Made by a program: the position numbers and the translations under genes. DNA of 64,000 nt from Halobellus rarus (GTDB lineage: Archaea; Halobacteriota; Halobacteria; Halobacteriales; Haloferacaceae). The stretch spans positions 62,001 through 126,000 of the forward strand of contig NZ_JANHDI010000011.1 in assembly GCF_024494595.1 (NCBI RefSeq), in the 5' to 3' direction. Of the stretch, positions 1 to 64,000 are shown piece by piece (the stretch's first letter is position 1; the number at the start of each line of letters is the position of its first letter). Under the pieces are notes generated by a model. The model ran no database searches and had not been told where the DNA came from. It saw only the letters and a program-made list of their open reading frames with translations.

Positions 1-128
1 TCTTCAGCATTGCGGCATCGAAAAGAGCAACCCCCGAGCTTTTCGCACTCGGGAGCTTCACCACCGTGATGTCGACATTTTTGCTCGTCGGAGCTAGCCT
101 CCTGATATTCTACGGAGGCCGCAAGTGA
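1..128 (+). CDS. ABC transporter permease, C-terminal fragment (PotC-like)
   Basis: Only the last 41 codons are in the window, read in the frame that ends at the TGA at 126-128. They encode a short charged loop (SKRATPELFAL) and one strongly hydrophobic helix, then a GGRK tail. This is the usual end of a spermidine/putrescine-type ABC permease: a 'RRG.TPEINAL' loop, a last transmembrane helix and a basic tail. The binding-protein/permease operon on the opposite strand at 4.5-6.8 kb has only one permease, so this gene could supply the missing PotC-type partner. That link is inference. The family call rests on a short stretch. Confidence 0.5.
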   Translation, partial: FSIAASKRATPELFALGSFTTVMSTFLLVGASLLIFYGGRK

Positions 129-199
129 GGATCCGATAATAGGCCGGCGCAGCCCGTTGCATCGTCGTGCGCGACTGCCCCAGCCGACCCGCCTTGTCC

Positions 200-213
200 G
201 GTAAATTTATTAT
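200..213 (+). promoter_or_regulatory. Putative archaeal TATA region before the hydantoinase gene
   Basis: An A/T-only stretch (TAAATTTATTAT) lies in a GC-rich background about 45-50 bases before the ATG at 256. It matches a haloarchaeal TATA box and would give a short leader of about 20 nt. No clear Shine-Dalgarno sequence is seen. Confidence 0.35.
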
Positions 214-255
214 GTAGGTCTCTGTGACATAGAATGTCGAACATATTGAGAGACT

Positions 256-2337
256 ATGACAGAGAGTACTATTCGCGTTGGCGCAGACGTCGGTGGAACG
301 AATACCGACATCATCCTGGTTGACGGCACTGAAGAGCACACGTACAAACTCCCGACGACTGACGATCCCTCGAAGTCGACCGCGGACGGAGTCCTCGAAG
401 TCTGTGAACGGGCTGGTATCGCTCCGGGAGAGGTCGACACCGTTCTACACGGGACCACGGTCGGGACGAACGCCGTGATCGAACACGAGGGTGCGAAGAC
501 CGGGATGATAACCACGGAGGGGTTCCGGGACACGATTCACATCGGACGACACCGGAAGTCGCACACGTTCTCGGTACAACACGAGATAAAACATCAGAAG
601 GAGCCGCTCGTCGAACGTCGCTACCGTCAAACGGTCAACGAGCGGATCTACCCTCCGGGGAAGATCGTCGAGCCGTTAGACGAGTCCGAGGTACGTGAGG
701 CGGCGGCGGAACTAGTCGAGGAAGGTGTCGAGTCGATCGCCGTCTGTTACCTCCACTCGTACCTGGACACGACGCACGAAGACCGCACGAAAGAGATCAT
801 CCAAGAGGAGTTCCCGGACGTCTTCGTCTCGACGTCGAACGAAGTCGTGGCGCAGTTCCGCGAATACGAACGCTTCTCGACGACGGCGATAAACGCACGT
901 ATCGCGCCCGTGATGTCGAGTTACCTGAACCGGTTACAGGAGCGGCTCAACGACTACGGGTTCGAGGACGCAGACGTGCTCATTATGCAGTCCAACGGCG
1001 GCGTGGCGAGTATCAGAGAAGCCAGTCAGCGGCCGGTGACGACCCTCCTCTCCGGACCCGCGGCCGGTGTACTTTCGGGACAGTACACTGGTCGATCAGC
1101 CGACGAAGAAAAGGTGATCACGTTCGATATGGGTGGGACGAGTGCGGACATTTCGGTCCTGCCGGGACGCCTCCTGGAGCGGGACCCGCGCGACAGCGAA
1201 ATCGGCGAGTACCCCGCCATCACACCGATGCTGGACATCGAAGCCATCGGGAGCGGGGGCGGATCCATCGCGTGGTTCGACCAGGCACAGGGCTTCAACG
1301 TCGGACCGAAGAGCGCCGGTGCCAACCCAGGGCCCGCGTGTTACGGGCGGGGTAACGACGAGCCCACAATCGCCGACGCACAGGTCGTGCTCGGACGCAT
1401 CGATCCGGAGACCTTCCTCGGTGGCGAACTCGACATCGATCCCAGTCTCTCGGAAAAAGCGATCGAGGACAAGCTAGTCGATGCGGTCGATCAGGAACGG
1501 TTCAGTACCGTCGAGAAAGCGGCACTGGCCGTCCTCGACGTCGCAAACAGCAATATGTACCAGTCGGTACGCGAGCAGACGATGCAGCGGGGGTACGATC
1601 CCCGCGATTACTCGCTTGTCGGGTTCGGTGGAGCAGGGCCGATGCACACGGTCGACCTCGCCGAATCCCTCGAAAGTTCCAAAGTTCTGATTCCGCCGTC
1701 GCCCGGTATCGGCTCCGCACGGGGCCTTATGACCGGCGATATTCAGTACGACAACCAGGTCACCCTGAGCAAGCGACTGAAGAACGTCGAAGCGGACGAA
1801 CTTGAGGACCGCATCGAGTCGTTGACTCAGCGCGGGGCCGATCAGTTACGCTCCGACGGAATCGATGTCGACGAGGACGCGGTCTTCCGAAAGTCGATCG
1901 ACTGCCTGTACGAGGGACAGGGGTACGAACTCAACATCGAATACACGGGGACCGACGGCGACTGGCGCTCCCGGATCCGAGAGCAGTTCGAAGAGAAGCA
2001 CAAGCAGGAGTACGGTCACTACTTCGAGAACGATCCGGTCGAAGTATTGAACCTCCGCGTCGCCGCGTCGGCCGACAGCGTGGAGTACGATCCCGTCGAG
2101 ATCGAAAGTGGGGCCACGGATCCCTCGCACGCCGAAACGAAGTCGCACCCCGTCTACTTCGGGACGTCACTCGAACCCGAGAAGTACGAAACGCCGAGAT
2201 ACGCACGCGAGGAACTCAGGGCGGGCAACGTGATCGACGGTCCTGCTATCGTCGACGAATTCGACAGCACCGTCGTGATCAACCCCGAGTGGGAGGCGGA
2301 AGTGCTCCCGAGCGGCGCGCTCCGAATCACCCGCTGA
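256..2337 (+). CDS. hyuA: Hydantoinase/oxoprolinase family protein, subunit A
   Basis: A 693-residue protein, the normal length of HyuA-type subunits (N-methylhydantoinase A, acetophenone or acetone carboxylase-like). Actin-fold phosphate motifs are visible: GADVGGTNTD at the N-terminus, GTTVGTNAV near residue 75, SGPAAG near 270, FDMGGTSADIS near 290, NPGPACYG near 360 and GFGGAGPMH near 460. Members of this family use ATP to open hydantoin-type rings or activate a carbonyl substrate, normally with a HyuB subunit. No hyuB lies in the window; a small zinc protein and a chaperonin-like gene follow instead. The family is clear, but the substrate cannot be read from sequence. The ATG at 256 is chosen because homology starts at once. 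Confidence 0.9.
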   Translation: MTESTIRVGADVGGTNTDIILVDGTEEHTYKLPTTDDPSKSTADGVLEVCERAGIAPGEVDTVLHGTTVGTNAVIEHEGAKTGMITTEGFRDTIHIGRHRKSHTFSVQHEIKHQKEPLVERRYRQTVNERIYPPGKIVEPLDESEVREAAAELVEEGVESIAVCYLHSYLDTTHEDRTKEIIQEEFPDVFVSTSNEVVAQFREYERFSTTAINARIAPVMSSYLNRLQERLNDYGFEDADVLIMQSNGGVASIREASQRPVTTLLSGPAAGVLSGQYTGRSADEEKVITFDMGGTSADISVLPGRLLERDPRDSEIGEYPAITPMLDIEAIGSGGGSIAWFDQAQGFNVGPKSAGANPGPACYGRGNDEPTIADAQVVLGRIDPETFLGGELDIDPSLSEKAIEDKLVDAVDQERFSTVEKAALAVLDVANSNMYQSVREQTMQRGYDPRDYSLVGFGGAGPMHTVDLAESLESSKVLIPPSPGIGSARGLMTGDIQYDNQVTLSKRLKNVEADELEDRIESLTQRGADQLRSDGIDVDEDAVFRKSIDCLYEGQGYELNIEYTGTDGDWRSRIREQFEEKHKQEYGHYFENDPVEVLNLRVAASADSVEYDPVEIESGATDPSHAETKSHPVYFGTSLEPEKYETPRYAREELRAGNVIDGPAIVDEFDSTVVINPEWEAEVLPSGALRITR

Positions 2338-2432
2338 AGGACGTACTTTCGTCCGGTCAGGGTTTCGACCCGGTTATCGTGGAATCGTCCTCGGCCTCCG
2401 GATGAGTCAATTCGACCATACTCCGAAGTACG

Positions 2433-2618
2433 ATGCCCAGATATCCCGACGACGAACCGGCGTATACGTTCCGGTGTGAAAACTGCGGGACGGTCATCCC
2501 ACCCTTTCAGGGCCTGTACTGGATCAGCGATCGTCGCGAGCGGAACGGGGAGGTAATCGATCTCCCGCGTTGCCCCGAGTGTAACGAACACGAGATCTGT
2601 GCGGTCCGGGATCGATGA
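2433..2618 (+). CDS. Small zinc-ribbon protein
   Basis: A 61-residue protein with two CxxC knuckles (FRCENCG and PRCPEC) that would bind one zinc. A TGA in the same frame at 2403-2405 leaves the ATG at 2433 as the only reasonable start. It lies 95 bases after the hydantoinase A stop and 140 bases before the chaperonin-like gene, all on one strand, so a shared role is plausible. I do not recognise a named family. It could be an assembly factor or small subunit of the hydantoinase-like enzyme, but that is a guess. Confidence 0.6.
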   Translation: MPRYPDDEPAYTFRCENCGTVIPPFQGLYWISDRRERNGEVIDLPRCPECNEHEICAVRDR

Positions 2619-2718
2619 CCTGCCCTCGTGTACGCGAGCCAGGCCCCGAACCCGCTTGCACACTTGTTAGGACCGAGTGCGAGCGCAGGTCGCCTCCGAT
2701 CCCGAGCGAGGTCGGCAA

Positions 2719-2731
2719 AACATTTATTTGT
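2719..2731 (+). promoter_or_regulatory. TATA box of the chaperonin-like gene
   Basis: The A/T-rich stretch AAACATTTATTTG sits in GC-rich surroundings, with its centre about 34 bases before the ATG at 2759. Spacing predicts a transcript with almost no leader. Confidence 0.5.
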
Positions 2732-2758
2732 CTGCGATGAGGGATTGAATGCGTATCG

Positions 2759-4510
2759 ATGGAGCCGAACCCGCAAGGCCAGTCGCGGCGCTCTTCAGGA
2801 GCGGCCGCCACCACGATCAGGTTTCCCCACGCGAATATATCGGCGATCGACGTGATAGCGGATGTGTTCAGATCGACAGTCGGTCCCCAGTCGATGGACG
2901 TTTTGCTGCTAGAGACGCCCTCGACGGGGGAAAGTGAGGACGCGAGGGCAGAGATCGACGAGTACGCTGTGACCGGGGACGGAGCGCACCTCCTGCAGTC
3001 CCTTTCGGTAGAACACCCCGTCGGTGAACTACTCGAGCGGTCCGTCGGTCCGTACCGACCAGGCGATACGGCGGTCGACGGAAAAGACATCTACGACGGG
3101 GTCAGCTCGAAGGTCGTATTTGCGAGTGAACTGCTCGTGAACGCCGTCGGCCTGCTGGAGCAAGGGCTGCATCCACAGGAGATCATCAGCGGCTATCGTG
3201 CGGGCCTTGAGGTGGTTGAGAGTACACTCCGATCCTCCAACATACCTGATGCAGACGGGAGGGCTTCTGCCATCGACGCCGCGCGTACGGCGCTTACGGG
3301 GAATGATTTCGGAAAGATGCGGGACGAAATCGCGAAGCTCGCCGCGGCTGCTGCTCGGGAGATAGGGGAACCGAACGAGCGTTCGTTCGACGTCACGACG
3401 GTGCGGTACGGCTCTATACGCGATAGTCGTTTGATCGAAGGAACGGTTCTCGACCGCAATACTGTGGTCCATCAAAATATGCCCCGCCGTGTTTCGGATG
3501 CGACCGTGCTTTTGCTGGGTGGACACGACCAAGGCGGGTTACAGGACCCGGACGTGGTGGACGATTTCGAGGTCAAACTGGAGTCACCGGACGTCCTCGG
3601 CACGTTCGAACGAACGGCGGCGAATCAGCGACGAGAGCTCGTCGATCAGATCGTTCAGAGTGGTGCCGACGTCGTGCTCACACAGATGGGAATTAGCAGT
3701 CACTATCAACAGCTGTTGGCCGATCGAGGAATTATGGCGATTCGCCGTGTCCATCCTCGTAATCTACAGCGGTTGTCGCTGGCGACTGGAGCAACTATCG
3801 TCAAGAACAACCACGACATCGACTCGGACCAACTCGGTTATTGCGGCAGCGTCGTCGAGCGGGAAATCGAACAGCGAAAGCACCGTCGGAAACACAGGCG
3901 CATCGTCGTGTTCGATGGATGTACCGATCCCGATTCGGTCACGATGTTGCTGTGTGGAACGTTCGGACAGCTCGAATCGCAAGCGCCCCGTGAGGTCCGG
4001 AAAGCTGTCTTGGCGGCCGCACAGTCTACGAGAGACGGCGCTTCGGAGGGAGTCGTCCCGGGTGGTGGAGCCACAGAGATGGCTATCGCACGCCGGGTTC
4101 GGAGAGCGGCAAAAACGCAGGGATCGAAAAGCCAGCTCGCGATGAACGAGTACGCCTCAGCGCTTGAGAGCCTGGTCCGGACGCTCGTCGGCAACGCCGG
4201 ACTGGATCCGCTTGCCACCGTCACAGATCTCCGGACAGCGAACCGAAAGAACTCGAACGTCGGTGTCGTCCTTCCCGAAGGCGACATCACCGAGACACTC
4301 GAAGCCGGGGTCGTCGATACGACGGCGACGAAAAAGAGCGTCTACAGGAGTGGCACCGACCTCACTACGTTGGTCCTTCGCGTCGATGACGCGTTGGACG
4401 CGACGTTCGAGGGTGACACGGTGGATACGGGCGACGCAGTCTATCGGGAACCAGCGGAGCGACATAAAGAATACGTCGAAGACGCCGATTCTCGAACAAT
4501 CTGGGAGTAA
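2759..4510 (+). CDS. Divergent thermosome/Cpn60 (group II chaperonin) family protein
   Basis: A 583-residue protein, slightly longer than a thermosome subunit (about 550). Recognisable chaperonin blocks appear in order: GPQSMDVLL (normally GPKGMDKML) near residue 43, VTGDGAHLL (VTNDGATIL) near 71, YDGVSSKVVFASELL (GDGTTTAVVLAGELL) near 115, PQEIISGYR, an apical domain with NNHDID, VVPGGGATEMAIAR near 435, NAGLDP and VLRVDDALDA near the C-terminus. The GDGTTT nucleotide loop has changed, though its Asp is kept, so ATP turnover may be altered. It is probably not the housekeeping thermosome. Its position after hyuA and a zinc protein suggests a dedicated folding or assembly helper; this is inference. 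Confidence 0.75.
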   Translation: MEPNPQGQSRRSSGAAATTIRFPHANISAIDVIADVFRSTVGPQSMDVLLLETPSTGESEDARAEIDEYAVTGDGAHLLQSLSVEHPVGELLERSVGPYRPGDTAVDGKDIYDGVSSKVVFASELLVNAVGLLEQGLHPQEIISGYRAGLEVVESTLRSSNIPDADGRASAIDAARTALTGNDFGKMRDEIAKLAAAAAREIGEPNERSFDVTTVRYGSIRDSRLIEGTVLDRNTVVHQNMPRRVSDATVLLLGGHDQGGLQDPDVVDDFEVKLESPDVLGTFERTAANQRRELVDQIVQSGADVVLTQMGISSHYQQLLADRGIMAIRRVHPRNLQRLSLATGATIVKNNHDIDSDQLGYCGSVVEREIEQRKHRRKHRRIVVFDGCTDPDSVTMLLCGTFGQLESQAPREVRKAVLAAAQSTRDGASEGVVPGGGATEMAIARRVRRAAKTQGSKSQLAMNEYASALESLVRTLVGNAGLDPLATVTDLRTANRKNSNVGVVLPEGDITETLEAGVVDTTATKKSVYRSGTDLTTLVLRVDDALDATFEGDTVDTGDAVYREPAERHKEYVEDADSRTIWE

Positions 4511-4563
4511 TTCCTGAAAGGTACGTTCGTCAATGGCAGGTGCTCGAAAGCGTGTCAGCCCGA

Positions 4564-5436
4564 CTATCCGCGGGCGAGCTCCGTAATGTCGACCCTGCGA
4601 AGCGAGAGGTAGACGATCCCGAATATGACGATCAACAGCGTAAGCGAGAGCGCTGCGGCGGCGGGATAGTCCAGTCCCTGGTTCACTGTCGTATAAATCA
4701 ACGTGGAGATCGTACTGCTTCCACCGCTGAGAAACTGCGGGACAGCGAAGTTGCCGATCGAGAGGACGAACACGAAGATCGAGCCGATGACTACGCCCGG
4801 CAGGCTAAGCGGCCAGGTCACGTTTCTGAACGTCGCGACCGGGCCACCCCGGAGCGTTTCCGAGGCGTCGAGTAATCCCTCGTCGACCTGGGTGAGCGCG
4901 ATGTAGATCGGGGCGGCCATAAAGACCACGTAGTTCTGCAGGTACCCCAGGACTTGCGAGACGGGCGAGAAGAGGAGCCAAGAGAGCGGTTGGTCGATAA
5001 CACCGACCAGTAGAAGCACTTGGTTGATCACGCCCTCCTTCCCGAGAACCGGAATCCACCCCAAGGTCCGAATGATCCCCGAGGTCCAGAACGGAATGAT
5101 AAGGAACAACAAGAGGATGATGCCTCCGTTCTGACTGGTGTAAAACCGGAGATAGTACGCCAGCGGGTATCCGAAGACGAGGGTTAGAAGCGTCACGGCC
5201 GCCCCGGTGAGGAGAGTCTCGAGGAATACCTCGCGGATCGTAGCCGACGTCACGACGTTGATCCACGGCTCCAGCGTGAGCGTGTGCTGCACCGAGAACG
5301 AACTGTAGGTGAGGAAACTGTAGTAACTGATGACGCCGAGCGGGATCAGCAGGAAGAGGCCGAACCAGAGCAACGAGGGCCCGGCGAGCAGGTATGATTC
5401 GTGTAGTGATATCGAGTCTCGTGATATCTTTCTCAT
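4564..5436 (-). CDS. ABC transporter permease (PotB-like)
   Basis: A 290-residue membrane protein with about six hydrophobic segments. The cytoplasmic EAA-type loop (DASETLRGGP..TFRNVTWPLSLPG) near residues 190-215 docks to the ATPase. Length and layout fit the first permease of polyamine-type importers. It starts 30 bases after the binding-protein stop, so the two are one operon. The gene order lacks a second permease; the fragment at 1-128 on the other strand is a candidate partner. The C-terminal end converges with the chaperonin gene. Confidence 0.85.
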   Translation of the reverse strand: MRKISRDSISLHESYLLAGPSLLWFGLFLLIPLGVISYYSFLTYSSFSVQHTLTLEPWINVVTSATIREVFLETLLTGAAVTLLTLVFGYPLAYYLRFYTSQNGGIILLLFLIIPFWTSGIIRTLGWIPVLGKEGVINQVLLLVGVIDQPLSWLLFSPVSQVLGYLQNYVVFMAAPIYIALTQVDEGLLDASETLRGGPVATFRNVTWPLSLPGVVIGSIFVFVLSIGNFAVPQFLSGGSSTISTLIYTTVNQGLDYPAAAALSLTLLIVIFGIVYLSLRRVDITELARG

Positions 5437-5466
5437 AGTGTGTTCGGGTGTCTTGATCGTGAGTGC

Positions 5467-6840
5467 TCACGCGCTCTGGAACTCTTGCCAGCGGTCCAGC
5501 ATATATTCCGCGTTGTCGGGCCAGATCTGGAAGAATCCGATACGGTTGATGCGCTCTTCGATCGAACCGCAGTCGCGCTTCTGGCCGTCGGACGCGGGTG
5601 ACCCTTCCTCGGAAGACCAGTCGTACGACTGCGGATCGAACAGGGCCGGGTTGTCGATCGATTCGTAGGTTTTCTTGCCTTCGTAGGCCCAGTCGTAGTA
5701 CTCTGGCCCCATCCCTTCACCACTGCTGTCGGAGCCGTCACGAACTAACTCCTTGTTCGGGTAGTGCGGGACCGAGTACCCCCAGTTTTGAATGTAGCCG
5801 GGGAACCACGCGCCGAGGTGGATGTCGTTGTACAGCGAGTGGGCGGCGTCGAGGTTGTTTCGACCTGACGCGCCAGGTTTGAGTGGTGCCATTCCGACGT
5901 ACCAGAACCGATACCCCTGTGCCCCCTCGCTCATCGTCGCGTACTCACACGGCGTTCCGGAACGACGGACGTCGAGGGCCGCGGGCTGCCAGAGATCACC
6001 GATCACTGCTTCTTCGCCGGCCATCAGGTTGACCGAGTTGCCGTAGGCGGTCCACGTCGATCTGAACTGTCCGTTCGCTTTCTGCTCGACCAGGTAATCG
6101 ATGACCCTGTCGAGTTGGTCTTCGGTGGGGTTGTTGAGCTCTCCGACCGACCCGTCGATCTGATCGTTGTCGAGGAGGTGCATCATCGTCTGGGGGATCT
6201 GGATCGGGGCCGCACCGTTGACGAGCACCTCCCCCTCGTACTGGTCGTCGAACAGCGCGCTCCACTTCGAGACGTCGTCGACGTACTTCGGATTGTAGCC
6301 GATCGCGTCGAAGTTGTACGCGTACGGGGGAAGCCGAAGGGATCCCTCCGATTTGTTCTCCCACACCTCCTGGTTGATCGTCTCCGTTTGTTCTTCCAGT
6401 TGTGGAATCCGCTCGCCGGGGTTCAAAAAGAGGTCTGAAATGGAATCTTCCGACCAGTTATCCAGGTCTGCGGTATCCACCGGATAGCTGGCGTCATTGT
6501 CCACCGTGAGCGCCGATGCGGTCGACGTGTCCAGCGAAAACACGTCCATCGTCTCTCGACCGCCGCTCAGGACCTGCTGTTGAACAGTCGAACCGGTGGC
6601 CGTGGTTAGTTCGACCTCATTTCCGGTCACCTCGGTGTACTTTTCGCCCTGACCGTCTCTCACCCCGTAGGCGGGTCCGATCCACTGGAGCGAGGAGCCT
6701 CCACCAGTAGTACTCTCTTGACCACTGGAGCTGTCGGTGCCCTCCTGCCCGCCGCCACCGAGACAACCGCTCATTCCAGCCGCCGCAGCGGCTGCACCAC
6801 CGTACTTGACAAAGTTACGCCTGCTGAGTGACTCTGGCAT
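5467..6840 (-). CDS. Extracellular solute-binding lipoprotein of an ABC importer (PotD-like)
   Basis: A 457-residue protein. Its N-terminus has a twin-arginine motif (SRRNFVK), an Ala-rich hydrophobic core and a lipobox ending GMSGC at Cys26, followed by a Gly/Ser/Thr-rich linker. Export by Tat and lipid anchoring are typical of haloarchaeal binding proteins. The mature part resembles the family-1/8 polyamine-type binding proteins. The ATG at 6840 is preferred over an upstream in-frame start at 6894 because the signal peptide begins there and TATAAAT lies about 30 bases upstream. The ligand is unknown. Confidence 0.85.
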   Translation of the reverse strand: MPESLSRRNFVKYGGAAAAAAGMSGCLGGGGQEGTDSSSGQESTTGGGSSLQWIGPAYGVRDGQGEKYTEVTGNEVELTTATGSTVQQQVLSGGRETMDVFSLDTSTASALTVDNDASYPVDTADLDNWSEDSISDLFLNPGERIPQLEEQTETINQEVWENKSEGSLRLPPYAYNFDAIGYNPKYVDDVSKWSALFDDQYEGEVLVNGAAPIQIPQTMMHLLDNDQIDGSVGELNNPTEDQLDRVIDYLVEQKANGQFRSTWTAYGNSVNLMAGEEAVIGDLWQPAALDVRRSGTPCEYATMSEGAQGYRFWYVGMAPLKPGASGRNNLDAAHSLYNDIHLGAWFPGYIQNWGYSVPHYPNKELVRDGSDSSGEGMGPEYYDWAYEGKKTYESIDNPALFDPQSYDWSSEEGSPASDGQKRDCGSIEERINRIGFFQIWPDNAEYMLDRWQEFQSA

Positions 6841-7040
6841 GGCTTCTACTAACAAAGATTCTCGGAAGTATATAAATGTAGTGGATAATTTCATATGTAG
6901 ACCTTATACACGAAAAGAGAGTACGTCCGATGTTCCGAGCGGATCAAGGTCAGAAATGACCCACCACACATAATATTAAAATAGTATAATTTACTATATT
7001 ATTGGGAACAATTTTATATTGGAATGTAGAACGTGAACGT
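6841..7040. promoter_or_regulatory. Divergent promoter region of the ABC importer, with an inverted repeat
   Basis: This 200-base spacer drives the binding-protein operon to the left and the ATPase operon to the right. TATAAAT at 6870-6876 serves the left gene. TTTTATATT at 7012-7020 lies 21-29 bases before the ATG at 7041 and serves the right one. A perfect inverted repeat, ATAGTA-N5-TACTAT (6981-6997), sits just upstream of the right-hand TATA box, a good place for a regulator. The IclR gene at the end of the locus is one candidate binder (inference). Confidence 0.6.
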
Positions 7041-8183
7041 ATGTCAGCCCAGCCAGCGATCAGCATCAGTTCATTGAGCAAGAAGTTCGCCGACGAACTC
7101 GTCTTGGACCGTATCGACCTCTCAGTTACCGACGGGGAGTTCTGTGTCGTCATCGGACCCAGCGGCTGTGGAAAGAGCACGCTATTGAAGTGCATAGCCG
7201 GGATCGCCGATCCGGACACGGGAGAGATCCACCTCCGAGGACGGAACACGGAATCGGTGCCGAGCCGTGACAGGGACGTCGGTCTCGTGTTTCAGGAGTT
7301 CGAGGAGACGCTCTTTCCACACAAGACGGTAGCGGAGAACATCGGATTCGGTCTCAGACAACAGTCCGACGCGCCGCCGGAGGAACAGATCGAAGACCGG
7401 ATCGACGAGATGCTCGACCTCCTCGCGATCTCCCACACCAAATCGAGTTATCCGGACGAACTGAGCGGGGGGCAACAACAGCGCGTCGAACTGGCACGCC
7501 ATCTGGTTCGCGACTGTGATATCACGTTGTTCGACGATCCGCTGGCGGATCTGGATTACAAGCTCCAAAAGCGAATGGAGATTGAGATGAGAAGGCTCCA
7601 CAACGAGTTAGAGAGCACGTTCCTGTACGTGACGCACAACCAGGACCAGGCGCTGAAACTCGCAGACAGGTTGATCGTGATGAACGACGGGGTAATCGAA
7701 CAGGTCGGGACGCCCGAAGAAGTGTATACGAACCCGGCAAACGCGTTCGTCGGCCGCTTCGTCGGGGATTCCAATCTTCTGGTGGGCGACGTCGTTCGGA
7801 CGACCGATTCGGAGATTGTCGTCGAAACACCAGTAGGCGAACTCGCGGTTTCGGATACCGGCGAACGGCCCGCGGAGGGCTCCGAGGGTGCAGTACTGGT
7901 CCGTCCCGAAGATATCGTCATCGGTGACGGCGCAGCACACTGCCGAAACAACGTGGGCGTCGTGCTCGAGGGGAAGACCTACACCGGGGAAGTAACGGAG
8001 TATTCAGTCTCCGTACCCGGGTACGACAACGACCTCCAGGTGGTAAAGCCCGGCAGACCGGACGATGTCGATAACAGCAACGAGACCGAAATCGGCTTCG
8101 ATGCGAGTGCGGCGCAGTTCTTCGAGGAAATGAGCGTCACTGGCGATATGAAAGTTAGCGATCTCTTAAAGGCAGAACAATGA
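7041..8183 (+). CDS. ABC transporter ATP-binding protein 1 (PotA-like, Glu-to-Asp Walker B)
   Basis: A 380-residue ATPase with Walker A GPSGCGKST, Q-loop VFQEFE, signature LSGGQQQR, Walker B ITLFDDPLADLD, H-loop VTHNQ, and a C-terminal TOBE-like domain. The catalytic Glu after Walker B is Asp (DDP instead of DEP), so this half may hydrolyse ATP poorly. An upstream in-frame start at 7002 exists, but the TATA box at 7012-7020 would lie inside it, so the ATG at 7041 (MSAQ) is chosen. The stop overlaps the start of the second ATPase by 4 bases, which suggests coupled translation and a heterodimeric motor. Confidence 0.9.
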   Translation: MSAQPAISISSLSKKFADELVLDRIDLSVTDGEFCVVIGPSGCGKSTLLKCIAGIADPDTGEIHLRGRNTESVPSRDRDVGLVFQEFEETLFPHKTVAENIGFGLRQQSDAPPEEQIEDRIDEMLDLLAISHTKSSYPDELSGGQQQRVELARHLVRDCDITLFDDPLADLDYKLQKRMEIEMRRLHNELESTFLYVTHNQDQALKLADRLIVMNDGVIEQVGTPEEVYTNPANAFVGRFVGDSNLLVGDVVRTTDSEIVVETPVGELAVSDTGERPAEGSEGAVLVRPEDIVIGDGAAHCRNNVGVVLEGKTYTGEVTEYSVSVPGYDNDLQVVKPGRPDDVDNSNETEIGFDASAAQFFEEMSVTGDMKVSDLLKAEQ

Positions 8184-9370
8184 GCGAAACGAACGATCCA
8201 CGGATACAATCAGAACAGCCCGAACAGCTCGAATCCAGTAGAACGATGCTGGACGTGTCTGGACTCACGAAAATATACCCCGATGGAACGCTCGCGGTCG
8301 ACGACATCGACTTCGCCGTCGACGCCGGTGATTTCTGCGTGATCATCGGCCCGAGCGGTTGCGGAAAGTCGACGACGCTTCACTCCCTCGTCGGGAATCT
8401 CGACGTGACCGCCGGGACAGTCAGTCTCGACGGCGTAGAGATTACCGATCAACCCACCCACGACAGAGACATCGGCCTCGTCTTCCAGGATTTTCAGCTC
8501 TTTCCGCACCTCTCCGTGACCGAGAACATCGAATACGGATTGAAGCAACTGGGGGTCGACGACCAGGAGCGACGACGGCGGACGGAGCGCCTTCTGGAGA
8601 TGATGCAGTTGGAGGGTCTCGCGGATCGCGACCCGGAGGAACTCTCTGCCGGGCAAAAACAACGGGTGGCGCTCGCACGAAGTCTCGTCCTCGAACCGAA
8701 ATTGCTCCTTCTAGACGAGCCGCTGGGGGATATGGACTACAAGCTCCAAAAGCGGATGGAGCGTGAACTACTCCGCGTCCACAGGGAGTTCGACACCACC
8801 TTCGTGTACGTCACACACGATCAGACACAGGCGATGAGGCTCGCGGATCAGATCATCGTGATGAACGACGGACAGGTCGAGCAGTCGGGGTCGGTCGCGG
8901 AGATCTACAACTCACCGAACACCGCTTTCGTCTCGGCGTTCGTGGGCGACTCGAACACGGTCACTGGGACGCTCGACCAAGAGCACCCCGACGGCAGCGT
9001 AACGATCGCTACCGAGCTCGGCTCGTTCAAAGCCTTGCCCGACAATCTCCACTCGTCGGTCAGTGAGCTTCTGGGGTCCGAGATGTCGTTTTCCGTTCGG
9101 CCCCAGCATATGACCCTGTCCGACGAGTACGCGAACACCCTCGAGTGCAGGGTGAAAGACGTCATCTGGAATCCCGGATCGAGTACGCAGGTGTTGTTGG
9201 AGGTTCGAGCGGAGAACGCCGAGAAGGAGATCAGTCTCAAGTCGTGGGAGCTGGCCGACGTACCGGAGGGAGACGTACAGGTGAGTTGGAAACCGGAACA
9301 CACGATCCTTCTCGAACGGACGAGCGTCGTCGGTGGGGTCGATCTCCAGAAGGACATCCTCGGGAGCTAA
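8180..9370 (+). CDS. ABC transporter ATP-binding protein 2 (PotA-like)
   Basis: A 396-residue ATPase with Walker A GPSGCGKSTT, signature LSAGQKQR (second Gly replaced by Ala), Walker B LLLLDEPLGDMD with the catalytic Glu present, H-loop VTHDQ and a TOBE-like C-terminus. An N-terminal extension of about 30 residues precedes the ABC fold. It overlaps the first ATPase by 4 bases. With the Asp-bearing partner it probably forms an asymmetric ATPase pair for the importer whose membrane and binding components lie on the opposite strand. It ends 46 bases before the convergent IclR gene. Confidence 0.9.
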   Translation: MSETNDPRIQSEQPEQLESSRTMLDVSGLTKIYPDGTLAVDDIDFAVDAGDFCVIIGPSGCGKSTTLHSLVGNLDVTAGTVSLDGVEITDQPTHDRDIGLVFQDFQLFPHLSVTENIEYGLKQLGVDDQERRRRTERLLEMMQLEGLADRDPEELSAGQKQRVALARSLVLEPKLLLLDEPLGDMDYKLQKRMERELLRVHREFDTTFVYVTHDQTQAMRLADQIIVMNDGQVEQSGSVAEIYNSPNTAFVSAFVGDSNTVTGTLDQEHPDGSVTIATELGSFKALPDNLHSSVSELLGSEMSFSVRPQHMTLSDEYANTLECRVKDVIWNPGSSTQVLLEVRAENAEKEISLKSWELADVPEGDVQVSWKPEHTILLERTSVVGGVDLQKDILGS

Positions 9371-9416
9371 CCGGCAGTGGGAGTAGTATCACACGGAGGT
9401 CGGTCGTTCTCCGTTT

Positions 9417-10214
9417 TCAGTGTCCGATATCTTCGTTCCGCATCGTTTGAATATTGACTTCGATGACGTTCGCCGCGCTGGTGACAAGATTCGGAACCGC
9501 CTCGTAAAAGTCATCACCCTGCATCCTGCTCGTCGGCTTGGTAATACTGACGGCCCCGAGCACGGTCTCATTTTTGTCCAGAATCGGGGCGCCGACCGCC
9601 CGCGTACCGAATATCTCCTCCTCGTCGTTCAGAGCGTACCCCTGTTCGCGAATCGATTCCAACTCGTCGAAGAGCGCATCACGGGAGGTGATCGTTTTCT
9701 CGGTTCGCTGTGGGAGTCCCGACTCCGCGATGATTTCCTCTACACGATCCTCCCGCAGAAATGCCAGCATAGCCTTCCCGTACGCTGAACTGTGTAAGTA
9801 CCCCGGTTTCTCTAATTTTTTCTCGAAGTAGTTTTTTCCCACGGCGTTCTGCCCCCGAGCTTCGTGCAAATAGATGAGATCGCCGTGCTCCTCGGTGACC
9901 AAATGAACGTATTCGTCGGTCTCTTCAGCCAATCGCTCGACCTCTGACCGCCCCGCCTTGAAGAGGACGCTGTGCTTTTTGACGAACTCGCCGAGATTGA
10001 GGAAATGTAATCCGAGATGGTATTTCCCGTCCCGCTTGACCACGTATTTTTCTTCTTTCAACGTCGCAAGGTGAGTGTAAACCGTCCCTTTCGGCATATC
10101 CAGGTGGTCCGCGAGCTCCGTAACGCCGGCTCCCTGTAACTTCTCGAGCGTGCGGATTATCTCCCAACTCGTCGCGACGGTCGTCATCATTCGAGGGGAG
10201 TGTTGGTTAGTCAT
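9417..10214 (-). CDS. IclR family transcriptional regulator
   Basis: A 265-residue protein with an N-terminal winged helix (VTELADHLDMPKGTVYTHLATL) and the IclR effector domain (SSAYGKAMLAF, GYALNDEEE, TRAVGAPIL). The start at 10214 (MTNQ) is chosen over 10235 because the TATA-like TTTAAG near 10240-10246 lies about 27-30 bases upstream, giving a leaderless message. It converges on the ABC ATPase pair and probably controls the importer or the hydantoinase genes; the effector is unknown. Confidence 0.85.
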   Translation of the reverse strand: MTNQHSPRMMTTVATSWEIIRTLEKLQGAGVTELADHLDMPKGTVYTHLATLKEEKYVVKRDGKYHLGLHFLNLGEFVKKHSVLFKAGRSEVERLAEETDEYVHLVTEEHGDLIYLHEARGQNAVGKNYFEKKLEKPGYLHSSAYGKAMLAFLREDRVEEIIAESGLPQRTEKTITSRDALFDELESIREQGYALNDEEEIFGTRAVGAPILDKNETVLGAVSITKPTSRMQGDDFYEAVPNLVTSAANVIEVNIQTMRNEDIGH

Positions 10215-10765
10215 TTGCAAACACATACCAATCAAAAATACTTAAAATTTTCTGTTTCTTCGTAGAAAAAGGTCGAGAGAAGCCCAATTTTCTGACTCAG
10301 ATTTGTGTATTCTTTCACGAAGGCGGTGGTAGAGTAGCATTTGGGACAGGTTGTATGGCGAAACAACGTGAATTTGTTAGTTTATTCCAAACGTCCGTGA
10401 CTGGCGACGAGAGATACTGGAGAGGGTAGATAGAGAGTACATAGCGGCGGATCAGTGCCCGTCCTCACAAACAAATATTACATTCTTAGTATTGTAATGG
10501 AATCCGATTCCACGGACGGCGTTAGTCCCAGTAGCCACAGTTTGTTTTATTATTCCAAACGCTGTCGTGGGGAATACGCAGGACGACCTCCGGAGGACGA
10601 ATGTCGCGGGCCGAACGAGACCACAAGGAGAGCCGTAGTATTCGTGACCGAGTCTTCGCGCGTACGCGTCGGGCCGGCGTGCTGCCGTGACGAGCCTACG
10701 GAAACGGCACGGAGTTACCCAATTGGCACTAAAATTATATAACTGATGAGCTTCGAAAGGGGGGT
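10215..10765. promoter_or_regulatory. 551-bp intergenic region with two touching palindromes
   Basis: No credible gene is seen; the 95-codon frame at 10455-10742 has no family features. Signals seen: ATTACA-N10-TGTAAT at 10477-10498; TGGAAT-CCG-ATTCCA at 10498-10512, a perfect 15-base palindrome sharing one base with the first; and further ATTCCA half-sites in the same orientation at 10384-10389 and 10552-10557. The last two lie within a longer TATTCCAAACG direct repeat. AAAATTATATAA at about 10731-10742 is the likely TATA box of the following stress-protein gene. IclR proteins bind palindromes of this general size, so these may be operators. Confidence 0.5.
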
Positions 10766-11197
10766 ATGGTTATCGTGGCCGCGGTTGACAGGTCAGACCA
10801 AGCCAGTGCCGTGCTCGAAGAAGCCGAAACCCTTGCACAACGATTCGACGACGTTGTACACGTCCTGCATGTGATGGGGCGGGCGGAAGCGATTCAGTGC
10901 GGAGAAGACGACAACAACGACGAAAGGATACCGGATCTTCAGGAACGGGCAGCAGCGGTCGCATCAGAACTGATCGAAGAACGGCAGTTCGGTACCGAGG
11001 TCGAGGCCGTCGGCCGCATCGGTGATCCGGCGACCAAAATCGTTGAGTACGCCGAAAAGCAGGACGCACGGTACATCGTCGTGAGCCCGCAACAGCGGAG
11101 TAAGACGGGGAAGGTGCTCTTCGGGAGCGTTGCACAGTCGGTTCTGCTGAACGCGCCCTGTCCGGTAGTGTCGTTACGGGACCAGTCTCTCGACTAG
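10766..11197 (+). CDS. Universal stress protein family (UspA domain)
   Basis: A 143-residue single UspA domain: N-terminal beta strand VIVAAVDRSDQ, a long acidic helix, and the nucleotide-loop-like end SKTGKVLFGSVAQSVLLNAPCPVV (G-2x-G-9x-G type). Haloarchaea carry many such proteins, often beside transporters. A G-rich run (AAAGGGGGGT) directly before the ATG could act as a ribosome site, but it is closer than usual. It precedes the BCCT transporter by about 270 bases. ATP binding is likely but not certain. Confidence 0.85.
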   Translation: MVIVAAVDRSDQASAVLEEAETLAQRFDDVVHVLHVMGRAEAIQCGEDDNNDERIPDLQERAAAVASELIEERQFGTEVEAVGRIGDPATKIVEYAEKQDARYIVVSPQQRSKTGKVLFGSVAQSVLLNAPCPVVSLRDQSLD

Positions 11198-11467
11198 TAA
11201 CACGGAGCGTCTGGTACCATCTGAACAGAACGTTATCCAGAGGCATCACGGCGTAGAATCTCCCAGAGAGCACAACTCGAGGTCGCAGGTGCTCTCACTC
11301 CCTCGTTGGCCCCGACATATCTTCTCGCTCGTGTCAGCACTCTGTAGCCGAACACGGACTCTAAGCCAATAAATATCAAATATGTTTAGTTATTTTTATT
11401 TGGCATTATCTTGTTCGGTACTCTGTGTCAAATGAGGCTTTGGCACGGTAGCGATCGGAGCAATCCG

Positions 11468-13081
11468 ATGAATCCAACCCAAACTATGACTGATAATACT
11501 GACCGGACATCGCTGAGGCAATTCATAGACGAGTTAGACGGTGTAATCTTTGGTATCGGAATAACAGTCACTGCACTCACTGTACTCGGCTTCGTCTTTT
11601 GGGAAGAAGCGGCGACGACGTTGACGAGTAACATCAATACGTTCCTCTGGACGGAGCTCAGTTGGGCGTATCTCCTGATTATGTTCAGTGCAGTGATTTT
11701 TGTGCTCTTTCTCATACTAGGCCCGTGGGGCCGGATCAAACTCGGGAAGGAGGACGATGAACCCGAGTTCGGCTACCTAACGTACTTCGTGATGCTGTAC
11801 TCTGCGGGAACGGCGGCAGGCGTCGTGTTCTGGGGGCCGGCCGAAGCGATCTTTCACTATCAAACGCCGTCCCCGTTCTTGGATGTAGCAGCGGGAAGTC
11901 AGCAGGCGGCGGTCGGCGCGATACAGTACAGTTACTTCCACTGGGGGCTCTCGGCCTGGTCGGCGTATATGGTAATTGCAATCCCGATCGCCTACCTGGC
12001 CTACAAATATGACGCTCCGTTGCGTGTTTCTACGCTCATCGCACCGTTAGTCGGCTTGGACAACCTGGACAGTGTCTGGGCGAAGTTGATCGACGTCGTG
12101 GCAGTGTTTGCCACCATCGGGGGGGTCGCCACTACTCTCGGGCTGGTAGGCAGCCAGTTCCTCGTCGGACTCGACTACGTCACGGGTATCCAATTGGGTG
12201 ATGCGGGCACTGTTCTTATGATAACCGGCCTGACAGTCGCGTTCACGCTCTCCGTCTCGGCGGGGATCAAAAAGGGAATCCTGCGGATTTCGTACTTCAA
12301 TATGACTCTCTTTTCGGTTCTCACTGTCGCGGCGTTCGTTTTGGGACCGACGTCCTACATTCTCCTGACCGGAACGCAGGCCCTCGGTAATTACATCGAT
12401 CAGTTCATCGCGATGAGTTTCTACACCAGTGCCGGGACCGACTCCGGGGCGTGGGTCGGGAACTGGACGATATTCTTCTGGGCGTGGTGGTTCTCGTGGG
12501 CACCGTTCGTCGGATTGTTCATCGCACGCATCTCCCGCGGTCGCACGATACGCGAAGTGTCGATCATCGGAGTGTTCGCGTCGACCGGGATCACGGTCCC
12601 TTGGTATGCGACGATGGGTGGATCGGCGATCTTCTTCCAGAACACGGGAGTGGCGGACATCCTGGGCACGATCGGTCAGTACGGGGGCGACGAAGCCGCA
12701 GCGGGGTATCCCCTGTTCGATGCACTGCCGTTCGGCGAGGTCCTGATGGTGATGTTTTTGATCCTCGTCACGACGTTCTTCGTGACCTCTGCAGACTCGT
12801 CGACGTTGGCACTCGGGATGCTGACGACGGGAGGCGAAGAATCACCGTCGCTGATCAACCGCGTCATCTGGGGCGGGATCATCGGGCTACTCGCATCGGT
12901 CCTGATGGTTGCCGGCGGGGTGAACGCGCTACAGGCCGCAGCGATCATCACGGGGGGTCCGTTCGGACTCGTTGTCCTCGTCTCCATCTTCTCGATGACG
13001 AAACTGTTCAGTGATCAGTTCAGGGGGGTCGACACGAGTTCGACCGCGATACGCGGGGAATCGGCACCACAAGACGACTGA
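11468..13081 (+). CDS. BCCT family transporter (betaine/carnitine/choline type)
   Basis: About 537 residues with 12 hydrophobic segments. Typical BCCT signatures are MLYSAGTAAGVVFWGPAEAIFHY in TM4-5 and the Trp-rich NWTIFFWAWWFSWAPFVG..IARISRGRTIRE block in TM8-9. It would import a quaternary amine or similar solute, coupled to sodium or protons. Alternative starts are a TTG at 11411 and ATGs at 11432, 11468 and 11486; 11468 (MNPTQTM) is a compromise, since the protein becomes membrane-like only after residue 30. It is followed directly by a broken symporter gene. Confidence 0.88.
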   Translation: MNPTQTMTDNTDRTSLRQFIDELDGVIFGIGITVTALTVLGFVFWEEAATTLTSNINTFLWTELSWAYLLIMFSAVIFVLFLILGPWGRIKLGKEDDEPEFGYLTYFVMLYSAGTAAGVVFWGPAEAIFHYQTPSPFLDVAAGSQQAAVGAIQYSYFHWGLSAWSAYMVIAIPIAYLAYKYDAPLRVSTLIAPLVGLDNLDSVWAKLIDVVAVFATIGGVATTLGLVGSQFLVGLDYVTGIQLGDAGTVLMITGLTVAFTLSVSAGIKKGILRISYFNMTLFSVLTVAAFVLGPTSYILLTGTQALGNYIDQFIAMSFYTSAGTDSGAWVGNWTIFFWAWWFSWAPFVGLFIARISRGRTIREVSIIGVFASTGITVPWYATMGGSAIFFQNTGVADILGTIGQYGGDEAAAGYPLFDALPFGEVLMVMFLILVTTFFVTSADSSTLALGMLTTGGEESPSLINRVIWGGIIGLLASVLMVAGGVNALQAAAIITGGPFGLVVLVSIFSMTKLFSDQFRGVDTSSTAIRGESAPQDD

Positions 13082-13089
13082 GAGGTCGG

Positions 13090-13790
13090 AAATCTGGTAT
13101 CTGGGGGCTCGGGTTTGCTGAGGGTATCGGCGACACCTTCCTCCTGACGCTCTTTGCCGGTCTCATCGGATTGGTAGGGTTTCTCATATCCCCCGGAATC
13201 GAAGGTTCGAGTGCTGATACGGCCATTCTTCGATCCATTCAAGATATGCCGGGGCCCTTCCTAGGGATTATGATGGCGGCAGCGGTCGCCGCTGCGATGT
13301 CGACGGCAGACTCGATCATCCTGATGCTCGGGTCCATCATCTCGCGCTACATCTATCAGGTGCTCATACAGGGCGATATGCCCGAAAAACAGTTGTCGAG
13401 GTACTTGAAGATCACTCCGGATTCATCGCGTTCGCCGCACTTCTGTTTGCGACGCGACCGCTCGGTGAGTTCTTCACGTTCCTGCTCGACCTCACCTTCC
13501 CGGGATACTTCATACTGCATCCGGTCGCCATCGCGACGTTCTGGTGGGCCCGCGCGAACAAATATGGGGTCATCGCCGGTCTGGATACTCTGTCGTACCT
13601 CATCTGGACCGGTCAAACTTCGCTCCAGGTGTGGATCGGTTTCTGGGGCGGGTTGAGTACGACGATCGGCCTGGTCGTCGTCAATCTCGCAACTCCGTCG
13701 CCGCCTGAAGACCGCGTGCAAGAGTTCGTCTACGAGATGCGGGAAACTGCACGGGATGCCTCTCGGCAAGTGGGTCCAGCGGACGACTGA
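13090..13790 (+). pseudogene. Sodium:solute symporter (SSS family) remnant, 5'-truncated and frameshifted
   Basis: Right after the BCCT stop, one frame encodes the C-terminal half of an SSS/PutP-type symporter, including the hallmark AAAVAAAMSTADSIILMLGSIISR block (around 13270-13350). At about 13395-13420 the reading passes to another frame, which continues with hydrophobic segments (GFIAFAALLFATRPLGEF, FPGYFILHPVAIATFWW) to a TGA at 13788-13790. The first half of the gene is missing. The decay pattern, a truncation plus a frameshift, argues for a real pseudogene rather than a new gene. Confidence 0.75.
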
Positions 13791-14226
13791 TAGTGTTTGT
13801 TCTCGCTGTGTGCCGGTGCTTGCTGGCACCGTACGGCGAGCACCGGTAATTGGCGAAAACAAGCAAATGGAGAGGGTTCGTGTATCCGATCTCGGATAGT
13901 ACGGGCCCGGCTCCTCAGAGCGACTGGGCCCCACGGTCTGGAATGGACGAACGTCTGCACTACTCACTGTGCGTCATCCCGTACGTCACGGTTCCACCGG
14001 ATCCCCGACGGCGTGGTGAGCGTGGGTGATTGTACCTGCGACAGTGATCCGTCTGAACGACACGATCAAGTTTCGGTTTCTCTCGGTCTCAACGAATCGT
14101 GTGAAAAGCGTTGCAGAAGCGTCCGAGTGACCCTGATACCGTCGAACGCCGCAAAGATCCTCGGTGGATCGGTAAATCGACACCTTGGTGCCGCGAACTG
14201 TCTCGCGGGCGTACGGCCGGCAGCAA
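13791..14226. other. Intergenic, no gene seen
   Basis: Neither strand has an open frame with recognisable features between the symporter remnant and the creatininase stop. No RNA gene or strong repeat was noticed. Confidence 0.5.
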
Positions 14227-14997
14227 CTACGCAAATTCCTTCTCGATCGCGCTGACGAGGGTGTCGGTGACGTTCTCGACGACCCGCCGACCGACGTCGG
14301 CGGTCCCGTACGTGGCTCGGTAGAAGACGCCGCTGTCCGGGACCGCCGACGTCGGTGCCGGTTTGACGATGTGTGAGGGGGTCCTGTCCGCCTCGTCGTC
14401 CACGATTTCGTCTTCTCTCACCAGTTCCGGTCGGAAGTGACGCATCAGCGCCGTCTCGATGACGCCGGCGTGTTCTTTCGCCCAACCGGGGAACCCACCG
14501 GGAATCTCTTCGAAGATCTCGTCTCGGAGCGACGGCGACAGCAGATCCCACCAGCTTGCGATAATGAACGTGGCCCGCGTGCCGTCTTCGATGTGGCGGT
14601 CGATAGCCTCTCGGATCGGGTATTCGTTCTCGTAGTGTCCGTTGAAAAAGACGATTTTCCTCGCGCCGTCGCGTTCAAGATCACCGATGACGTCTTGGAT
14701 CTGCCGGCGGAGGGTCCCCCCGTGAACGCTCGTCGTCCCGACGAACTCGGAACCGCCGCCGCTTCCGGGCTGAGACTTCGCACCGTAGTGTATCGTCGGC
14801 GCGACGATGCCGTCCACACGCTCGGCCGTCCGCTCGGAGAACTCAGTCGGGATGACGGAATCGACGTTCATCGGCAGTCCGGGACCGTGTTGTTCGGTAC
14901 TCCCAACCGGAATGAAAACGGGAACGCGCTCGACCCTTTGGTCGTACTCCTTCCACGTCATTTCGCCCGTACGAACGGCTGAGTGTCTGGTGGTCAC
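14227..14997 (-). CDS. Creatininase family amidohydrolase
   Basis: A 256-residue protein with creatininase-family metal motifs: PVGSTEQHGPGLPMNVDS (Glu35, His37, Asp46), FNGHYEN near 120 (usually NGHGGN) and KEHAGVIETALM near 170, with the conserved AG..ET. These enzymes are bi-metal amidohydrolases acting on creatinine or, in other members, on formamide-type or guanidine-type rings. The start is a GTG at 14997; AATTTATTA at 15021-15029 lies about 28 bases upstream and supports a leaderless message. The next gene upstream on this strand is a cytosine-deaminase-like enzyme, which fits a pathway for small cyclic amides. Confidence 0.85.
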   Translation of the reverse strand: MTTRHSAVRTGEMTWKEYDQRVERVPVFIPVGSTEQHGPGLPMNVDSVIPTEFSERTAERVDGIVAPTIHYGAKSQPGSGGGSEFVGTTSVHGGTLRRQIQDVIGDLERDGARKIVFFNGHYENEYPIREAIDRHIEDGTRATFIIASWWDLLSPSLRDEIFEEIPGGFPGWAKEHAGVIETALMRHFRPELVREDEIVDDEADRTPSHIVKPAPTSAVPDSGVFYRATYGTADVGRRVVENVTDTLVSAIEKEFA

Positions 14998-15143
14998 ACG
15001 GTAGAGTGTGTCGTTCTTTCTAATAAATTCTGGTGTGACGATCGGACTGCGCTGCGACGAATCGTTCCGGGTTTCGGTCCCCCGCTCGAGGTGCTCGACA
15101 CGAGCACGGTCTTCGTCCCCGAACGGCGTACGAAACGGGCGGG

Positions 15144-16430
15144 TTAGGATCGGTGGAAGTCGATATCGGTACTGTTCTCTCCGAACTGCACCGTCGTTTC
15201 ACTCGGTTGGGTCCGTGCAACCGGGATCCCCTCTTTCAAGACTAACCGACGGGCAGGTCGCGTCCGTAACGTATCGAAGGCGCTGTAACTGTCGTACACG
15301 ACGAGAGACCCTTCGTCTCCCGATTCGAGCCCGTAGTTTGTTGCGCCGAAGATGCCCGAATTCGCCACCGTTAGCATATTCCATATCGTTTGGACGTCGT
15401 CGTACCCGCTCATCTGCGCGTAGTGGATCAACACGTATGCGGCGTCGAGCGGGTCGGCTTTACCGTAGTGGTACCAGGGGTCCATAACGGAATCGTGGCC
15501 GAGACCGACCGTGACCCCTGCATCGTGAAGCTCGTCGATACGAGTGTGTCCTCTTCGTCGCGGATAGTCGTCATACCGACCCTGCAATACGCTGTTGTCC
15601 GGTGGGTTCGTGATCACACTCACGCCGCTGTCTGCGAGGAGCGAAATAACCTTGCTCGCGTACGGGTTCGGGTACGAGTGGAGCGCGGCGGCGTGGCTCG
15701 CTGTCGTTCGCTCCCCCCAGTCGTGCCGCCGGGCTTCGTGTGCGAGTACCTCCGTGAATCGCGAGCCGGGGTCGTCCGTTTCGTCGATGTGCATATCGAT
15801 CTTCAGGTCTTTGTCCCTGGCAACGTCGAACGCAGTCTTTATCGATTCTACCCCCGTCTCGCGGGTCGGCTCGGCGTGGGGAATCGCACCGACGACGTCG
15901 ACACCCATTTCGACCGCCTCCCGGAGCGCCACCTCGTTTCCATCCGCGGTGTAGATGCCGTCCTGTGGAAACGCGACGACTTCGATGTCGATGAAATCCC
16001 GGAGTTCCCGACGCAGCTCGACGAGTGCCTCGACCGTCGAGAGGGTACTCTCAGTCGCATCTGCGTGGGTTCGGACCCTCGTGACGCCGTTAGCGACTAA
16101 CCACTGTATCGTTCGCCGAGCCCGCTTTTTGACGTCGTCCTTGGTCAGATCTCGCTTGTATTCGGCCCAAATGTCGATACCCTCCGAAAGGGTCCCTGCT
16201 TCGTTCCAGCGAGGGGTTCCTGCCGCAAGAGCGTAATCGAGGTGAATGTGCGGTTCGGTCAGCGAAGGGGTAACTAACCGCCCGTCTGCATCGAAAACGC
16301 CTTGCTCATCCGCAGAGCGGTCGGAAACGGTCCCGGCTTCGGAGACGTCGCTGATTACCCCGTCTCGTATCCGGATATCTACACGACGATCCGCCACGGT
16401 GGTGGCGTTCAGTATGGTGAAGCTCCCCAT
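15144..16430 (-). CDS. Amidohydrolase of the cytosine deaminase (CodA) family
   Basis: A 428-residue metal-dependent hydrolase. Ordered motifs match CodA: TEPHIHLDYAL (HxH), PRWNEAGTLSEGIDIWAEYK, HIDETDDPGSRF, ASHAAALHSYPNPYASK, NSVLQGRYDDYPRRRGHTRI and GLGHDSVMDPWYHYGKADPL. CodA-type enzymes deaminate cytosine, isoguanine, creatinine or N-substituted triazines. Beside a creatininase gene, creatinine or a related ring is an attractive substrate (inference). The start at 16430 (MGSF) is preferred over 16454 or 16529 because a TATATAAT-type box lies about 25 bases upstream at 16453-16460. Confidence 0.88.
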   Translation of the reverse strand: MGSFTILNATTVADRRVDIRIRDGVISDVSEAGTVSDRSADEQGVFDADGRLVTPSLTEPHIHLDYALAAGTPRWNEAGTLSEGIDIWAEYKRDLTKDDVKKRARRTIQWLVANGVTRVRTHADATESTLSTVEALVELRRELRDFIDIEVVAFPQDGIYTADGNEVALREAVEMGVDVVGAIPHAEPTRETGVESIKTAFDVARDKDLKIDMHIDETDDPGSRFTEVLAHEARRHDWGERTTASHAAALHSYPNPYASKVISLLADSGVSVITNPPDNSVLQGRYDDYPRRRGHTRIDELHDAGVTVGLGHDSVMDPWYHYGKADPLDAAYVLIHYAQMSGYDDVQTIWNMLTVANSGIFGATNYGLESGDEGSLVVYDSYSAFDTLRTRPARRLVLKEGIPVARTQPSETTVQFGENSTDIDFHRS

Positions 16431-16452
16431 AGTTCGCCATACCGTGGTGTTC

Positions 16453-16460
16453 ATATAATG
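16453..16460 (-). promoter_or_regulatory. TATA box of the CodA-like gene
   Basis: The stretch CATTATAT on the minus strand is centred about 26 bases before the ATG at 16430, the usual distance for a leaderless haloarchaeal transcript. Confidence 0.45.
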
Positions 16461-16626
16461 TTTGTGTGGTCGACCCCCGTCGCCGCACCGCGTACAGAAC
16501 GGATGACCTGCCCTCGCTGTGGTCACCAAGTCAGAGTGATGAAACGAGGATGTGTCGGTAACCCCGAGCGAATCAGGTCGGATCTGATGGAGTAATATTG
16601 ATGTGTGCGCCCCGCCAAAGTCGGAT

Positions 16627-17298
16627 ATGTCGATTATAGCAAGAGTCTATTTTTCTCATCCGCGGATGGCGTTGGCCCACGTGATCGAATCGCTACCGCA
16701 CGCCAAGATTCGAGCCCTTCAGGAGGTAGGCACGGATCCAACGCATAATATGCACTATTTTGTCGTCGATACGGGTAGTACTCAAAGATTCGAGGAGAGT
16801 GTCGAATCGGATCACACTGTCGCAACCGCCCAATGGGTGCCGAGTTACGAAAACCAGCCCGTCTACCGTATCGAATTCACTCCCGATACGCTGTTACTCG
16901 GATCGATAGTCACTGAGGAGAACGGATTTGCATTGAATGCGTACCGACACGGCGACGGGTGGATCGAACGGTGGCAACTCCCGGATCAGAAATCCCTGCA
17001 GAAGATCTGGAATTTCGCGGACGAAAAGTCGTTTGCGTTCGAGATTTTCGCGATCCAACAGGTGTCTAACTACGGCGAGAGCAAACACAACGGACTCACG
17101 GAAAAACAGCAGGAACTACTGGCAATAGCCTACAGGAACGGGTATTTCGACAAACCGCGCGAGATGACGCTCGAGGAAATTGCAGAGGAACTCGATATAT
17201 CGACATCTGCCGCGAGTGGACGCCTTCGGAGAGGCGTGAAAAAGCTCATTGAACTGTCGGACATCGACGGGTTAATCAGGTCGGTCAGCGACGAGTAA
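16627..17298 (+). CDS. Bacterio-opsin-activator-like HTH-10 regulator
   Basis: A 223-residue protein. The N-terminal about 160 residues form a ligand- or partner-binding region typical of haloarchaeal Bat-like proteins. The C-terminus is a clear HTH-10 domain: LTEKQQELLAIAYRNGYFDKP, then MTLEEIAEELDISTSAASGRLRRGVKKLIE. The start at 16627 (MSII) is chosen over 16603 because AGTAATATTG at 16591-16600 gives correct TATA spacing. It is divergent from the CodA-like gene and is probably its regulator. A paralogue lies at 20423-21076. Confidence 0.88.
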   Translation: MSIIARVYFSHPRMALAHVIESLPHAKIRALQEVGTDPTHNMHYFVVDTGSTQRFEESVESDHTVATAQWVPSYENQPVYRIEFTPDTLLLGSIVTEENGFALNAYRHGDGWIERWQLPDQKSLQKIWNFADEKSFAFEIFAIQQVSNYGESKHNGLTEKQQELLAIAYRNGYFDKPREMTLEEIAEELDISTSAASGRLRRGVKKLIELSDIDGLIRSVSDE

Positions 17299-17494
17299 CG
17301 GGGTTTCAACGCCGATAGATCCAATCCCTACAGTCCGTCTCTGTCTCAGTTCCCTCACGCGAGATGGTGGATCGAGCGGCGAATCAGTTGAACGGCTCAC
17401 TTCGAGCTCTCACAGAACTGCGAGTGTACGCACGATCAGGTGAGAGTAGATCAACCGCAGCGTTGAATAGAGCGAGTATTGTAGGTACGTATCA

Positions 17495-18163
17495 GTGCAA
17501 GAAATCGTGGGAGTGCTCCTAGCCGAGCCGTTCGCGGTTATGAACACGATCGGACTGATCGCGTTCGCTCTCGTCGGGTCGGCAAAGGCGATACGCGAGC
17601 AGTTCGACCTGTTCGGGGTGGCTGTCGTCGGTCTCGCAACTGCATTCGTCGGTGGGACGACGCGCGACCTGCTCGTGAATCGGGTTCCACTAGCGTTGAG
17701 TTCACTGAGCGAGGTGAGTCTCGGAATGCTCGGAGTCGTCCTCGCGGTCGGGTTGAACGTCGTTCTCGATTCCCCGGACGATCATCCGGTCACGATGCTC
17801 GCCGACGCCGTGGGACTCGGTGCCTTCGCGACGGCCGGCGCGATCGTGGCGACCGAAGCCGGAACCTCGAGTTTCGGTGTGATCGCGATCGCGACGATCA
17901 ACGCGGCAGGCGGCGGGGCGTTCGCGGATCTCCTGCTCGACCGGTATCCGTTCATTCTGGTGACCGACTTCTACGCGAGTTGCGCGGTGTTGGGCGGTGT
18001 TACCTACTGGATCGTAACGAGCGCGCTTGCGACCGATGGCGCCGCTGCGGCTTTGTGTGCCACGGTCACCGTTGGAACGCGATTGACCGCGGTCAATCGC
18101 GGCTGGGAACTCCCGACGGCCCAAGCGTTCGGTGAGCTACTGCTCGGCCCTGACGACAATTAG
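17495..18163 (+). CDS. TRIC/UPF0126 family membrane protein (YicG-like)
   Basis: A 222-residue protein with seven hydrophobic segments and two repeats of the glycine-rich TRIC (Gly_transporter) domain: GLIAFALVGSAKAIRE..GVAVVGLATAFVGGTTRDLL, then VGLGAFATAGAIVA..GVIAIATINAAGGGAFADLLL. Prokaryotic TRIC proteins form trimeric potassium-selective channels; older annotation calls the family a glycine transporter. The start is a GTG at 17495. No operon partner is evident; the next gene is a convergent IclR. Confidence 0.88.
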   Translation: MQEIVGVLLAEPFAVMNTIGLIAFALVGSAKAIREQFDLFGVAVVGLATAFVGGTTRDLLVNRVPLALSSLSEVSLGMLGVVLAVGLNVVLDSPDDHPVTMLADAVGLGAFATAGAIVATEAGTSSFGVIAIATINAAGGGAFADLLLDRYPFILVTDFYASCAVLGGVTYWIVTSALATDGAAAALCATVTVGTRLTAVNRGWELPTAQAFGELLLGPDDN

Positions 18164-18329
18164 GAGTACGGGACTGTCGAGGGGAAGCGCCGCCGCTCCA
18201 GCGTCTCAGCGCCGGCCAACACCGAGAGCCAGTTCAAGAGGCAGATACCTACCGTCAGCGACGAGGGATCGATCTGGTGCGAGCTCTGGTTTCGGGACCC
18301 ACCAGCCGGACGGTGTCGATGCGAGCGGT

Positions 18330-19088
18330 TCACTCGGTTCCGTACCGGGAGGCGATTTCGCGTTCAATCTGCGTTACCGTCTCGCGTAACTCCGGGACGA
18401 TCTCGTCTTCGGAGAGCCGGTACGGAGGTCCGGAGACGTCGAGCGAGCCCAGGACGCTCCCGTCGAGGTTCGTGATCGCCATTCCCACCGCCATCAGCCC
18501 TTCGAGCGCCTCCTGCCGGTTGAGCGAGTAGCCCCGCTCGCGGGTCTGCTCCAGTTCCTCGTAGAGTTCCTCGGCACTCTGGATCGTGTTCTCGGTCTCC
18601 TTGGGCATTCCCCATCGCTCTAGCACTTCCTCGACGCGCTCGCGGGAGAACTCCGCGAGCATCGCCTTCCCGCTCGCGGAATTGTGCATATGGAAGTACC
18701 GACCCACCTGGAACCCTTCCTTCGCGGGGTCGTTGTTCTCGTCGAAGATGATCACCGATCGGCCGTGCTCGGTGATGGCGAACGCGACCTCCTCGTTGAG
18801 GCGATTGCTCAGTTCGTGAGCGTGCCGTCGAACGATCTCGTACTCGGGTTTCCGGTGCCTTGCCTGTTCACCGAGATGGAAGAACTTGATGCCTAGGTAG
18901 AATTCGTTGCCCTCCTTGACGACGAGTTCGTGGTTGCGAAGCGTCGTCAGGTGCGCGTGGACGGTACTGTTGGCCAGGCCCAGTTCCTCGGCGATCTCGC
19001 TCATCCGAGCCCCCTCGAACCGATTGATCGCGTCGACGATCCGAAGCGACGTTGCGGTCGTCGTCAGTTCGCGTCCGTGTCCAGGCAC
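18330..19088 (-). CDS. IclR family transcriptional regulator
   Basis: A 252-residue regulator with a winged helix (MSEIAEELGLANSTVHAHLTTLRNHELV) and an IclR effector domain (HNSASGKAMLAEF, GYSLNRQEALEG, SLDVSGPPYRL). A much earlier in-frame start at 19343 gives about 85 low-complexity residues. The GTG at 19088 is preferred because TTTATA at 19111-19116 lies 25 bases upstream. The palindrome TTGCTC-TG-GAGCAA at 19154-19167 sits about 40 bases above the TATA box and may be an operator. Confidence 0.87.
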   Translation of the reverse strand: MPGHGRELTTTATSLRIVDAINRFEGARMSEIAEELGLANSTVHAHLTTLRNHELVVKEGNEFYLGIKFFHLGEQARHRKPEYEIVRRHAHELSNRLNEEVAFAITEHGRSVIIFDENNDPAKEGFQVGRYFHMHNSASGKAMLAEFSRERVEEVLERWGMPKETENTIQSAEELYEELEQTRERGYSLNRQEALEGLMAVGMAITNLDGSVLGSLDVSGPPYRLSEDEIVPELRETVTQIEREIASRYGTE

Positions 19089-19518
19089 AACTGAACGTTT
19101 GCAGGAACAGTATAAAGCATTCACGAGACGCGAATCTCCCAGAATATTTTCTTTTGCTCTGGAGCAATACGGAAATAAGTGATCGGAAGGTATAGAAACG
19201 CTCTCCACCGGACGGAGACGGTCGGGAGACCGAATACGTATTTGTTGACGGCGATGCGAGAGGCAAATCCACGGAATCATCACGTCCCCACTAACGTTCG
19301 CCGGGACGACTAGGGAAACGGCGGCCGAAAGACGACGAGGCAATCCACATCCTTGATCGCTGAGGCGTGTCCCTTTTCTCGCCGCTCTACGCGCGGCGAT
19401 TCTGCTCGTTCGAGGCCCGATAGATGGCGAATCGGGGCACCGTTTTTCGACCCCGATATAAGGGTATTATACGATTAAGCTAAATAGCAATACTGTCTCC
19501 GACCCATTATTTTAATGT
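19089..19518. promoter_or_regulatory. Upstream region of the IclR gene, with palindrome 19154-19167
   Basis: No gene is seen in these 430 bases. They contain the TATA box at 19111-19116 (minus strand), the perfect 14-base palindrome at 19154-19167, and A/T-rich stretches at about 19455-19516 on the other side that could drive the short frame at 19519. Confidence 0.45.
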
Positions 19519-19656
19519 ATGGCACAGAGCAATCGTACCGATCGTGTCGGCAGAGAGGCGGAATCGAAATTTTACCTCCCGGTTGGAGTTTCTCCGTCGT
19601 CTGAAAAGGGTTGGTTCGAACGCATCTGGGCGAAGTTGTTCAATCACCGCGTCTGA
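19519..19656 (+). CDS. Possible small protein, 45 aa, unknown
   Basis: An ATG at 19519 opens a 45-codon frame. It begins MAQSNRTDRV and contains a Pro/Ser turn and a Trp/Phe-rich amphipathic C-terminus (EKGWFERIWAKLF). An A/T-rich zone precedes it. The composition looks protein-like rather than random, but no family is recognised and no neighbour supports it. It could equally be chance. Confidence 0.25.
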   Translation: MAQSNRTDRVGREAESKFYLPVGVSPSSEKGWFERIWAKLFNHRV

Positions 19657-20422
19657 CACCCCGTCCCGTACGAGCGGCCGTCTCGAGGCCGTCGGTGTTG
19701 AAGTCGCAGACCGAACACGAACACCTCTTTTATTTTAGCACCGCAGCGGCACTGTCTAGGTAGTACTGCCTGAGGAACGAGTAGGTGGTCGAGAGTCCGG
19801 TCCAAGACTGCTTGCAAGCCTGCTCGGCCAGAAGTCAGCCGGTGAATTAGATGAATAGTGAGAACGTGGACGGACGTTCTCGCACAGAGATAGCGACGAT
19901 GCGAACTGAATTAGGCGTAGAACGACCTCGTCAGTCGATGTGGCAATAGATCCCTCGGCTCGCTGATGACGTATCTGGCCCGGCATCGACATCGCCAACG
20001 CGGTCCCTGTCGACGAGACCGCTGTCCGCACCGATAGCGGGCTGTCTTGTTCATACACCACAAGAGACACCGATGCAAAATTGCTGTCCAGTGCCGAACT
20101 CTTCGACCGCCGAGGCACCGGCTCAGTGACTATATTTCTCATATAGGTCCTGAAGCGTCGAGATTGACTCATCCGCTCAAAGATGACGGGTGAGGAATCA
20201 CACGATTCGTGGGGCGTTGGTCAGTACTTCATATGTGATTTTATTGTGCTATTTTGGAATTACAGTGATTTCGACGACCGCATCGGGCGCTACGGTGACC
20301 GAACGCCCGCTGGTAGCGGGGCAGCCCCGAGAAAACCTTACTATCAAGTGGCTCAAACGCCAATTACTCCTCGAAGCCCACGCGTCGACTCCCCACTCCC
20401 GACCGGAAAACAATCAAAGACA
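19657..20422. other. Intergenic, 766 bp, no intact gene
   Basis: Open frames here have no recognisable features. On the minus strand around 19730-19830 a short stretch reads STTYSFLRQYYLDSAAAVLK then stop, as a decayed protein end might, but the frame closes after about 35 codons and I could not assign it. Confidence 0.4.
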
Positions 20423-21076
20423 ATGAGCGATATCAAAGCAGTCGTCCGGGTCGAGCACCCTGACATCGTGCTCACGAAGACGGTTACGTACGACAACAGT
20501 TCGAAGGTCAAGCCGGTCTCGGAGGCGGGAACCGACCCCAAGTCGGGGCGGTTCCTGTATCACGTCGAATCGTCCGATTTCTATCGGTTCGAGGAGGGTT
20601 TGCGAGACGATCATACGATTAGTGAGTTCGAGCGGGTCATCGAAACCACCGACCAGAGGGCGATCTACAGCTTCAAGTACACCGCCGAAGCGAAGACCTT
20701 CTCGCCGGTGATATCGATGGCAAACGGTGTCGCGCTCGATATGGAGAACGAGAGCAACGCGTGGATCATAACGGTGTGGATGCCCGAACGAAAGAAGCTC
20801 GTCGACCTCTGGGACTACGCACAGGCGAACGACGTCGACATCGATCTCCTGCGAGTGAACGAGTACGCCAGTATCGGTACCTCCTCCGCCGGCTTGACGG
20901 AGAGTCAGCGAGAGGCGCTTCTCGTCGCGTTCGAGATGGGGTACTTCGAAGACCCCCGAGATGTAACGCTTGGCGAGGTTGCCGACACGCTCGATATTTC
21001 GCAACCAGCCGCCAGTGGTCTCCTCAGACGTGGTATCAGTAGGCTTATTTTATCTAGCATCGTAGATGATAAATAA
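20423..21076 (+). CDS. Bacterio-opsin-activator-like HTH-10 regulator (second copy)
   Basis: A 217-residue paralogue of the regulator at 16627. It has the same layout: an N-terminal sensing region, then HTH-10 (LTESQREALLVAFEMGYFEDP, VTLGEVADTLDISQPAASGLLRRGISRLI). An upstream in-frame start at 20183 adds 80 residues without conserved features, so the ATG at 20423 is used. Its target is unknown; the M20/DUF5058 operon lies downstream on the opposite strand. Confidence 0.85.
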   Translation: MSDIKAVVRVEHPDIVLTKTVTYDNSSKVKPVSEAGTDPKSGRFLYHVESSDFYRFEEGLRDDHTISEFERVIETTDQRAIYSFKYTAEAKTFSPVISMANGVALDMENESNAWIITVWMPERKKLVDLWDYAQANDVDIDLLRVNEYASIGTSSAGLTESQREALLVAFEMGYFEDPRDVTLGEVADTLDISQPAASGLLRRGISRLILSSIVDDK

Positions 21077-21378
21077 ATTGTTAATTAGTGTTTGGTATTC
21101 CGCTACCGCTTGTACTTATCCTGTGATAATCGGCATTTAGTTGGTACGGGCGTCAAATATTCGATAGTCGATGCAACAGTGATGAGAGATTTGATTCCGA
21201 ATCAAGAAATACACTTTGGTTACTATACGGCAGTAATATCAGCCATCATCTATTTATAATTGATACTATGATATTTACTCAATTCGGTGTAGTCGGGAAG
21301 GCGGCAGGAGTACGACTACCACCAGCCGACCGTCGTCACCGGATTACCCAGAGCGTCCGGATCGCTTCCGTGGTGCTT
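21077..21378. other. Convergent intergenic region with a 15-base palindrome
   Basis: No gene is seen in 302 bases. The perfect palindrome TTGATTC-C-GAATCAA lies at 21191-21205. Its size and TCCGA centre resemble the palindrome at 10498-10512. A/T-rich stretches surround it. Confidence 0.4.
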
Positions 21379-22662
21379 TCACGACAGGAGGTCGAGAACG
21401 GTTTCTGAGAGGACCGAGACACCGATCAGGAGGCAGTCCTCGTCGACATCGAACGTCGACGTGTGATGTCCGCTAGGACTGTCACTGCCGATCCCGACGT
21501 ACGTCGCTCTTCCGCCGTTATCTTTGACAGCACGCATAAGGTACGTGACGTCCTCGCTGGCACCCGCACTCCTCCGTCGATGCACAGGGGAAACGCCATC
21601 GACGCCGCTCGCGATCTCGGCGACGAGGTCGACCAGTTCTTCGTCACTGTCCTCGCGGATCCCTTCTCCGATGAGTTCGGTTTCGGCCTCACAGCCGTGG
21701 GCTTCCGCCGCCGCGTCGATGCGCCGGTGGAGTGACTCACGCATATATTCCAACAACTCGTTCGATTCCCCGCGCACCTCCACTTTCGCAGTCGCCTTAT
21801 CGGCAATCACGTTGGCAGCGTTCTCGGAATTGAGCTCACCGACGTTGACCCGAGTGGAGCCGTCTCTGTGACGGGGGATGCCGAAGATATCGTTCGTGGC
21901 AGTTGCCAGTGCCTGTACCGCATTGCGACCCTCGTTGGGTGCGAATCCGGCGTGGGCCGACTCCCCTGTGAACGTGACGTCGAACCGCGAGAAGGCGAGA
22001 ACCTCGTCAAGGCCCGCGATCACGGTTCCGGTCGGATAATCGAGTCCGACGTGCGTGCCGATCAGGTAGTCCACGTCGTCGATGTGCGGCCCGGTAGCCA
22101 TCGGCTTGCCGCCCCCGAGAAGTTCCTCGGACGGCTGGAAAAACACCTTGAACGTGCCGCTGAAGTCGTTTTCGATGACGGTCTGGAGCGTGCCAAGACC
22201 GAACGTGATGTGCGAGTCGTGGCCGCAGGCGTGCATGTATCCCTCATTCTCGGAACGGAATCCTGCGGCGGCCGGCTCGTGGTTCTCACTGGACGATTCG
22301 GTGATCGGAAGGGCGTCGATGTCGACGCGAAGGCCGACCGTCGGACCCTCACCGCGTTCGACGACGGCGACGACGCCAGTGTGTCCGCCCGCAACTCGCT
22401 CGAGAACGTCCGTCCGGTCCGTTCGGGATGCCGCTCGTTCATACCACTCCGACAGTTCCTCTTGGTCGGGTACTCCCAATCGCTCGGCGGGATCGAGTGC
22501 GTCGCCCCCGACGTGAATCTGATCGATACCGAGACGTTCCAGTTCCTCGACGATGTGTACTGTCGTCCAGAATTCGCGCCACCCCGGCTCCGGGTATTCG
22601 TGGAACTCGCGCCGGAGATCGACGAGCGCTTCCTCCGTCAACAGGTGTGTGTTCGCTGTCAT
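21379..22662 (-). CDS. M20 family amidohydrolase, aminobenzoyl-glutamate hydrolase A (AbgA)-like
   Basis: A 427-residue metallo-amidohydrolase. It starts with the AbgA-type segment LRREFHEYPEPGWREFWT and the long insert with AERLGVPDQEEL seen in that subfamily. Metal motifs follow: MHACGHDSH near 140, a QPSEE stretch near 175, GTHVGLD near 200, FTGESAHAG near 230, GASEDVTYLM and GHHTSTFDVDE near the end. These enzymes cut acyl or aryl amides of amino acids. It is the last gene of a minus-strand operon behind two membrane proteins that could import its substrate (inference). Confidence 0.87.
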   Translation of the reverse strand: MTANTHLLTEEALVDLRREFHEYPEPGWREFWTTVHIVEELERLGIDQIHVGGDALDPAERLGVPDQEELSEWYERAASRTDRTDVLERVAGGHTGVVAVVERGEGPTVGLRVDIDALPITESSSENHEPAAAGFRSENEGYMHACGHDSHITFGLGTLQTVIENDFSGTFKVFFQPSEELLGGGKPMATGPHIDDVDYLIGTHVGLDYPTGTVIAGLDEVLAFSRFDVTFTGESAHAGFAPNEGRNAVQALATATNDIFGIPRHRDGSTRVNVGELNSENAANVIADKATAKVEVRGESNELLEYMRESLHRRIDAAAEAHGCEAETELIGEGIREDSDEELVDLVAEIASGVDGVSPVHRRRSAGASEDVTYLMRAVKDNGGRATYVGIGSDSPSGHHTSTFDVDEDCLLIGVSVLSETVLDLLS

Positions 22663-22705
22663 AGGTTTTCGTGAGTACGTGTTGTCCTCAATGCTAATAC
22701 CTACG

Positions 22706-23461
22706 TTATTCGTCCGCTTCCGGTGGAGAAATCATATCGCGTTTCCACATCTCGCGAGCGATAAGCGTCGTGCCGAACACCGAGACGATAATCACCGCGT
22801 ACAGCGGGTAACTCGGGAGGAAAGCCAGGTACCCGAGTTCCAACAGTAGGGTCATACCTAACGCGATGGCGAACCCGATACTCGCGACCTTCGGGTAGTC
22901 TCGTCCGAACTGTGCGAAGATGGCTCCGAAGACCGCCGGGACCAGGTACGATTCGAGCGCGTTCTTCCACAGTTCGGGGAGCGCCTGGAAGGCCGACACG
23001 AGGGCGACCGCACCGACGCCGAGCATCGCCGTGTTGACGAAGATCGAAGCCGCTATCGCCACCGTCGAGATGATGCTCGCCTGTGGCGTCCCCGTCTCGA
23101 CGTCTGAGGCCTCCTGGGCCGCTGCGGCGCAGGGTAATCGCAGATTCGAGATGTTACCCGACAGGAATGCCATGTACGTCCCGGGAATCCCCAGTACCGG
23201 GTAATACGACAACGGTTCGATGAACCAGTCCCACCCGAAGGTGATCGCAACCGAGACGATCGCCCCGACGATCGCCGCTGTGGGAGGGAGAATTCCGAAT
23301 ACCGCCAAGAGAGCCACCGCCGGCCCCAACGAGAGACCGACCGCGAGGAAGTTGGTTCGCCGTCCCCATTTGTTGACGTACGGAACGAAACTGTTCGTGT
23401 AGACGTCACTACTGTCCGCCGTTTGGGACTCGCTGGCTTGCTTGTTCTGACTGTTACCCAT
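22706..23461 (-). CDS. Multi-pass membrane protein, partner of the DUF5058-like protein
   Basis: A 251-residue protein with a polar N-terminus of about 30 residues and six or so hydrophobic helices. A conserved-looking loop (LGIPGTYMAFLSGNISNLRLPCAAAAQEAS) near residues 90-120 probably forms part of a substrate path. The start at 23461 is one base from the stop of the upstream membrane gene, so they are translationally linked. I recall such proteins paired with DUF5058 and M20 genes in bacteria; some carry a doubtful mechanosensitive-channel label. A two-component transporter is the best guess. Confidence 0.6.
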   Translation of the reverse strand: MGNSQNKQASESQTADSSDVYTNSFVPYVNKWGRRTNFLAVGLSLGPAVALLAVFGILPPTAAIVGAIVSVAITFGWDWFIEPLSYYPVLGIPGTYMAFLSGNISNLRLPCAAAAQEASDVETGTPQASIISTVAIAASIFVNTAMLGVGAVALVSAFQALPELWKNALESYLVPAVFGAIFAQFGRDYPKVASIGFAIALGMTLLLELGYLAFLPSYPLYAVIIVSVFGTTLIAREMWKRDMISPPEADE

Positions 23462-23462
23462 A

Positions 23463-24212
23463 TTACCACCAACTCCCGACGGTCACTCGTATCGCGACTC
23501 CAACCAAGAGACCGACGAACATCGCCACCCCGAGCGCCCACTCCCTGAGCCACTGAACGTCTCGGCTGTCGGCGAGGTGCAGCAACCCGAGCATCGTGAG
23601 TCCCCCAACGGCGATGGAGCCGGTCTCCGGGGTCCCGGCCGTGGCTTCGCCACTCAGGAAGTACGCGAATGCGCCGAGCATCGCCGCCGCGCTGACGACC
23701 GGCAGGAGCTTCTCGTTGCCGTTGCTTATCTTCGTACGGACCATCTCCATATGCCGGGTGCCGAACGCCGAGACAAGTAGCCACCCAGTACCACCGAGTG
23801 TCATTGCCCAGACGGCCGTCGCGTACGCCTGTTCAGTGATGCCTTCGTCTCCCAGGCTGTATCCGAACTGACTGACGCCCAACTCGGCGGCGGGGAGCTC
23901 GAAGGCGACAGAGCCGATTACCGTCAGACGCATCCACGCTACGGGGCCACCGACAGTCGCGATCAAAGCCAACATCCCGGCCAACACCGCGACGGAGGGG
24001 CCGATAGCCGAGATCACGCCCGTTTTGAACCCTGTCTTCAGTTTCTCCTCGGAAAGCCCCATCTCTCTCCCGTCGTTCCACGCGCGTCGGAGGAAGATGG
24101 CGGCCTGCATCAGCACGACCAGAACGACAGGCACCGTCGAGAGCCACAACCACCGACTGTTGGCGACATCCATGTACGCTGGTGTTATCGACACTAGCTC
24201 GTGCGATACCAT
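23463..24212 (-). CDS. DUF5058-like membrane protein
   Basis: A 249-residue protein with six hydrophobic segments. WLWLSTVPVVLVVLMQAAIFLRRAWNDGREMGLSEEKLKTGFKTGVISAIGPS near the N-terminus, followed by WMRLTVIGSVAFELPAAE, matches what I know of the DUF5058 family. The start at 24212 (MVSHEL) is chosen over 24353 because an ATATATATAA box lies about 30 bases upstream. It is first in the operon DUF5058 - membrane partner - M20 amidohydrolase, which looks like an uptake-and-hydrolysis unit. Confidence 0.6.
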   Translation of the reverse strand: MVSHELVSITPAYMDVANSRWLWLSTVPVVLVVLMQAAIFLRRAWNDGREMGLSEEKLKTGFKTGVISAIGPSVAVLAGMLALIATVGGPVAWMRLTVIGSVAFELPAAELGVSQFGYSLGDEGITEQAYATAVWAMTLGGTGWLLVSAFGTRHMEMVRTKISNGNEKLLPVVSAAAMLGAFAYFLSGEATAGTPETGSIAVGGLTMLGLLHLADSRDVQWLREWALGVAMFVGLLVGVAIRVTVGSWW

Positions 24213-24236
24213 ATCATAAATCCTGATATAAGGAAC

Positions 24237-24247
24237 AAATATATATA
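24237..24247 (-). promoter_or_regulatory. TATA box of the DUF5058/M20 operon
   Basis: A run of alternating A/T lies about 30 bases before the ATG at 24212 on the minus strand. It is the clearest promoter element of this operon. Confidence 0.5.
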
Positions 24248-24467
24248 TAACTGCCGATGGCGTCCGACGCGTTCGCAGTACGCGATAGCACGGGGAAGTA
24301 GCGACGTTCCAGCGAATCGCTCGAAGCGGTTTCCGGGGTGGTCCCGCAACCAATCGGGTCGGTTCTCACTCGTTCGCCAGTAGTTTCGTACGGTTTCCAA
24401 ACCCGCTCGCGACTGGCCCCGTACCCGATCGCGCGTCCGTTCGATATTCTCGCACCAGAATGCCGCC

Positions 24468-25235
24468 TCACTCGTAGGTCATCTTGAGCTCGATCTCGTT
24501 CGACCCGGTCAGGACCAGTTCGATCAACTGTTCTCGAAACGTAGCGTTCTCGACACGCGTGACGGGTGCGGAAACCGCGACTGCGCCGACGACACGGTCC
24601 TCGACGATGATGGGTGCCGCCACCGCCGACGTCCCTTGCGCCGCCTCGTTGTGGTTTACGGCGTACCCCTGTTCACGGATCTCTGTCAGTTCTGCTCGGA
24701 GTTCTTCGAGGGTCGAGATGGACTCGGGAGTCTTCTGGGGGAGACCGTGCTCCTCAGCGACCTCCTCGACGAACTCGTCCGATGAGAAGGCCAGCATCAC
24801 CTTCCCCGACGCGAGACAGTGCATATGCTCGTGTTTCCCGATTCGCTCGTGCGTCTCGATAGAGTTCTCTCCTAACTCCTGTGCGAGATACACCGCCTTT
24901 CCGTTCTCTTCGACCATCAACCAGACCGCCGCACCGCTCTCCTCGGCCAACCCCTCCAGAGTCGGCCGGGACTTCGAGTATACGGAAATCGACTCGCGGG
25001 CTGCGATTCCGTGGTCGAGAAACTGGAGTGAGAGGTGGTACGCCCCGTCTCGCTTCGAAAGGTATCCAATGTGGACGAGCGTCGTCAGGTAGTCGTGTAA
25101 CGTGCTCCCGGCCATCTCGACCTCTTTCGATATTTCTGAAAACGTCGCCTCGTCCAGTCCCTGAATCACGTTTACCAACTCGAACACCCTGACCGCTGTT
25201 TTGATGGACCGTTTCGGCGTTTTTCTGTCGATCAT
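24468..25235 (-). CDS. IclR family transcriptional regulator
   Basis: A 255-residue regulator with winged helix ATFSEISKEVEMAGSTLHDYLTTLVHIGYL and effector domain CLASGKVMLAF, GYAVNHNEAAQG, VAAPIIVEDRV. The start at 25235 (MIDRK) is supported by a CTTATACG box at about 25259-25266. It lies directly upstream of the DUF5058/M20 operon on the same strand and is its likely regulator. Confidence 0.87.
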   Translation of the reverse strand: MIDRKTPKRSIKTAVRVFELVNVIQGLDEATFSEISKEVEMAGSTLHDYLTTLVHIGYLSKRDGAYHLSLQFLDHGIAARESISVYSKSRPTLEGLAEESGAAVWLMVEENGKAVYLAQELGENSIETHERIGKHEHMHCLASGKVMLAFSSDEFVEEVAEEHGLPQKTPESISTLEELRAELTEIREQGYAVNHNEAAQGTSAVAAPIIVEDRVVGAVAVSAPVTRVENATFREQLIELVLTGSNEIELKMTYE

Positions 25236-25328
25236 ACGCCAAATGAGGGGAATAGCCCGTATAAGATTTGTGTTACAGTGTGACATGGGTTCGAGACGGA
25301 CACGCGGGGCCGCCTACCCGGGCGTGGC

Positions 25329-25350
25329 ATTACAATACTATTGCTGTAAC
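25329..25350. repeat. Inverted repeat ATTACA-N10-TGTAAC
   Basis: Arms of six bases, with one end base not paired, are separated by 10 bases, about 95 bases upstream of the IclR start at 25235. The same layout, ATTACA-N10-TGTAAT, occurs at 10477-10498 upstream of another IclR gene. This suggests a shared operator type. Confidence 0.4.
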
Positions 25351-25694
25351 GCTTGTGGTCTTCCATCCATAGCAGACCCCAACTGAAGTCTGTTGCCGCC
25401 GCCGCTGAAACAGGAGGACCACTCCGTGAGGACCCCGAGACCGCCGAGCCGAACTTCGACATAATCGACGTGTTTCGCAGGGGTGTATCAGATGGCTTCC
25501 CGGGTTGACGTCGGCTCATAGAGGCCTTCGTCCGTCGATTAGAGACTTCCGAAATATCGAAATCGGTGACGGTGGTGACTGAACGGGATCGGGGCATTCC
25601 GATCGGGGTGCAACTCGGCGAGATGCCGGCTGTCGAGAGCACTTCGCAGGAGAACGAACAGGGGGAAACCGAACAGCCGCTTCCGCTCCGTTAG
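25350..25694 (+). pseudogene. Decayed gene fragment, unknown family
   Basis: One frame encodes about 50 residues with normal haloarchaeal composition (SVAAAAETGGPLREDPETAEPNFDIIDVF) up to a TGA near 25508. A second frame then continues RRLIEAFVRRLETSEISKSVTVV, GIPIGVQLGEMPAVES, and an acidic tail ending QPLPLR at the TAG 25692-25694. Together they read as the C-terminus of a protein broken by a frameshift. No start or family was recognised. Confidence 0.45.
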
Positions 25695-25709
25695 TCCGGA
25701 TACCGCGTC

Positions 25710-26087
25710 TCAGATGCGGACGAATACCTCGCCGTCTACCACTTTGGCATCGAACGTTCCGATACACTTGCCCGACACCTCGTGTTCGCCCGACTCGATA
25801 TCCAGTTCCCAGAGGTGCCAGGGGCAGCTCACAGTGAGGTCATCCTCGTTTACGCCGCCGCGGGACTCCGTCCACGTGTCCTCCGCGTTGATCTTCTTTT
25901 CACCGGCCTTGTACAGCGGTGCTCCTTGGTGCGGGCACCGGTTCGAGATTGCGTGGAATTCGCCCTCAACGTTGAACACCGCTATCTCGATACCGTCTAC
26001 ATCGACCGCAATTCCACGGCCTCGAGGCACTTCTCCGACCGACGCAACACGACTGTACCCGTCGTCAATTTCTGGTTTTGCGCTCAT
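25710..26087 (-). CDS. Rieske [2Fe-2S] ferredoxin-type protein
   Basis: A 125-residue protein with the two Rieske cluster boxes, CPHQGAPLY and CPWHLWELD. The pattern CxH...CxxH holds one 2Fe-2S cluster. A 20-residue acidic insert lies between the boxes. Its length fits a soluble ferredoxin subunit of a ring-hydroxylating oxygenase or related electron donor. It starts 6 bases after the stop of the amidohydrolase gene, so the two are co-transcribed and probably act in one pathway. No oxygenase alpha subunit is in the window. Confidence 0.88.
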   Translation of the reverse strand: MSAKPEIDDGYSRVASVGEVPRGRGIAVDVDGIEIAVFNVEGEFHAISNRCPHQGAPLYKAGEKKINAEDTWTESRGGVNEDDLTVSCPWHLWELDIESGEHEVSGKCIGTFDAKVVDGEVFVRI

Positions 26088-26093
26088 CGGTGA

Positions 26094-27227
26094 TCAGAGT
26101 CTGAGTATCTCCTCGGCGTTCTCGTGCAGAATCGACTCCCGCAGTTCGTCGTCGAAGGCTCGCGACGTGTAGAACCACGTCGGCGGGTCGAGGGTCTGGT
26201 GCGGCCAGTCGCTCGAGTAGGTGAACATATCGTCCGCCATACTCAGTTCGAGGAGGTCTCTCGCCTGACCGGACCCACGGGGGAGTGCGAGCGGTTGCGT
26301 CGTGAGGTAAATGTTGTCTCGGAGGTACTCGCTGGGCCGCCGTTCGAGCAGCTCACCGCCGGCCTCGTGCTTTCGAGGCGTGATTTTTACGTCGTCGGGA
26401 TGCATCTCGTAGAACTCGTCCATCCGATACCGAACGAATGGGACCCACCAGTGGCCCCCTTCCTGGAACACCACGTTCAGGTCCGGGAACCGATCGAACA
26501 CTCCGCGCATAATCATATTGACGACGTTTACCATCGTGTGTATCGGCCAGTCGAATCCGAGCACTTCGGTCCACGTGAGCATCTCGTCGCCGATGTAGGA
26601 ATGTTGTGGCCAGTACGCCAGCGACCCGTGAAGCAGAAGCGGCAGGTCGTTCTCGACTAGCGCCTCGAAGACCGGGTCGAACTGCTCGCTGCCCCAGGGC
26701 GTCTTCGGTCCGAACCACGAATAGGCCGCGACGACGTTGTCCTCCGCCGCGACGCGTTCGATCTCTTCGACTGCGTACTCGGGGTCCCACTTCGGGACGA
26801 GCATCGACGTGTAGATGTCCTCGTCCGCGAAGTGATCGAGCATATAATCGTTCGCCGCCTGCACGACACCGTTTTTTAGGATCGGATGGTGTTGAAGCGG
26901 CAGATTGTTGACTCCGGCGTTGACGATCGGCTCGTCGATAGCGAACTTCTCGCAGGCTTCCCGAACGTCCTCGGCGTACTCCGCGCGACCCTGTGTGAAC
27001 AGCCCTTCGTTACCTTCTTTGATGGCATATGCAGCGTCCCACTTGCCGGGGATGGGCGTCGGACCGAATTCGGTCGTCAGTTTGTCTCTCACGACATCGT
27101 CTTCCACGTACGCCAGCAGGTCCTCCTCCAGTGGATTGACGTGGAAGTCGAGGTCGATAACCCTGTCCTCGTACGCGCGTTCGGGTACCTCCGCATCTGC
27201 ATCTATTTGGCTAACTGGCGAACCCAT
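26094..27227 (-). CDS. Amidohydrolase-2 family metal-dependent hydrolase/decarboxylase
   Basis: A 377-residue protein with the PF04909-type layout: N-terminal DLDFHVNP metal site (DxDxH form), LLLHGSLAYWPQ near 210, VVFQEGGHWWVPFVRYRMDEFY near 275 and YSSDWPHQTLDPP near 340 with the catalytic Asp. Relatives include ACMSD and gamma-resorcylate decarboxylases and lactone or amide hydrolases. Pairing with a Rieske protein suggests breakdown of an aromatic or heteroaromatic ring. A strong TATA box (ATTATTTATA, 27251-27260) lies about 27 bases before the ATG. Confidence 0.82.
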   Translation of the reverse strand: MGSPVSQIDADAEVPERAYEDRVIDLDFHVNPLEEDLLAYVEDDVVRDKLTTEFGPTPIPGKWDAAYAIKEGNEGLFTQGRAEYAEDVREACEKFAIDEPIVNAGVNNLPLQHHPILKNGVVQAANDYMLDHFADEDIYTSMLVPKWDPEYAVEEIERVAAEDNVVAAYSWFGPKTPWGSEQFDPVFEALVENDLPLLLHGSLAYWPQHSYIGDEMLTWTEVLGFDWPIHTMVNVVNMIMRGVFDRFPDLNVVFQEGGHWWVPFVRYRMDEFYEMHPDDVKITPRKHEAGGELLERRPSEYLRDNIYLTTQPLALPRGSGQARDLLELSMADDMFTYSSDWPHQTLDPPTWFYTSRAFDDELRESILHENAEEILRL

Positions 27228-27500
27228 ACTGTCCGGGTGTGATAGACTAATATAAATAATTTACTTTTTCATACTATCATTTACTTCGGAATGAGGCCAA
27301 CGAACACGGATCGACGTGGGATGTCCGGTAGGCCCCTCGTTCCGCGATGAGGCTGATCAAGAGTTTCGTAACTGGCCGGAGGTTCAGATTCCGCGGCTAC
27401 TGTGGGGATGTGCTCCGAGGGCAACCGGATCTACGAACGCCGACGACAATCGTTATGAGTAAAGCTTAATTGGGATATCGACACTACCCATAACGAGGCA

Positions 27501-28253
27501 ATGACTGACACCTTCCGTGTCGGGTTGATCGTACCCAGCTCGAACGTCACGATGGAGACGGAGATACCCGCGATGCTGAACGCTCGTCCCGACCACTTCG
27601 GTGAAGAATTCACGTTCCACGCCAGTCGTATGCGTATGCAGAACGTCACGCAGGAGGAACTCGAACGAATGGACGATCAGTCCGAACGGAGCGCGACCCT
27701 GCTGTCGGACGCCCGCTGCGACGTTGTGGCTTATGCGTGTCTCATCGGCATTATGGCGCAGGGACCTGGATACCACATAGAGAGCGAGAAGAAACTACAC
27801 GAACGCACGGTAGCGAACGACGCCGAAGCGCCAGTCGTGACGAGCGCCGGCGCACTCGTCCGGGCTATGGACCAGGTGGAGGCGGAGCGAGTCACGCTGA
27901 TCGCGCCCTATATGGAGGAACTCACGCAGACGGTCATCGACTACTTCGAGAACAGTGGTGTCGAGGTTGTCGACTACGAGGCACTTGAGTGCCCGGATAA
28001 CCTCGAAGTCGCACAGCTCGATCAGCGGAACCTCCTCGATATCGCGGATAACCTGGAGACCGATGACTCCGACGCCCTCGTGCTCTCCTCGTGCGTTCAG
28101 ATGCCGTCGCTCGCTTCGATTCAGGCAGCGGAGGACCAGTTCGGACTTCCGGTCTTCTCAGCGGCAACGGCGACAACCTACGAGATCCTCGATCAACTCC
28201 GGCTCAGCACGCAGGTCTGCGGCGCAGGCAGCCTCCTCAACGGGGCTAATTGA
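27501..28253 (+). CDS. Maleate isomerase / Asp-Glu racemase superfamily enzyme
   Basis: A 250-residue protein with GLIVPSSNVTMETEIPAML at the N-terminus, the first Cys in AYACLIGIM near residue 80, and the second in SSCVQMPSLASIQAAE near 200. These are the two cysteines of the maleate cis-trans isomerase and arylmalonate decarboxylase group. Maleate isomerase is the last step of several nicotinate or gentisate routes, which would suit the neighbouring Rieske/amidohydrolase operon. The exact reaction is not proven. A TATA-like CTTAAT lies about 30 bases upstream. Confidence 0.82.
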   Translation: MTDTFRVGLIVPSSNVTMETEIPAMLNARPDHFGEEFTFHASRMRMQNVTQEELERMDDQSERSATLLSDARCDVVAYACLIGIMAQGPGYHIESEKKLHERTVANDAEAPVVTSAGALVRAMDQVEAERVTLIAPYMEELTQTVIDYFENSGVEVVDYEALECPDNLEVAQLDQRNLLDIADNLETDDSDALVLSSCVQMPSLASIQAAEDQFGLPVFSAATATTYEILDQLRLSTQVCGAGSLLNGAN

Positions 28254-28344
28254 GGATGTTAGGAACGATTTTCCGACTGATGCAAATATAACTTACATCT
28301 ATTATATTAGAAAGTTTTATGACGGATCCGAGTGATCGGCGATT

Positions 28345-29805
28345 ATGTTCGGCAGCCAAGTGTGGGAGAGCGAAGACCACGTATCGGATGCGTCGGTAAC
28401 GCCGGAGAAAAAATCGATCTCCGACGTAGAATTCGATCAGAACGGGTGGCGACCAACGGTTCGATTCGTCCTCGCGTTCCTGATGGGGGGGTTCGTCTTC
28501 CTATTCCCTGTCCAATGGGAGGGACAGACAACGATTCCTCTCGACGTCATAATGACGCTCATTCAGAACGCGTCGATGACCGCGGTCGAGTTGTTCGCTT
28601 TGGGTATCATCATAGCAGGCGGTGTGCTCACGACCGTCGCCGAAATTCACTATCGGGGATCACCGACCCTCAGTGAAAGGACAGTAGACGTACTCGAACT
28701 GGAGTATTGGCAGACTGCGACAGTGTTCGTAGTGTTCCGACTTGCCGCCGTCTTCTTCGGATTCGCAATTCTACTCGACGTTGGACCGGCGTGGATACTG
28801 GCCGACCCCATCGTCAACATCGCTTGGGGAGCACTCGTCATCACCGTCGCGCTCGTGATTCCGATCGGTGCGATCTTCGTCAATCTGCTCGCGGAACTCG
28901 GGGGACTCCAGTTCATCGGAACCCTGGCGCAACCGCTGATGCGCCCCGCGTTCAAGTTACCCGGTCGGTCTGCACTCGACAGTGCGGCTTCGTGGCTCGG
29001 ATCGTTCAGCATCGGTTACTACCTCACGCGGAACGTCTTCGATCGCGGTGGCTACAACAAACGGGAGGTGTTCGTCATCTGCACCTGCTTCGCGACCGCA
29101 AATCTCGGGACGGTCGGAGCGGTCGCAGCGATCCTCGGCCTTCTCCACGTGTTCCCCGTCATCGTCCTTCTGTACGTCGTCTCGACGCTCGTCGTCGCGG
29201 CGATACTCGTCAGGATTCCACCGCTCTCGACGGTTCCCGAGGAGTACATCGCAGAACCTGACCCGGAACCCAGGTTCACGGGGACGGTCGGAGACTACTT
29301 CCGATTCGCGTTCAACGAGGGCGTGACGGTAGCCGAAGAGGGTAATTCGATCGGCCGTGCCTCCCTCAACGGCTTCATCGACGGATTGAAACTGGCCGGA
29401 ACGGTCGTCGGATCCGTGTTGACGATGTCGATGATTGTGCTACTTCTCGAAGCGTACACCCCAATCTTCGAGTACCTCGCCGACCCGTTCGTTCCCGTTA
29501 TGTCGTTTCTCGGTATTCCGGACCCAAAGCTGGCGACCATCGGTATCATTCTCGGCGGCGCAGAGTTCTTCATTGGTGCCACCTTCGTCGTCGAAGCCGA
29601 CCTGGTCACACAGGTGTTCGTTCTCGTCGTGACGGGTGCGCAGGCGATATTCTTCTCTGCGCCGGCGCCGATGATGGTCGATATGTTCGACGACGTCCCG
29701 ATGCGCTTCCGCGATCTCTTTGTCCTCTTGGTAATGCGAACGGTACTCCTCGTACCCATCGCCGCAGCCCTGACCCACGTGGCAGCAGCGTTAGGACTGC
29801 TCTGA
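28345..29805 (+). CDS. YjiH family transporter (nucleoside-recognition/Gate domain)
   Basis: A 486-residue membrane protein with about ten hydrophobic segments after a polar N-terminus of 35 residues. The Gate-domain block PGRSALDSAASWLGSFSIGYYLTRN..DRGGYNKREVFVICTCFATANLGTVG near residues 205-255 matches YjiH. YjiH proteins are putative transporters with unknown ligand. TTTTAT at 28315-28320 gives the expected TATA spacing for the ATG at 28345. It follows the maleate-isomerase-like gene and may import a substrate of that pathway. Confidence 0.82.
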   Translation: MFGSQVWESEDHVSDASVTPEKKSISDVEFDQNGWRPTVRFVLAFLMGGFVFLFPVQWEGQTTIPLDVIMTLIQNASMTAVELFALGIIIAGGVLTTVAEIHYRGSPTLSERTVDVLELEYWQTATVFVVFRLAAVFFGFAILLDVGPAWILADPIVNIAWGALVITVALVIPIGAIFVNLLAELGGLQFIGTLAQPLMRPAFKLPGRSALDSAASWLGSFSIGYYLTRNVFDRGGYNKREVFVICTCFATANLGTVGAVAAILGLLHVFPVIVLLYVVSTLVVAAILVRIPPLSTVPEEYIAEPDPEPRFTGTVGDYFRFAFNEGVTVAEEGNSIGRASLNGFIDGLKLAGTVVGSVLTMSMIVLLLEAYTPIFEYLADPFVPVMSFLGIPDPKLATIGIILGGAEFFIGATFVVEADLVTQVFVLVVTGAQAIFFSAPAPMMVDMFDDVPMRFRDLFVLLVMRTVLLVPIAAALTHVAAALGLL

Positions 29806-29961
29806 GCCGATAGGTTCACTATAGTAGTATGCAGTAACCAGGGGTCGAATCGAAAGGAACCCTCGACCGTTCCGGTGGTCGGCGTCGCTGAGCGAGCCCG
29901 TAGCGAGTCTTGGTCGGTAGAAGCGGTCGATTCAGCGAGACGGAATGTTTCCGCTGATCCG

Positions 29962-30357
29962 TCAGTCTGTGACTGTCTCGAGCAGGACTGTGCGGTCGGA
30001 TTTCAGAACGACATCTTGTGAGACGCTACCGAACAGCGCCTTGCCCGTCGGCGACCGTTTCCGGCCGCCGAGGCTGACGACGTCGGCGTCAAGTCGCTCT
30101 GCTTCGTCGAGGATTTTTCGTACTGCATCGCCACTCGCCTGCTCGACTCCGATATCGAATCCCGACGCTTCGAGCCGTTCGAGGACCTCTCGTACCGAGT
30201 TGAGATCCCGTGCGTTTGCTCGCTCGTCGTCGCCCCGGAAGACGTGAAAGAGGACGACTTTCGTGTCCTCTCTTACGAGCGGGAGTTCGAGTAGCGACTC
30301 GATCTGTGCCGTCGCACGTTCCACATCGGTGTCTATCGCGAGGAGTATCGTAGTCAT
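29962..30357 (-). CDS. Universal stress protein family (UspA domain)
   Basis: A 131-residue protein with TTILLAIDTDVERA at the N-terminus and the C-terminal block LGGRKRSPTGKALFGSVSQDVVLKSDRTVLLE, the UspA nucleotide loop and last strand. It is a stand-alone gene convergent with the YjiH transporter. A GTATATAT box lies at about 30424-30432, so the message may have a leader of about 40 bases. Confidence 0.82.
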   Translation of the reverse strand: MTTILLAIDTDVERATAQIESLLELPLVREDTKVVLFHVFRGDDERANARDLNSVREVLERLEASGFDIGVEQASGDAVRKILDEAERLDADVVSLGGRKRSPTGKALFGSVSQDVVLKSDRTVLLETVTD

Positions 30358-30760
30358 CGTCTGTCATACGGTCCGAACGAGTGCTGCCCCGATTGGATCC
30401 GCATCGATACCACAATTCCAGGGCATATATACTTTATCACGTCCTGGCAACGCGGCGCTCACAACTGGATTCACGAGAATCACGCAAAAAATCCGTAGAA
30501 CGGCGGTGTGAAACATCGGTCAGCGATACAATCGAGTGCCTCCGAACGTTAGCGCTTCGAGGCCGCTACTCCGAGAACCTTCGTCGTTTTCCAACTGTTT
30601 CAGCCACCTACAGCCTGAAACTGCTGAAAATTGGCTCCAAGCATTTGCTACCTGGCTCAATGCTCCAAACTAAACACTACCGTAGAATAGATCTCAAAAT
30701 CTAACTCCGCCGATGTAGGTTTGAGTTAGTCTCATTAATCAACCGCCTGTTAGCGACGGT
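30358..30760. other. Intergenic, 403 bp, no gene
   Basis: Only low-quality open frames are present. A GTATATAT promoter-like box occurs at about 30424-30432 (minus strand), and a possible hairpin, GTTTCAG-N11-CTGAAAC, at 30597-30621. The stretch ends at the left terminal repeat of the insertion element. Confidence 0.5.
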
Positions 30761-31452
30761 AGTGTTCAGATAAGCTGATTCTATGCGAATGCGAAAGAGC
30801 TGAGCCAGTCGTCAGCTGTTTCTGGGTCGACGTAGTGGAAACAGTTTGAGAACGAACTAGTTCTCTGTTTTACCTCACGAAATATACGTTCGACGCTGTT
30901 GCGATTTCCGCGGTGTTCGTATCTGAAATCGAGGCCGTGTCGGTGGCAGACTTCTTTCAGTGGGGTGGCGCCATTGACGAGAAACACGGCGTCGTCGACG
31001 TCGTGTTCCTCGCGAAGCTCACCTAAGAATATTTTGGCAAGAGCGTTCATTCTTGTCGGTTCAAGCTTCATATGGAGTAATTCGTTCGAGTCGGGATTGA
31101 CGGCGGCGTACAGCCAGTATTGTTCGTAACCGATCTGGATCACGGTCTCGTCAACCGCAACGTGACCCGGTAACCGACCAGATACGGGCTGTAGATCAGC
31201 TTTGTGAACCCAGTTGTGGATGGTCGATCGAGCTCAACTGACACCGAATACCTCAAGAGCATAGACAGTATTCGAAACCAATAATCCAGCGAGATTCAAC
31301 TGAATACTGATCTTCATCAGCAGCCGTGGTGTCGCTTCTCGTTCAACAAACTCTAAGTCAATCTGGTCGAGATTACCGCCGAGGCGTGCGTTTTCGGGCA
31401 CAGATTACTCAGAAAACGTCACGCCTCACCTTTCAATCCTTATCTGAACACT
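30761..31452. mobile_element. Degenerate ISH14-type (IS6 family) insertion sequence
   Basis: A 692-base element bounded by a perfect 14-base terminal inverted repeat: AGTGTTCAGATAAG at 30761-30774, and its reverse complement at 31439-31452. It holds one transposase gene on the minus strand, now broken. The flanking 8 bases differ (GCGACGGT on the left, GCCCCTTA on the right), so no target duplication remains. It lies at the junction between the catabolic region and the integrase/parA island. Confidence 0.85.
30766..31401 (-). pseudogene. IS6-family DDE transposase with two nonsense changes
   Basis: The frame from a GTG at 31401 reads PENARLGGNLDQIDLEFVERE as in ISH14-type transposases, then runs into a TGA after LEVFGVS. 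It continues ARSTIHNWVHKADLQP and GHVAVDETVIQ. A TAG replaces the Trp of the usual FAWNQLI ending, after which NQLI and the old stop are still readable. The DDE residues (VDE, VNGA in place of VDGA, and the Glu of ERIFREVK) are partly kept. The largest intact piece is 30781-31143. This copy cannot make a full protein, but its ends could be mobilised by another copy. Confidence 0.85.
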
Positions 31453-31504
31453 GCCCCTTATATGAGAGGAAGTTAAAAGGTAAAGCGAAAAGTACAGTAT
31501 CTAT

Positions 31505-32737
31505 TTATATTCCAATATCAGTTTCTTCGATTGCTTCAGTGGCTACATCACCGAGTTCTCCAGCTTCGATATGCGAATACCGTTCTCGTATCATTTCCTC
31601 AGAATTGTCGAGATATCGAGCAGCCACGGTATAGCCAAATGCTCGGACGAGGACCTCACCCATCCCCCGCCGACCGCCGTGTGGCGCGAGGTAGTTGTGT
31701 TTCGGATGGCCGATGTCGATCTCCGCGGCTTCCGTGAGTCGCTGGAGAATTGATCGTGCGCCGTCCGTCGTGATCGACGGCGGTCGGATATCCTCATCGA
31801 GTGCCAGTAGGAGGTCTCGAGCGTATGCATCACGGCGCTTTTCGATCGTATCCGGATGTTCCCCTCGGTCCGCGAGTGCATCCTTCACGACCCCCGCAAG
31901 CGTCCGTTGGTCGAACGTCGGAAAGACCGGCCACCGTTCGGTCGATGGGGCCATCAGCTTCCGGTAGCTCCGCAACGGGGAGATTACGGGATCGGGGAGG
32001 CTGCCAGCGTCCCACTGCTGTTTCTTCCGATAGACATCCATACTCCCGTCCTCGAGGTCGATGTCCTCCCACCGCACGCCACGGCGTCGCGGGTCATCGG
32101 GATCACGGAGGAGTTCCCCAACGCGGACGGCCGTGTACGCGAGGACGAACACAAGGGCTCGGTCACGAGTCGCCTTCAGTGCCGCGTAGCGCGCTCGCTG
32201 CTTGTCGACGGGGTCAGTATCCTCTGGGAGTGTCGTGTACGCATCGACGGCGTCGCGGGCCCGTTCGTCGACGTGCCGGGTGAGGGCGTGGCGCTGTTCG
32301 GACGTCCAGGCCTGCTGGTCGCCGGGCTTGCGGCCGTCGTCCTCGGGCAGCGGCGCCATCGCACTCGCCCGCTGCGCGTAGTGCGCCTCGAGATACCCCT
32401 CGTTGACACACCAGCCACACCACGCAGAGATATACCGGTAATAGGTTTGTACCGTGTTCTGCTTGAGTCCCCGATTTCCACCGAGATGCCGGGCGTACTC
32501 CCGGAACACGCGTTCGTCGAGATCGTCGAAGGTCGGCTCGCGGTCGACGTCTTCGGGGACGATCCCGGTCCAGTCGTCGGCACCGCGGTCGCCGGCGGTC
32601 CACTCGGCGAACCGCTCGAGTTCGCGTGCAGCGTTTCGTCGATAGTTCCCACCGTCCCCACCGCGGCCTTTTCCCTTGTCCTGGAGGTAGCGCTCGAAGC
32701 TGTCGTCGAGCGGCGTCGAAAGCGCTCGATCAGGCAT
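31505..32737 (-). CDS. Tyrosine recombinase/integrase
   Basis: A 410-residue integrase. A SAM-like N-terminal domain covers about residues 10-130. The catalytic domain has Arg in YTAVRVGELL near 210, Lys in the beta-hairpin RKKQQW near 245, HGGR in APHGGRRGMG near 360, and the Tyr nucleophile in IRERYSHIE near 390. The usual second His/Trp (LGHS) is replaced in ARYLDNS. The start at 32737 (MPDR) overlaps a small upstream frame ending at 32730 (ATGCCTGA). It marks the element edge; no tRNA attachment site was found beside it. Confidence 0.87.
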   Translation of the reverse strand: MPDRALSTPLDDSFERYLQDKGKGRGGDGGNYRRNAARELERFAEWTAGDRGADDWTGIVPEDVDREPTFDDLDERVFREYARHLGGNRGLKQNTVQTYYRYISAWCGWCVNEGYLEAHYAQRASAMAPLPEDDGRKPGDQQAWTSEQRHALTRHVDERARDAVDAYTTLPEDTDPVDKQRARYAALKATRDRALVFVLAYTAVRVGELLRDPDDPRRRGVRWEDIDLEDGSMDVYRKKQQWDAGSLPDPVISPLRSYRKLMAPSTERWPVFPTFDQRTLAGVVKDALADRGEHPDTIEKRRDAYARDLLLALDEDIRPPSITTDGARSILQRLTEAAEIDIGHPKHNYLAPHGGRRGMGEVLVRAFGYTVAARYLDNSEEMIRERYSHIEAGELGDVATEAIEETDIGI

Positions 32738-32986
32738 CCACCGGCCCTCCACCGTCCTGCGAGCCCGGTCTCGGTGCCTCTACTCTGGGGGAAGCGGCGT
32801 CGTGAGGTGGTTGCAGCATTCGTGCTTCACCGACGGCGGCGGGGTACTTCAAAGTGGTCGTGATTATTGGGGTAATCAGGATCACTCCTTGTATTCGAAT
32901 TATCGGCAGTATTCGAGGGTTTGGAGCCTCCTGACACCGAATTCCAATACTAAGCGGGACTATGTATTGTATATCGCTATACGAAA

Positions 32987-33385
32987 TCAGTCCCACCCAT
33001 ATCCCCACTCGTCAAGTTTCTCTCGAACGAGACTGGGGTTCTCTTGGGCGACGGCCATCGCCGCCTCTGTAATGTCTGTTTTGTAGACATCCTCCCCAAA
33101 CTCTTCTTCCATCTGGGTGAGGAGGTCGTCAATACCCGCTTCAATGTGGTCTCGAAGGAAAATCGGTCGCTGGGTCCGGCCGTCTTTGACCCCATCGCGC
33201 GAGTGGATGTAGGGGAGCGAGCGGTTCTGGGAGGAAGCCGTGGTGCCTGTCGAAAGGTCAGTCTCGGTCACTGCAAGATCTGTCTCAGTTCCCTGACTAC
33301 CTGTCTCCAGCTCAGGTTCTATTTCAGCCTCCGTCTCCTCGGAGGCGTCGTCAGCGAAGGGATCGTCTGCAGAGCCCTGTTTCAT
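32987..33385 (-). CDS. Small acidic protein downstream of ParA
   Basis: A 132-residue protein: a Glu/Asp/Thr-rich, probably disordered first half, then a folded C-terminal half (RPIFLRDHIEAGIDDLLTQMEEEFGEDVYKTDITEAAM) that looks helical. Its start overlaps the parA stop by 4 bases. That position fits the DNA-binding partner or centromere adaptor of a partition operon, although no HTH can be pointed out. The family is not recognised. Confidence 0.6.
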   Translation of the reverse strand: MKQGSADDPFADDASEETEAEIEPELETGSQGTETDLAVTETDLSTGTTASSQNRSLPYIHSRDGVKDGRTQRPIFLRDHIEAGIDDLLTQMEEEFGEDVYKTDITEAAMAVAQENPSLVREKLDEWGYGWD

Positions 33386-34221
33386 GCTTCCACCGCCTTC
33401 TGTTCGCGAATTTGGCTCGCGAGCTTGTCGAACTTCTCTAAGGTGTCAAGTTCGTGTTCGCGTTCCCGGTCACGATGTTCCTCGATATAGCGGTACGCGG
33501 TACATTGTTCAGCCCAGCACCCCTCCAGTAACGACGACCGTTCACGGAATCGAATCGGTGTCTCCCAGCCATCTGCTGTGAGTTGCTCCAAGAATCGGTC
33601 TTGGTCGTTCATCCCTTTGTAGCGGTTTGGGACCACAGCTAACACGCCGACTTCGATTCCCAGGGACTCCTCAAGTCCACCGACGAGTTGATCCAGACCT
33701 TGGACCGACTCGTAACCCTTGCCACTAGGCTCGAACGGGATCACCAGGTGGCGCGTGCAATGAATCGCATTGTGCAGTTTGATATCCGCGCTGGCTGGCG
33801 GATCGATAATGAGCGTATCGTAGGTCTCGTGGACACCGGCCTCGCGCAACACACGGAGAAGTTGCTTGTTCGGATTCCAAGATTCACCGAAGTCGGCAGC
33901 CTCTTCCTCGCGACGGCGGAGGTGTTTGGAGGCATACTCAAGAATGTTGTGAGCGGGGACGACATCGATGCCCTCACTGGTCTTTATGAGGTCGGCGAAC
34001 TCTCCCCGTGGCCGATCGATCATATGCCGGAGCAGACTATCCGCCTGGTCGTTGTCTCGATCCTCGGCCACATCCAGCAGGTATGACAGCGACGCTTCCT
34101 GGGTGTCCAAATCGATCGCTAAGACCTTTCGTCCCGCCCGTACCTCCGCTTTCGCGAGGTTCGTCGCGAGCGTCGTCTTTCCAACGCCTCCCGCTTCGGA
34201 GTACACTGTATAGGCTAGCAT
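33382..34221 (-). CDS. parA: ParA-type partition ATPase
   Basis: A 279-residue ATPase. Its deviant Walker A reads SEAGGVGKTTLATNLA, with Ala where ParA/MinD proteins usually have the first Lys. Walker A' (LAIDLDTQEASLSYLL) and Walker B (YDTLIIDPPAS) follow. ParA proteins segregate low-copy replicons. It is the first gene of a two-gene operon, preceded by a TATA box (TTTATAG at 34245-34252) and phased repeats. This is strong evidence of a plasmid or integrated plasmid origin for the island. Confidence 0.88.
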   Translation of the reverse strand: MLAYTVYSEAGGVGKTTLATNLAKAEVRAGRKVLAIDLDTQEASLSYLLDVAEDRDNDQADSLLRHMIDRPRGEFADLIKTSEGIDVVPAHNILEYASKHLRRREEEAADFGESWNPNKQLLRVLREAGVHETYDTLIIDPPASADIKLHNAIHCTRHLVIPFEPSGKGYESVQGLDQLVGGLEESLGIEVGVLAVVPNRYKGMNDQDRFLEQLTADGWETPIRFRERSSLLEGCWAEQCTAYRYIEEHRDREREHELDTLEKFDKLASQIREQKAVEA

Positions 34222-34264
34222 ACCCAGATAGTTGGCCCCATCAGCTATAAAACTCAGTCAGACG

Positions 34265-34347
34265 GTATAGCTAATCAGTATAGCTATATGGTACAGCTGG
34301 GTAAGTCAGCTAAGAAGAGTAGTTATACCGTATAGAGACTATAGCTA
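34265..34347. repeat. 13-bp-phased iteron-like repeats upstream of parA
   Basis: The motif GTATAGCTA occurs at 34265-34273 and 34278-34286. A two-mismatch copy lies at 34291-34299, a weak one at 34304, and others at 34330-34338 and 34339-34347. An inverted copy, TAGTTATAC, is at 34320-34328. The first three start exactly 13 bases apart, and 34330 is 39 bases on. They lie just upstream of the parA TATA box at 34245-34252, where a centromere or autoregulatory operator is expected. Confidence 0.65.
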
Positions 34348-34488
34348 ACTCACCCAACCGACTCACTTCCCAATGATTTAGGACAGCAGAATTTTTCGAC
34401 CACCTCTTACGACCCAAGAGAACAACCGAGACAACAGCCCCATTAAAGTGAGACTTTTTACTATTACCAAGTGGTTGGTACCTACCAG

Positions 34489-35092
34489 ATGTACGAGGTA
34501 CTTGACGACATAGCGGCACAACCTTCCTCACCATAGAGAGCGGTGACTCTACCCGACGTGTTTCCTAGACCCTTCACAAGCCGTATGAAACGGTTCGTCA
34601 GGCCGTCAACCGTCTTGAAGATGCAGACTATGTGAACTACGACGACGGCCTCACTGTCGTCGACGGCCGCGTGAAAGACGCAACCCGCGAGCTCGTCACT
34701 GCCAGCGCCGGCGGCAGTCCACCCTCTATCGAGGAGTTCGCGTTCACACGAATCGACGCCGTCTATGTGTGGACCCAAGAAAGCTACCAAGTTGGACGGA
34801 ATCCGGATGACTATCCGCTTTCCTAGCCGTCCGTAAGCGGGACGTCGACGCCTAGGGGGCGTTTTTGAGTCGTTCGACCTCCCCACCGCATTCGAGCGAT
34901 AGCCCCGAGACGAACTGGACGGACCGCTACAGATCGTCCTCAAGGCACGCCCCTCACTCGACATCGAGCACGTCGAGGGGTTACCCGGTGATCCCGAGAG
35001 CCGAGACGATCGAGTATATACGTGAGAACTACGCCCAGTTCCAGTCGGCGCTCGCGATGCTCGACCGGATACAACGACCTCGAAAGCTCTAG
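34489..35092 (+). pseudogene. Decayed haloarchaeal winged-helix regulator gene
   Basis: Protein-like pieces appear in order across three frames: MYEVLDDIAAQPSSP then stop; ETVRQAVNRLEDADYVNYDDGLTVVDGRV..SPPSIEE; FTRIDAVYVWTQESYQVGRNPDDYPL; FLAVRKRDVDA then TAG where Trp is expected; ESFDLPTAFER then stop; RDELDGPLQIVLKARPSLDIEHVEG; and VIPRAETIEYIRENYAQFQSALAMLDR. At least two frameshifts, three stops and an internal deletion make it non-functional. The parent looks like a widespread haloarchaeal HTH protein of about 200-220 residues. Confidence 0.7.
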
Positions 35093-35102
35093 TGAGGAGA
35101 AA

Positions 35103-35414
35103 TTAGAAGTCTAGAGGTATTTCCACATCTTCATCCGAATTAACAAGGAGATCAAATGCTGGATGCTTGTAAAGAATCTCTCGACAGTCACGGCAACGTG
35201 TGAATAGCGGCCTTTCAGCATCCCAAAAGTCAGAGCGCAGAACGACAGCAGAATCGTTTGTGCCGTAATGGCCGCCAGATGTTGAGAAATGGTTGAATTC
35301 ACGCCCCCCACACTCGGGGCAAGAATCCGTCATATTTTCCCAGTTTTCACGTTTGACGCCCGAAATTGTCTGCTCGTTCCCGTTCTCATCAATAACTCGT
35401 ATCGAGAGTTCCAT
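35103..35414 (-). CDS. Small zinc-binding protein of the modification operon
   Basis: A 103-residue protein. The N-terminal 30 residues are beta-rich (MELSIRVIDENGNEQTISGV), then DSCPECGGREFNHF and RCRDCREILYK give two CxxC pairs about 45 residues apart, probably one zinc site. It lies 61 bases after the AAA ATPase stop, last in the operon TGT - wHTH - ATPase - this gene. The function is unknown. Confidence 0.6.
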   Translation of the reverse strand: MELSIRVIDENGNEQTISGVKRENWENMTDSCPECGGREFNHFSTSGGHYGTNDSAVVLRSDFWDAERPLFTRCRDCREILYKHPAFDLLVNSDEDVEIPLDF

Positions 35415-35475
35415 TGAATTTCGCCTCCGCCCCTCGTGGGCGAGAAAAACAAACTACAGCGGGGAATCTCAGATG

Positions 35476-36633
35476 TTAAAATACCTCTTGGGCAAACTCA
35501 GTGGTAATTTCTGACCGCCCCTCATTTGCGGCTTCGTCAAGAATACGACTACAAACAGAGAGAACTTGTCGAATATTCCCCTGTGAACGCTGGAGAATCA
35601 GCTCAAGGCTCTCTTTCGTAAATGGGCGGATAGGACGACCAGATCCAGCTGCCGTCCGTTCCCGATCAAGGTAGTCCTCAACAAGTTCGTAGAGGTTTTC
35701 TGCTGTTAACGGGCGAAGAGCGACCTCCTGACCGATACGTTCGCTAAAGGCATGGTACTCACTCATAACGTCTTGCCAAACTTCAGGTGCGCAGCCAAAC
35801 AACATAGAGAGCCCGGAACTGTTTTGATCCATAAGGTGCCGGATACTGTTTAATGTCGCTTGCTCGTTCTTTGGCGTGAGACGGGCGATGCTCTCGAACT
35901 CGTCAACGAAGACAAAGACACCCGTAGACCCAAGGTCAAGAAGGAGATTTTTCAACGCTGTGAAGGCCCGAACACCCATCGTATCGTCGTCAAGGGCGCT
36001 GTGAATCTCCATTTCTTTGCGTTGCTCATACCGAATCCCTTCGGCTGTAAGCCACTGCCACGCATAGAGATTCGTATCCTCATAGACCATATGGATGATT
36101 GCCCGTGCAAAGTCAGCAAACTTTGTTACATCGCTCAATTGTCTGATTGCCTCCGGAACGATCTCAGAAAGAAGTACATCACCCTCATCAATCAGTGACT
36201 GCATCGCGTTCGCGGTGTCTGGGGTGGCCTCAGTAATCTCACAAGTAATTGTGGCAAGATACTCGTAGGCGAGTTCTTGGAGTCGATTGAATCCAAGATC
36301 GTAGATAAACTCGTGATAGATGTCGAGGAATCCCTCGCCAGGTTGTGCAACGTAACCGACAACGACATCGTCGCGGTCACGGAGCAACGATCGCGTGTAC
36401 TTGAGGGTATGGGACTTCCCATTTCCGTACTTTCCAGTAACGACGAGATGTTTCGATTTCCCCGTCGAGAGCATCGACGAGACAGTCGAGCTAATCTGCT
36501 TTGTGACGTGTGGTTGGCCACAATATATTTCTGGATCTGCGGCAGGAACAGGGCTGTACGGGAAGGGGTTCGCTTCAAGATCGAATTGTGAGTAGTCCTG
36601 CTGTTCGTCCGTAATAGTGAATGTATCGCTCAT
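35476..36633 (-). CDS. AAA+ ATPase (ORC/Cdc6-like), TGT-operon component
   Basis: A 385-residue ATPase. It starts with NPFPYSPVPAADPEIYCGQ, an N-terminal motif of conflict-system AAA ATPases. Walker A GKYGNGKS lies at residues 67-74, Walker B VFVFVDEFESI near 240, a sensor-like LFGCAPEVWQ near 285, and a helical lid with GNIRQVLSVCSRIL near the C-terminus. The start at 36633 shares one base with the stop of the upstream wHTH gene (TAATG). It probably uses ATP to load or move the TGT-type enzyme on DNA. It is not obviously related to bacterial DpdB, and homology searches are needed to name it. Confidence 0.75.
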   Translation of the reverse strand: MSDTFTITDEQQDYSQFDLEANPFPYSPVPAADPEIYCGQPHVTKQISSTVSSMLSTGKSKHLVVTGKYGNGKSHTLKYTRSLLRDRDDVVVGYVAQPGEGFLDIYHEFIYDLGFNRLQELAYEYLATITCEITEATPDTANAMQSLIDEGDVLLSEIVPEAIRQLSDVTKFADFARAIIHMVYEDTNLYAWQWLTAEGIRYEQRKEMEIHSALDDDTMGVRAFTALKNLLLDLGSTGVFVFVDEFESIARLTPKNEQATLNSIRHLMDQNSSGLSMLFGCAPEVWQDVMSEYHAFSERIGQEVALRPLTAENLYELVEDYLDRERTAAGSGRPIRPFTKESLELILQRSQGNIRQVLSVCSRILDEAANEGRSEITTEFAQEVF

Positions 36634-37529
36634 TATGTATTCTCCTGGGTGAAGGTAACGTCGCGGTCGTGCACGGCGAGATAGTAGTACTGTTTGTCGA
36701 ACTGTTCGACACCAGCCATTACTTGCTGACTGGATTGGGAAGTCGAGACGAGTCTGTCCTCGTCTGCAAGCGTGATCGCCTTGATACCAAGCGCTGAATC
36801 TTTCGCAGCCGTATCCATTGGAGCCCCTGAAAGCTCGAGTTTCCCGACGTTCTGTTGGCAAAGGCTGAGAAGCGCTTCGTCGAACGCCTCTCGGGAGCAG
36901 CCAAGCCGTTCACACATCTCTTCTCGGAGTCGAGGAATCGAGAGATAGCGTTGGCGGAGATCGACACCGGCTGTCTGTTCTAGTTCATCATAGACTTTCA
37001 GTAATACAAACGGGAAGTGACTGGGAATCGAATCTTGTGCTGCGGGATAGTAGCTTCCCGTAAAGGCATTGCGCTGAACGCGGCCAAGTCGCTCAGCCCA
37101 ATCTCCAACTACCTCGACACTCGTCTGATTGAACGAATATGGTGTGAACTCTTGTTTGCTCTCAAGATACTCTAGGAGTGTCTCAAGGTCGGCGTGTTCT
37201 GTGTCGTCAACAGCGTCGACGAACATTCCGTAGTGAGGACTGTGTGTCGAAAGGATCTGACTTACCTGCGTCCAGTCTTCGGTCCGGATCGCACCGAGAA
37301 AACGACTTCCGATCTCTGTAGTCGTATATGTTGGCTCAACGCCGGTGTCGTCTTCTGCGAGGAGTCCGATTCGGCTAGCCTCTAGTATTGTTTCACGTGC
37401 CCGCCGATGACTGACATCAAGCGCGTCTTCAAGTTCTGCGGTCTCTTTAGATCGGTCCGCACAGGCGTGCGTGAGTTCGACGAGACGGCTCAGAGTGACC
37501 GGCCGAACGGTCGCTCGTTCGTCGCTCAC
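36633..37529 (-). CDS. Winged-helix protein between the TGT and the ATPase
   Basis: A 298-residue protein. The N-terminus has a winged-helix pattern (TAELEDALDVSHRRARETILEASRIGLL, then TTTEIGSRFLGAI). The rest is helical with no catalytic signature. Its start overlaps the TGT stop by 4 bases and its stop touches the ATPase start, so all three are tightly coupled. Size and position resemble those of the wHTH protein before the large ATPase at 62324-63187, so the two could be equivalent adaptors. Family not recognised. Confidence 0.65.
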   Translation of the reverse strand: MSDERATVRPVTLSRLVELTHACADRSKETAELEDALDVSHRRARETILEASRIGLLAEDDTGVEPTYTTTEIGSRFLGAIRTEDWTQVSQILSTHSPHYGMFVDAVDDTEHADLETLLEYLESKQEFTPYSFNQTSVEVVGDWAERLGRVQRNAFTGSYYPAAQDSIPSHFPFVLLKVYDELEQTAGVDLRQRYLSIPRLREEMCERLGCSREAFDEALLSLCQQNVGKLELSGAPMDTAAKDSALGIKAITLADEDRLVSTSQSSQQVMAGVEQFDKQYYYLAVHDRDVTFTQENT

Positions 37530-38560
37530 GTCAGCCTCCGTACTTGCTGCTTTGCGGTTTGATAGGCACGCTGGGTGACCTCATTGCCTTGGAAGCGGAG
37601 GTCAAGGTACTCCTCAATGTCCCAGTCAGATTCGGAAACATAGCGGAAGCGACGAAGTTCAGTCGCGAGTGCCCAGAGATTATGCTGGGTGAGTGCAGTT
37701 CGGTCCTCACGAATGTCATCAAGCGTCCGCTGTCCACAAATGGGGCAAGGACATGGAAGACGCTCCAAGGATTCGATATTCCGGAGTTCTTCTCCTCCAA
37801 ACCCAGGAATGAGGTAATTTCGATTCCCAGCACTCCGGATAAACGCCGATGAGTCGAAACTGTCAACACCGAGGTAGAGGAGAAGTGGCTGGTAAACGAG
37901 TCCACCAAGTCCGTACACATGGAGGTGTTTGTCGGTTGCTTTTCTCGCCGAAAGTATTAATTTTGTAACCTTTTTGTAGTCGGTCCGAATTGGGACCATA
38001 CTCCCGAGCGCATATCCGTCGAAATCGCCGTGCTGTTCCAGATACCGGATGTTGTTCCGGACTGTTTCTGGGTCATAACCATGGACGCTTGCCAAGAGAT
38101 AGCCACTGCCGTCGTGTTTGTCACTCGCTTCAAGTGCGTAATCAGTACTCTGCTCAACTCGACGCTCGTTCTCAGCATCTCGGTTGTCGCGTGCAAGCGG
38201 AATGTCGACAGTCCCGTAGATGTCGGCGTCAAGGCGCCGTTGTGTCTCGAGCGTTTTTGCTGGGGTAGTGTCCACATCTCCGGATGTGAAATCAAACCCA
38301 CCACTGTCTGCAAACACGATCGTATCCTCGGGGACACCCATTTCGTCTCGGAGCGAAACGTCGCTCGTCAGTCGGTCCCACATAGGTTCTCGATTTCGGA
38401 TCGACCGAGCGTTGATCATCGCCGCCGAAAATTCTGGGATGGTGCCTGCGTATGCTGGGGTGTTGTCACTCGATCGCTTGCCTAAATTGCGCACCGGGAA
38501 GAGCACCGGTGTCTGCAACTCCCTTCTGGGAAGATCGAGTTTTCGTTGTCTGTATAACAT
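37526..38560 (-). CDS. dpdA: TGT-fold transglycosylase, DpdA-like (short form)
   Basis: A 344-residue protein with the whole tRNA-guanine transglycosylase core. IVFADSGGFDF holds Asp85, the base-recognition or acid position of TGT; VYGLGGLVYQPLLLYLGVDSFDSSAF holds Asp236, equivalent to the nucleophile in GIDMFDCV; the zinc site is C270xC272xxC275...H293. No PUA domain follows, unlike archaeal tRNA TGT. Such a lone TGT domain beside preQ0 synthesis and helicase genes is typical of DpdA, which places 7-deazaguanine in DNA in bacteria. It is the first gene of the wHTH/AAA operon; TTATATAA lies about 33 bases upstream. The DNA target is inferred from context. Confidence 0.75.
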   Translation of the reverse strand: MLYRQRKLDLPRRELQTPVLFPVRNLGKRSSDNTPAYAGTIPEFSAAMINARSIRNREPMWDRLTSDVSLRDEMGVPEDTIVFADSGGFDFTSGDVDTTPAKTLETQRRLDADIYGTVDIPLARDNRDAENERRVEQSTDYALEASDKHDGSGYLLASVHGYDPETVRNNIRYLEQHGDFDGYALGSMVPIRTDYKKVTKLILSARKATDKHLHVYGLGGLVYQPLLLYLGVDSFDSSAFIRSAGNRNYLIPGFGGEELRNIESLERLPCPCPICGQRTLDDIREDRTALTQHNLWALATELRRFRYVSESDWDIEEYLDLRFQGNEVTQRAYQTAKQQVRRLT

Positions 38561-38589
38561 TCCTCCCGCTCGGCTAAGCTGTACTATTA

Positions 38590-38600
38590 CTTATATAATT
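38590..38600 (-). promoter_or_regulatory. TATA box of the TGT/wHTH/ATPase operon
   Basis: AATTATATAA on the minus strand lies 30-40 bases before the ATG at 38560, in the only strongly A/T-rich part of this spacer. Confidence 0.45.
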
Positions 38601-38686
38601 GGCACATAGAGAAATATTGTATTTCTAACCATATCCCAGTCCAGGTAGTATCCCGTTCGGATCGTAGGTAAGGAACTAACTACCTG

Positions 38687-41587
38687 CTAGTACTCCTCAA
38701 ACGCTGCCTGACTCGGTTCGTCTTCAACGCGCCGGCAGAGTTCATCAACCACTTCTGGTTGAAGCGTCTGGACTCCCTCAACGTAGCGAGCAAAGTTCTT
38801 CATATAGACGCCCTTCAGGCCAACAACGATCGTCCCGTGTTTCTTCGCATCCTCCGTGCGTGCAGGGACGGACTCAATATTATCGAACTGGTCTTCGACG
38901 AGTTCGCGATTGAATACGACGCCGATATGATCGGCGCGAACTTCCTGTACCATCTCGTCGATATCGATACTCGTGTAGTAGTCTTTCCCGAGGGTGAAAA
39001 AGACAATATCGTAGTCACTCTCGTCGAGAACACGGCGAAGGTCCGCCTGAATATGGAGTCTTTCGGACCGCTCTCGGATCTCTCCAACGTTCATCGAACT
39101 GAACGTCACCTCGTAGGGTGGGAGGAGTTCAGCTTCCGCAACGAGACCGAAGCCAGCACTGATGAAGTACCGCTCAACGTTGTGCCCGTTCGAGCGAAGG
39201 CGACGAACCGCATCCTGGACATACTGTTGCTGGCGACCGGTATAGAGATCGCGAGCCGCGATTCCGGGCACATTATCGCGAGCAAGGAGGTCTTCGCGGG
39301 AGAATCGGAGCGTCTCGTCGGCATCGAAGACGGGCGCTCCCTCTGGGATTTCTTTGGAGCCGGAACACTGATCGATCACAAGGACATCTAGCTCGTCTGT
39401 TTCGATCTCTGGAGGGTAGGGGAGGAAATCAGAGCCGACAGCATAGTTTTCACCGCAGATTTCGAGCACCTGCTGTCGGAGTTCGTCGGGGTCGCTGTGC
39501 GTGATGACTTCGCAGTCGTTGTCACGCACTGCGGCAGCGATGTCATCGTCAAGCGACCCCGATTCCGTTTCTACAAACAGATACTGATACCGAGCTGCTT
39601 GCTCTGCAAGATTGGCTTTCATCCGATCCGGAGCGAATGAGATCATCGAGGGGGCTTCCTCCCACCATTCATTCACGCCGTTGGCATCGAGAACACCCAG
39701 TTCGGCGACGGGGAGGTCGTGCGTCTGTGTCCAGAATTCAGGATGGGCCTCTCGGAGGTAGTCTTCGACGGTGTCATATCCACTAAGACTTGCTGTCCCC
39801 TTCGTCGCAACGAGGATCTTCGGGAGATCGTCTTCGAATTCATCGTAGAAGCGGCGTGTATTATGAAAGCCCCGCCGCCGGTTCCGATCGTTCCCTCGGA
39901 AAATACAGACCTCAATACCGTGTTCGGCACAGATCGGACAGTCGCATTGCTCCCACGGACGTTCACGGAGGACGGTTTGATACTCCTCCAAGAGGTCTTC
40001 ATCACCGACCCAGACTGCATACTCACGGACAAGTGCCCAGACGCGGTCGTAGTCGCTGACGGCATCGACATCGTCAAGAGCCGTCGTTGCGAGCGGGAAC
40101 TGCTCAAATATATTGGCAGCAGTGTTCAAAATTTCATCATACTCTGCAAATGGAATCGGGGCTTCAGGATCGTCATCCCGGAGCAGTTTGACGAGATTGC
40201 CACGGAGATTGTCGCTAAAGCTCGCTTGGAGTTCACGGCCGTACTCGAAATCCTCCCGGAATGCTGCCTCAACGTCAGCAAGGAGACGAACATCAAACTG
40301 CTCGTCGTGTCGGTGCTCTCGGAGATACTGTCTCGTTGCTGGGAGGATATCTTTAGCAAGCGCGTGCCAATCCTCGAGTGCCTCGCGGATCGAATCTCCG
40401 GCGTCATAAGCCCGGAGCGCCACGAGAGTTTCGCGGCCTCGAAGCGATGTCTCGACAGCCTCGTTTAGATCGTCTCGACTCGAAGGGTATCGGACACGAA
40501 TCGCATCATACCGCTCGTCGTGATCGAGCCGATAATTCTGACCGCCGGTCCACGCCGATCGGAGCATACTGGCACTATCAAAACTCGTCATCCCCGACCG
40601 CCCAACTGTCTCGAATCCTTCTGTTTTCGCGAATCCGAAGACGTGCGAGTCAACGCGTATGTTGTGTTCGCGCTCGAACGTCTTCACTGTCTTCCCCACG
40701 TTCTTGACGATAGCACGGACATCGTGGATCGGACTGCCCGCAACACCGCCGATCCCCAGATAATTGTAGCCGATCTCCAAGACGTCCTCAGCGGCCGCAG
40801 CGTAGGAGTCAGGGTCCCAGCCTTGGATTGCGACCATCAGGCGGAAGGGGTAGTCCTGCTCTTCGTACAGATCGTACATCTCCCGGGCGTTTCGTAATGT
40901 GAGCTCGTACCGAAATCGTGCATCGTCCTCACGGTAGACTGCTCGTTGATCCTGCGCAAGTCGCGCGAGCACGGTGTCGACGTCGCCCCGGAAGTCTTCG
41001 GAAGAAAATGACTCGACATCAGCGTCGAGGCCCGTCCGGATGGTTGGTTCGTATTCATCGACGTACATTGGCCACTCAGCAGGCCATTCGTCGATCATCA
41101 CGTCGACGACATCCGTGATCGTATCCGGGATGTCACTCTTAGAGAAGTCGCTAGTGAAGGCTCGTTCATCGAGATAGAGGCGGCCTTCCTCCTTTCCAGA
41201 ACCGAGGACCAGATGGTCTATCGTGACGCCGACAGTAACATCAAGCGTCTCGTAGAACTCTAGCATCTCTCTGTTTCCGTACGGTGGGAAGGGTTTGGAC
41301 TTGTAGCCCCAGGCGCCACAGTCACTGATCGTTGGGAGCCAGTCCGGTACGGAGAGTACCGGGTCATCATAGACACCGTATTCCGCGAGTCTCTCAGCTT
41401 TCCGGTCCGTCTCTTCGACCTGCTCCCGAGAAATAAGTACGCCATCAATAGGCGTTGTTTCTGGATCGAAGATATCCCAGATGTAGTCTAAATCTCGCTC
41501 CTGGCGGTCAAGCGTGGACAGTTCGTCGTGCTCGAAATCATAGTGAGCGTCGACGGCATCGTCCCACTCAGGAACGTAGAATCTCAC
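38687..41587 (-). CDS. Large TGT-fold protein fused to a YaaA/DUF6884-like domain
   Basis: A 966-residue fusion. The N-terminal TGT-like half has LPTISDCGAWGY (Asp89, aligned to DSGGF), VTIDHLVLG, YNYLGIGGVAGSP, HVFGFAKTEGFETVGRSGMTSFDSASML (Asp337, aligned to the TGT nucleophile) and the zinc site C548xC550xxC553...H575. The C-terminal domain, about residues 733-880, has LVIDQCSGSKEIPEGAP, ARDLYTGRQQQYVQ, ERYFISAGFGLVAEAELLPPYEVTF, as in YaaA/DUF6884 proteins. The start is a GTG at 41587. It is divergent from the preQ0 operon. It may be the main DNA transglycosylase, with the second domain helping in base handling or nitrile conversion; both roles are inference. Confidence 0.75.
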   Translation of the reverse strand: MRFYVPEWDDAVDAHYDFEHDELSTLDRQERDLDYIWDIFDPETTPIDGVLISREQVEETDRKAERLAEYGVYDDPVLSVPDWLPTISDCGAWGYKSKPFPPYGNREMLEFYETLDVTVGVTIDHLVLGSGKEEGRLYLDERAFTSDFSKSDIPDTITDVVDVMIDEWPAEWPMYVDEYEPTIRTGLDADVESFSSEDFRGDVDTVLARLAQDQRAVYREDDARFRYELTLRNAREMYDLYEEQDYPFRLMVAIQGWDPDSYAAAAEDVLEIGYNYLGIGGVAGSPIHDVRAIVKNVGKTVKTFEREHNIRVDSHVFGFAKTEGFETVGRSGMTSFDSASMLRSAWTGGQNYRLDHDERYDAIRVRYPSSRDDLNEAVETSLRGRETLVALRAYDAGDSIREALEDWHALAKDILPATRQYLREHRHDEQFDVRLLADVEAAFREDFEYGRELQASFSDNLRGNLVKLLRDDDPEAPIPFAEYDEILNTAANIFEQFPLATTALDDVDAVSDYDRVWALVREYAVWVGDEDLLEEYQTVLRERPWEQCDCPICAEHGIEVCIFRGNDRNRRRGFHNTRRFYDEFEDDLPKILVATKGTASLSGYDTVEDYLREAHPEFWTQTHDLPVAELGVLDANGVNEWWEEAPSMISFAPDRMKANLAEQAARYQYLFVETESGSLDDDIAAAVRDNDCEVITHSDPDELRQQVLEICGENYAVGSDFLPYPPEIETDELDVLVIDQCSGSKEIPEGAPVFDADETLRFSREDLLARDNVPGIAARDLYTGRQQQYVQDAVRRLRSNGHNVERYFISAGFGLVAEAELLPPYEVTFSSMNVGEIRERSERLHIQADLRRVLDESDYDIVFFTLGKDYYTSIDIDEMVQEVRADHIGVVFNRELVEDQFDNIESVPARTEDAKKHGTIVVGLKGVYMKNFARYVEGVQTLQPEVVDELCRRVEDEPSQAAFEEY

Positions 41588-41719
41588 AGATTCAATTCAC
41601 CGACTTATTCTTTTCTCGCTCCACTATATGAATGTCGTCTTCGGTCGACTTATGCTAAAATATTGTTATACCAGTATTCTACCGATAATACTTTAGGCAT
41701 ACTCGTAGAATACCCGTTC
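41588..41719. promoter_or_regulatory. Divergent promoter between the TGT fusion and the preQ0 operon
   Basis: A 132-base A/T-rich spacer. ATAATACTTTA at about 41685-41695 fits as the TATA box for the GTG at 41720. CATATAGTG (minus, about 41622-41631) or AAAAGAATAA (minus, 41605-41614) fits the fusion gene. The shared spacer suggests that the modifying enzyme and its base supply are controlled together. Confidence 0.5.
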
Positions 41720-42172
41720 GTGTCTATTGAACTGCAATCCAAGTCCATACTCGCGGACACGGATGAACGAACCCTCTACATTGGCGAGGATCGACCGATC
41801 CGAATCAGCACAGGGCATCGCCTACTCCACCACGATGGTAAATGCAGTCGGCCACACGGGCACAACTACGAAATTTCTGTCCGTGTAACTGGCACACTAT
41901 CTGAGGAAGGATGGGTCGTCGACAAAGGAGAGGTGACGGATATTATTGACGAGTGGGACCATCGGTTCCTACTCGAAGAGGGCGATCCCCTGATCGAGGC
42001 TCTCGAAGCCAGCGGAGACGCCGACAGTCTCGTCGTTCTTGAGCACCCGCCAACAGCAGAAGTGATGGGTCTCATTCTCGAGGAGCGACTTCTCGACGAA
42101 CTCCCCGGTGAGATCTCTGATGTCTCAGTCTCGGTGCGTGAAACAGCCGAGCTTTGTGCCAGCAGCTACTGA
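41720..42172 (+). CDS. queD: 6-carboxy-tetrahydropterin synthase
   Basis: A 150-residue protein with the QueD/PTPS motifs: RISTGHRLLHHDGKCSRPHGHNY (catalytic Cys plus the His-rich zinc site), DEWDHRFLLEEGDPL and HPPTAEVMGLI. It makes 6-carboxy-5,6,7,8-tetrahydropterin from dihydroneopterin triphosphate, step 2 to preQ0. An upstream in-frame start at 41528 lies inside the divergent gene, so the GTG at 41720 with its TATA box is preferred. The stop shares one base with the queE start. Chromosomal archaea need preQ0 for archaeosine in tRNA; this copy is in a mobile island. Confidence 0.9.
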   Translation: MSIELQSKSILADTDERTLYIGEDRPIRISTGHRLLHHDGKCSRPHGHNYEISVRVTGTLSEEGWVVDKGEVTDIIDEWDHRFLLEEGDPLIEALEASGDADSLVVLEHPPTAEVMGLILEERLLDELPGEISDVSVSVRETAELCASSY

Positions 42173-42945
42173 TGCCGGTCAACTCGACAGCCAGCGAAAC
42201 GGCCGCAGACCGGTCAGAAAGGGATACGCTCCCGATTAACGAGCTCTTCTACTCGCTGCAGGGCGAGGGAGAACTCGCCGGCGTCCCCAGTGTCTTCATC
42301 CGCACAAGTGGATGTAATCTTCGTTGTTGGTTCTGCGATTCGTATCACACATCGTGGGAGCCCACACACGGACAAATGGACCTCGAGGAAATTATTGCCG
42401 AGGTGCAGTCCTACGAAAAGGCGAACCACGTCGTCCTCACAGGTGGGGAACCGCTAATCCACGATCGATCAGTCGACCTGCTTCAGCGACTCGACGAACT
42501 CGGGTATCACACGACCGTTGAAACCAACGGCACAATCTATCGCGACGCGCCGATCGACCTCGCGAGCATCAGTCCAAAGCTTGCATCCAGCGCTCCCACC
42601 GCTGAGAAAGATCCGAAGGGAGATGGCGAATGGGCCGATCGACACGAGAAGCGGCGGATCGACACTGACGCACTTGCAGAACTTGTCGATGCCTACAGCT
42701 CGCAATTGAAGTTCGTTATCACCGATAGTGATGATTTGCCAGAAGTCAAGCGGCTGCTGAAGCAACTTCGGAGCGTGGCATCGACCACGATCCTCGATTC
42801 CGACGTACTCCTGATGCCCGAGGGCACGACTCGAGAAGCACTCGATGAGTCGCGTAATAGTGTCGCAGAGCTCGCAATAGAACACGGTTATCGCTACACG
42901 CCGCGACTCCACGTGGATCTCTGGAACGATGCTCCCGGTACATAA
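42172..42945 (+). CDS. queE: 7-carboxy-7-deazaguanine synthase (radical SAM)
   Basis: A 257-residue radical-SAM enzyme. INELFYSLQGEGELAGVPSVFIRTSGCNLRCWFCDS gives the CxxxCxxC cluster at Cys48, Cys52 and Cys55; VVLTGGEPLIH is the GGE motif; ASISPKLASSAP and QLKFVIT follow as in QueE. It converts carboxy-tetrahydropterin to CDG, step 3 to preQ0. The ATG at 42172 overlaps the queD stop (TGATG). folE follows after 3 bases. Confidence 0.92.
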   Translation: MPVNSTASETAADRSERDTLPINELFYSLQGEGELAGVPSVFIRTSGCNLRCWFCDSYHTSWEPTHGQMDLEEIIAEVQSYEKANHVVLTGGEPLIHDRSVDLLQRLDELGYHTTVETNGTIYRDAPIDLASISPKLASSAPTAEKDPKGDGEWADRHEKRRIDTDALAELVDAYSSQLKFVITDSDDLPEVKRLLKQLRSVASTTILDSDVLLMPEGTTREALDESRNSVAELAIEHGYRYTPRLHVDLWNDAPGT

Positions 42946-42948
42946 ACA

Positions 42949-43554
42949 ATGAGTCAGCACTCGCAGATCACACAATCAGACAGCAAAGATAGTATCGACC
43001 AAGAGAAAGCACAGAAAGCGACGCGCCTCCTTCTGGAAGCAGTCGGTGAAGATCCAGACAGGGCCGGACTTACTGAGACTTGGCAACGGCGTGTCCCAGA
43101 AGCCTTCGCAACACTCACAGAGCGGACTCGGGACAGCGAAAAGCCCACAATGCAGACATTTGATGCCGAGGAGGGCAACCTCGTCATCAAAACAGGAATT
43201 CCATTCTATTCGCTTTGCGAACATCACCTGCTTCCATTCTATGGGACGGTGGATATTGCCTACCGGGCCGGGTCAGAGGTCGTTGGGCTCTCGAAACTGA
43301 CGCGGTACGTCCGCTGGCAATCACACCAACTCACAATGCAGGAACGGCTTACAAATGACATCGCATCCGGACTTGCTGACGAATTGGATGCACCAATGGT
43401 CACCGTGGAAATGAACGGAATCCACCTTTGCGAAGCGATGCGTGGGATCGAAACAAAAAGTATGACTACCACTCGGACAGCGGTCGGCGAGCCGACCGAG
43501 ATCGAGCGCGACCAATTCCAGGCAGCGATCGATAGGGATGGTGATCGGCGATGA
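42949..43554 (+). CDS. folE: GTP cyclohydrolase I, type IA
   Basis: A 201-residue protein with zinc ligands Cys90 and His93 in SLCEHHLLPF and Cys161 in IHLCEAMRGIE, plus GLSKLTRYV and the QERLTNDIA helix. This is the bacterial-type FolE that starts preQ0 synthesis from GTP. Its polar N-terminus is about 20 residues. Haloarchaea, as far as I know, normally use the COG1469 (FolE2/MptA) enzyme for this step, so a type IA copy inside the operon suggests transfer of a self-sufficient pathway. It overlaps queC by 4 bases. Confidence 0.92.
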   Translation: MSQHSQITQSDSKDSIDQEKAQKATRLLLEAVGEDPDRAGLTETWQRRVPEAFATLTERTRDSEKPTMQTFDAEEGNLVIKTGIPFYSLCEHHLLPFYGTVDIAYRAGSEVVGLSKLTRYVRWQSHQLTMQERLTNDIASGLADELDAPMVTVEMNGIHLCEAMRGIETKSMTTTRTAVGEPTEIERDQFQAAIDRDGDRR

Positions 43555-44252
43555 GCAGTGAGAAGCAGCGTGCAGTCATTCTCGCGTCAGGAGGAATGGA
43601 TTCTGCGACTGCAGCGGCAGTCGCACGGGACCGTGGCTATGAACTCTATCTCCTCCACACGTCATACGGCCAGCGCACGGAGACCAAGGAGTACGAGTGT
43701 GCGACGGCACAAGCCGACCACTTCGACGCCGCGGACTTCCTTCACCTCACGGCCGATCACCTCTCGAAGGTTGGGGGCTCCTCACTCACAGATGAGGAAA
43801 TGGACGTCGAAGAAGCCGATCTCGAATCGGAGGAAGTCCCGACCTCCTACGTTCCGTTCCGTAACGCGAACCTCCTCTCGATGGCCACGGCGTACGCGGA
43901 GGCAAACGACTGCGACGCCGTCTTTATGGGCGCACACTCCGAGGACTTCTCCGGCTACCCCGACTGCCGTCCCGAGTTCTTCGACGCGTTCCAGCAGGTC
44001 GTCGACGTTGGCACAAAAGACGGCACAACGATCAGTATTGAGGCCCCCTTCACCGAATGGTCAAAGACTGACATCGCTGAGAAGGGTGCCGAACTCAATG
44101 TCCCGTACGATCTCACGTGGAGCTGCTACCGCGACGAAGAGCCCGCCTGCGGGACGTGTGACGCGTGTGCATTCCGTCTGCAGGCCTTCCAGAATATCAG
44201 TATGCGCGACCCCATTGAGTACGCTGAGCGGCCAGACTACACCGAAGACTGA
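43551..44252 (+). CDS. queC: 7-cyano-7-deazaguanine (preQ0) synthase
   Basis: A 233-residue PP-loop ATPase with SGGMDS at residues 13-18, TSYVPFRNANLLSMA, MGAHSEDFSGYPDCRPEFFDAF, and the C-terminal zinc site with four Cys (SCYRDEEPACGTCDACAFR). It turns CDG and ammonia into preQ0, the nitrile base used by TGT-family enzymes. It ends the queD-queE-folE-queC operon, in which all neighbours overlap or nearly touch. Confidence 0.93.
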   Translation: MSSEKQRAVILASGGMDSATAAAVARDRGYELYLLHTSYGQRTETKEYECATAQADHFDAADFLHLTADHLSKVGGSSLTDEEMDVEEADLESEEVPTSYVPFRNANLLSMATAYAEANDCDAVFMGAHSEDFSGYPDCRPEFFDAFQQVVDVGTKDGTTISIEAPFTEWSKTDIAEKGAELNVPYDLTWSCYRDEEPACGTCDACAFRLQAFQNISMRDPIEYAERPDYTED

Positions 44253-44352
44253 GATTCACTCAAAAGAGGTCTGCATAGCACGTTCCTAACCGTATTCGCG
44301 TCTCTCGGAGAGACCTTCTGACCGAGAGCTGAGTTGCGAGGTAGTTTCAAGG

Positions 44353-45057
44353 ATGACGCGATCGCAGCAGTTGCTAATGGAGATTGTCTCCTTCAAGAAG
44401 AACCACCCGAAGAACGCTCTTGGATACGTCTTGGCAGTGCGAGCGGACGGTGAGACGGACGAAATATTCGAGCAGTATGTCATCAAGTCCAGTAGCGACG
44501 CTCGCCTTGATGCGACCGGACTCGGGTTTCTCCGTGAGAGTCCTGAGACTAATCGGCTGACTAAAACCGGGCGTGAGGCAGTTCGCACACTCAGCTATCA
44601 GTATGGCAGTATAGCCGCAGCGCTTGAGAAGGTTGACGCTCAGTCCGGTCGGTCTGCCCGTTTTATCGATGTCCTTCCAGTTATGGGAATAATTATACGT
44701 CAAGTATTGTTGGACTATCGGCCGACTGAACTCCTACTGAACGCGCTCGATACGCTGGCGGAGCGTGGCCATCTGGAACCATCACTCTCGCAAGTCGCGA
44801 AAACAATTGCTCAACAACGACCATCATTCGCTCTCGACTTCTTCGTCGCCCCAGACAGCCGTGACGACGTCCGTAATGGCTCTACTGGCGAACTCAACCT
44901 CGAAAAATTCGACGACGGATTAGTCTATTCAACTCACACGACCTTCCAGTATAAGGCGATGCTCTACCACGCTGGGGTTCTCACCACCCGCGGGAATGAT
45001 AAAAAGTCGGATCTAGATCCGAATTCCGTCATCTGGGCGCTCGAAGATCCCATCTAG
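44353..45057 (+). CDS. Hypothetical protein, possibly winged-helix
   Basis: A 234-residue protein 100 bases after queC on the same strand. The N-terminus is helical and basic (MTRSQQLLMEIVSFKKNHPKNALGYVL), followed by a possible small wHTH (LGFLRESPETNRLTKTGREAVRTL) and an aliphatic helix (FIDVLPVMGIIIRQVLL). The C-terminal third is beta-rich. No catalytic motif or known family is seen. Its place between the base-supply operon and the convergent effector operon suggests a regulator or an accessory of the system. Confidence 0.55.
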   Translation: MTRSQQLLMEIVSFKKNHPKNALGYVLAVRADGETDEIFEQYVIKSSSDARLDATGLGFLRESPETNRLTKTGREAVRTLSYQYGSIAAALEKVDAQSGRSARFIDVLPVMGIIIRQVLLDYRPTELLLNALDTLAERGHLEPSLSQVAKTIAQQRPSFALDFFVAPDSRDDVRNGSTGELNLEKFDDGLVYSTHTTFQYKAMLYHAGVLTTRGNDKKSDLDPNSVIWALEDPI

Positions 45058-45258
45058 AAGGCAGACTGGGGAGAGTAACGAGTTCGTAATGTCGTACAGA
45101 CATAATCGCTATGCAGGGATCGAGAAGGAGACGATCAGAGGCACAACCCAATGCCCGCCCATCATAGACCTCTCAGCCGACTATTAAACTGCCCACGTGA
45201 GCAATCAAACCTCGTCGAAAAAACGACGGCTGGAAGCCACGATTGCGGCCTGCTGCAA

Positions 45259-47232
45259 TTACGTATAGTAGGAAGGATAGAAGGAGCGCCGCGGGATCTC
45301 TTGGAGGCTAGTGAGGTCGACTTCGTCGGCCTCGGAGAGTTCCCAGACGTGGTCGAAGAAGTCGATCGCGGCGGCGACGAAGCTCGAATTTTCAGTGTAG
45401 ACGCCGCATTCAGGGTTCCAGTTGTAGCTGTTCTCCATAAAGTTCGCCGAACCTAGAAGCGCAGAGCCTTCAGTCGGATTCCCGATCGTCTGGAGTTTTG
45501 CATGAATTCCGAATTCAGCGAGATCAGTTTCGTCCGTCTCACTTGTGATTCGTTGATACGTTTTGTATCGGGAGTACGTTCTGATAGTGACGTTTTCGCG
45601 GTTCTCCTCGAGATCGCCGAGAAGGTTGTCGCGAAGGCGCTCCCACTCCCAGCGTTGTTTCGTATGTCGTGTGAGGAGACGAAGTTCGTAGCCATCTCGG
45701 AGGAGGCTACGGAGTTGGGAGGTATACTTAGAGAAAGTATCGTCGTCGTACGGAGTCATAATGCGGACGACACGTTCCTCGAAATCGCGCTCTTGTCCGC
45801 GTGCGAAGAGTCGGTCGGTCATCTCCGTGAACCGACGCAAATCGTTATCCCGCTGGTCCTTCCAGCGCTTCAAACGCGCACGTTCACGACGCAGGGCGGG
45901 CTGGTCGTCGACATATTTCTCCATCTGTTCCTTGCCGAGGGCGTCGGGGTCCGGAAGGGTGTAGACAAAATATGTGGGTGCGACGACGTCATCATCGACG
46001 CTCATAGCGACTGATTCTATGACGTCCGCTCGCATACGCGGTGTTTCGGCAGGGGTAACATCAGTGAGGGTATCACGCCACGAGAATCGCGTGTGAAGGG
46101 CTTCAAAGAGTCCGTCGCGAAAGGTGTCATAGCGGTCGGTCCCTTGGGGAGCGGATGGTACGGAGTCGAATGTGAGGAGCAGGTTATTCCGGAGCGAGCA
46201 TTCGACACCAGGAAGATCCGAGACGGCCCGGTAGATGGAATATGGTTCGAGATCCAAGGTGTCGGTGAGTGAGGAGAGAGAGATTGAGTGAAGACAGGGG
46301 TGAGCGTTGATGGTAGCAATAAGATCGAGTACTGTCGTGACGGACTCACTTGCAGGGTCACCCGGGAACGTGTCTGTAACGAGGTGAGCATCAACAGTCG
46401 GGTCTTCGCGGGCGACTGTGCGCTCCTCAGGATCGAGAGCGGTCTCAAACGTGTCGGCTTCTTCTAAGACAGCCGTTCGAGTGTCCTCAATCGCATTGGC
46501 GAGTTCGACAGCAGGTGTGCGCTCTGGAGAGTGGCGCTTGTTGGTGGCGAGTGCATCGAGTTGGGTAGTCTGCGTGACGTCCACGGGTGAGACGGTAGTG
46601 CCGGTATGAGTCGTTACGATACGAGCGATGAGGTGGGGGTCATCGAGTGTCGTGAGCGCAGTGGCGAGTGCAATTGCTGCAGTTGGGAGTGTCGAGGTTT
46701 GTTCGAGGCAATCAATCGTCTGCGTGATCGTCTCGTGATCGAGGATGACGCCCTCCGGGTAGAGTTCGATGAAGGCAAGTGAGGCGAGAAGTGGCGTGAT
46801 AAAAACCTCGTCTGCTGTGTCCCGGACGAGTGTCTCAAGTTCGCTTCGCGGGAGCCGATCTGTATCGGCGGTGGCAAATTCACGGAGTAATTGCTGGACA
46901 CGAGGTAGATAACAGGCAGCGACAAGACGAATCGCGTCGCCGGGTTGCTCGGTTGCGAGGACGAATCGACCGCGGTCAGTCAACTTGTGATCATCAGTGA
47001 TGAGTCCGAGTTCGGCCAAGAGGAAGTAGTGCGCCTCGGCGACGGTCTCGAGAGCGCGTTCGTCGTTTGTCTGGAGGACAGCCGTTATATGATGTGGCCA
47101 GAGCGCGTGTGAGAGTTCAGTCTCGGTCGCGACGGCACAGACGGCGAGGTAGAGACTCTCGGCTGAGATGCCCCAGAGTGCTTCCGGGGAGCGCGTCCGC
47201 AGATCGTAAATCGCGTCTGGAAGATTACTCAT
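45259..47232 (-). CDS. Phospholipase-D-fold nuclease-like protein, DpdK-like
   Basis: A 657-residue protein. The N-terminal 150 residues look like a winged-helix domain (GLITDDHKLTDRGRFVLAT). The C-terminus is a PLD domain with FGIHAKLQTIG...ALLGSANFMENS (HxK from His577, then GSxN) and an upstream RVVRIMTPYDDDTFSKY strand. One HKD motif implies dimer formation, as in PLD nucleases. The start at 47232 (ATGAGTAA) overlaps the helicase stop by 8 bases and is preferred over 47250 or 47280. PLD proteins end dpd (dpdK) and DISARM (drmC) loci, where they are thought to act in restriction. Confidence 0.75.
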   Translation of the reverse strand: MSNLPDAIYDLRTRSPEALWGISAESLYLAVCAVATETELSHALWPHHITAVLQTNDERALETVAEAHYFLLAELGLITDDHKLTDRGRFVLATEQPGDAIRLVAACYLPRVQQLLREFATADTDRLPRSELETLVRDTADEVFITPLLASLAFIELYPEGVILDHETITQTIDCLEQTSTLPTAAIALATALTTLDDPHLIARIVTTHTGTTVSPVDVTQTTQLDALATNKRHSPERTPAVELANAIEDTRTAVLEEADTFETALDPEERTVAREDPTVDAHLVTDTFPGDPASESVTTVLDLIATINAHPCLHSISLSSLTDTLDLEPYSIYRAVSDLPGVECSLRNNLLLTFDSVPSAPQGTDRYDTFRDGLFEALHTRFSWRDTLTDVTPAETPRMRADVIESVAMSVDDDVVAPTYFVYTLPDPDALGKEQMEKYVDDQPALRRERARLKRWKDQRDNDLRRFTEMTDRLFARGQERDFEERVVRIMTPYDDDTFSKYTSQLRSLLRDGYELRLLTRHTKQRWEWERLRDNLLGDLEENRENVTIRTYSRYKTYQRITSETDETDLAEFGIHAKLQTIGNPTEGSALLGSANFMENSYNWNPECGVYTENSSFVAAAIDFFDHVWELSEADEVDLTSLQEIPRRSFYPSYYT

Positions 47233-50200
47233 TATCGCTCGCCTCGACATCTCGCTGGGTGAGTGACAGTCCAGTGTCAAGGAGAGTCATAAGGTCGTCC
47301 TTCGCGATCGTTTCGGGGTCGTTCTGATTCTCACAGCCGTACTGGTAGATACAGAACGGACAACCGTTATCACAGTCACATTCAAATGCGTCCTCAATGA
47401 GATCGATCGCAGTGTCGAATTTCTCGCGCGTGTCACCAGATCCCATCGTGAGGAGGACGGTGACGCCGCTGCCGCCGGTTTCGTTGTCGAAGACGTAGGT
47501 TCCGTCCTCGCCCAGCGATTCGGGGACGGCACGCACGCCGACGCCGCCGATGTACTGGAGCGCCATACGGACGCCGTGCGAGAAGGCGTGCTCAAGGTCT
47601 TCGTCGTCGAACTGGATACGGACAGCCTTCGTGTCGAACTCGGTCGCGAGGCGGACGACGTCCGTGTCCTCAGTCGAGTGTTCGGGATGACGCATACAGT
47701 ACGCCGTCTCGTCGTCGCGTGCGATGACGCCGTCACAGTTCTCCTTCCCACAGAGTTCGAAGACGTTCGGTAGCGGATCGGATCCGCCACCGACGTAGTG
47801 GGCTCTGAACTGACGGACGGAGGACTTGATGGTGACGTCTCCGTAGTCGAACCGCCCCACGGGCTCGCCGTCGTCGGTCGTGATGGTGAACGCTCTCTCT
47901 GGGTCGGGGTCGAACGCGGTAACGTTCGTTTCAGTGGGTGCGTAGGTGTCCTGGACCTCCGAATCCGACTGGTACAGCCGAGTCGGGAGGAGGGGGTCGC
48001 CGTTCGGGAGTTGACCGAGTACGAGGTCGGACTTGTACGCGGTGACGCGCTCGGGGACGATCGTCTTGAGGCGCTTGAGGTCGGAGCCGCACTCTTCGCA
48101 GGGGCCTTCACCGAGGTCGTATTCGGCGCCGCATGTCGGACAGATCGCGGCGGTGCTCTCGAGCTGCGAGGTCTGATAGGAGTGGGCGCGCACGCCGGTG
48201 ACGACGTAGCGCTGGTTGTCCGAGTGGAGATAGGCGGCGCCGGGATGGAGTTCGGAGAGCGCGATCCTGATTGGCCGAGAGTGCAAGTCGGCGGTCACAG
48301 ACTCGAAGTCTTCACCGATAAGTTCGTATTCGACGGTATCCTCGACGGAGCGGAGACTGAACGGCGTGGTGCTGTGTTCTTCGAGGAACGACCCGTAATC
48401 CATCCGTGCAAGTCGGTCCAAATACTGGTTCAGATTTGCGCTCCGACTCTGTAGTCGATCACGCTCGTCGCGCTGCTCAACGCGATTATCCGAGTTCTGT
48501 CGGCGGCGGTTCCGCCGGCCACGTGACTCCAGATTGAGTTCGTTGAGCTGTGTCTGGACCTCATCGAGTTCGTCGAGGATGTCGTCCTCGAAGTCGAAGT
48601 AGCTCGCGACGAACTCGTCGACGAACGTCGTCATCGCCTCCTCGATGACGTCCTCGTGTGCGTCGACCGCAGAGACGACACGACCGTCGCACTCCGAGCG
48701 ACTACACGGCCCCTCGTAGCCGGCCTCGTGCTTCCGACCGCAATCGCGACAGTAACTGAAACCGAGGATGTCCTCAATCCAGTCGCGAACCTCGGGTCGA
48801 TGCTCCTCGTACGCCGCCTTGAGCGTCTGGAGGGGAGCTTCCTCATCGACGAACTGGATCGCTTCGTTCTCGCTCGCGAGGAGCGCGGTAAAGGTCACGA
48901 TGTCGTTTGGCCGCGGTTCACTCCGCGGGACGAGGTCGTCCTCACAGTAGAGTTCATCGACGACGTCGCTGCTCTCGCGACGCCACGGAATCCAGTATTC
49001 GGTGGCGAAATAGTCGAGGATTGCCCACGTCAGCGAGATGCGAAGCACCTCCTCGTTCGTCTCGTTGAGTGGGACGGGTTGGGGTTCGGCCTGAATGAGT
49101 TCGTTCGGCTGTTCGTAGTAGTAGTAGTCGATCGGGTTGCGCTGGCTGATCGAGTGGACGAGTGACGACCCGGACTGTCGGCCAGCGCGACCGATCCGTT
49201 GGAGGTACGAGTTCGTGTTTGGCGGGGTGCCGTAGAGGAGGAGCGCATCGAGGTCACCGATGTCCATCCCCACTTCCATCGCCGGCCCAGAAGAGAGGAA
49301 GTTGGGGTAGCGCCCCTCCCGGAACTGATACTCGATGCGGCGGCGTTCGTCCTTCTCCGTGAGTCCGAAGTAGGCACGGGAGACGAGCAGTAGGGGGTCC
49401 GAGTAGTTCACGCGGTAGGCCGTGAGGTCGAAGTGAGGGTGCGTGAACTCGCTTCGGGCCTCGGAATCAGCGCTGAACGTGACCGTGTCGAGGTCCGGGT
49501 CGTGGTCAGTGAAGACCTCATCGAGCGTCGAGTAGAACGACTCTGTTGCGGGAACGTACGTAATCGGCGTCTCCGCGTCGACGGTCGTGCAGCAGACACA
49601 GGATTCGTCGAATCCGATGAGATATCCGGAGTCAGTCTCGATGCGACGGAGGACGTCCTGTTCGATGAGGGATTCGACGTGTCGACCCGCATCCTCGATA
49701 TCGTCACTGAGCGAATCGACGTACTGCTTGCTCTGCTCGTTCAACGCCTCGATGACGGCTTTCTCACCCGCGTCGAGGTCACTCCAGTCGATGTCAAGGC
49801 TGACGTCAAGTAGGCCATCGGAGGGGAGGTGATCACGGCTCCGCCAGCGGTTGTTGTAGCGCCCGCGAAGGACGCGTGCCGCGACTTCCTCCTCCAGGAA
49901 GTCATCAACGGACTGCCGATAGCCCGTCATGGCTTCCAGCAGCCCACCATCGCACTCAGTGAGCATATCCTCGTACTCCACGGCGCCCTCGACGACCGTG
50001 GACTGAAGGTCAGCGAGCGAGACCCAGTCGTCGTCGGCCTCATCGAGCGTGTCGACGACGAGTTGCGTGACGAAGAGCGTCTGCTCGGGTTCGGTGAAGT
50101 TCCGGTTGAGTTCCTTCATATCCGACTGGCTGTCGGCGAAGGAGAGCATCTTCGCCTCCCGGAACGAGTCCGGGTCGTCGACGTCCGCGATCTCGCGGAG

Positions 50201-52684
50201 GAAGTACTGCGCGGTCGTGACGGCGGTGTTCCCGGGCCCGCGAATCATCGACTCGTAGCGCGAGGACTTTCGGTAAGTCTTCCGGGGGTCGTAGCAGGGG
50301 ACGGCGCCGTGGAACGACGAGGGTTTGCGAATCTGTCCGAGTTCGTCGACGAGTTTGTACTCGCGGAACCCGCGAACTGTCGGCGAGATCGCGGGGTCGT
50401 CACAGCGACACTCGGCACCCGGCAGGAGGTCGGTGTCGCAGTTCGAGCAGTGGTCAATCGCGTTGATGTCGAGCAAACCAGTGCGTGCGAACCGCCGTTT
50501 CCCGCAGTCGCAGGTGTTGGGCGGTTCTCCGAAATAGACGGCGTCACAATCCGGGTCTCTGCACGACCAGCCGAGGTAGCGCTTCGGACGGAGCATTCCC
50601 CCGCAACTGCACTGGTGGCCGGCCTCCTGCTCGCGGGCGTCCCCACAGTCCTCACAGTAGAGGACGGAGTCGTCGCTGAGCGGTTCGAGGTCGTGCGAGT
50701 GGCAGTTCTCACAGACGATCTCGGTCCCGGTCTCCAGCGTGACGTCACAGTCGGGGTTCCGACAGACGAGTTCGTCCTGATCGTCGCTGAGGACCATGAC
50801 GGTGTCGCAGTCTGGACAGTGAGTGATCCGGTCGACCTTCTGTCGATCGCCACACCCTGAGCATTCGTAGTAGGGACGCCAGACCGTCCGGATCGTCTCC
50901 GTTCCGCAACTGCACGTGTGGTCTTGGAAGTACTCGAAGCGCCCCTCGCCAGACGTGACGTTGAGTGGGGAGAGCCGTTCGCAGTCCGGGCAGAACCAGG
51001 ATTCGAGCGCCTCCTCACCGCAGTGGTTGCAGTAGGCGAGTTTCGTGACGAAGTGATGGCCGCACTGGGCGCACTCGGACTGCGGCGTGTCGTAGACGGC
51101 GGCACAGTTCACGCAGGTGTAGTAGCCGTCGAGCGGCCAGCTGAAGAGGTGAGCGCGGCTCTCGAGGACACCGGAGAGTTGACCGAGCGTGACGAAGTTA
51201 TCGACAAGTCGGGCGGCCTGGTCGTCAGTGAGGTCGTACGTCTCCGTGAGCGTCTCGCGAAGGTCCGCGGGCCGCTGCGCCTCCTGGTGAAGCGTCGTGT
51301 AGAGCGCGCGGACGATGTCGAGGTCGTCGTCGCGCTCGTCAAGGAGGGTGTCGTAGAGTCGGTCGCCGGCGATGCGCCGTCGCTCGTCGGCATCGGCGTC
51401 ACTGGGTAGTTCCCCGATGACGTCCGCGACGAGGGATTCGGCGGGCGTCCACTTCGATGGCGTATCGGCGAGCCGATCCGGGTCGGCAGTACGTTCGACG
51501 AACGGGGCAGGGAGATCGTCGGGGAGTTGGCACTCGAGCGTTCGTGGGTCCTCCTCGACGACAGTGATGTCCGCGTCCGTGAAGGGGTTAATGCGCTGGA
51601 AGATCGCACGCTTGTTCTCGACGGTCGCACTGGCGCCGACGAGTCGGAGGTCGTCGTCCACGTCATCATCGAGTCCGAGCAGTGAACGACGAGAGCGGAG
51701 ATAGCGCCGCATAAGTGTCGCGGTGAACGAGCCGAAGAGCTCGGAGTACTCGTGGACCTCGTCGAAGACGACGTACTTCGGCTCCGTGACGAATACGGCC
51801 TGTTCGTCTTGTTCGTTGACATTGAACAGCCGATAGTTGACGGTGTCTGGATTGGTGAGAAGAATGTCGACTTCCGCGTCGACGATTTCCTCGCGCGTGA
51901 GTTCGATGAAGTCGAGGTCGACGCCCATTTCGGCGGGCGAGTCGTGCGTGACGCGATAGCCGTCCTCGGTCCGTTCGACCGTCAGCGAGGACGAGCAGTT
52001 GCTGCAGGGACACTCGAAGTACTTGAACGAGGTGTCGAGATACGAGTAGGCGTCCGGGTCGTTGTGCGGGGTGTCACCGTCGAAGATCCCGACGGTGATC
52101 CGGTCGGTACCGTTTCGCGTCTCGTTGAGCGTGGAGAGATACCCGATGAGACGCTTCAGTTGGTCCTGTGCGAGCGCTTTCGTCGGATAGGTGAGGACGC
52201 ACTTGACACTCTGCGGATCAGCGTCGTGATAGCCGGCTTTCGCCTCACAGATGTACTGGAGAATGGGGATGAGCCAACTCTCGGTCTTGCCGCGGCCCGT
52301 CCCAGCGGTGACGAGGGTGTGGTTGTCGGCGAGCATCGCGTCCACGGTATCCTCTTGGAACGCGTAGAGGCGCTCGAAGCCAGCCTCGGAGAACGTCCGA
52401 ACGATGTCGTCGTGGAGGCCGTCGGGCGCGTCGTCGGCGATCGACGGCCGACTTTCGGCGAACGCCGGCCACGGAATGTCGCTCTGCCGTGGCAGATCGA
52501 GCGCCTGGAGGAACGGACCGCGCGTCCGCATAAACTCGGGGAGTCGATCGTGGAGCGACTGCTCCGTCCCGCCCTCGTACCGCGAGATGACGTCCTTGAG
52601 CGTCGCGGTGTTCTGGCTGGCGACGTAGTGGTCGCCGTATGTGCGCTTCAGGTCTTCAGCATGCTCGAGTGTGTCGTGGCTCAT
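47225..52684 (-). CDS. Giant DEAD-box/DUF1998 helicase 1, DpdJ-like
   Basis: A 1819-residue SF2 helicase. Motif I AGTGRGKTES is at 127-136, motif Ia TYPTKALAQDQLKR near 165, motif II FDEVHEY near 307, motif III GASATVEN near 347 and motif VI QRIGRAGRQSG near 1180. A CxxC pair (FECPCSNC) interrupts the first RecA domain. Between the two halves lies a long array of zinc ribbons (over ten CxxC/CxxCG pairs, about residues 530-800). The C-terminus is DUF1998 with ECDCDNGCPFCIYQYGC. It overlaps the second helicase by 4 bases and the PLD gene by 8. Related helicases (DpdJ, DrmA/DrmB) track along unmodified DNA. Confidence 0.8.
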   Translation of the reverse strand: MSHDTLEHAEDLKRTYGDHYVASQNTATLKDVISRYEGGTEQSLHDRLPEFMRTRGPFLQALDLPRQSDIPWPAFAESRPSIADDAPDGLHDDIVRTFSEAGFERLYAFQEDTVDAMLADNHTLVTAGTGRGKTESWLIPILQYICEAKAGYHDADPQSVKCVLTYPTKALAQDQLKRLIGYLSTLNETRNGTDRITVGIFDGDTPHNDPDAYSYLDTSFKYFECPCSNCSSSLTVERTEDGYRVTHDSPAEMGVDLDFIELTREEIVDAEVDILLTNPDTVNYRLFNVNEQDEQAVFVTEPKYVVFDEVHEYSELFGSFTATLMRRYLRSRRSLLGLDDDVDDDLRLVGASATVENKRAIFQRINPFTDADITVVEEDPRTLECQLPDDLPAPFVERTADPDRLADTPSKWTPAESLVADVIGELPSDADADERRRIAGDRLYDTLLDERDDDLDIVRALYTTLHQEAQRPADLRETLTETYDLTDDQAARLVDNFVTLGQLSGVLESRAHLFSWPLDGYYTCVNCAAVYDTPQSECAQCGHHFVTKLAYCNHCGEEALESWFCPDCERLSPLNVTSGEGRFEYFQDHTCSCGTETIRTVWRPYYECSGCGDRQKVDRITHCPDCDTVMVLSDDQDELVCRNPDCDVTLETGTEIVCENCHSHDLEPLSDDSVLYCEDCGDAREQEAGHQCSCGGMLRPKRYLGWSCRDPDCDAVYFGEPPNTCDCGKRRFARTGLLDINAIDHCSNCDTDLLPGAECRCDDPAISPTVRGFREYKLVDELGQIRKPSSFHGAVPCYDPRKTYRKSSRYESMIRGPGNTAVTTAQYFLREIADVDDPDSFREAKMLSFADSQSDMKELNRNFTEPEQTLFVTQLVVDTLDEADDDWVSLADLQSTVVEGAVEYEDMLTECDGGLLEAMTGYRQSVDDFLEEEVAARVLRGRYNNRWRSRDHLPSDGLLDVSLDIDWSDLDAGEKAVIEALNEQSKQYVDSLSDDIEDAGRHVESLIEQDVLRRIETDSGYLIGFDESCVCCTTVDAETPITYVPATESFYSTLDEVFTDHDPDLDTVTFSADSEARSEFTHPHFDLTAYRVNYSDPLLLVSRAYFGLTEKDERRRIEYQFREGRYPNFLSSGPAMEVGMDIGDLDALLLYGTPPNTNSYLQRIGRAGRQSGSSLVHSISQRNPIDYYYYEQPNELIQAEPQPVPLNETNEEVLRISLTWAILDYFATEYWIPWRRESSDVVDELYCEDDLVPRSEPRPNDIVTFTALLASENEAIQFVDEEAPLQTLKAAYEEHRPEVRDWIEDILGFSYCRDCGRKHEAGYEGPCSRSECDGRVVSAVDAHEDVIEEAMTTFVDEFVASYFDFEDDILDELDEVQTQLNELNLESRGRRNRRRQNSDNRVEQRDERDRLQSRSANLNQYLDRLARMDYGSFLEEHSTTPFSLRSVEDTVEYELIGEDFESVTADLHSRPIRIALSELHPGAAYLHSDNQRYVVTGVRAHSYQTSQLESTAAICPTCGAEYDLGEGPCEECGSDLKRLKTIVPERVTAYKSDLVLGQLPNGDPLLPTRLYQSDSEVQDTYAPTETNVTAFDPDPERAFTITTDDGEPVGRFDYGDVTIKSSVRQFRAHYVGGGSDPLPNVFELCGKENCDGVIARDDETAYCMRHPEHSTEDTDVVRLATEFDTKAVRIQFDDEDLEHAFSHGVRMALQYIGGVGVRAVPESLGEDGTYVFDNETGGSGVTVLLTMGSGDTREKFDTAIDLIEDAFECDCDNGCPFCIYQYGCENQNDPETIAKDDLMTLLDTGLSLTQRDVEASDNE

Positions 52685-55600
52685 AAGTCGGTAGCTGGCG
52701 AATCGGTGGTAGTTGTCTCGACCGGTGCGATCGTTGGCAGCCCGAGTTCGAAGTAGTCAAGAACGCTGTCGCGTGCGAACGACCGCGGCTGGTTGTGTTC
52801 GTCACAGCCGTACTGGTAGAGGCACAGTGGACAGCCGTCCTCGCAGTCGCAGACGAAGTGGTCGCGGACCAGTTCCATCGCGTGCTGGAAGTTCCGGAAG
52901 TCACCCGCATCGCGTTCGACGAGGAGTTTGGCTATGTTCGCACCACCTTCCTGAGCGTCGAGCAGGTCGACATAGTCGTCAGCCGTCGTTTCGTTTAGCT
53001 CCCTGATGTTTACTCCGCCGAGCGACTGGAGCGCGACGCGGAGACCGTGGACGAACGTATGCGACTGCTCGGCGTCACCGAGTGAGACACGGACGCCACT
53101 CGTCTCGTAGGAGTAACCGAGACGGACGTACACGGAGTCGGCGCCGCGCCGATTCGGGCTGTGTTCGGGATCCGCGGAGCACTGCGCGTGCCCCTCGTCG
53201 TCACGATAGACGACGCCTGTGCAGTTCTCCTCCCCACAGACCTCGAAGGGCGTCTGGCGTGGATCAGTCTCACCGTTCTTGTACTTTGCGCGGTAGCTCT
53301 GGGTGTGCGTGATCACGGTGTAGTCCCCATACTCAAGCGACCCGATCGGCGTGCCGTCTCCATCGTGAACGCGGAAGGACTCGATCGGTTCAAATTCCAG
53401 AACGGACGTCTCACGTTCCGCGTAGGTGTTCTGGACTTCCTCTGCGGGCTTCTGGTAGAGTTCGCGAGCTGGGTCACCATCCTTGCTCATACGGAGGTCG
53501 TCGCGGTGGGCTTCGACGCTGTCCATCGCGACGAGTCGACGGCGTTTAAGTGGGGAGTCGTGTTCACAGGGACACTCAGACGTGGAGAGCGGGTGCGACG
53601 TGTGGCACGCGCTACAGACCTTCTCCTCGGCGAGGTGGTCGGCGTCGGTATCGGCGTCCACGATTTGCTCGCGGAGTGTCGAGGAATCAAAGTCGTCCGT
53701 TCGAAGGTGGCTGACGGCGTACGTCTCGCCGTCCTCGAGGTACGCCGCTGCGGGGTGGAGTTCCTGAATGGCCATACGGACGTTCCGTCCACCATAATTT
53801 CCGCCGACATCGCGACGAGTGTACACGCCGTCGTGTTCGGTGACCAGCGTCAGTCCGACGTTGTTCGAGACGTTCCGCATAGTGAACGCGAACTTGCTGG
53901 TGCGTGCGTTCTGGAGGAAATCGGAGTAGGACTGTCGCTCGAGCGTGTCAAGGTGGTCCTGAAGCGCGCGGATCCGTTCCGCGACCGCGCTCTCGCGACG
54001 GCGAAGCCGCGCCACCTCATCGCGTCCGGCACGCCGTTTCTCCCGGCGGAGGTTCGTCCGCTCCTGGCTCAGCGCCTGCTGTTCCTCGATGAGCCGATTG
54101 CGGTACGTCCGATACTGGTCGAGGTAGCGTCCCTGGAAAGACGCCACCGCCTCGTCGACGAGGTCACCGAACTCCGCCTGCGCGTCAAGGACTTGGCCAT
54201 CGCATCCGTCCACACGACAGGTGTCGACCGTGTCCGAGCGATCGTATTTCGCGCTACACTCAGTGCAGTACTGGTACGCGAGCAAAGAGCGCAAATAGTC
54301 CCGGACCTGCCGCTCGTTGTCGCTGACTAGCGTGCCGAGCGCGGCGAGTTTCGAGACGTCAGTATCGAGGCCGAGCTTCGAGGCGGGGAGTGTCATCAGA
54401 TGCGTGAGCTTCCCGTAGTCAGAATCGTCAGTATCGGTATCGCGACGCTTGAAGTCGTCCCCGCCCGAAACAGTGGCGTTCGGCCCCCAGCCGCCGATCT
54501 CCCAGGGGACGACGAAATTCGCTGCGATGTAGTCGAAGACAGCCCACGAGAGGGAGACCCGGAGGACTTCCTCATTGTGCTCGTTGAGCGGGACGGGTTT
54601 CGGGTCCGCGCTGATGAGGTCCGTCGGTTCCTCGTAGTAGTAGTAGTCGATCGGGTTACGCTGGCTGACGCTGTGGACGAGCGAGGAGTGCGAACTTCGG
54701 CCAGCGCGGCCAACGCGCTGGAGGTACGCGTTCATATTCGGCGGCACCCCGTAGAGGAGGAGCGCGTCGAGGTCCCCAATGTCGACACCGAGTTCCATCG
54801 TCGGGCCTGAGGAGAGGAAGTGGGGGTAGTTCCCCTCGCGGAAGAGATACTCGAGTTCGCGGCGCTCGCGTTTGTCCGTCATCCCGAGGTAGACTTTTGC
54901 GATGAGGATTCGCGCCCGCGAGTATTCGGCGCGGTACGCCCGCTGATGGAACTGCGGATGGGTTGGGTCGGCTCGCTCCGCGAGCGTGGTCTCGAAGGGG
55001 ACTAGGCCACGCGATCGGACTCCGAGTTGATCGAGCCACGACGGCGAGAACCGGCCCGATTCGGGATTGTACTGGATGCCGTCGGCGTCGCCGGCGAGCG
55101 TCAGTTCGAGCACCATCGGGTTCAGGGAAAGATAGTCGTCGCTTTCCTCGTCAAAGACGCCGCGCTTGATCAGCGCATCAATGACATCGCCGCGTGCGCG
55201 GTCTTCGACACGCTCTGGGAGTGAGTCGACGGGACAATCGTTCCCGGTATCGACGACGCTCCGGAGGAGGTCACGCTCGGCATCGGAGAGGTCCGCGAGC
55301 ACCCCCGGATCGACGCGGACGTCGACGAGACCGTCCGAGGCGAGGGAGCCGCCCCGCTCTCGGAACCGCTGCGTGTAGCTGTGCGGGATCGCTCGTCGAC
55401 GGAGTCTGTCCCGGATCGCCTCTTCGGCGTCCATAAACCGGCGAGAGCGGTCGACGAGATGATCCTTCAAGTCGAACGAGACGTCCTGGAGGCCCCGTAG
55501 TGGACTGAGTTCGTCGTGGAGGGCGTCGATGCACGCGAGCGATTCCGTGAGCACGTCGTCGAGCGTCGGCCACGAGTCGTCGGCGGTACGGATCGCCTCG

Positions 55601-58203
55601 ACGAGTGCTTGATCGAGGAGTGTCTCAACTTCCGGCTCGTTGAAATCGCGACCGAGTTCCTTCATATCGCGATGGGAGTCGGCAAACGACAGCATCTTCG
55701 CCGACGAGTAGTCCTCGTCGTCAGCGACCTCGCGGAGCAAGTACTGAGAGGTCGTGACAGCGATGTTGTTCGGACTGCGGACCAGTTCGTCGTAGCGCTG
55801 TCCGATCCGATACCCGAGTCGCTGATGACGACACGGGACGACCGACGTATGGTCGCGAACCGGAACGATTCGTCCGTCCGCAGTGATCGTCTGATAGGAC
55901 TGGAAGGCGTCCGCCTGCTGTTGGAGCGCCGGATCGTCACACTGACAGGACGACCCGGGGAGGACGGTGGTATCGCACTCAGCACAGTAGTTGTTCTCGA
56001 AGACTTCGAAGAGACCCCTCTTGACGAACGTCTCCGCACCACACTCGCACTCCGCCGGCGGCGACGGCGCGTAGTAGTCGCACGTACATCCCTCGTGCGC
56101 GCATATCCAAGGAATGAGTCGGGTGTTCGCGATCGAATGCCCACACGCGCATTGGCGTGGAGTGTCTGTGGCGTCGTGCGTCTGCCCACAGGACGGACAC
56201 TCGACGGCCGCGTTACTCCGTCGAAGGACGCGTTGCTCGGAACCGCAGGCGGAACACCCTGCGTCCGCGGATTCCGTCCGGCCACACTGTGGGTTCGTGC
56301 ACGTCCACTCGTCGACGGCGGTGCGCGTCATCGCCGCGCCACACGTACAGGTCTCAATGACGCTGCGCTCTTCGACGGCGCCACAGGACTGACACCTCAG
56401 TTCAGGCGTGAACGACACTCGGAGCAGACGCACCTCGTCGTCGCGTGCGGCCTCACACCGCCCACAGTACTGCTCGTCTCGAGACGCGAAACTCCCCTCT
56501 TCGGACGGCGTATAGGACTCGAGTTGATCGCACTCGGGACAGTACCACGTCACGAGGGCTTCCTCAGCGCATCGACGGCAGTACGTCGCACGCGTGACGA
56601 CGCCCGAGTCACACTCCGCACACGAGTCCTGTGGGGAACGATAGACGGCCGCGCACTGTGCGCAAGCGTAGAATCCGTCGAGCGGCCACGAGAAGAGGTG
56701 GCTTCGGTTCTCCAGTAAGCCCGAATACTCGCCAAGCGTACGGAAGTTCTCGAGGGCAGTCTCCGCCTGTGTGTCAGTGAGCGAATATGCCGTCCGGAGG
56801 TCGTCAAGGAACGCCTCGCGTGTCCGCGGTTCCTCGGCGAGTTCCTGATGGAGATGCTGTACGGCGTGGGCGACCGAGTCACTCGACGTCGTGGTGAGGT
56901 ACTCGAAGAGCGCGTCACCGAGCAGTTCGTCGAGGCTCTCGTTGTCGACTGCGCTCGGGTCGTCGATGGACGGCCCGAACGAGTCGAGCGCGGCCGGGTA
57001 CGGTCCCTCACCTCGGACCGCGCGACGCAGTTGCGCGACTGTTATCTGCTCCTCGTAGAGGGCGTCGGGTACGTTCTCGAGTGGCGGTGGGTCGAGTTCG
57101 CGGGGGTCCTCGTCGACGTGCGCAACGTCCGCCGCTCCGCTGATGCGGCGGAACAGTTCGACGTCGTTTTCGACGGTGGCACTGCTCGCGATCATCTGCG
57201 GAGCATCGACGTCGCGTGCCTCACGCAGTGCGCGGATACGCTTCGTGAGCGTCGCCGTATAGCTCCCGAAGAGGCCGTCGTAGGTGTGGACCTCGTCGAA
57301 GACGAAGAACTGTGGCTCGTAGACGAACGCGTCGTGTTCGTCGCTTGCGTTCGTGTTGACTAGTTTGAGGTTGATCGTGTCCGGGTTCGTGAGGAGGATG
57401 TCGACGCCCTCCTCAAGGATCTCGTTCTTCGTCAGTCGGAGGAAGTCCAGGGGAACGTCGTCGACGCACTGCTTCTTCTCGGGTTCGAGTTCGTAACGCT
57501 GGCCGGCGTTCCGGACATGAACACTCTTCCCGCAGTTCTGGCATTTCTCGAGCGCGTCGTTGTAGCCCGGACACTCGAAGTACTTGAACGTCGCATTCAG
57601 GTAGCCCTCCGCACGCGAGGACATATTGCTCGGCGTGTCCCCGTCGTAGATCCCGACGGTGATGCGGTCGTTCGTCGGAAGTTCTGCGTTGATCCGATAG
57701 AGGTACTGGATCAGGCGCTTCAACTGGTCTTGGGCGAGCGCTTTCGTCGGATACGTGAGGACCGCTTTCACGTCGTCAGGGCCACTCTCCTCGACTTTCC
57801 CCTGGTTCGCGTTGAGGATGTAGTCGAGGATCGGGATGAGCCACGCTTCGGTCTTCCCCCGGCCGGTCGCGGCCGTGATGACGGTGTCCTGCCCGTCGAG
57901 GATCGTCTCGACACTCCGCTCTTGGAAGTCGTAGAGGCGGCGGAACCCAATGTCCTCGAACGCGAGGCGGACGAGCGGATGGATCCCTGCCCGCTTGCTG
58001 AAGGAGAGCCACGACTCCGTGCTCCAGTTCGCAACATCAAGCGCCTGCAGATACGGGCCACGGAAGCCGATCACGGAGTCCTCGCCGTTGTCGGTGGCTT
58101 CGAAGCGATGCGCGACGTTTCGCGCCGCTCGTCCACCGGCACCGATGAAGTGGTTCCGATAGGCATCCATCGCCGCTTCCGCGCGTCTGGCAGGATTCTC
58201 CAT
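52681..58203 (-). CDS. Giant DEAD-box/DUF1998 helicase 2, DpdJ-like paralogue
   Basis: A 1840-residue protein with the same plan as its neighbour: motif I AATGRGKTEA (111-120), TYPTKALAQDQLKR, motif II FDEVHTYDG, motif III ASSATVEND, zinc-ribbon array, motif VI QRVGRAGRSSHSS, and DUF1998 with CDCEDGCPLCLYQYGC. Matching blocks such as SHLFSWPLDGF and RNPIDYYYYE show that the two arose by duplication, yet they have clearly diverged. Both keep Walker residues, so neither looks dead. They may form a heterodimer or translocate on opposite strands (inference). It starts 6 bases after the coiled-coil gene. Confidence 0.8.
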   Translation of the reverse strand: MENPARRAEAAMDAYRNHFIGAGGRAARNVAHRFEATDNGEDSVIGFRGPYLQALDVANWSTESWLSFSKRAGIHPLVRLAFEDIGFRRLYDFQERSVETILDGQDTVITAATGRGKTEAWLIPILDYILNANQGKVEESGPDDVKAVLTYPTKALAQDQLKRLIQYLYRINAELPTNDRITVGIYDGDTPSNMSSRAEGYLNATFKYFECPGYNDALEKCQNCGKSVHVRNAGQRYELEPEKKQCVDDVPLDFLRLTKNEILEEGVDILLTNPDTINLKLVNTNASDEHDAFVYEPQFFVFDEVHTYDGLFGSYTATLTKRIRALREARDVDAPQMIASSATVENDVELFRRISGAADVAHVDEDPRELDPPPLENVPDALYEEQITVAQLRRAVRGEGPYPAALDSFGPSIDDPSAVDNESLDELLGDALFEYLTTTSSDSVAHAVQHLHQELAEEPRTREAFLDDLRTAYSLTDTQAETALENFRTLGEYSGLLENRSHLFSWPLDGFYACAQCAAVYRSPQDSCAECDSGVVTRATYCRRCAEEALVTWYCPECDQLESYTPSEEGSFASRDEQYCGRCEAARDDEVRLLRVSFTPELRCQSCGAVEERSVIETCTCGAAMTRTAVDEWTCTNPQCGRTESADAGCSACGSEQRVLRRSNAAVECPSCGQTHDATDTPRQCACGHSIANTRLIPWICAHEGCTCDYYAPSPPAECECGAETFVKRGLFEVFENNYCAECDTTVLPGSSCQCDDPALQQQADAFQSYQTITADGRIVPVRDHTSVVPCRHQRLGYRIGQRYDELVRSPNNIAVTTSQYLLREVADDEDYSSAKMLSFADSHRDMKELGRDFNEPEVETLLDQALVEAIRTADDSWPTLDDVLTESLACIDALHDELSPLRGLQDVSFDLKDHLVDRSRRFMDAEEAIRDRLRRRAIPHSYTQRFRERGGSLASDGLVDVRVDPGVLADLSDAERDLLRSVVDTGNDCPVDSLPERVEDRARGDVIDALIKRGVFDEESDDYLSLNPMVLELTLAGDADGIQYNPESGRFSPSWLDQLGVRSRGLVPFETTLAERADPTHPQFHQRAYRAEYSRARILIAKVYLGMTDKRERRELEYLFREGNYPHFLSSGPTMELGVDIGDLDALLLYGVPPNMNAYLQRVGRAGRSSHSSLVHSVSQRNPIDYYYYEEPTDLISADPKPVPLNEHNEEVLRVSLSWAVFDYIAANFVVPWEIGGWGPNATVSGGDDFKRRDTDTDDSDYGKLTHLMTLPASKLGLDTDVSKLAALGTLVSDNERQVRDYLRSLLAYQYCTECSAKYDRSDTVDTCRVDGCDGQVLDAQAEFGDLVDEAVASFQGRYLDQYRTYRNRLIEEQQALSQERTNLRREKRRAGRDEVARLRRRESAVAERIRALQDHLDTLERQSYSDFLQNARTSKFAFTMRNVSNNVGLTLVTEHDGVYTRRDVGGNYGGRNVRMAIQELHPAAAYLEDGETYAVSHLRTDDFDSSTLREQIVDADTDADHLAEEKVCSACHTSHPLSTSECPCEHDSPLKRRRLVAMDSVEAHRDDLRMSKDGDPARELYQKPAEEVQNTYAERETSVLEFEPIESFRVHDGDGTPIGSLEYGDYTVITHTQSYRAKYKNGETDPRQTPFEVCGEENCTGVVYRDDEGHAQCSADPEHSPNRRGADSVYVRLGYSYETSGVRVSLGDAEQSHTFVHGLRVALQSLGGVNIRELNETTADDYVDLLDAQEGGANIAKLLVERDAGDFRNFQHAMELVRDHFVCDCEDGCPLCLYQYGCDEHNQPRSFARDSVLDYFELGLPTIAPVETTTTDSPATDL

Positions 58204-58209
58204 CGGCGT

Positions 58210-58965
58210 CTATAGACTCACCTTGATCGTCGAGCGGAGTTCGGGAACGTCGAGCATTTCGTTGACGCTCGTATCCGAGAGGTCATCGAGGTCGACTTGG
58301 CCCACCTCACTGAGCGTCTTCAGATCCTCGATCGTCTGATCGCTGAGACCGTGGCGTCTCTGGAAGCCCTTCCAGTCCGTATCGAGGTTCTCGAAAGCCT
58401 TCTCGAGTCCCTGCCACTGTGACTTCAGATGGGAAACCGAGTCGTTCGGGTTGAGAATGGAGTTGAGGAACGATCGATACCGGCTGATCGTCTTCATCGC
58501 ATCTGGGTCCTCACCGACGATCTTCTGAATGCTCTCCGCGGTGTTAGCGTCATCGAGTTGTCGGCGCTGGATCTCTTGTAGGTGCTCATCGATGAAGCGT
58601 CGTGCGTCGTTCACGTCCTCTCGCGTTTCTCTGACGTCGTCGATATGACTCGACAATGACTGGCTACTGTCGTCAATTATGTTGAGAACGTCATCCTGCG
58701 AGACACGTGTGATCGAGCGCGCCTTGTCACGAGCACTCGTCGCCTTCGACGGAAGAGAGCGTCCGAAGACCTCTGTGAGGATTCCCGCCTGGCGTTCGAA
58801 ACCGTCGAGGGAATTCTCGAGTTTGTTAAGCGCCCGATTCAGTTTCTTCAGGTCTTCTTCGGCTTGGGCGACCCGCTTTTCTGTGTGCGTTCGCGTGTCG
58901 TACTCCTCCGCCTTCTGTTCGAGGCTATCGAGTTCTGACTCAAGTTCCGTGGTCTGTATAGCCAT
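58210..58965 (-). CDS. Coiled-coil protein, positional match to DpdI
   Basis: A 251-residue, highly charged protein with heptad-rich coiled coil over about residues 5-70 (LESELDSLEQKAEEYD, KLNRALNKLENSLDGFERQ) and again at 100-140. The C-terminal helical part ends DVPELRSTIKVSL. No enzyme motif is seen. It lies 2 bases after the large ATPase stop and 6 before the helicase, so it is part of the machine, probably as a linker or dimer bridge. The DpdI label is by gene order only. Confidence 0.6.
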   Translation of the reverse strand: MAIQTTELESELDSLEQKAEEYDTRTHTEKRVAQAEEDLKKLNRALNKLENSLDGFERQAGILTEVFGRSLPSKATSARDKARSITRVSQDDVLNIIDDSSQSLSSHIDDVRETREDVNDARRFIDEHLQEIQRRQLDDANTAESIQKIVGEDPDAMKTISRYRSFLNSILNPNDSVSHLKSQWQGLEKAFENLDTDWKGFQRRHGLSDQTIEDLKTLSEVGQVDLDDLSDTSVNEMLDVPELRSTIKVSL

Positions 58966-58967
58966 AG

Positions 58968-61900
58968 TTAGTTTCCTCCAAGTGTGGTCTCGATGGCATA
59001 CCGCCGCTGCTCGTACGTCTCGAACTCCGAGAGATCTCTGACGCGGTCACGGAAGCCGACATCCTCGGGGAGCGTAACGCCCTCGGCTTCCTCGATCATC
59101 TCTGCGATCGCTTCGTAGATCTCCCATACCGATTCCGCCGCTCGGCTCTCCTCATAGTCGTGGAGCGTCGCGATGAGTTCGTAGCCCCGCTTATCGGAGA
59201 TGTCCTCGAACGTCCGCATTCGCTGGCGGAACCGTCCTAGGTCGATCTCTGCGTCGCCCGCTACCGATTCGCGGGCTTCTCTCCACGACTCGTACTTGCT
59301 CGCGCCCAGTTTATCGAGGACATCGTGGAGTCGTGTGAGGGCGTCGTGGAGGTCGTCCCGGTCGTGGTTCGATTCATAATAGGTCGTAACCGTTTCGATG
59401 GTTTCAGTGACGTGCGCGGCGTTCTGTTCGGCCGAGACATCGTCGAGCGTCGTCGCGTAGTCCTTCACGCGCTCGAAGAGGACGTCGACGCCGTAGCCGG
59501 TCGACCGAGTGGTGCTGATCTGGTAAGCGCTGGAGAGGTTCGCCGTGTCGAACTGCATAGCCTGCAGCAGGTACTGATCGAGGTTCTCGGAGACGCTCTG
59601 CACCGCCTTCGAGAGACGTTCGCGGTCGACGACGTTCGACTTGAGGAGAAACAGGCCTTTCGAGAGGTGGTACGGAGCGTCCCGAGACTTGAGGAGACTC
59701 ATCGTCGCCTCCCGTAGGGCAGACGGCTGTTCGTCTTCGGTACCGGGAACGAATCCGCTCTGTGGCGGTTTCTCGAACATCATTTCGGCTTCGATCTCGC
59801 GGCGACCGGTCTTCGCGTTGAGAATAAGGAACTGCGCGAGTACGGTGAACTCCTCAAGCGTCATCGGGTCAATACACGCTTCCAGATCGGCACGCATCTT
59901 CACCCGGAAGTCGGCGACCTGCTCGTCCGTCCATACGCGGAGGAGATCGTAGTTGAGATCGTACTTGTCCTCCTGCGGGAACTCGCCCGACTCGCTGATG
60001 CCGTACCAGAATAGCGGTTCGTAGATGTCGTCGTATTCGACACCGAAGTCGAGATCGAAGCTCATCCCCTGACGTTCGTCTGCGCCAACGAGCGTGACCG
60101 GGACGTCAGCTCCACGCGTGTAATAGATGCCGTGGACACCGTCATTACGCGCATTAAGGTTGCCGAGGAGCGTTGGGTCGTGCCACTCGTTGAGAACGCC
60201 AGCGGCCCCCTCTCGGAGGACTGTCGAGCTGTCGTACGTGTCACCAACCTTGATCCAGTTGCGATACTGGAGGAGGTACTCCTTGACCGTCGTCGAGTCA
60301 AGGTCGGTCCCAACGGGAACGTGGATGTCGGAACTCTCGATGTCGATTGTCGTCTCATCGCGTGCGTCGCCGTAGACTGCCTGAACGGTGGCCGAATCAG
60401 CATCTGGCGCGTTGAAGTGGATCTTCCCGTCACTGCGTGTCTCGCCGACTTCGTCATCGTCAAGGGAGACCCGTACACCACTTCGCGGTTCGCCGTTCAC
60501 ACGTGCCGTGACGGTGACTTCGTCGCTCACAGTCGGCGTCTTCGGGTTGACCGTGACGGAAACGGACGTGTCGTCAGTCGGTTCGACGACGGTAACGGTC
60601 GTCTTGTCCGTCTCGCCATCTTTCTCAGCCTGGAACGTAACGTCTCCCTTCTCGTCCGGAAGCCGAACGGAAGCGAAGCCGTCAGAGTCGGTCTTCGCGA
60701 CCTCGTTGCTGTTGAAACGGACCGTGACGCCTTCCTCGCCACGGCTATCGAGCGTCGCCCGTAGCGTGATGTATTCGCTGGGGTGGAACGTTCCCTCGCT
60801 GACCCCGAGGTTGAGTGTCGGAGCCGGGACGTCTGCTTGGAAATACGCCCAGTCGTCGTCGACGTCTACATCGGTCAGAGGAACGTCGAACGTCTCAGGG
60901 ATCTGGCGGTGAACGCGGAGCCGACGATCCGTCGTCGCGCTCCCGTACCACTTGCCGAGTCGCTGGAGACTCTCCGAGTACGAGAGATCGACTGGGGAGG
61001 GAAACGGTTCTACGTATGGGTTATCCTCAATCGCGTCGAACGGCGGAACGGTCGAGCTAAGGCACTCTCGAATGACCCGCATCAAGAGGAGGCGGGGGGT
61101 GCGACGCTTGTTCCCATCCTGAATGAGATGGTTGTAGGATTCCTCGATGAACGTCTCGTTGAACGGGTACAGACTGTCGAACGATTCGAGGACACCATCG
61201 GGGAGTGACTCGTCCGTATCCGATTCCTCAATGATAGTCGACATATATTTTCGGGCGAGTTTGACGGTGAGGTCGTCGTCGAGGAAATACGCCCGTCCGT
61301 CCTCGTCCGTCGTGCTAAGGTACCCCTCTGCGCGATCTTCCATATACGTGCTGATGCCCTGGCTCGTGCCGAGGGCGCGCGAGAGGTCGTCCTTCTCCCA
61401 GCCGGACGTCCAGCCGAGCACGACGTCGTAGTGACCGCTGTCGAGTTGGAAGATGTGATCGAGGAGTTGCTCTTTGAGGACGGTGAACGTCGTAAGATCC
61501 TCACAGATGAGAACCGGCCGGAGGTCTCGATCTTCGTACTCTTCGGAGAGTTCCTCAAGTTTGCCCTGGAAATCCTCGATACCCAGATTCCGGGAGAGGA
61601 TCTCGTGGACTTGGCTCTGCAGAGCGGGGAAGAGCGTATCGACGCCCTTTGTCGAGCCGAAGGCCGCCATCGAGAGATCCCTGTAATCCTTCTTTGTGAT
61701 GAGGTCGGACATTCGCTTTTCGCCCTCGCTCGTCGCAGACTCCTGATACTCGGCGATATTTTTCTCGAGGACCGTCCGAAGATCGGTCGCGTTCGAGCGG
61801 TTCGCGGTGAGAGCCTCGATCTCGTCCTCGCTGAATTGCTCCATCCCCGCACCGAACGCTCGAAGAGTAGTGATGATAGCGGCGGCGACCTTCTCGGGGT

Positions 61901-62327
61901 CGAGGTTCGAGACATTACTCACGGTGACGTCGGTATCAATCGGTCCGGAGATAATGTCTAGGATATCGCCGATTCCAGTCTTACTCCGGGAAACGTGGAG
62001 TGCGATGTGCGTCTCGTCCCCTTTATCGGGTTCGGCGCCGATCTGGTATTCGAGCCACTGACAGAGTTGGCTTTTCCCGCTTCCCGTCTCGCCGCGGAGG
62101 ATGAATATCCGATTGTCGTCATCGACCTTCGATTTGAGGATAGCGTCGCGGAACTCCTCCTGCGTGACGAACTCATCGGTTCCCTCGTGCGGGAAGAGGT
62201 AGTCCGCTCGGATCTTGTCGATGTCGATGTGTGTCTTCAGGAACTGTTCACGAGATTTCTGATGGGCTTCCGGCGTCAGATAGTCGCGGACGACGCTATC
62301 ATCCCAGATTTTGGGCATCGAGCTCAT
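58968..62327 (-). CDS. Large P-loop ATPase with Ig-like repeats, DpdH-like
   Basis: A 1119-residue protein. Walker A GETGSGKS is at residues 79-86 and a Walker B-like LRPVLICEDLTTF near 270. A lid/helical region runs to about 460. Then come two Ig-like beta sandwiches (about 510-600 and 600-680; VTVRFNSNEVAKTDSDGFASVRLPDEKG and SGVRVSLDDDEVGETRSDGKIHF) of a type normally found in secreted proteins. A helical C-terminal third follows. It has no signal peptide. It overlaps the preceding wHTH gene by 4 bases. A role as the ATP-driven hub of the restriction complex is inferred from position. Confidence 0.7.
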   Translation of the reverse strand: MSSMPKIWDDSVVRDYLTPEAHQKSREQFLKTHIDIDKIRADYLFPHEGTDEFVTQEEFRDAILKSKVDDDNRIFILRGETGSGKSQLCQWLEYQIGAEPDKGDETHIALHVSRSKTGIGDILDIISGPIDTDVTVSNVSNLDPEKVAAAIITTLRAFGAGMEQFSEDEIEALTANRSNATDLRTVLEKNIAEYQESATSEGEKRMSDLITKKDYRDLSMAAFGSTKGVDTLFPALQSQVHEILSRNLGIEDFQGKLEELSEEYEDRDLRPVLICEDLTTFTVLKEQLLDHIFQLDSGHYDVVLGWTSGWEKDDLSRALGTSQGISTYMEDRAEGYLSTTDEDGRAYFLDDDLTVKLARKYMSTIIEESDTDESLPDGVLESFDSLYPFNETFIEESYNHLIQDGNKRRTPRLLLMRVIRECLSSTVPPFDAIEDNPYVEPFPSPVDLSYSESLQRLGKWYGSATTDRRLRVHRQIPETFDVPLTDVDVDDDWAYFQADVPAPTLNLGVSEGTFHPSEYITLRATLDSRGEEGVTVRFNSNEVAKTDSDGFASVRLPDEKGDVTFQAEKDGETDKTTVTVVEPTDDTSVSVTVNPKTPTVSDEVTVTARVNGEPRSGVRVSLDDDEVGETRSDGKIHFNAPDADSATVQAVYGDARDETTIDIESSDIHVPVGTDLDSTTVKEYLLQYRNWIKVGDTYDSSTVLREGAAGVLNEWHDPTLLGNLNARNDGVHGIYYTRGADVPVTLVGADERQGMSFDLDFGVEYDDIYEPLFWYGISESGEFPQEDKYDLNYDLLRVWTDEQVADFRVKMRADLEACIDPMTLEEFTVLAQFLILNAKTGRREIEAEMMFEKPPQSGFVPGTEDEQPSALREATMSLLKSRDAPYHLSKGLFLLKSNVVDRERLSKAVQSVSENLDQYLLQAMQFDTANLSSAYQISTTRSTGYGVDVLFERVKDYATTLDDVSAEQNAAHVTETIETVTTYYESNHDRDDLHDALTRLHDVLDKLGASKYESWREARESVAGDAEIDLGRFRQRMRTFEDISDKRGYELIATLHDYEESRAAESVWEIYEAIAEMIEEAEGVTLPEDVGFRDRVRDLSEFETYEQRRYAIETTLGGN

Positions 62328-63187
62328 TGTGTGATCACCTGCTTGAACTGCGTGAGTGGATACTGATATGCGGGTGAGTCGGGCATCGAGTTAAGGTCAT
62401 AATCGGAGACTGAGCGGGAGGTCTGGGTGTGCACGGATTGAGGTAGTGTGACTTCGCTTTTTGCATCGGACAGCCCTCGGAACTCGAGAACATTCTCTGA
62501 CTCCATATTCTGAAGGACGTCCGACATCGCAGGATGGACTCGCGGAGTACCAGTCGTCGTCTCGAAGACATCGAAGAAGTTGTCCTCAACCCACGAGAGA
62601 GCGCTATATAGGTCAGTCGTGTCTTCCTGTCGCGTATGCAGGTCAAAAAGGTCATAAAGAAGTCGGCGGCACGGACTCAGAATGACGCCACGCGTTTCGG
62701 TTTCGGAGACCAACCCGAGTTGCGTGCTAAGTGCCCGCCACATACGGAGTTTCGTCTCGTTCCACGAGAAGTCATACTGATCGAGGCTCCCTTTGACCTG
62801 TGGGAGAAGCACGTCGAGAGTGCACGATCGATCGGCAGTGTCGAGGGCGACGTTCTGAATCCGGGTGAGATGATTCTTGGGGTGAGGCTGCTGCCGGAGG
62901 TGATAGAGAAGTCGGGGCTCGAAGGGTAGCTCCGGGAAGATCTCGCGGTTCAGTTGCGAGACAACACGATCGTCTCCGTCGCGTTCGACGAGGTCGACCC
63001 CGTGAAGGAAGTCAATGCAGTCTCGGACGTTGTCCTCGTTTTTATGAGCGAAGTCCGAGACGATGTTTTGTACCGTACGGTCGCTGATAAGCGACGTGTA
63101 GATCGATTTCAGTTCCGCCGCACGGACCGTGTTGTAGTTGATCAGCGTCCGATTCGGCTTGTTTACCGCGAAGCGATAGGTGGCCAT
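62324..63187 (-). CDS. Winged-helix-type protein, positional match to DpdG
   Basis: A 287-residue, mostly helical protein. The N-terminal part (VRAAELKSIYTSLISDRTVQNIVSDFAHKNEDNVRDCIDFLHGVDLVERDGD) has a winged-helix look. No catalytic residues stand out. It overlaps the ATPase gene by 4 bases and follows the next gene after 3 bases. It is similar in size and setting to the wHTH protein at 36633-37529, which also precedes an ATPase. A DNA-binding adaptor is likely; the DpdG label is tentative. Confidence 0.6.
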   Translation of the reverse strand: MATYRFAVNKPNRTLINYNTVRAAELKSIYTSLISDRTVQNIVSDFAHKNEDNVRDCIDFLHGVDLVERDGDDRVVSQLNREIFPELPFEPRLLYHLRQQPHPKNHLTRIQNVALDTADRSCTLDVLLPQVKGSLDQYDFSWNETKLRMWRALSTQLGLVSETETRGVILSPCRRLLYDLFDLHTRQEDTTDLYSALSWVEDNFFDVFETTTGTPRVHPAMSDVLQNMESENVLEFRGLSDAKSEVTLPQSVHTQTSRSVSDYDLNSMPDSPAYQYPLTQFKQVITQ

Positions 63188-63190
63188 AGG

Positions 63191-64000
63191 TTAGCGAAGG
63201 TCTGGGTCGGTCTGCTGGTACTCGTCGAGTTGCGCTTTTTCGAACTCACACACACGAAGTGCATCGAGCATTTGGTTCGCGATCTTCTGGGTTTCACCAC
63301 GTTCTGTCCACGAGCGGAGTGCGTCACGGATGCGCTCGGAGTAGTCTTCGAGAATATTCTCAAGATCGTGTTCGATGAAGTAGTAGATCGGGTCCCAGAC
63401 AGGACTACCCGAGGGAGCGCGCGTATAGTCGTAGATGTTCTCCAGTGTGTCCGCGGGTGCGTCGTGCTGTTTGTGGTGTTCGGACGCACGGTGATAGTGG
63501 AGGTTGCGTGTCTGTGACGCTGGGAGTGCAGAGTCGGCATAGTTCTCAATGTACCGTGCGGAGAGTGTGTTGTAGTCTTTCACTGCGACGTCGTAGTCGT
63601 CGACAATCGATCGCCCCGGTTTCGGAATATACGTCGGGAGGCGTGGTGATGTCGTGTCAGTGACAAGGATGTAGCGTTTCCGCTCTTTGGCAGAGCGTTT
63701 GAGCAATGCGCGGACGAGGTCTTCTTCGCCGTATGCCTCGATACCTTGCTGGGTGGTGATGTGGACGAGGGGGAACTCAACATCATCCACAGAATCCACA
63801 ATGTCCTGTGAGGAGTGATAGGTATAGTCGACTAGTTTGAAGTCGTTATCGAAGACATCTGCGTGGACAACAGTATCAATTCCGAGTTCACCGAAGAACG
63901 GAATACTCCGAAGTTGGGCGCGTGCGTGTTGGCCGCGCTTCTGGAGTTGCGGATCCCGTATGACAACAGTTGGTGTTGTCGTCTGTAGGATATCCTCGAT
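63191..64000 (-). CDS. Unknown protein, first gene of the operon in the window, 5' end missing
   Basis: The frame stays open from the window edge to the stop at 63191, giving 269 residues, so the gene continues past 64000. An in-frame GTG at 63799 is not needed as a start. Visible segments: TVVIRDPQLQKRGQHARAQL, FFGELGIDTVVHADVFDNDF, SVDDVEFPLVHITTQQG, KERKRYILVTDTTSPRL and a His-rich helix with LHYHRASEHHKQH. The alternating strand/helix pattern could be a Rossmann-like or nuclease fold, but I recognise no family. Confidence 0.6.
   Translation of the reverse strand: MEDILQTTTPTVVIRDPQLQKRGQHARAQLRSIPFFGELGIDTVVHADVFDNDFKLVDYTYHSSQDIVDSVDDVEFPLVHITTQQGIEAYGEEDLVRALLKRSAKERKRYILVTDTTSPRLPTYIPKPGRSIVDDYDVAVKDYNTLSARYIENYADSALPASQTRNLHYHRASEHHKQHDAPADTLENIYDYTRAPSGSPVWDPIYYFIEHDLENILEDYSERIRDALRSWTERGETQKIANQMLDALRVCEFEKAQLDEYQQTDPDLR

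What the first reader, a model, noticed from the sequence alone, without database searches (positions are those of the whole stretch)
38687..41587. TGT domain fused to a YaaA/DUF6884-like domain
The 966-residue protein keeps both TGT aspartates (Asp89, Asp337) and the CxCxxC...H zinc site. It then carries a C-terminal domain with CSGSK, ARDLYTG and FISAGFGLV...LLPPYEVTF signatures. A fusion of a base exchanger with this domain suggests a second reaction on the inserted base, for example nitrile processing as DpdC does, or release/recognition of the displaced base. It is divergent from the preQ0 operon, so supply and use look co-regulated.
Basis: partly seen in the sequence, partly recalled or inferred. 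Interest (0 to 1): 0.82.

Follow-up and report, generated by a model that had tools for sequence, protein, structure and literature searches.

The report
DNA-base-swapping enzyme fused to DpdC-like domain
A salt-loving archaeon carries an enzyme that appears to swap guanine in DNA for a 7-deazaguanine base, joined in one protein to a relative of the enzyme thought to finish that base, and it travels with a second base-swapping enzyme and a BREX-like ATPase; the parent defence system was already named in a 2025 preprint, whose main text does not describe this arrangement of the modification parts.

Summary
The 966-aa protein is DpdA (NCBIfam DpdA 277.5 bits, cut-off 200; best PDB match 7ui4, DpdA), with both catalytic Asp and the zinc site invariant in 15 homologues, joined to a DUF6884/YaaA-like domain (modelled alone, pLDDT 87.5; only strong fold match YaaA). 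It does not group with ArcS or TgtA, and the genome has its own TgtA and ArcS elsewhere. In a tree the C-terminal domain sits with stand-alone DpdC and bacterial reverse-order fusions (99/96), apart from the ordinary DUF6884 proteins common in haloarchaea. Of 391 Halobacteria genomes, 56 have DpdA: 31 fused, 24 with the same domain as next gene, one with a different short fusion. DpdB is absent (0 of 57 over cut-off). Instead, a second, apparently intact transglycosylase (37526-38560), in a tight operon with a 298-aa protein and a BrxD-like ATPase, co-occurs almost perfectly with DpdA (55 of 56 either way). The island fits BRIGADE, named in a 2025 preprint. Most likely preQ0 is inserted into DNA and converted to the amide by one protein. 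The chemistry of the fused domain and the role of the second transglycosylase are inferred.

The parts
38687..41587 (-). DpdA-DUF6884 fusion protein, 966 aa
   Evidence: ORF; NF041059 277.5 bits; PF21818; PDB 7ui4; 31 fused homologues
39818..41587 (-). DpdA (transglycosylase) region, residues 1-590: Asp89, Asp337, zinc C548/C550/C553/H575; matched to the DpdA model at 41177-41587, 40376-40984 and 39833-40069 with two inserts between
39398..39820 (-). residues ~590-730, predicted alpha/beta domain of unknown kind, seen in haloarchaeal long-form DpdA
   Evidence: full-length model pLDDT about 87 in this stretch; conserved HDLPVAE...EWW; no family hit
38690..39391 (-). DUF6884/YaaA-like, DpdC-clade domain, residues 733-966 (CxxxK, LYxG, SAGFG, PYEVTF); a separate gene in 24 other haloarchaeal genomes
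37526..38560 (-). TGT2: second transglycosylase, 344 aa, TgtA-like without PUA, Asp85/Asp236 and zinc C270/C272/C275/H293 conserved
   Evidence: Pfam TGT 91.3 bits; TIGR00432 134.5 bits (cut-off 350); alignment A6; co-occurrence
36633..37529 (-). 298-aa protein between TGT2 and the ATPase; weak HVO_A0261 N-terminal similarity
35476..36633 (-). BrxD-like ATPase (likely start at the internal ATG at 36633, overlapping the upstream stop)
   Evidence: PF10923 54.2 bits; NF033438 43.8 bits (cut-off 350); PADLOC BrxD
41528..42172 (+). QueD (the true start is probably downstream of the ORF start)
   Evidence: sequence, conserved neighbour
42154..42945 (+). QueE
   Evidence: sequence, conserved neighbour
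42949..43554 (+). FolE (GTP cyclohydrolase I)
   Evidence: sequence, conserved neighbour
43551..44252 (+). QueC
   Evidence: sequence, conserved neighbour
45259..47280 (-). PLD-family nuclease, 673 aa
   Evidence: PF13091; weak DrmC
47225..52684 (-). YprA-like helicase 1 (DruE/DpdJ-like), 1819 aa
   Evidence: 37% identical to helicase 2
52681..58203 (-). YprA-like helicase 2 (DruE/DpdJ-like), 1840 aa
58968..62327 (-). DpdH-like ATPase, 1119 aa
   Evidence: NF041065 59.9 bits (cut-off 450)

Best explanation
This is the modification arm of a haloarchaeal Dpd-like (BRIGADE) restriction system. QueD/QueE/FolE/QueC make preQ0. The DpdA part of the fusion exchanges guanine in DNA for preQ0 with its two aspartates, and the fused DpdC-type domain hydrates the nitrile to the amide (dADG) on the same DNA. 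DpdB is missing; the TGT2 / 298-aa / BrxD-like ATPase operon, almost always inherited with DpdA, takes its place, with the ATPase giving ATP-driven access or target choice and TGT2 acting as partner transglycosylase (perhaps as a heterodimer, as in eukaryotic queuine TGT; that comparison is from general knowledge). Unmodified DNA is attacked by the two YprA-like helicases and the PLD nuclease. Shown from sequence: DpdA identity, conserved active sites, fusion, co-occurrence, absence of DpdB. Inferred: that DNA is modified, that the product is dADG, the role of TGT2 and the ATPase, and the restriction step.
For: DpdA equivalog score and 7ui4 match. Grouping with bacterial DpdA and away from tRNA enzymes (100/99), while own TgtA (619 bits) and ArcS (834 bits) lie together on another contig. 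C-terminal domain on the DpdC side of the DUF6884 tree (99/96) and nearest the bacterial DpdA-fused domains (95/84). The domain is fused or adjacent in all 55 long-form DpdA genomes. Fusions of a DUF6884 domain to DpdA probably arose at least three times: C-terminal in haloarchaea, N-terminal in cyanobacteria and Paenibacillus, and C-terminal with a different DUF6884 branch in other archaea. DpdB over cut-off in 0 of 57 genomes. TGT2 and DpdA shared by 55 genomes, one exception each way. A preprint describes BRIGADE with the same restriction parts.
Against: The fused domain lacks the C-terminal extension of stand-alone DpdC and scores weakly against DpdC profiles. CxxxK and SAxxG are shared by DUF6884 in general, so they do not prove nitrile chemistry. 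The archaeal short fusions use a different DUF6884 branch, which could point to a DNA-binding rather than a catalytic role. The co-occurrence is counted over related genomes, mostly of one class. Nothing here shows that DNA of this organism is modified.
Confidence: 0.55

Rival explanations
1. The C-terminal domain does no chemistry: it is a YaaA/YfjM-type DNA-binding or base-flipping domain that presents the target guanine or reads the modified base, and the final base is dPreQ0.
For: YaaA is the only strong fold match; DUF6884 is common outside Dpd; the Pfam paper describes a DNA-binding cleft in DUF6884 and YfjM as a lesion interactor; other archaea fused a different DUF6884 branch to DpdA.
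Against: The window domain falls with DpdC, which the literature credits with dPreQ0 hydrolysis (PMC12839542); in 24 genomes it is a separate protein, which would be unusual for a mere appendage.
Confidence: 0.3
2. The domain makes another 7-deazaguanine product, for example an amidine or lysine adduct in the manner of ArcS.
For: ArcS is also a TGT paralogue carrying a second domain with a PCSxxK motif; the solved homologue of that domain, 2q07, appears at rank 8 in the fold search (E=0.032).
Against: Profile comparison of the two domains finds nothing; the fold match is not significant; no QueF, Gat-QueC or ArcS-type gene was seen beside the fusion.
Confidence: 0.08
3. The protein and TGT2 are tRNA enzymes, modifying host or viral tRNA as a defence.
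For: TGT2 is closer to archaeal TgtA than to DpdA.
Against: The fusion is a DpdA equivalog; TGT2 lacks PUA; the genome has complete TgtA and ArcS elsewhere; the neighbours are helicases and a nuclease.
Confidence: 0.05

Closest known systems
BRIGADE (Bell et al. 2025 preprint, PMC12458937)
   Same: Halophilic archaea only; 7-deazaguanine biosynthetic cluster; two YprA-like helicases; PLD nuclease
   Different: The main text does not contain the terms transglycosylase, TGT or YaaA, so the fusion, TGT2 and the BrxD-like ATPase are not described there; its supplement could not be read
Canonical bacterial Dpd (dpdA-K)
   Same: DpdA; DpdC-clade domain; DpdH-like, DpdJ-like and PLD genes; preQ0 genes
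   Different: No DpdB; DpdC-like domain fused and shortened; two YprA helicases; TGT2 and BrxD-like ATPase added
Bacterial DUF6884-DpdA reverse fusions (Nostoc, Allocoleopsis, Picosynechococcus, Scytonema, Paenibacillus plasmids)
   Same: Same two domains in one protein, related DUF6884 branch
   Different: Opposite domain order; no haloarchaeal inserts; annotated only as DpdA or Tgt
ArcS (archaeosine synthase)
   Same: TGT-type domain joined to a second domain
   Different: No detectable profile similarity of the second domain; tRNA enzyme with PUA
BREX-related capture (BRC) systems (PMC12839542)
   Same: TGT joined with BREX-like parts; in genome G131 the same module sits beside PglZ-like and HerA-like genes
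   Different: The authors report no DpdC homologue there; no PglZ or HerA gene was identified beside the window's module

Membership tests
DpdA | NCBIfam DpdA equivalog score above cut-off | tested here: met
   277.5 vs 200 bits
DpdA | two catalytic Asp and CxCxxC...H zinc site | tested here: met
DpdA | inserts preQ0 into DNA | not testable with these tools
   needs DNA nucleoside analysis
DpdC | phylogenetic grouping of the core domain with stand-alone DpdC | tested here: met
   99/96 branch, (long branches noted)
DpdC | full-length match to DpdC profiles, including the C-terminal extension | tested here: not met
   only about 106 of 312 positions, 25.9 bits; extension missing; so it is called DpdC-like, not DpdC
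DpdC | dPreQ0 to dADG activity | not testable with these tools
   needs an enzyme assay or DNA nucleoside analysis
DUF6884/YaaA fold | Pfam PF21818 above cut-off and YaaA-like fold | tested here: met
   32.5 vs 30 bits; 5caj E=2.4e-5
ArcS/TgtA (tRNA enzymes) | score above a tRNA family cut-off or grouping with them | tested here: not met
   fusion: TIGR00449 14.2 bits (cut-off 47.6); separate clade
BRIGADE | two YprA-like helicases, PLD nuclease, 7-deazaguanine cluster, halophilic archaeon | tested here: met
   nearest relatives are Halobacteria
BRIGADE | helicases fall in the BRIGADE clades of the YprA tree | not tested
   reference tree not at hand
Canonical Dpd | DpdB present | tested here: not met
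   0 of 57 genomes over cut-off

The most novel reading that the evidence does not exclude
A DpdB-free DNA modification machine in which two different, both active, transglycosylases (the DpdA-DpdC-like fusion and a TgtA-related TGT2) work as an obligate pair under a BREX-type ATPase, either as a heterodimer or each on its own strand or site, with insertion and nitrile hydration done in one protein; kept from haloarchaea to other archaea of the phylum.
Probability: 0.35. Interest if true: 0.75.

Novelty: new variant of a known kind. Interest (0 to 1): 0.58.

Why it matters
It ties the unexplained DUF6884/YaaA family to DNA 7-deazaguanine chemistry by repeated fusion, gives archaea a host-encoded (not only viral) candidate route to 7-deazaguanine DNA modification with a testable parts list, and points to a second transglycosylase plus BrxD-like ATPase as the probable replacement of DpdB. 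The 24 natural split versions make the domain testable in trans.

Tried and rejected
ArcS DUF5591 homology: hhalign found nothing, fold hit 2q07 only E=0.032, so not claimed. Full-length AlphaFold model: mean pLDDT 68, TGT core below 50, so used only for the 590-712 domain and as weak support for 7ui4. DUF6884 as a Dpd marker: rejected, 225 of 391 genomes have it. Viral relatives of the domain: none confirmed in IMG/VR or in the phage collection. A TGT tree without TgtA left TGT2 unresolved through long branches; one search is preferred. Second TGT genes in Paenibacillus and Nostoc are not orthologous to TGT2 (20-27% identity; the Nostoc one lacks the zinc site), so the two-TGT pattern in bacteria is not claimed to be the same. 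Intein in a longer homologue: L017 has a beta-rich-looking insert, not an intein, by inspection only. The primary Dpd papers (PMC10164549, PMC4801273, PMC6207457) are not held, so what is said of DpdA/B/C biochemistry comes from later papers that cite them.

Full report
Observation. The ORF at 38687-41587 (-) encodes 966 aa. It scores 277.5 bits against the NCBIfam DpdA equivalog (cut-off 200) and matches the solved DpdA 7ui4 with E=1.5e-38, with Asp89, Asp337 and the C548/C550/C553/H575 zinc site in register. These residues are invariant in 15 homologues. Relative to bacterial DpdA it has two inserts and an additional predicted alpha/beta domain at about residues 590-730 of unknown kind. Residues 733-966 hold the DUF6884 match. 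Modelled alone (pLDDT 87.5), this part has a single PDB fold match below E=0.001, E. coli YaaA.

Not a tRNA enzyme. In a tree of transglycosylase domains the haloarchaeal proteins form one clade (98/95) within the DpdA side (100/99), away from TgtA and ArcS. The same genome has a full TgtA and ArcS side by side on another contig.

What the C-terminal domain is. DUF6884 is common in Halobacteria (225 of 391 genomes), so its presence alone says little. In a tree of these domains, however, the window's domain falls with stand-alone DpdC from classic dpdA/dpdB islands and with domains fused to bacterial DpdA (99/96), apart from ordinary haloarchaeal DUF6884 (long branches are present, so the branching should be taken with care). 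The domains on both sides share CxxxK, LYxG-like, SAxxG and PYxxT-like motifs, and the DpdC side has SAGxG where ordinary haloarchaeal DUF6884 has SAKHG. The window domain lacks the C-terminal extension of DpdC and scores poorly on DpdC profiles, so it is called DpdC-like rather than DpdC. Two stand-alone DpdC genes used for comparison were confirmed against DpdC profiles (287 and 470 bits).

Recurrent coupling. Of 391 Halobacteria genomes 56 have DpdA. In 31 the domain is fused, in 24 it is the next gene, split close to residue 733, and one (G131) has a short fusion with a different DUF6884. Cyanobacterial and Paenibacillus plasmids carry the fusion in the reverse order. Four archaea of the same phylum outside the class carry a 564-580 aa fusion whose DUF6884 belongs to the ordinary branch. 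At least three fusion events are therefore likely.

Missing DpdB and a second transglycosylase. DpdB reaches its cut-off in none of 57 genomes; two have a weak sub-threshold match. Directly downstream of the fusion lies TGT2 (37526-38560), with the catalytic Asp and zinc residues conserved and no PUA, then a 298-aa protein and a BrxD-like ATPase, with overlapping reading frames. TGT2 is found in 56 genomes, 55 of them DpdA genomes; the single DpdA genome without it has DpdA at the end of a contig only a few kb long as far as seen (Fisher p=6e-65, not corrected for relatedness). In 36 of 41 loci read, TGT2, the 298-aa gene and the ATPase lie in the same stretch as DpdA. The same triplet recurs in the non-halobacterial archaea.

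System. Two YprA-like helicases (37% identical), a PLD nuclease, a weak DpdH match and the preQ0 genes fit BRIGADE, which a 2025 preprint reports only from halophilic archaea; its main text does not mention a transglycosylase or YaaA. In G131 the modification module sits beside a PglZ-like gene and a HerA/FtsK-like gene, so it may be exchangeable between restriction modules.

Mechanism. Literature text credits DpdA with dPreQ0 synthesis, DpdB with the ATPase step of insertion and DpdC with hydrolysis of dPreQ0 to dADG (PMC12839542). By homology the fusion would do the first and last of these in one chain, and the TGT2/298/BrxD-like operon would replace DpdB. The identities and co-occurrence are computed; the chemistry and the division of labour are inferred. 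Divergence from the preQ0 operon is kept in 13 of 41 loci, so co-regulation is plausible but not general.

Noticed in passing
window 37526-38560: Second transglycosylase almost perfectly co-inherited with DpdA, in a tight operon with a 298-aa protein and a BrxD-like ATPase
   Followed up: yes
L065 (G131) 2920-17368: Short DpdA-DUF6884 fusion, TGT2, 298-like, BrxD-like and preQ0 genes next to PglZ-like and HerA-like genes: possible BREX-related capture system that does contain a DUF6884 domain
   Followed up: partly
L130 5701-7821 (Deinococcus taeanensis plasmid): DUF6884 fused N-terminally to a very divergent TGT-like region with DCGA, FDGS and CNCPAC, near dpdE
   Followed up: partly
L017 10001-13477: Fused homologue with a ~190-aa beta-rich-looking insert at residue ~185
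   Followed up: partly
window 39398-39820: Conserved alpha/beta domain (HDLPVAE, EWW) between DpdA and DUF6884, no family match
   Followed up: partly
L010 13007-19177: TGT2 operon on the opposite strand with a second set of QueD/QueE/QueC beside it
   Followed up: no
window 31505-34221: Integrase-like and ParA-like genes beside the island, which lies on plasmids in several relatives: likely mobile
   Followed up: no
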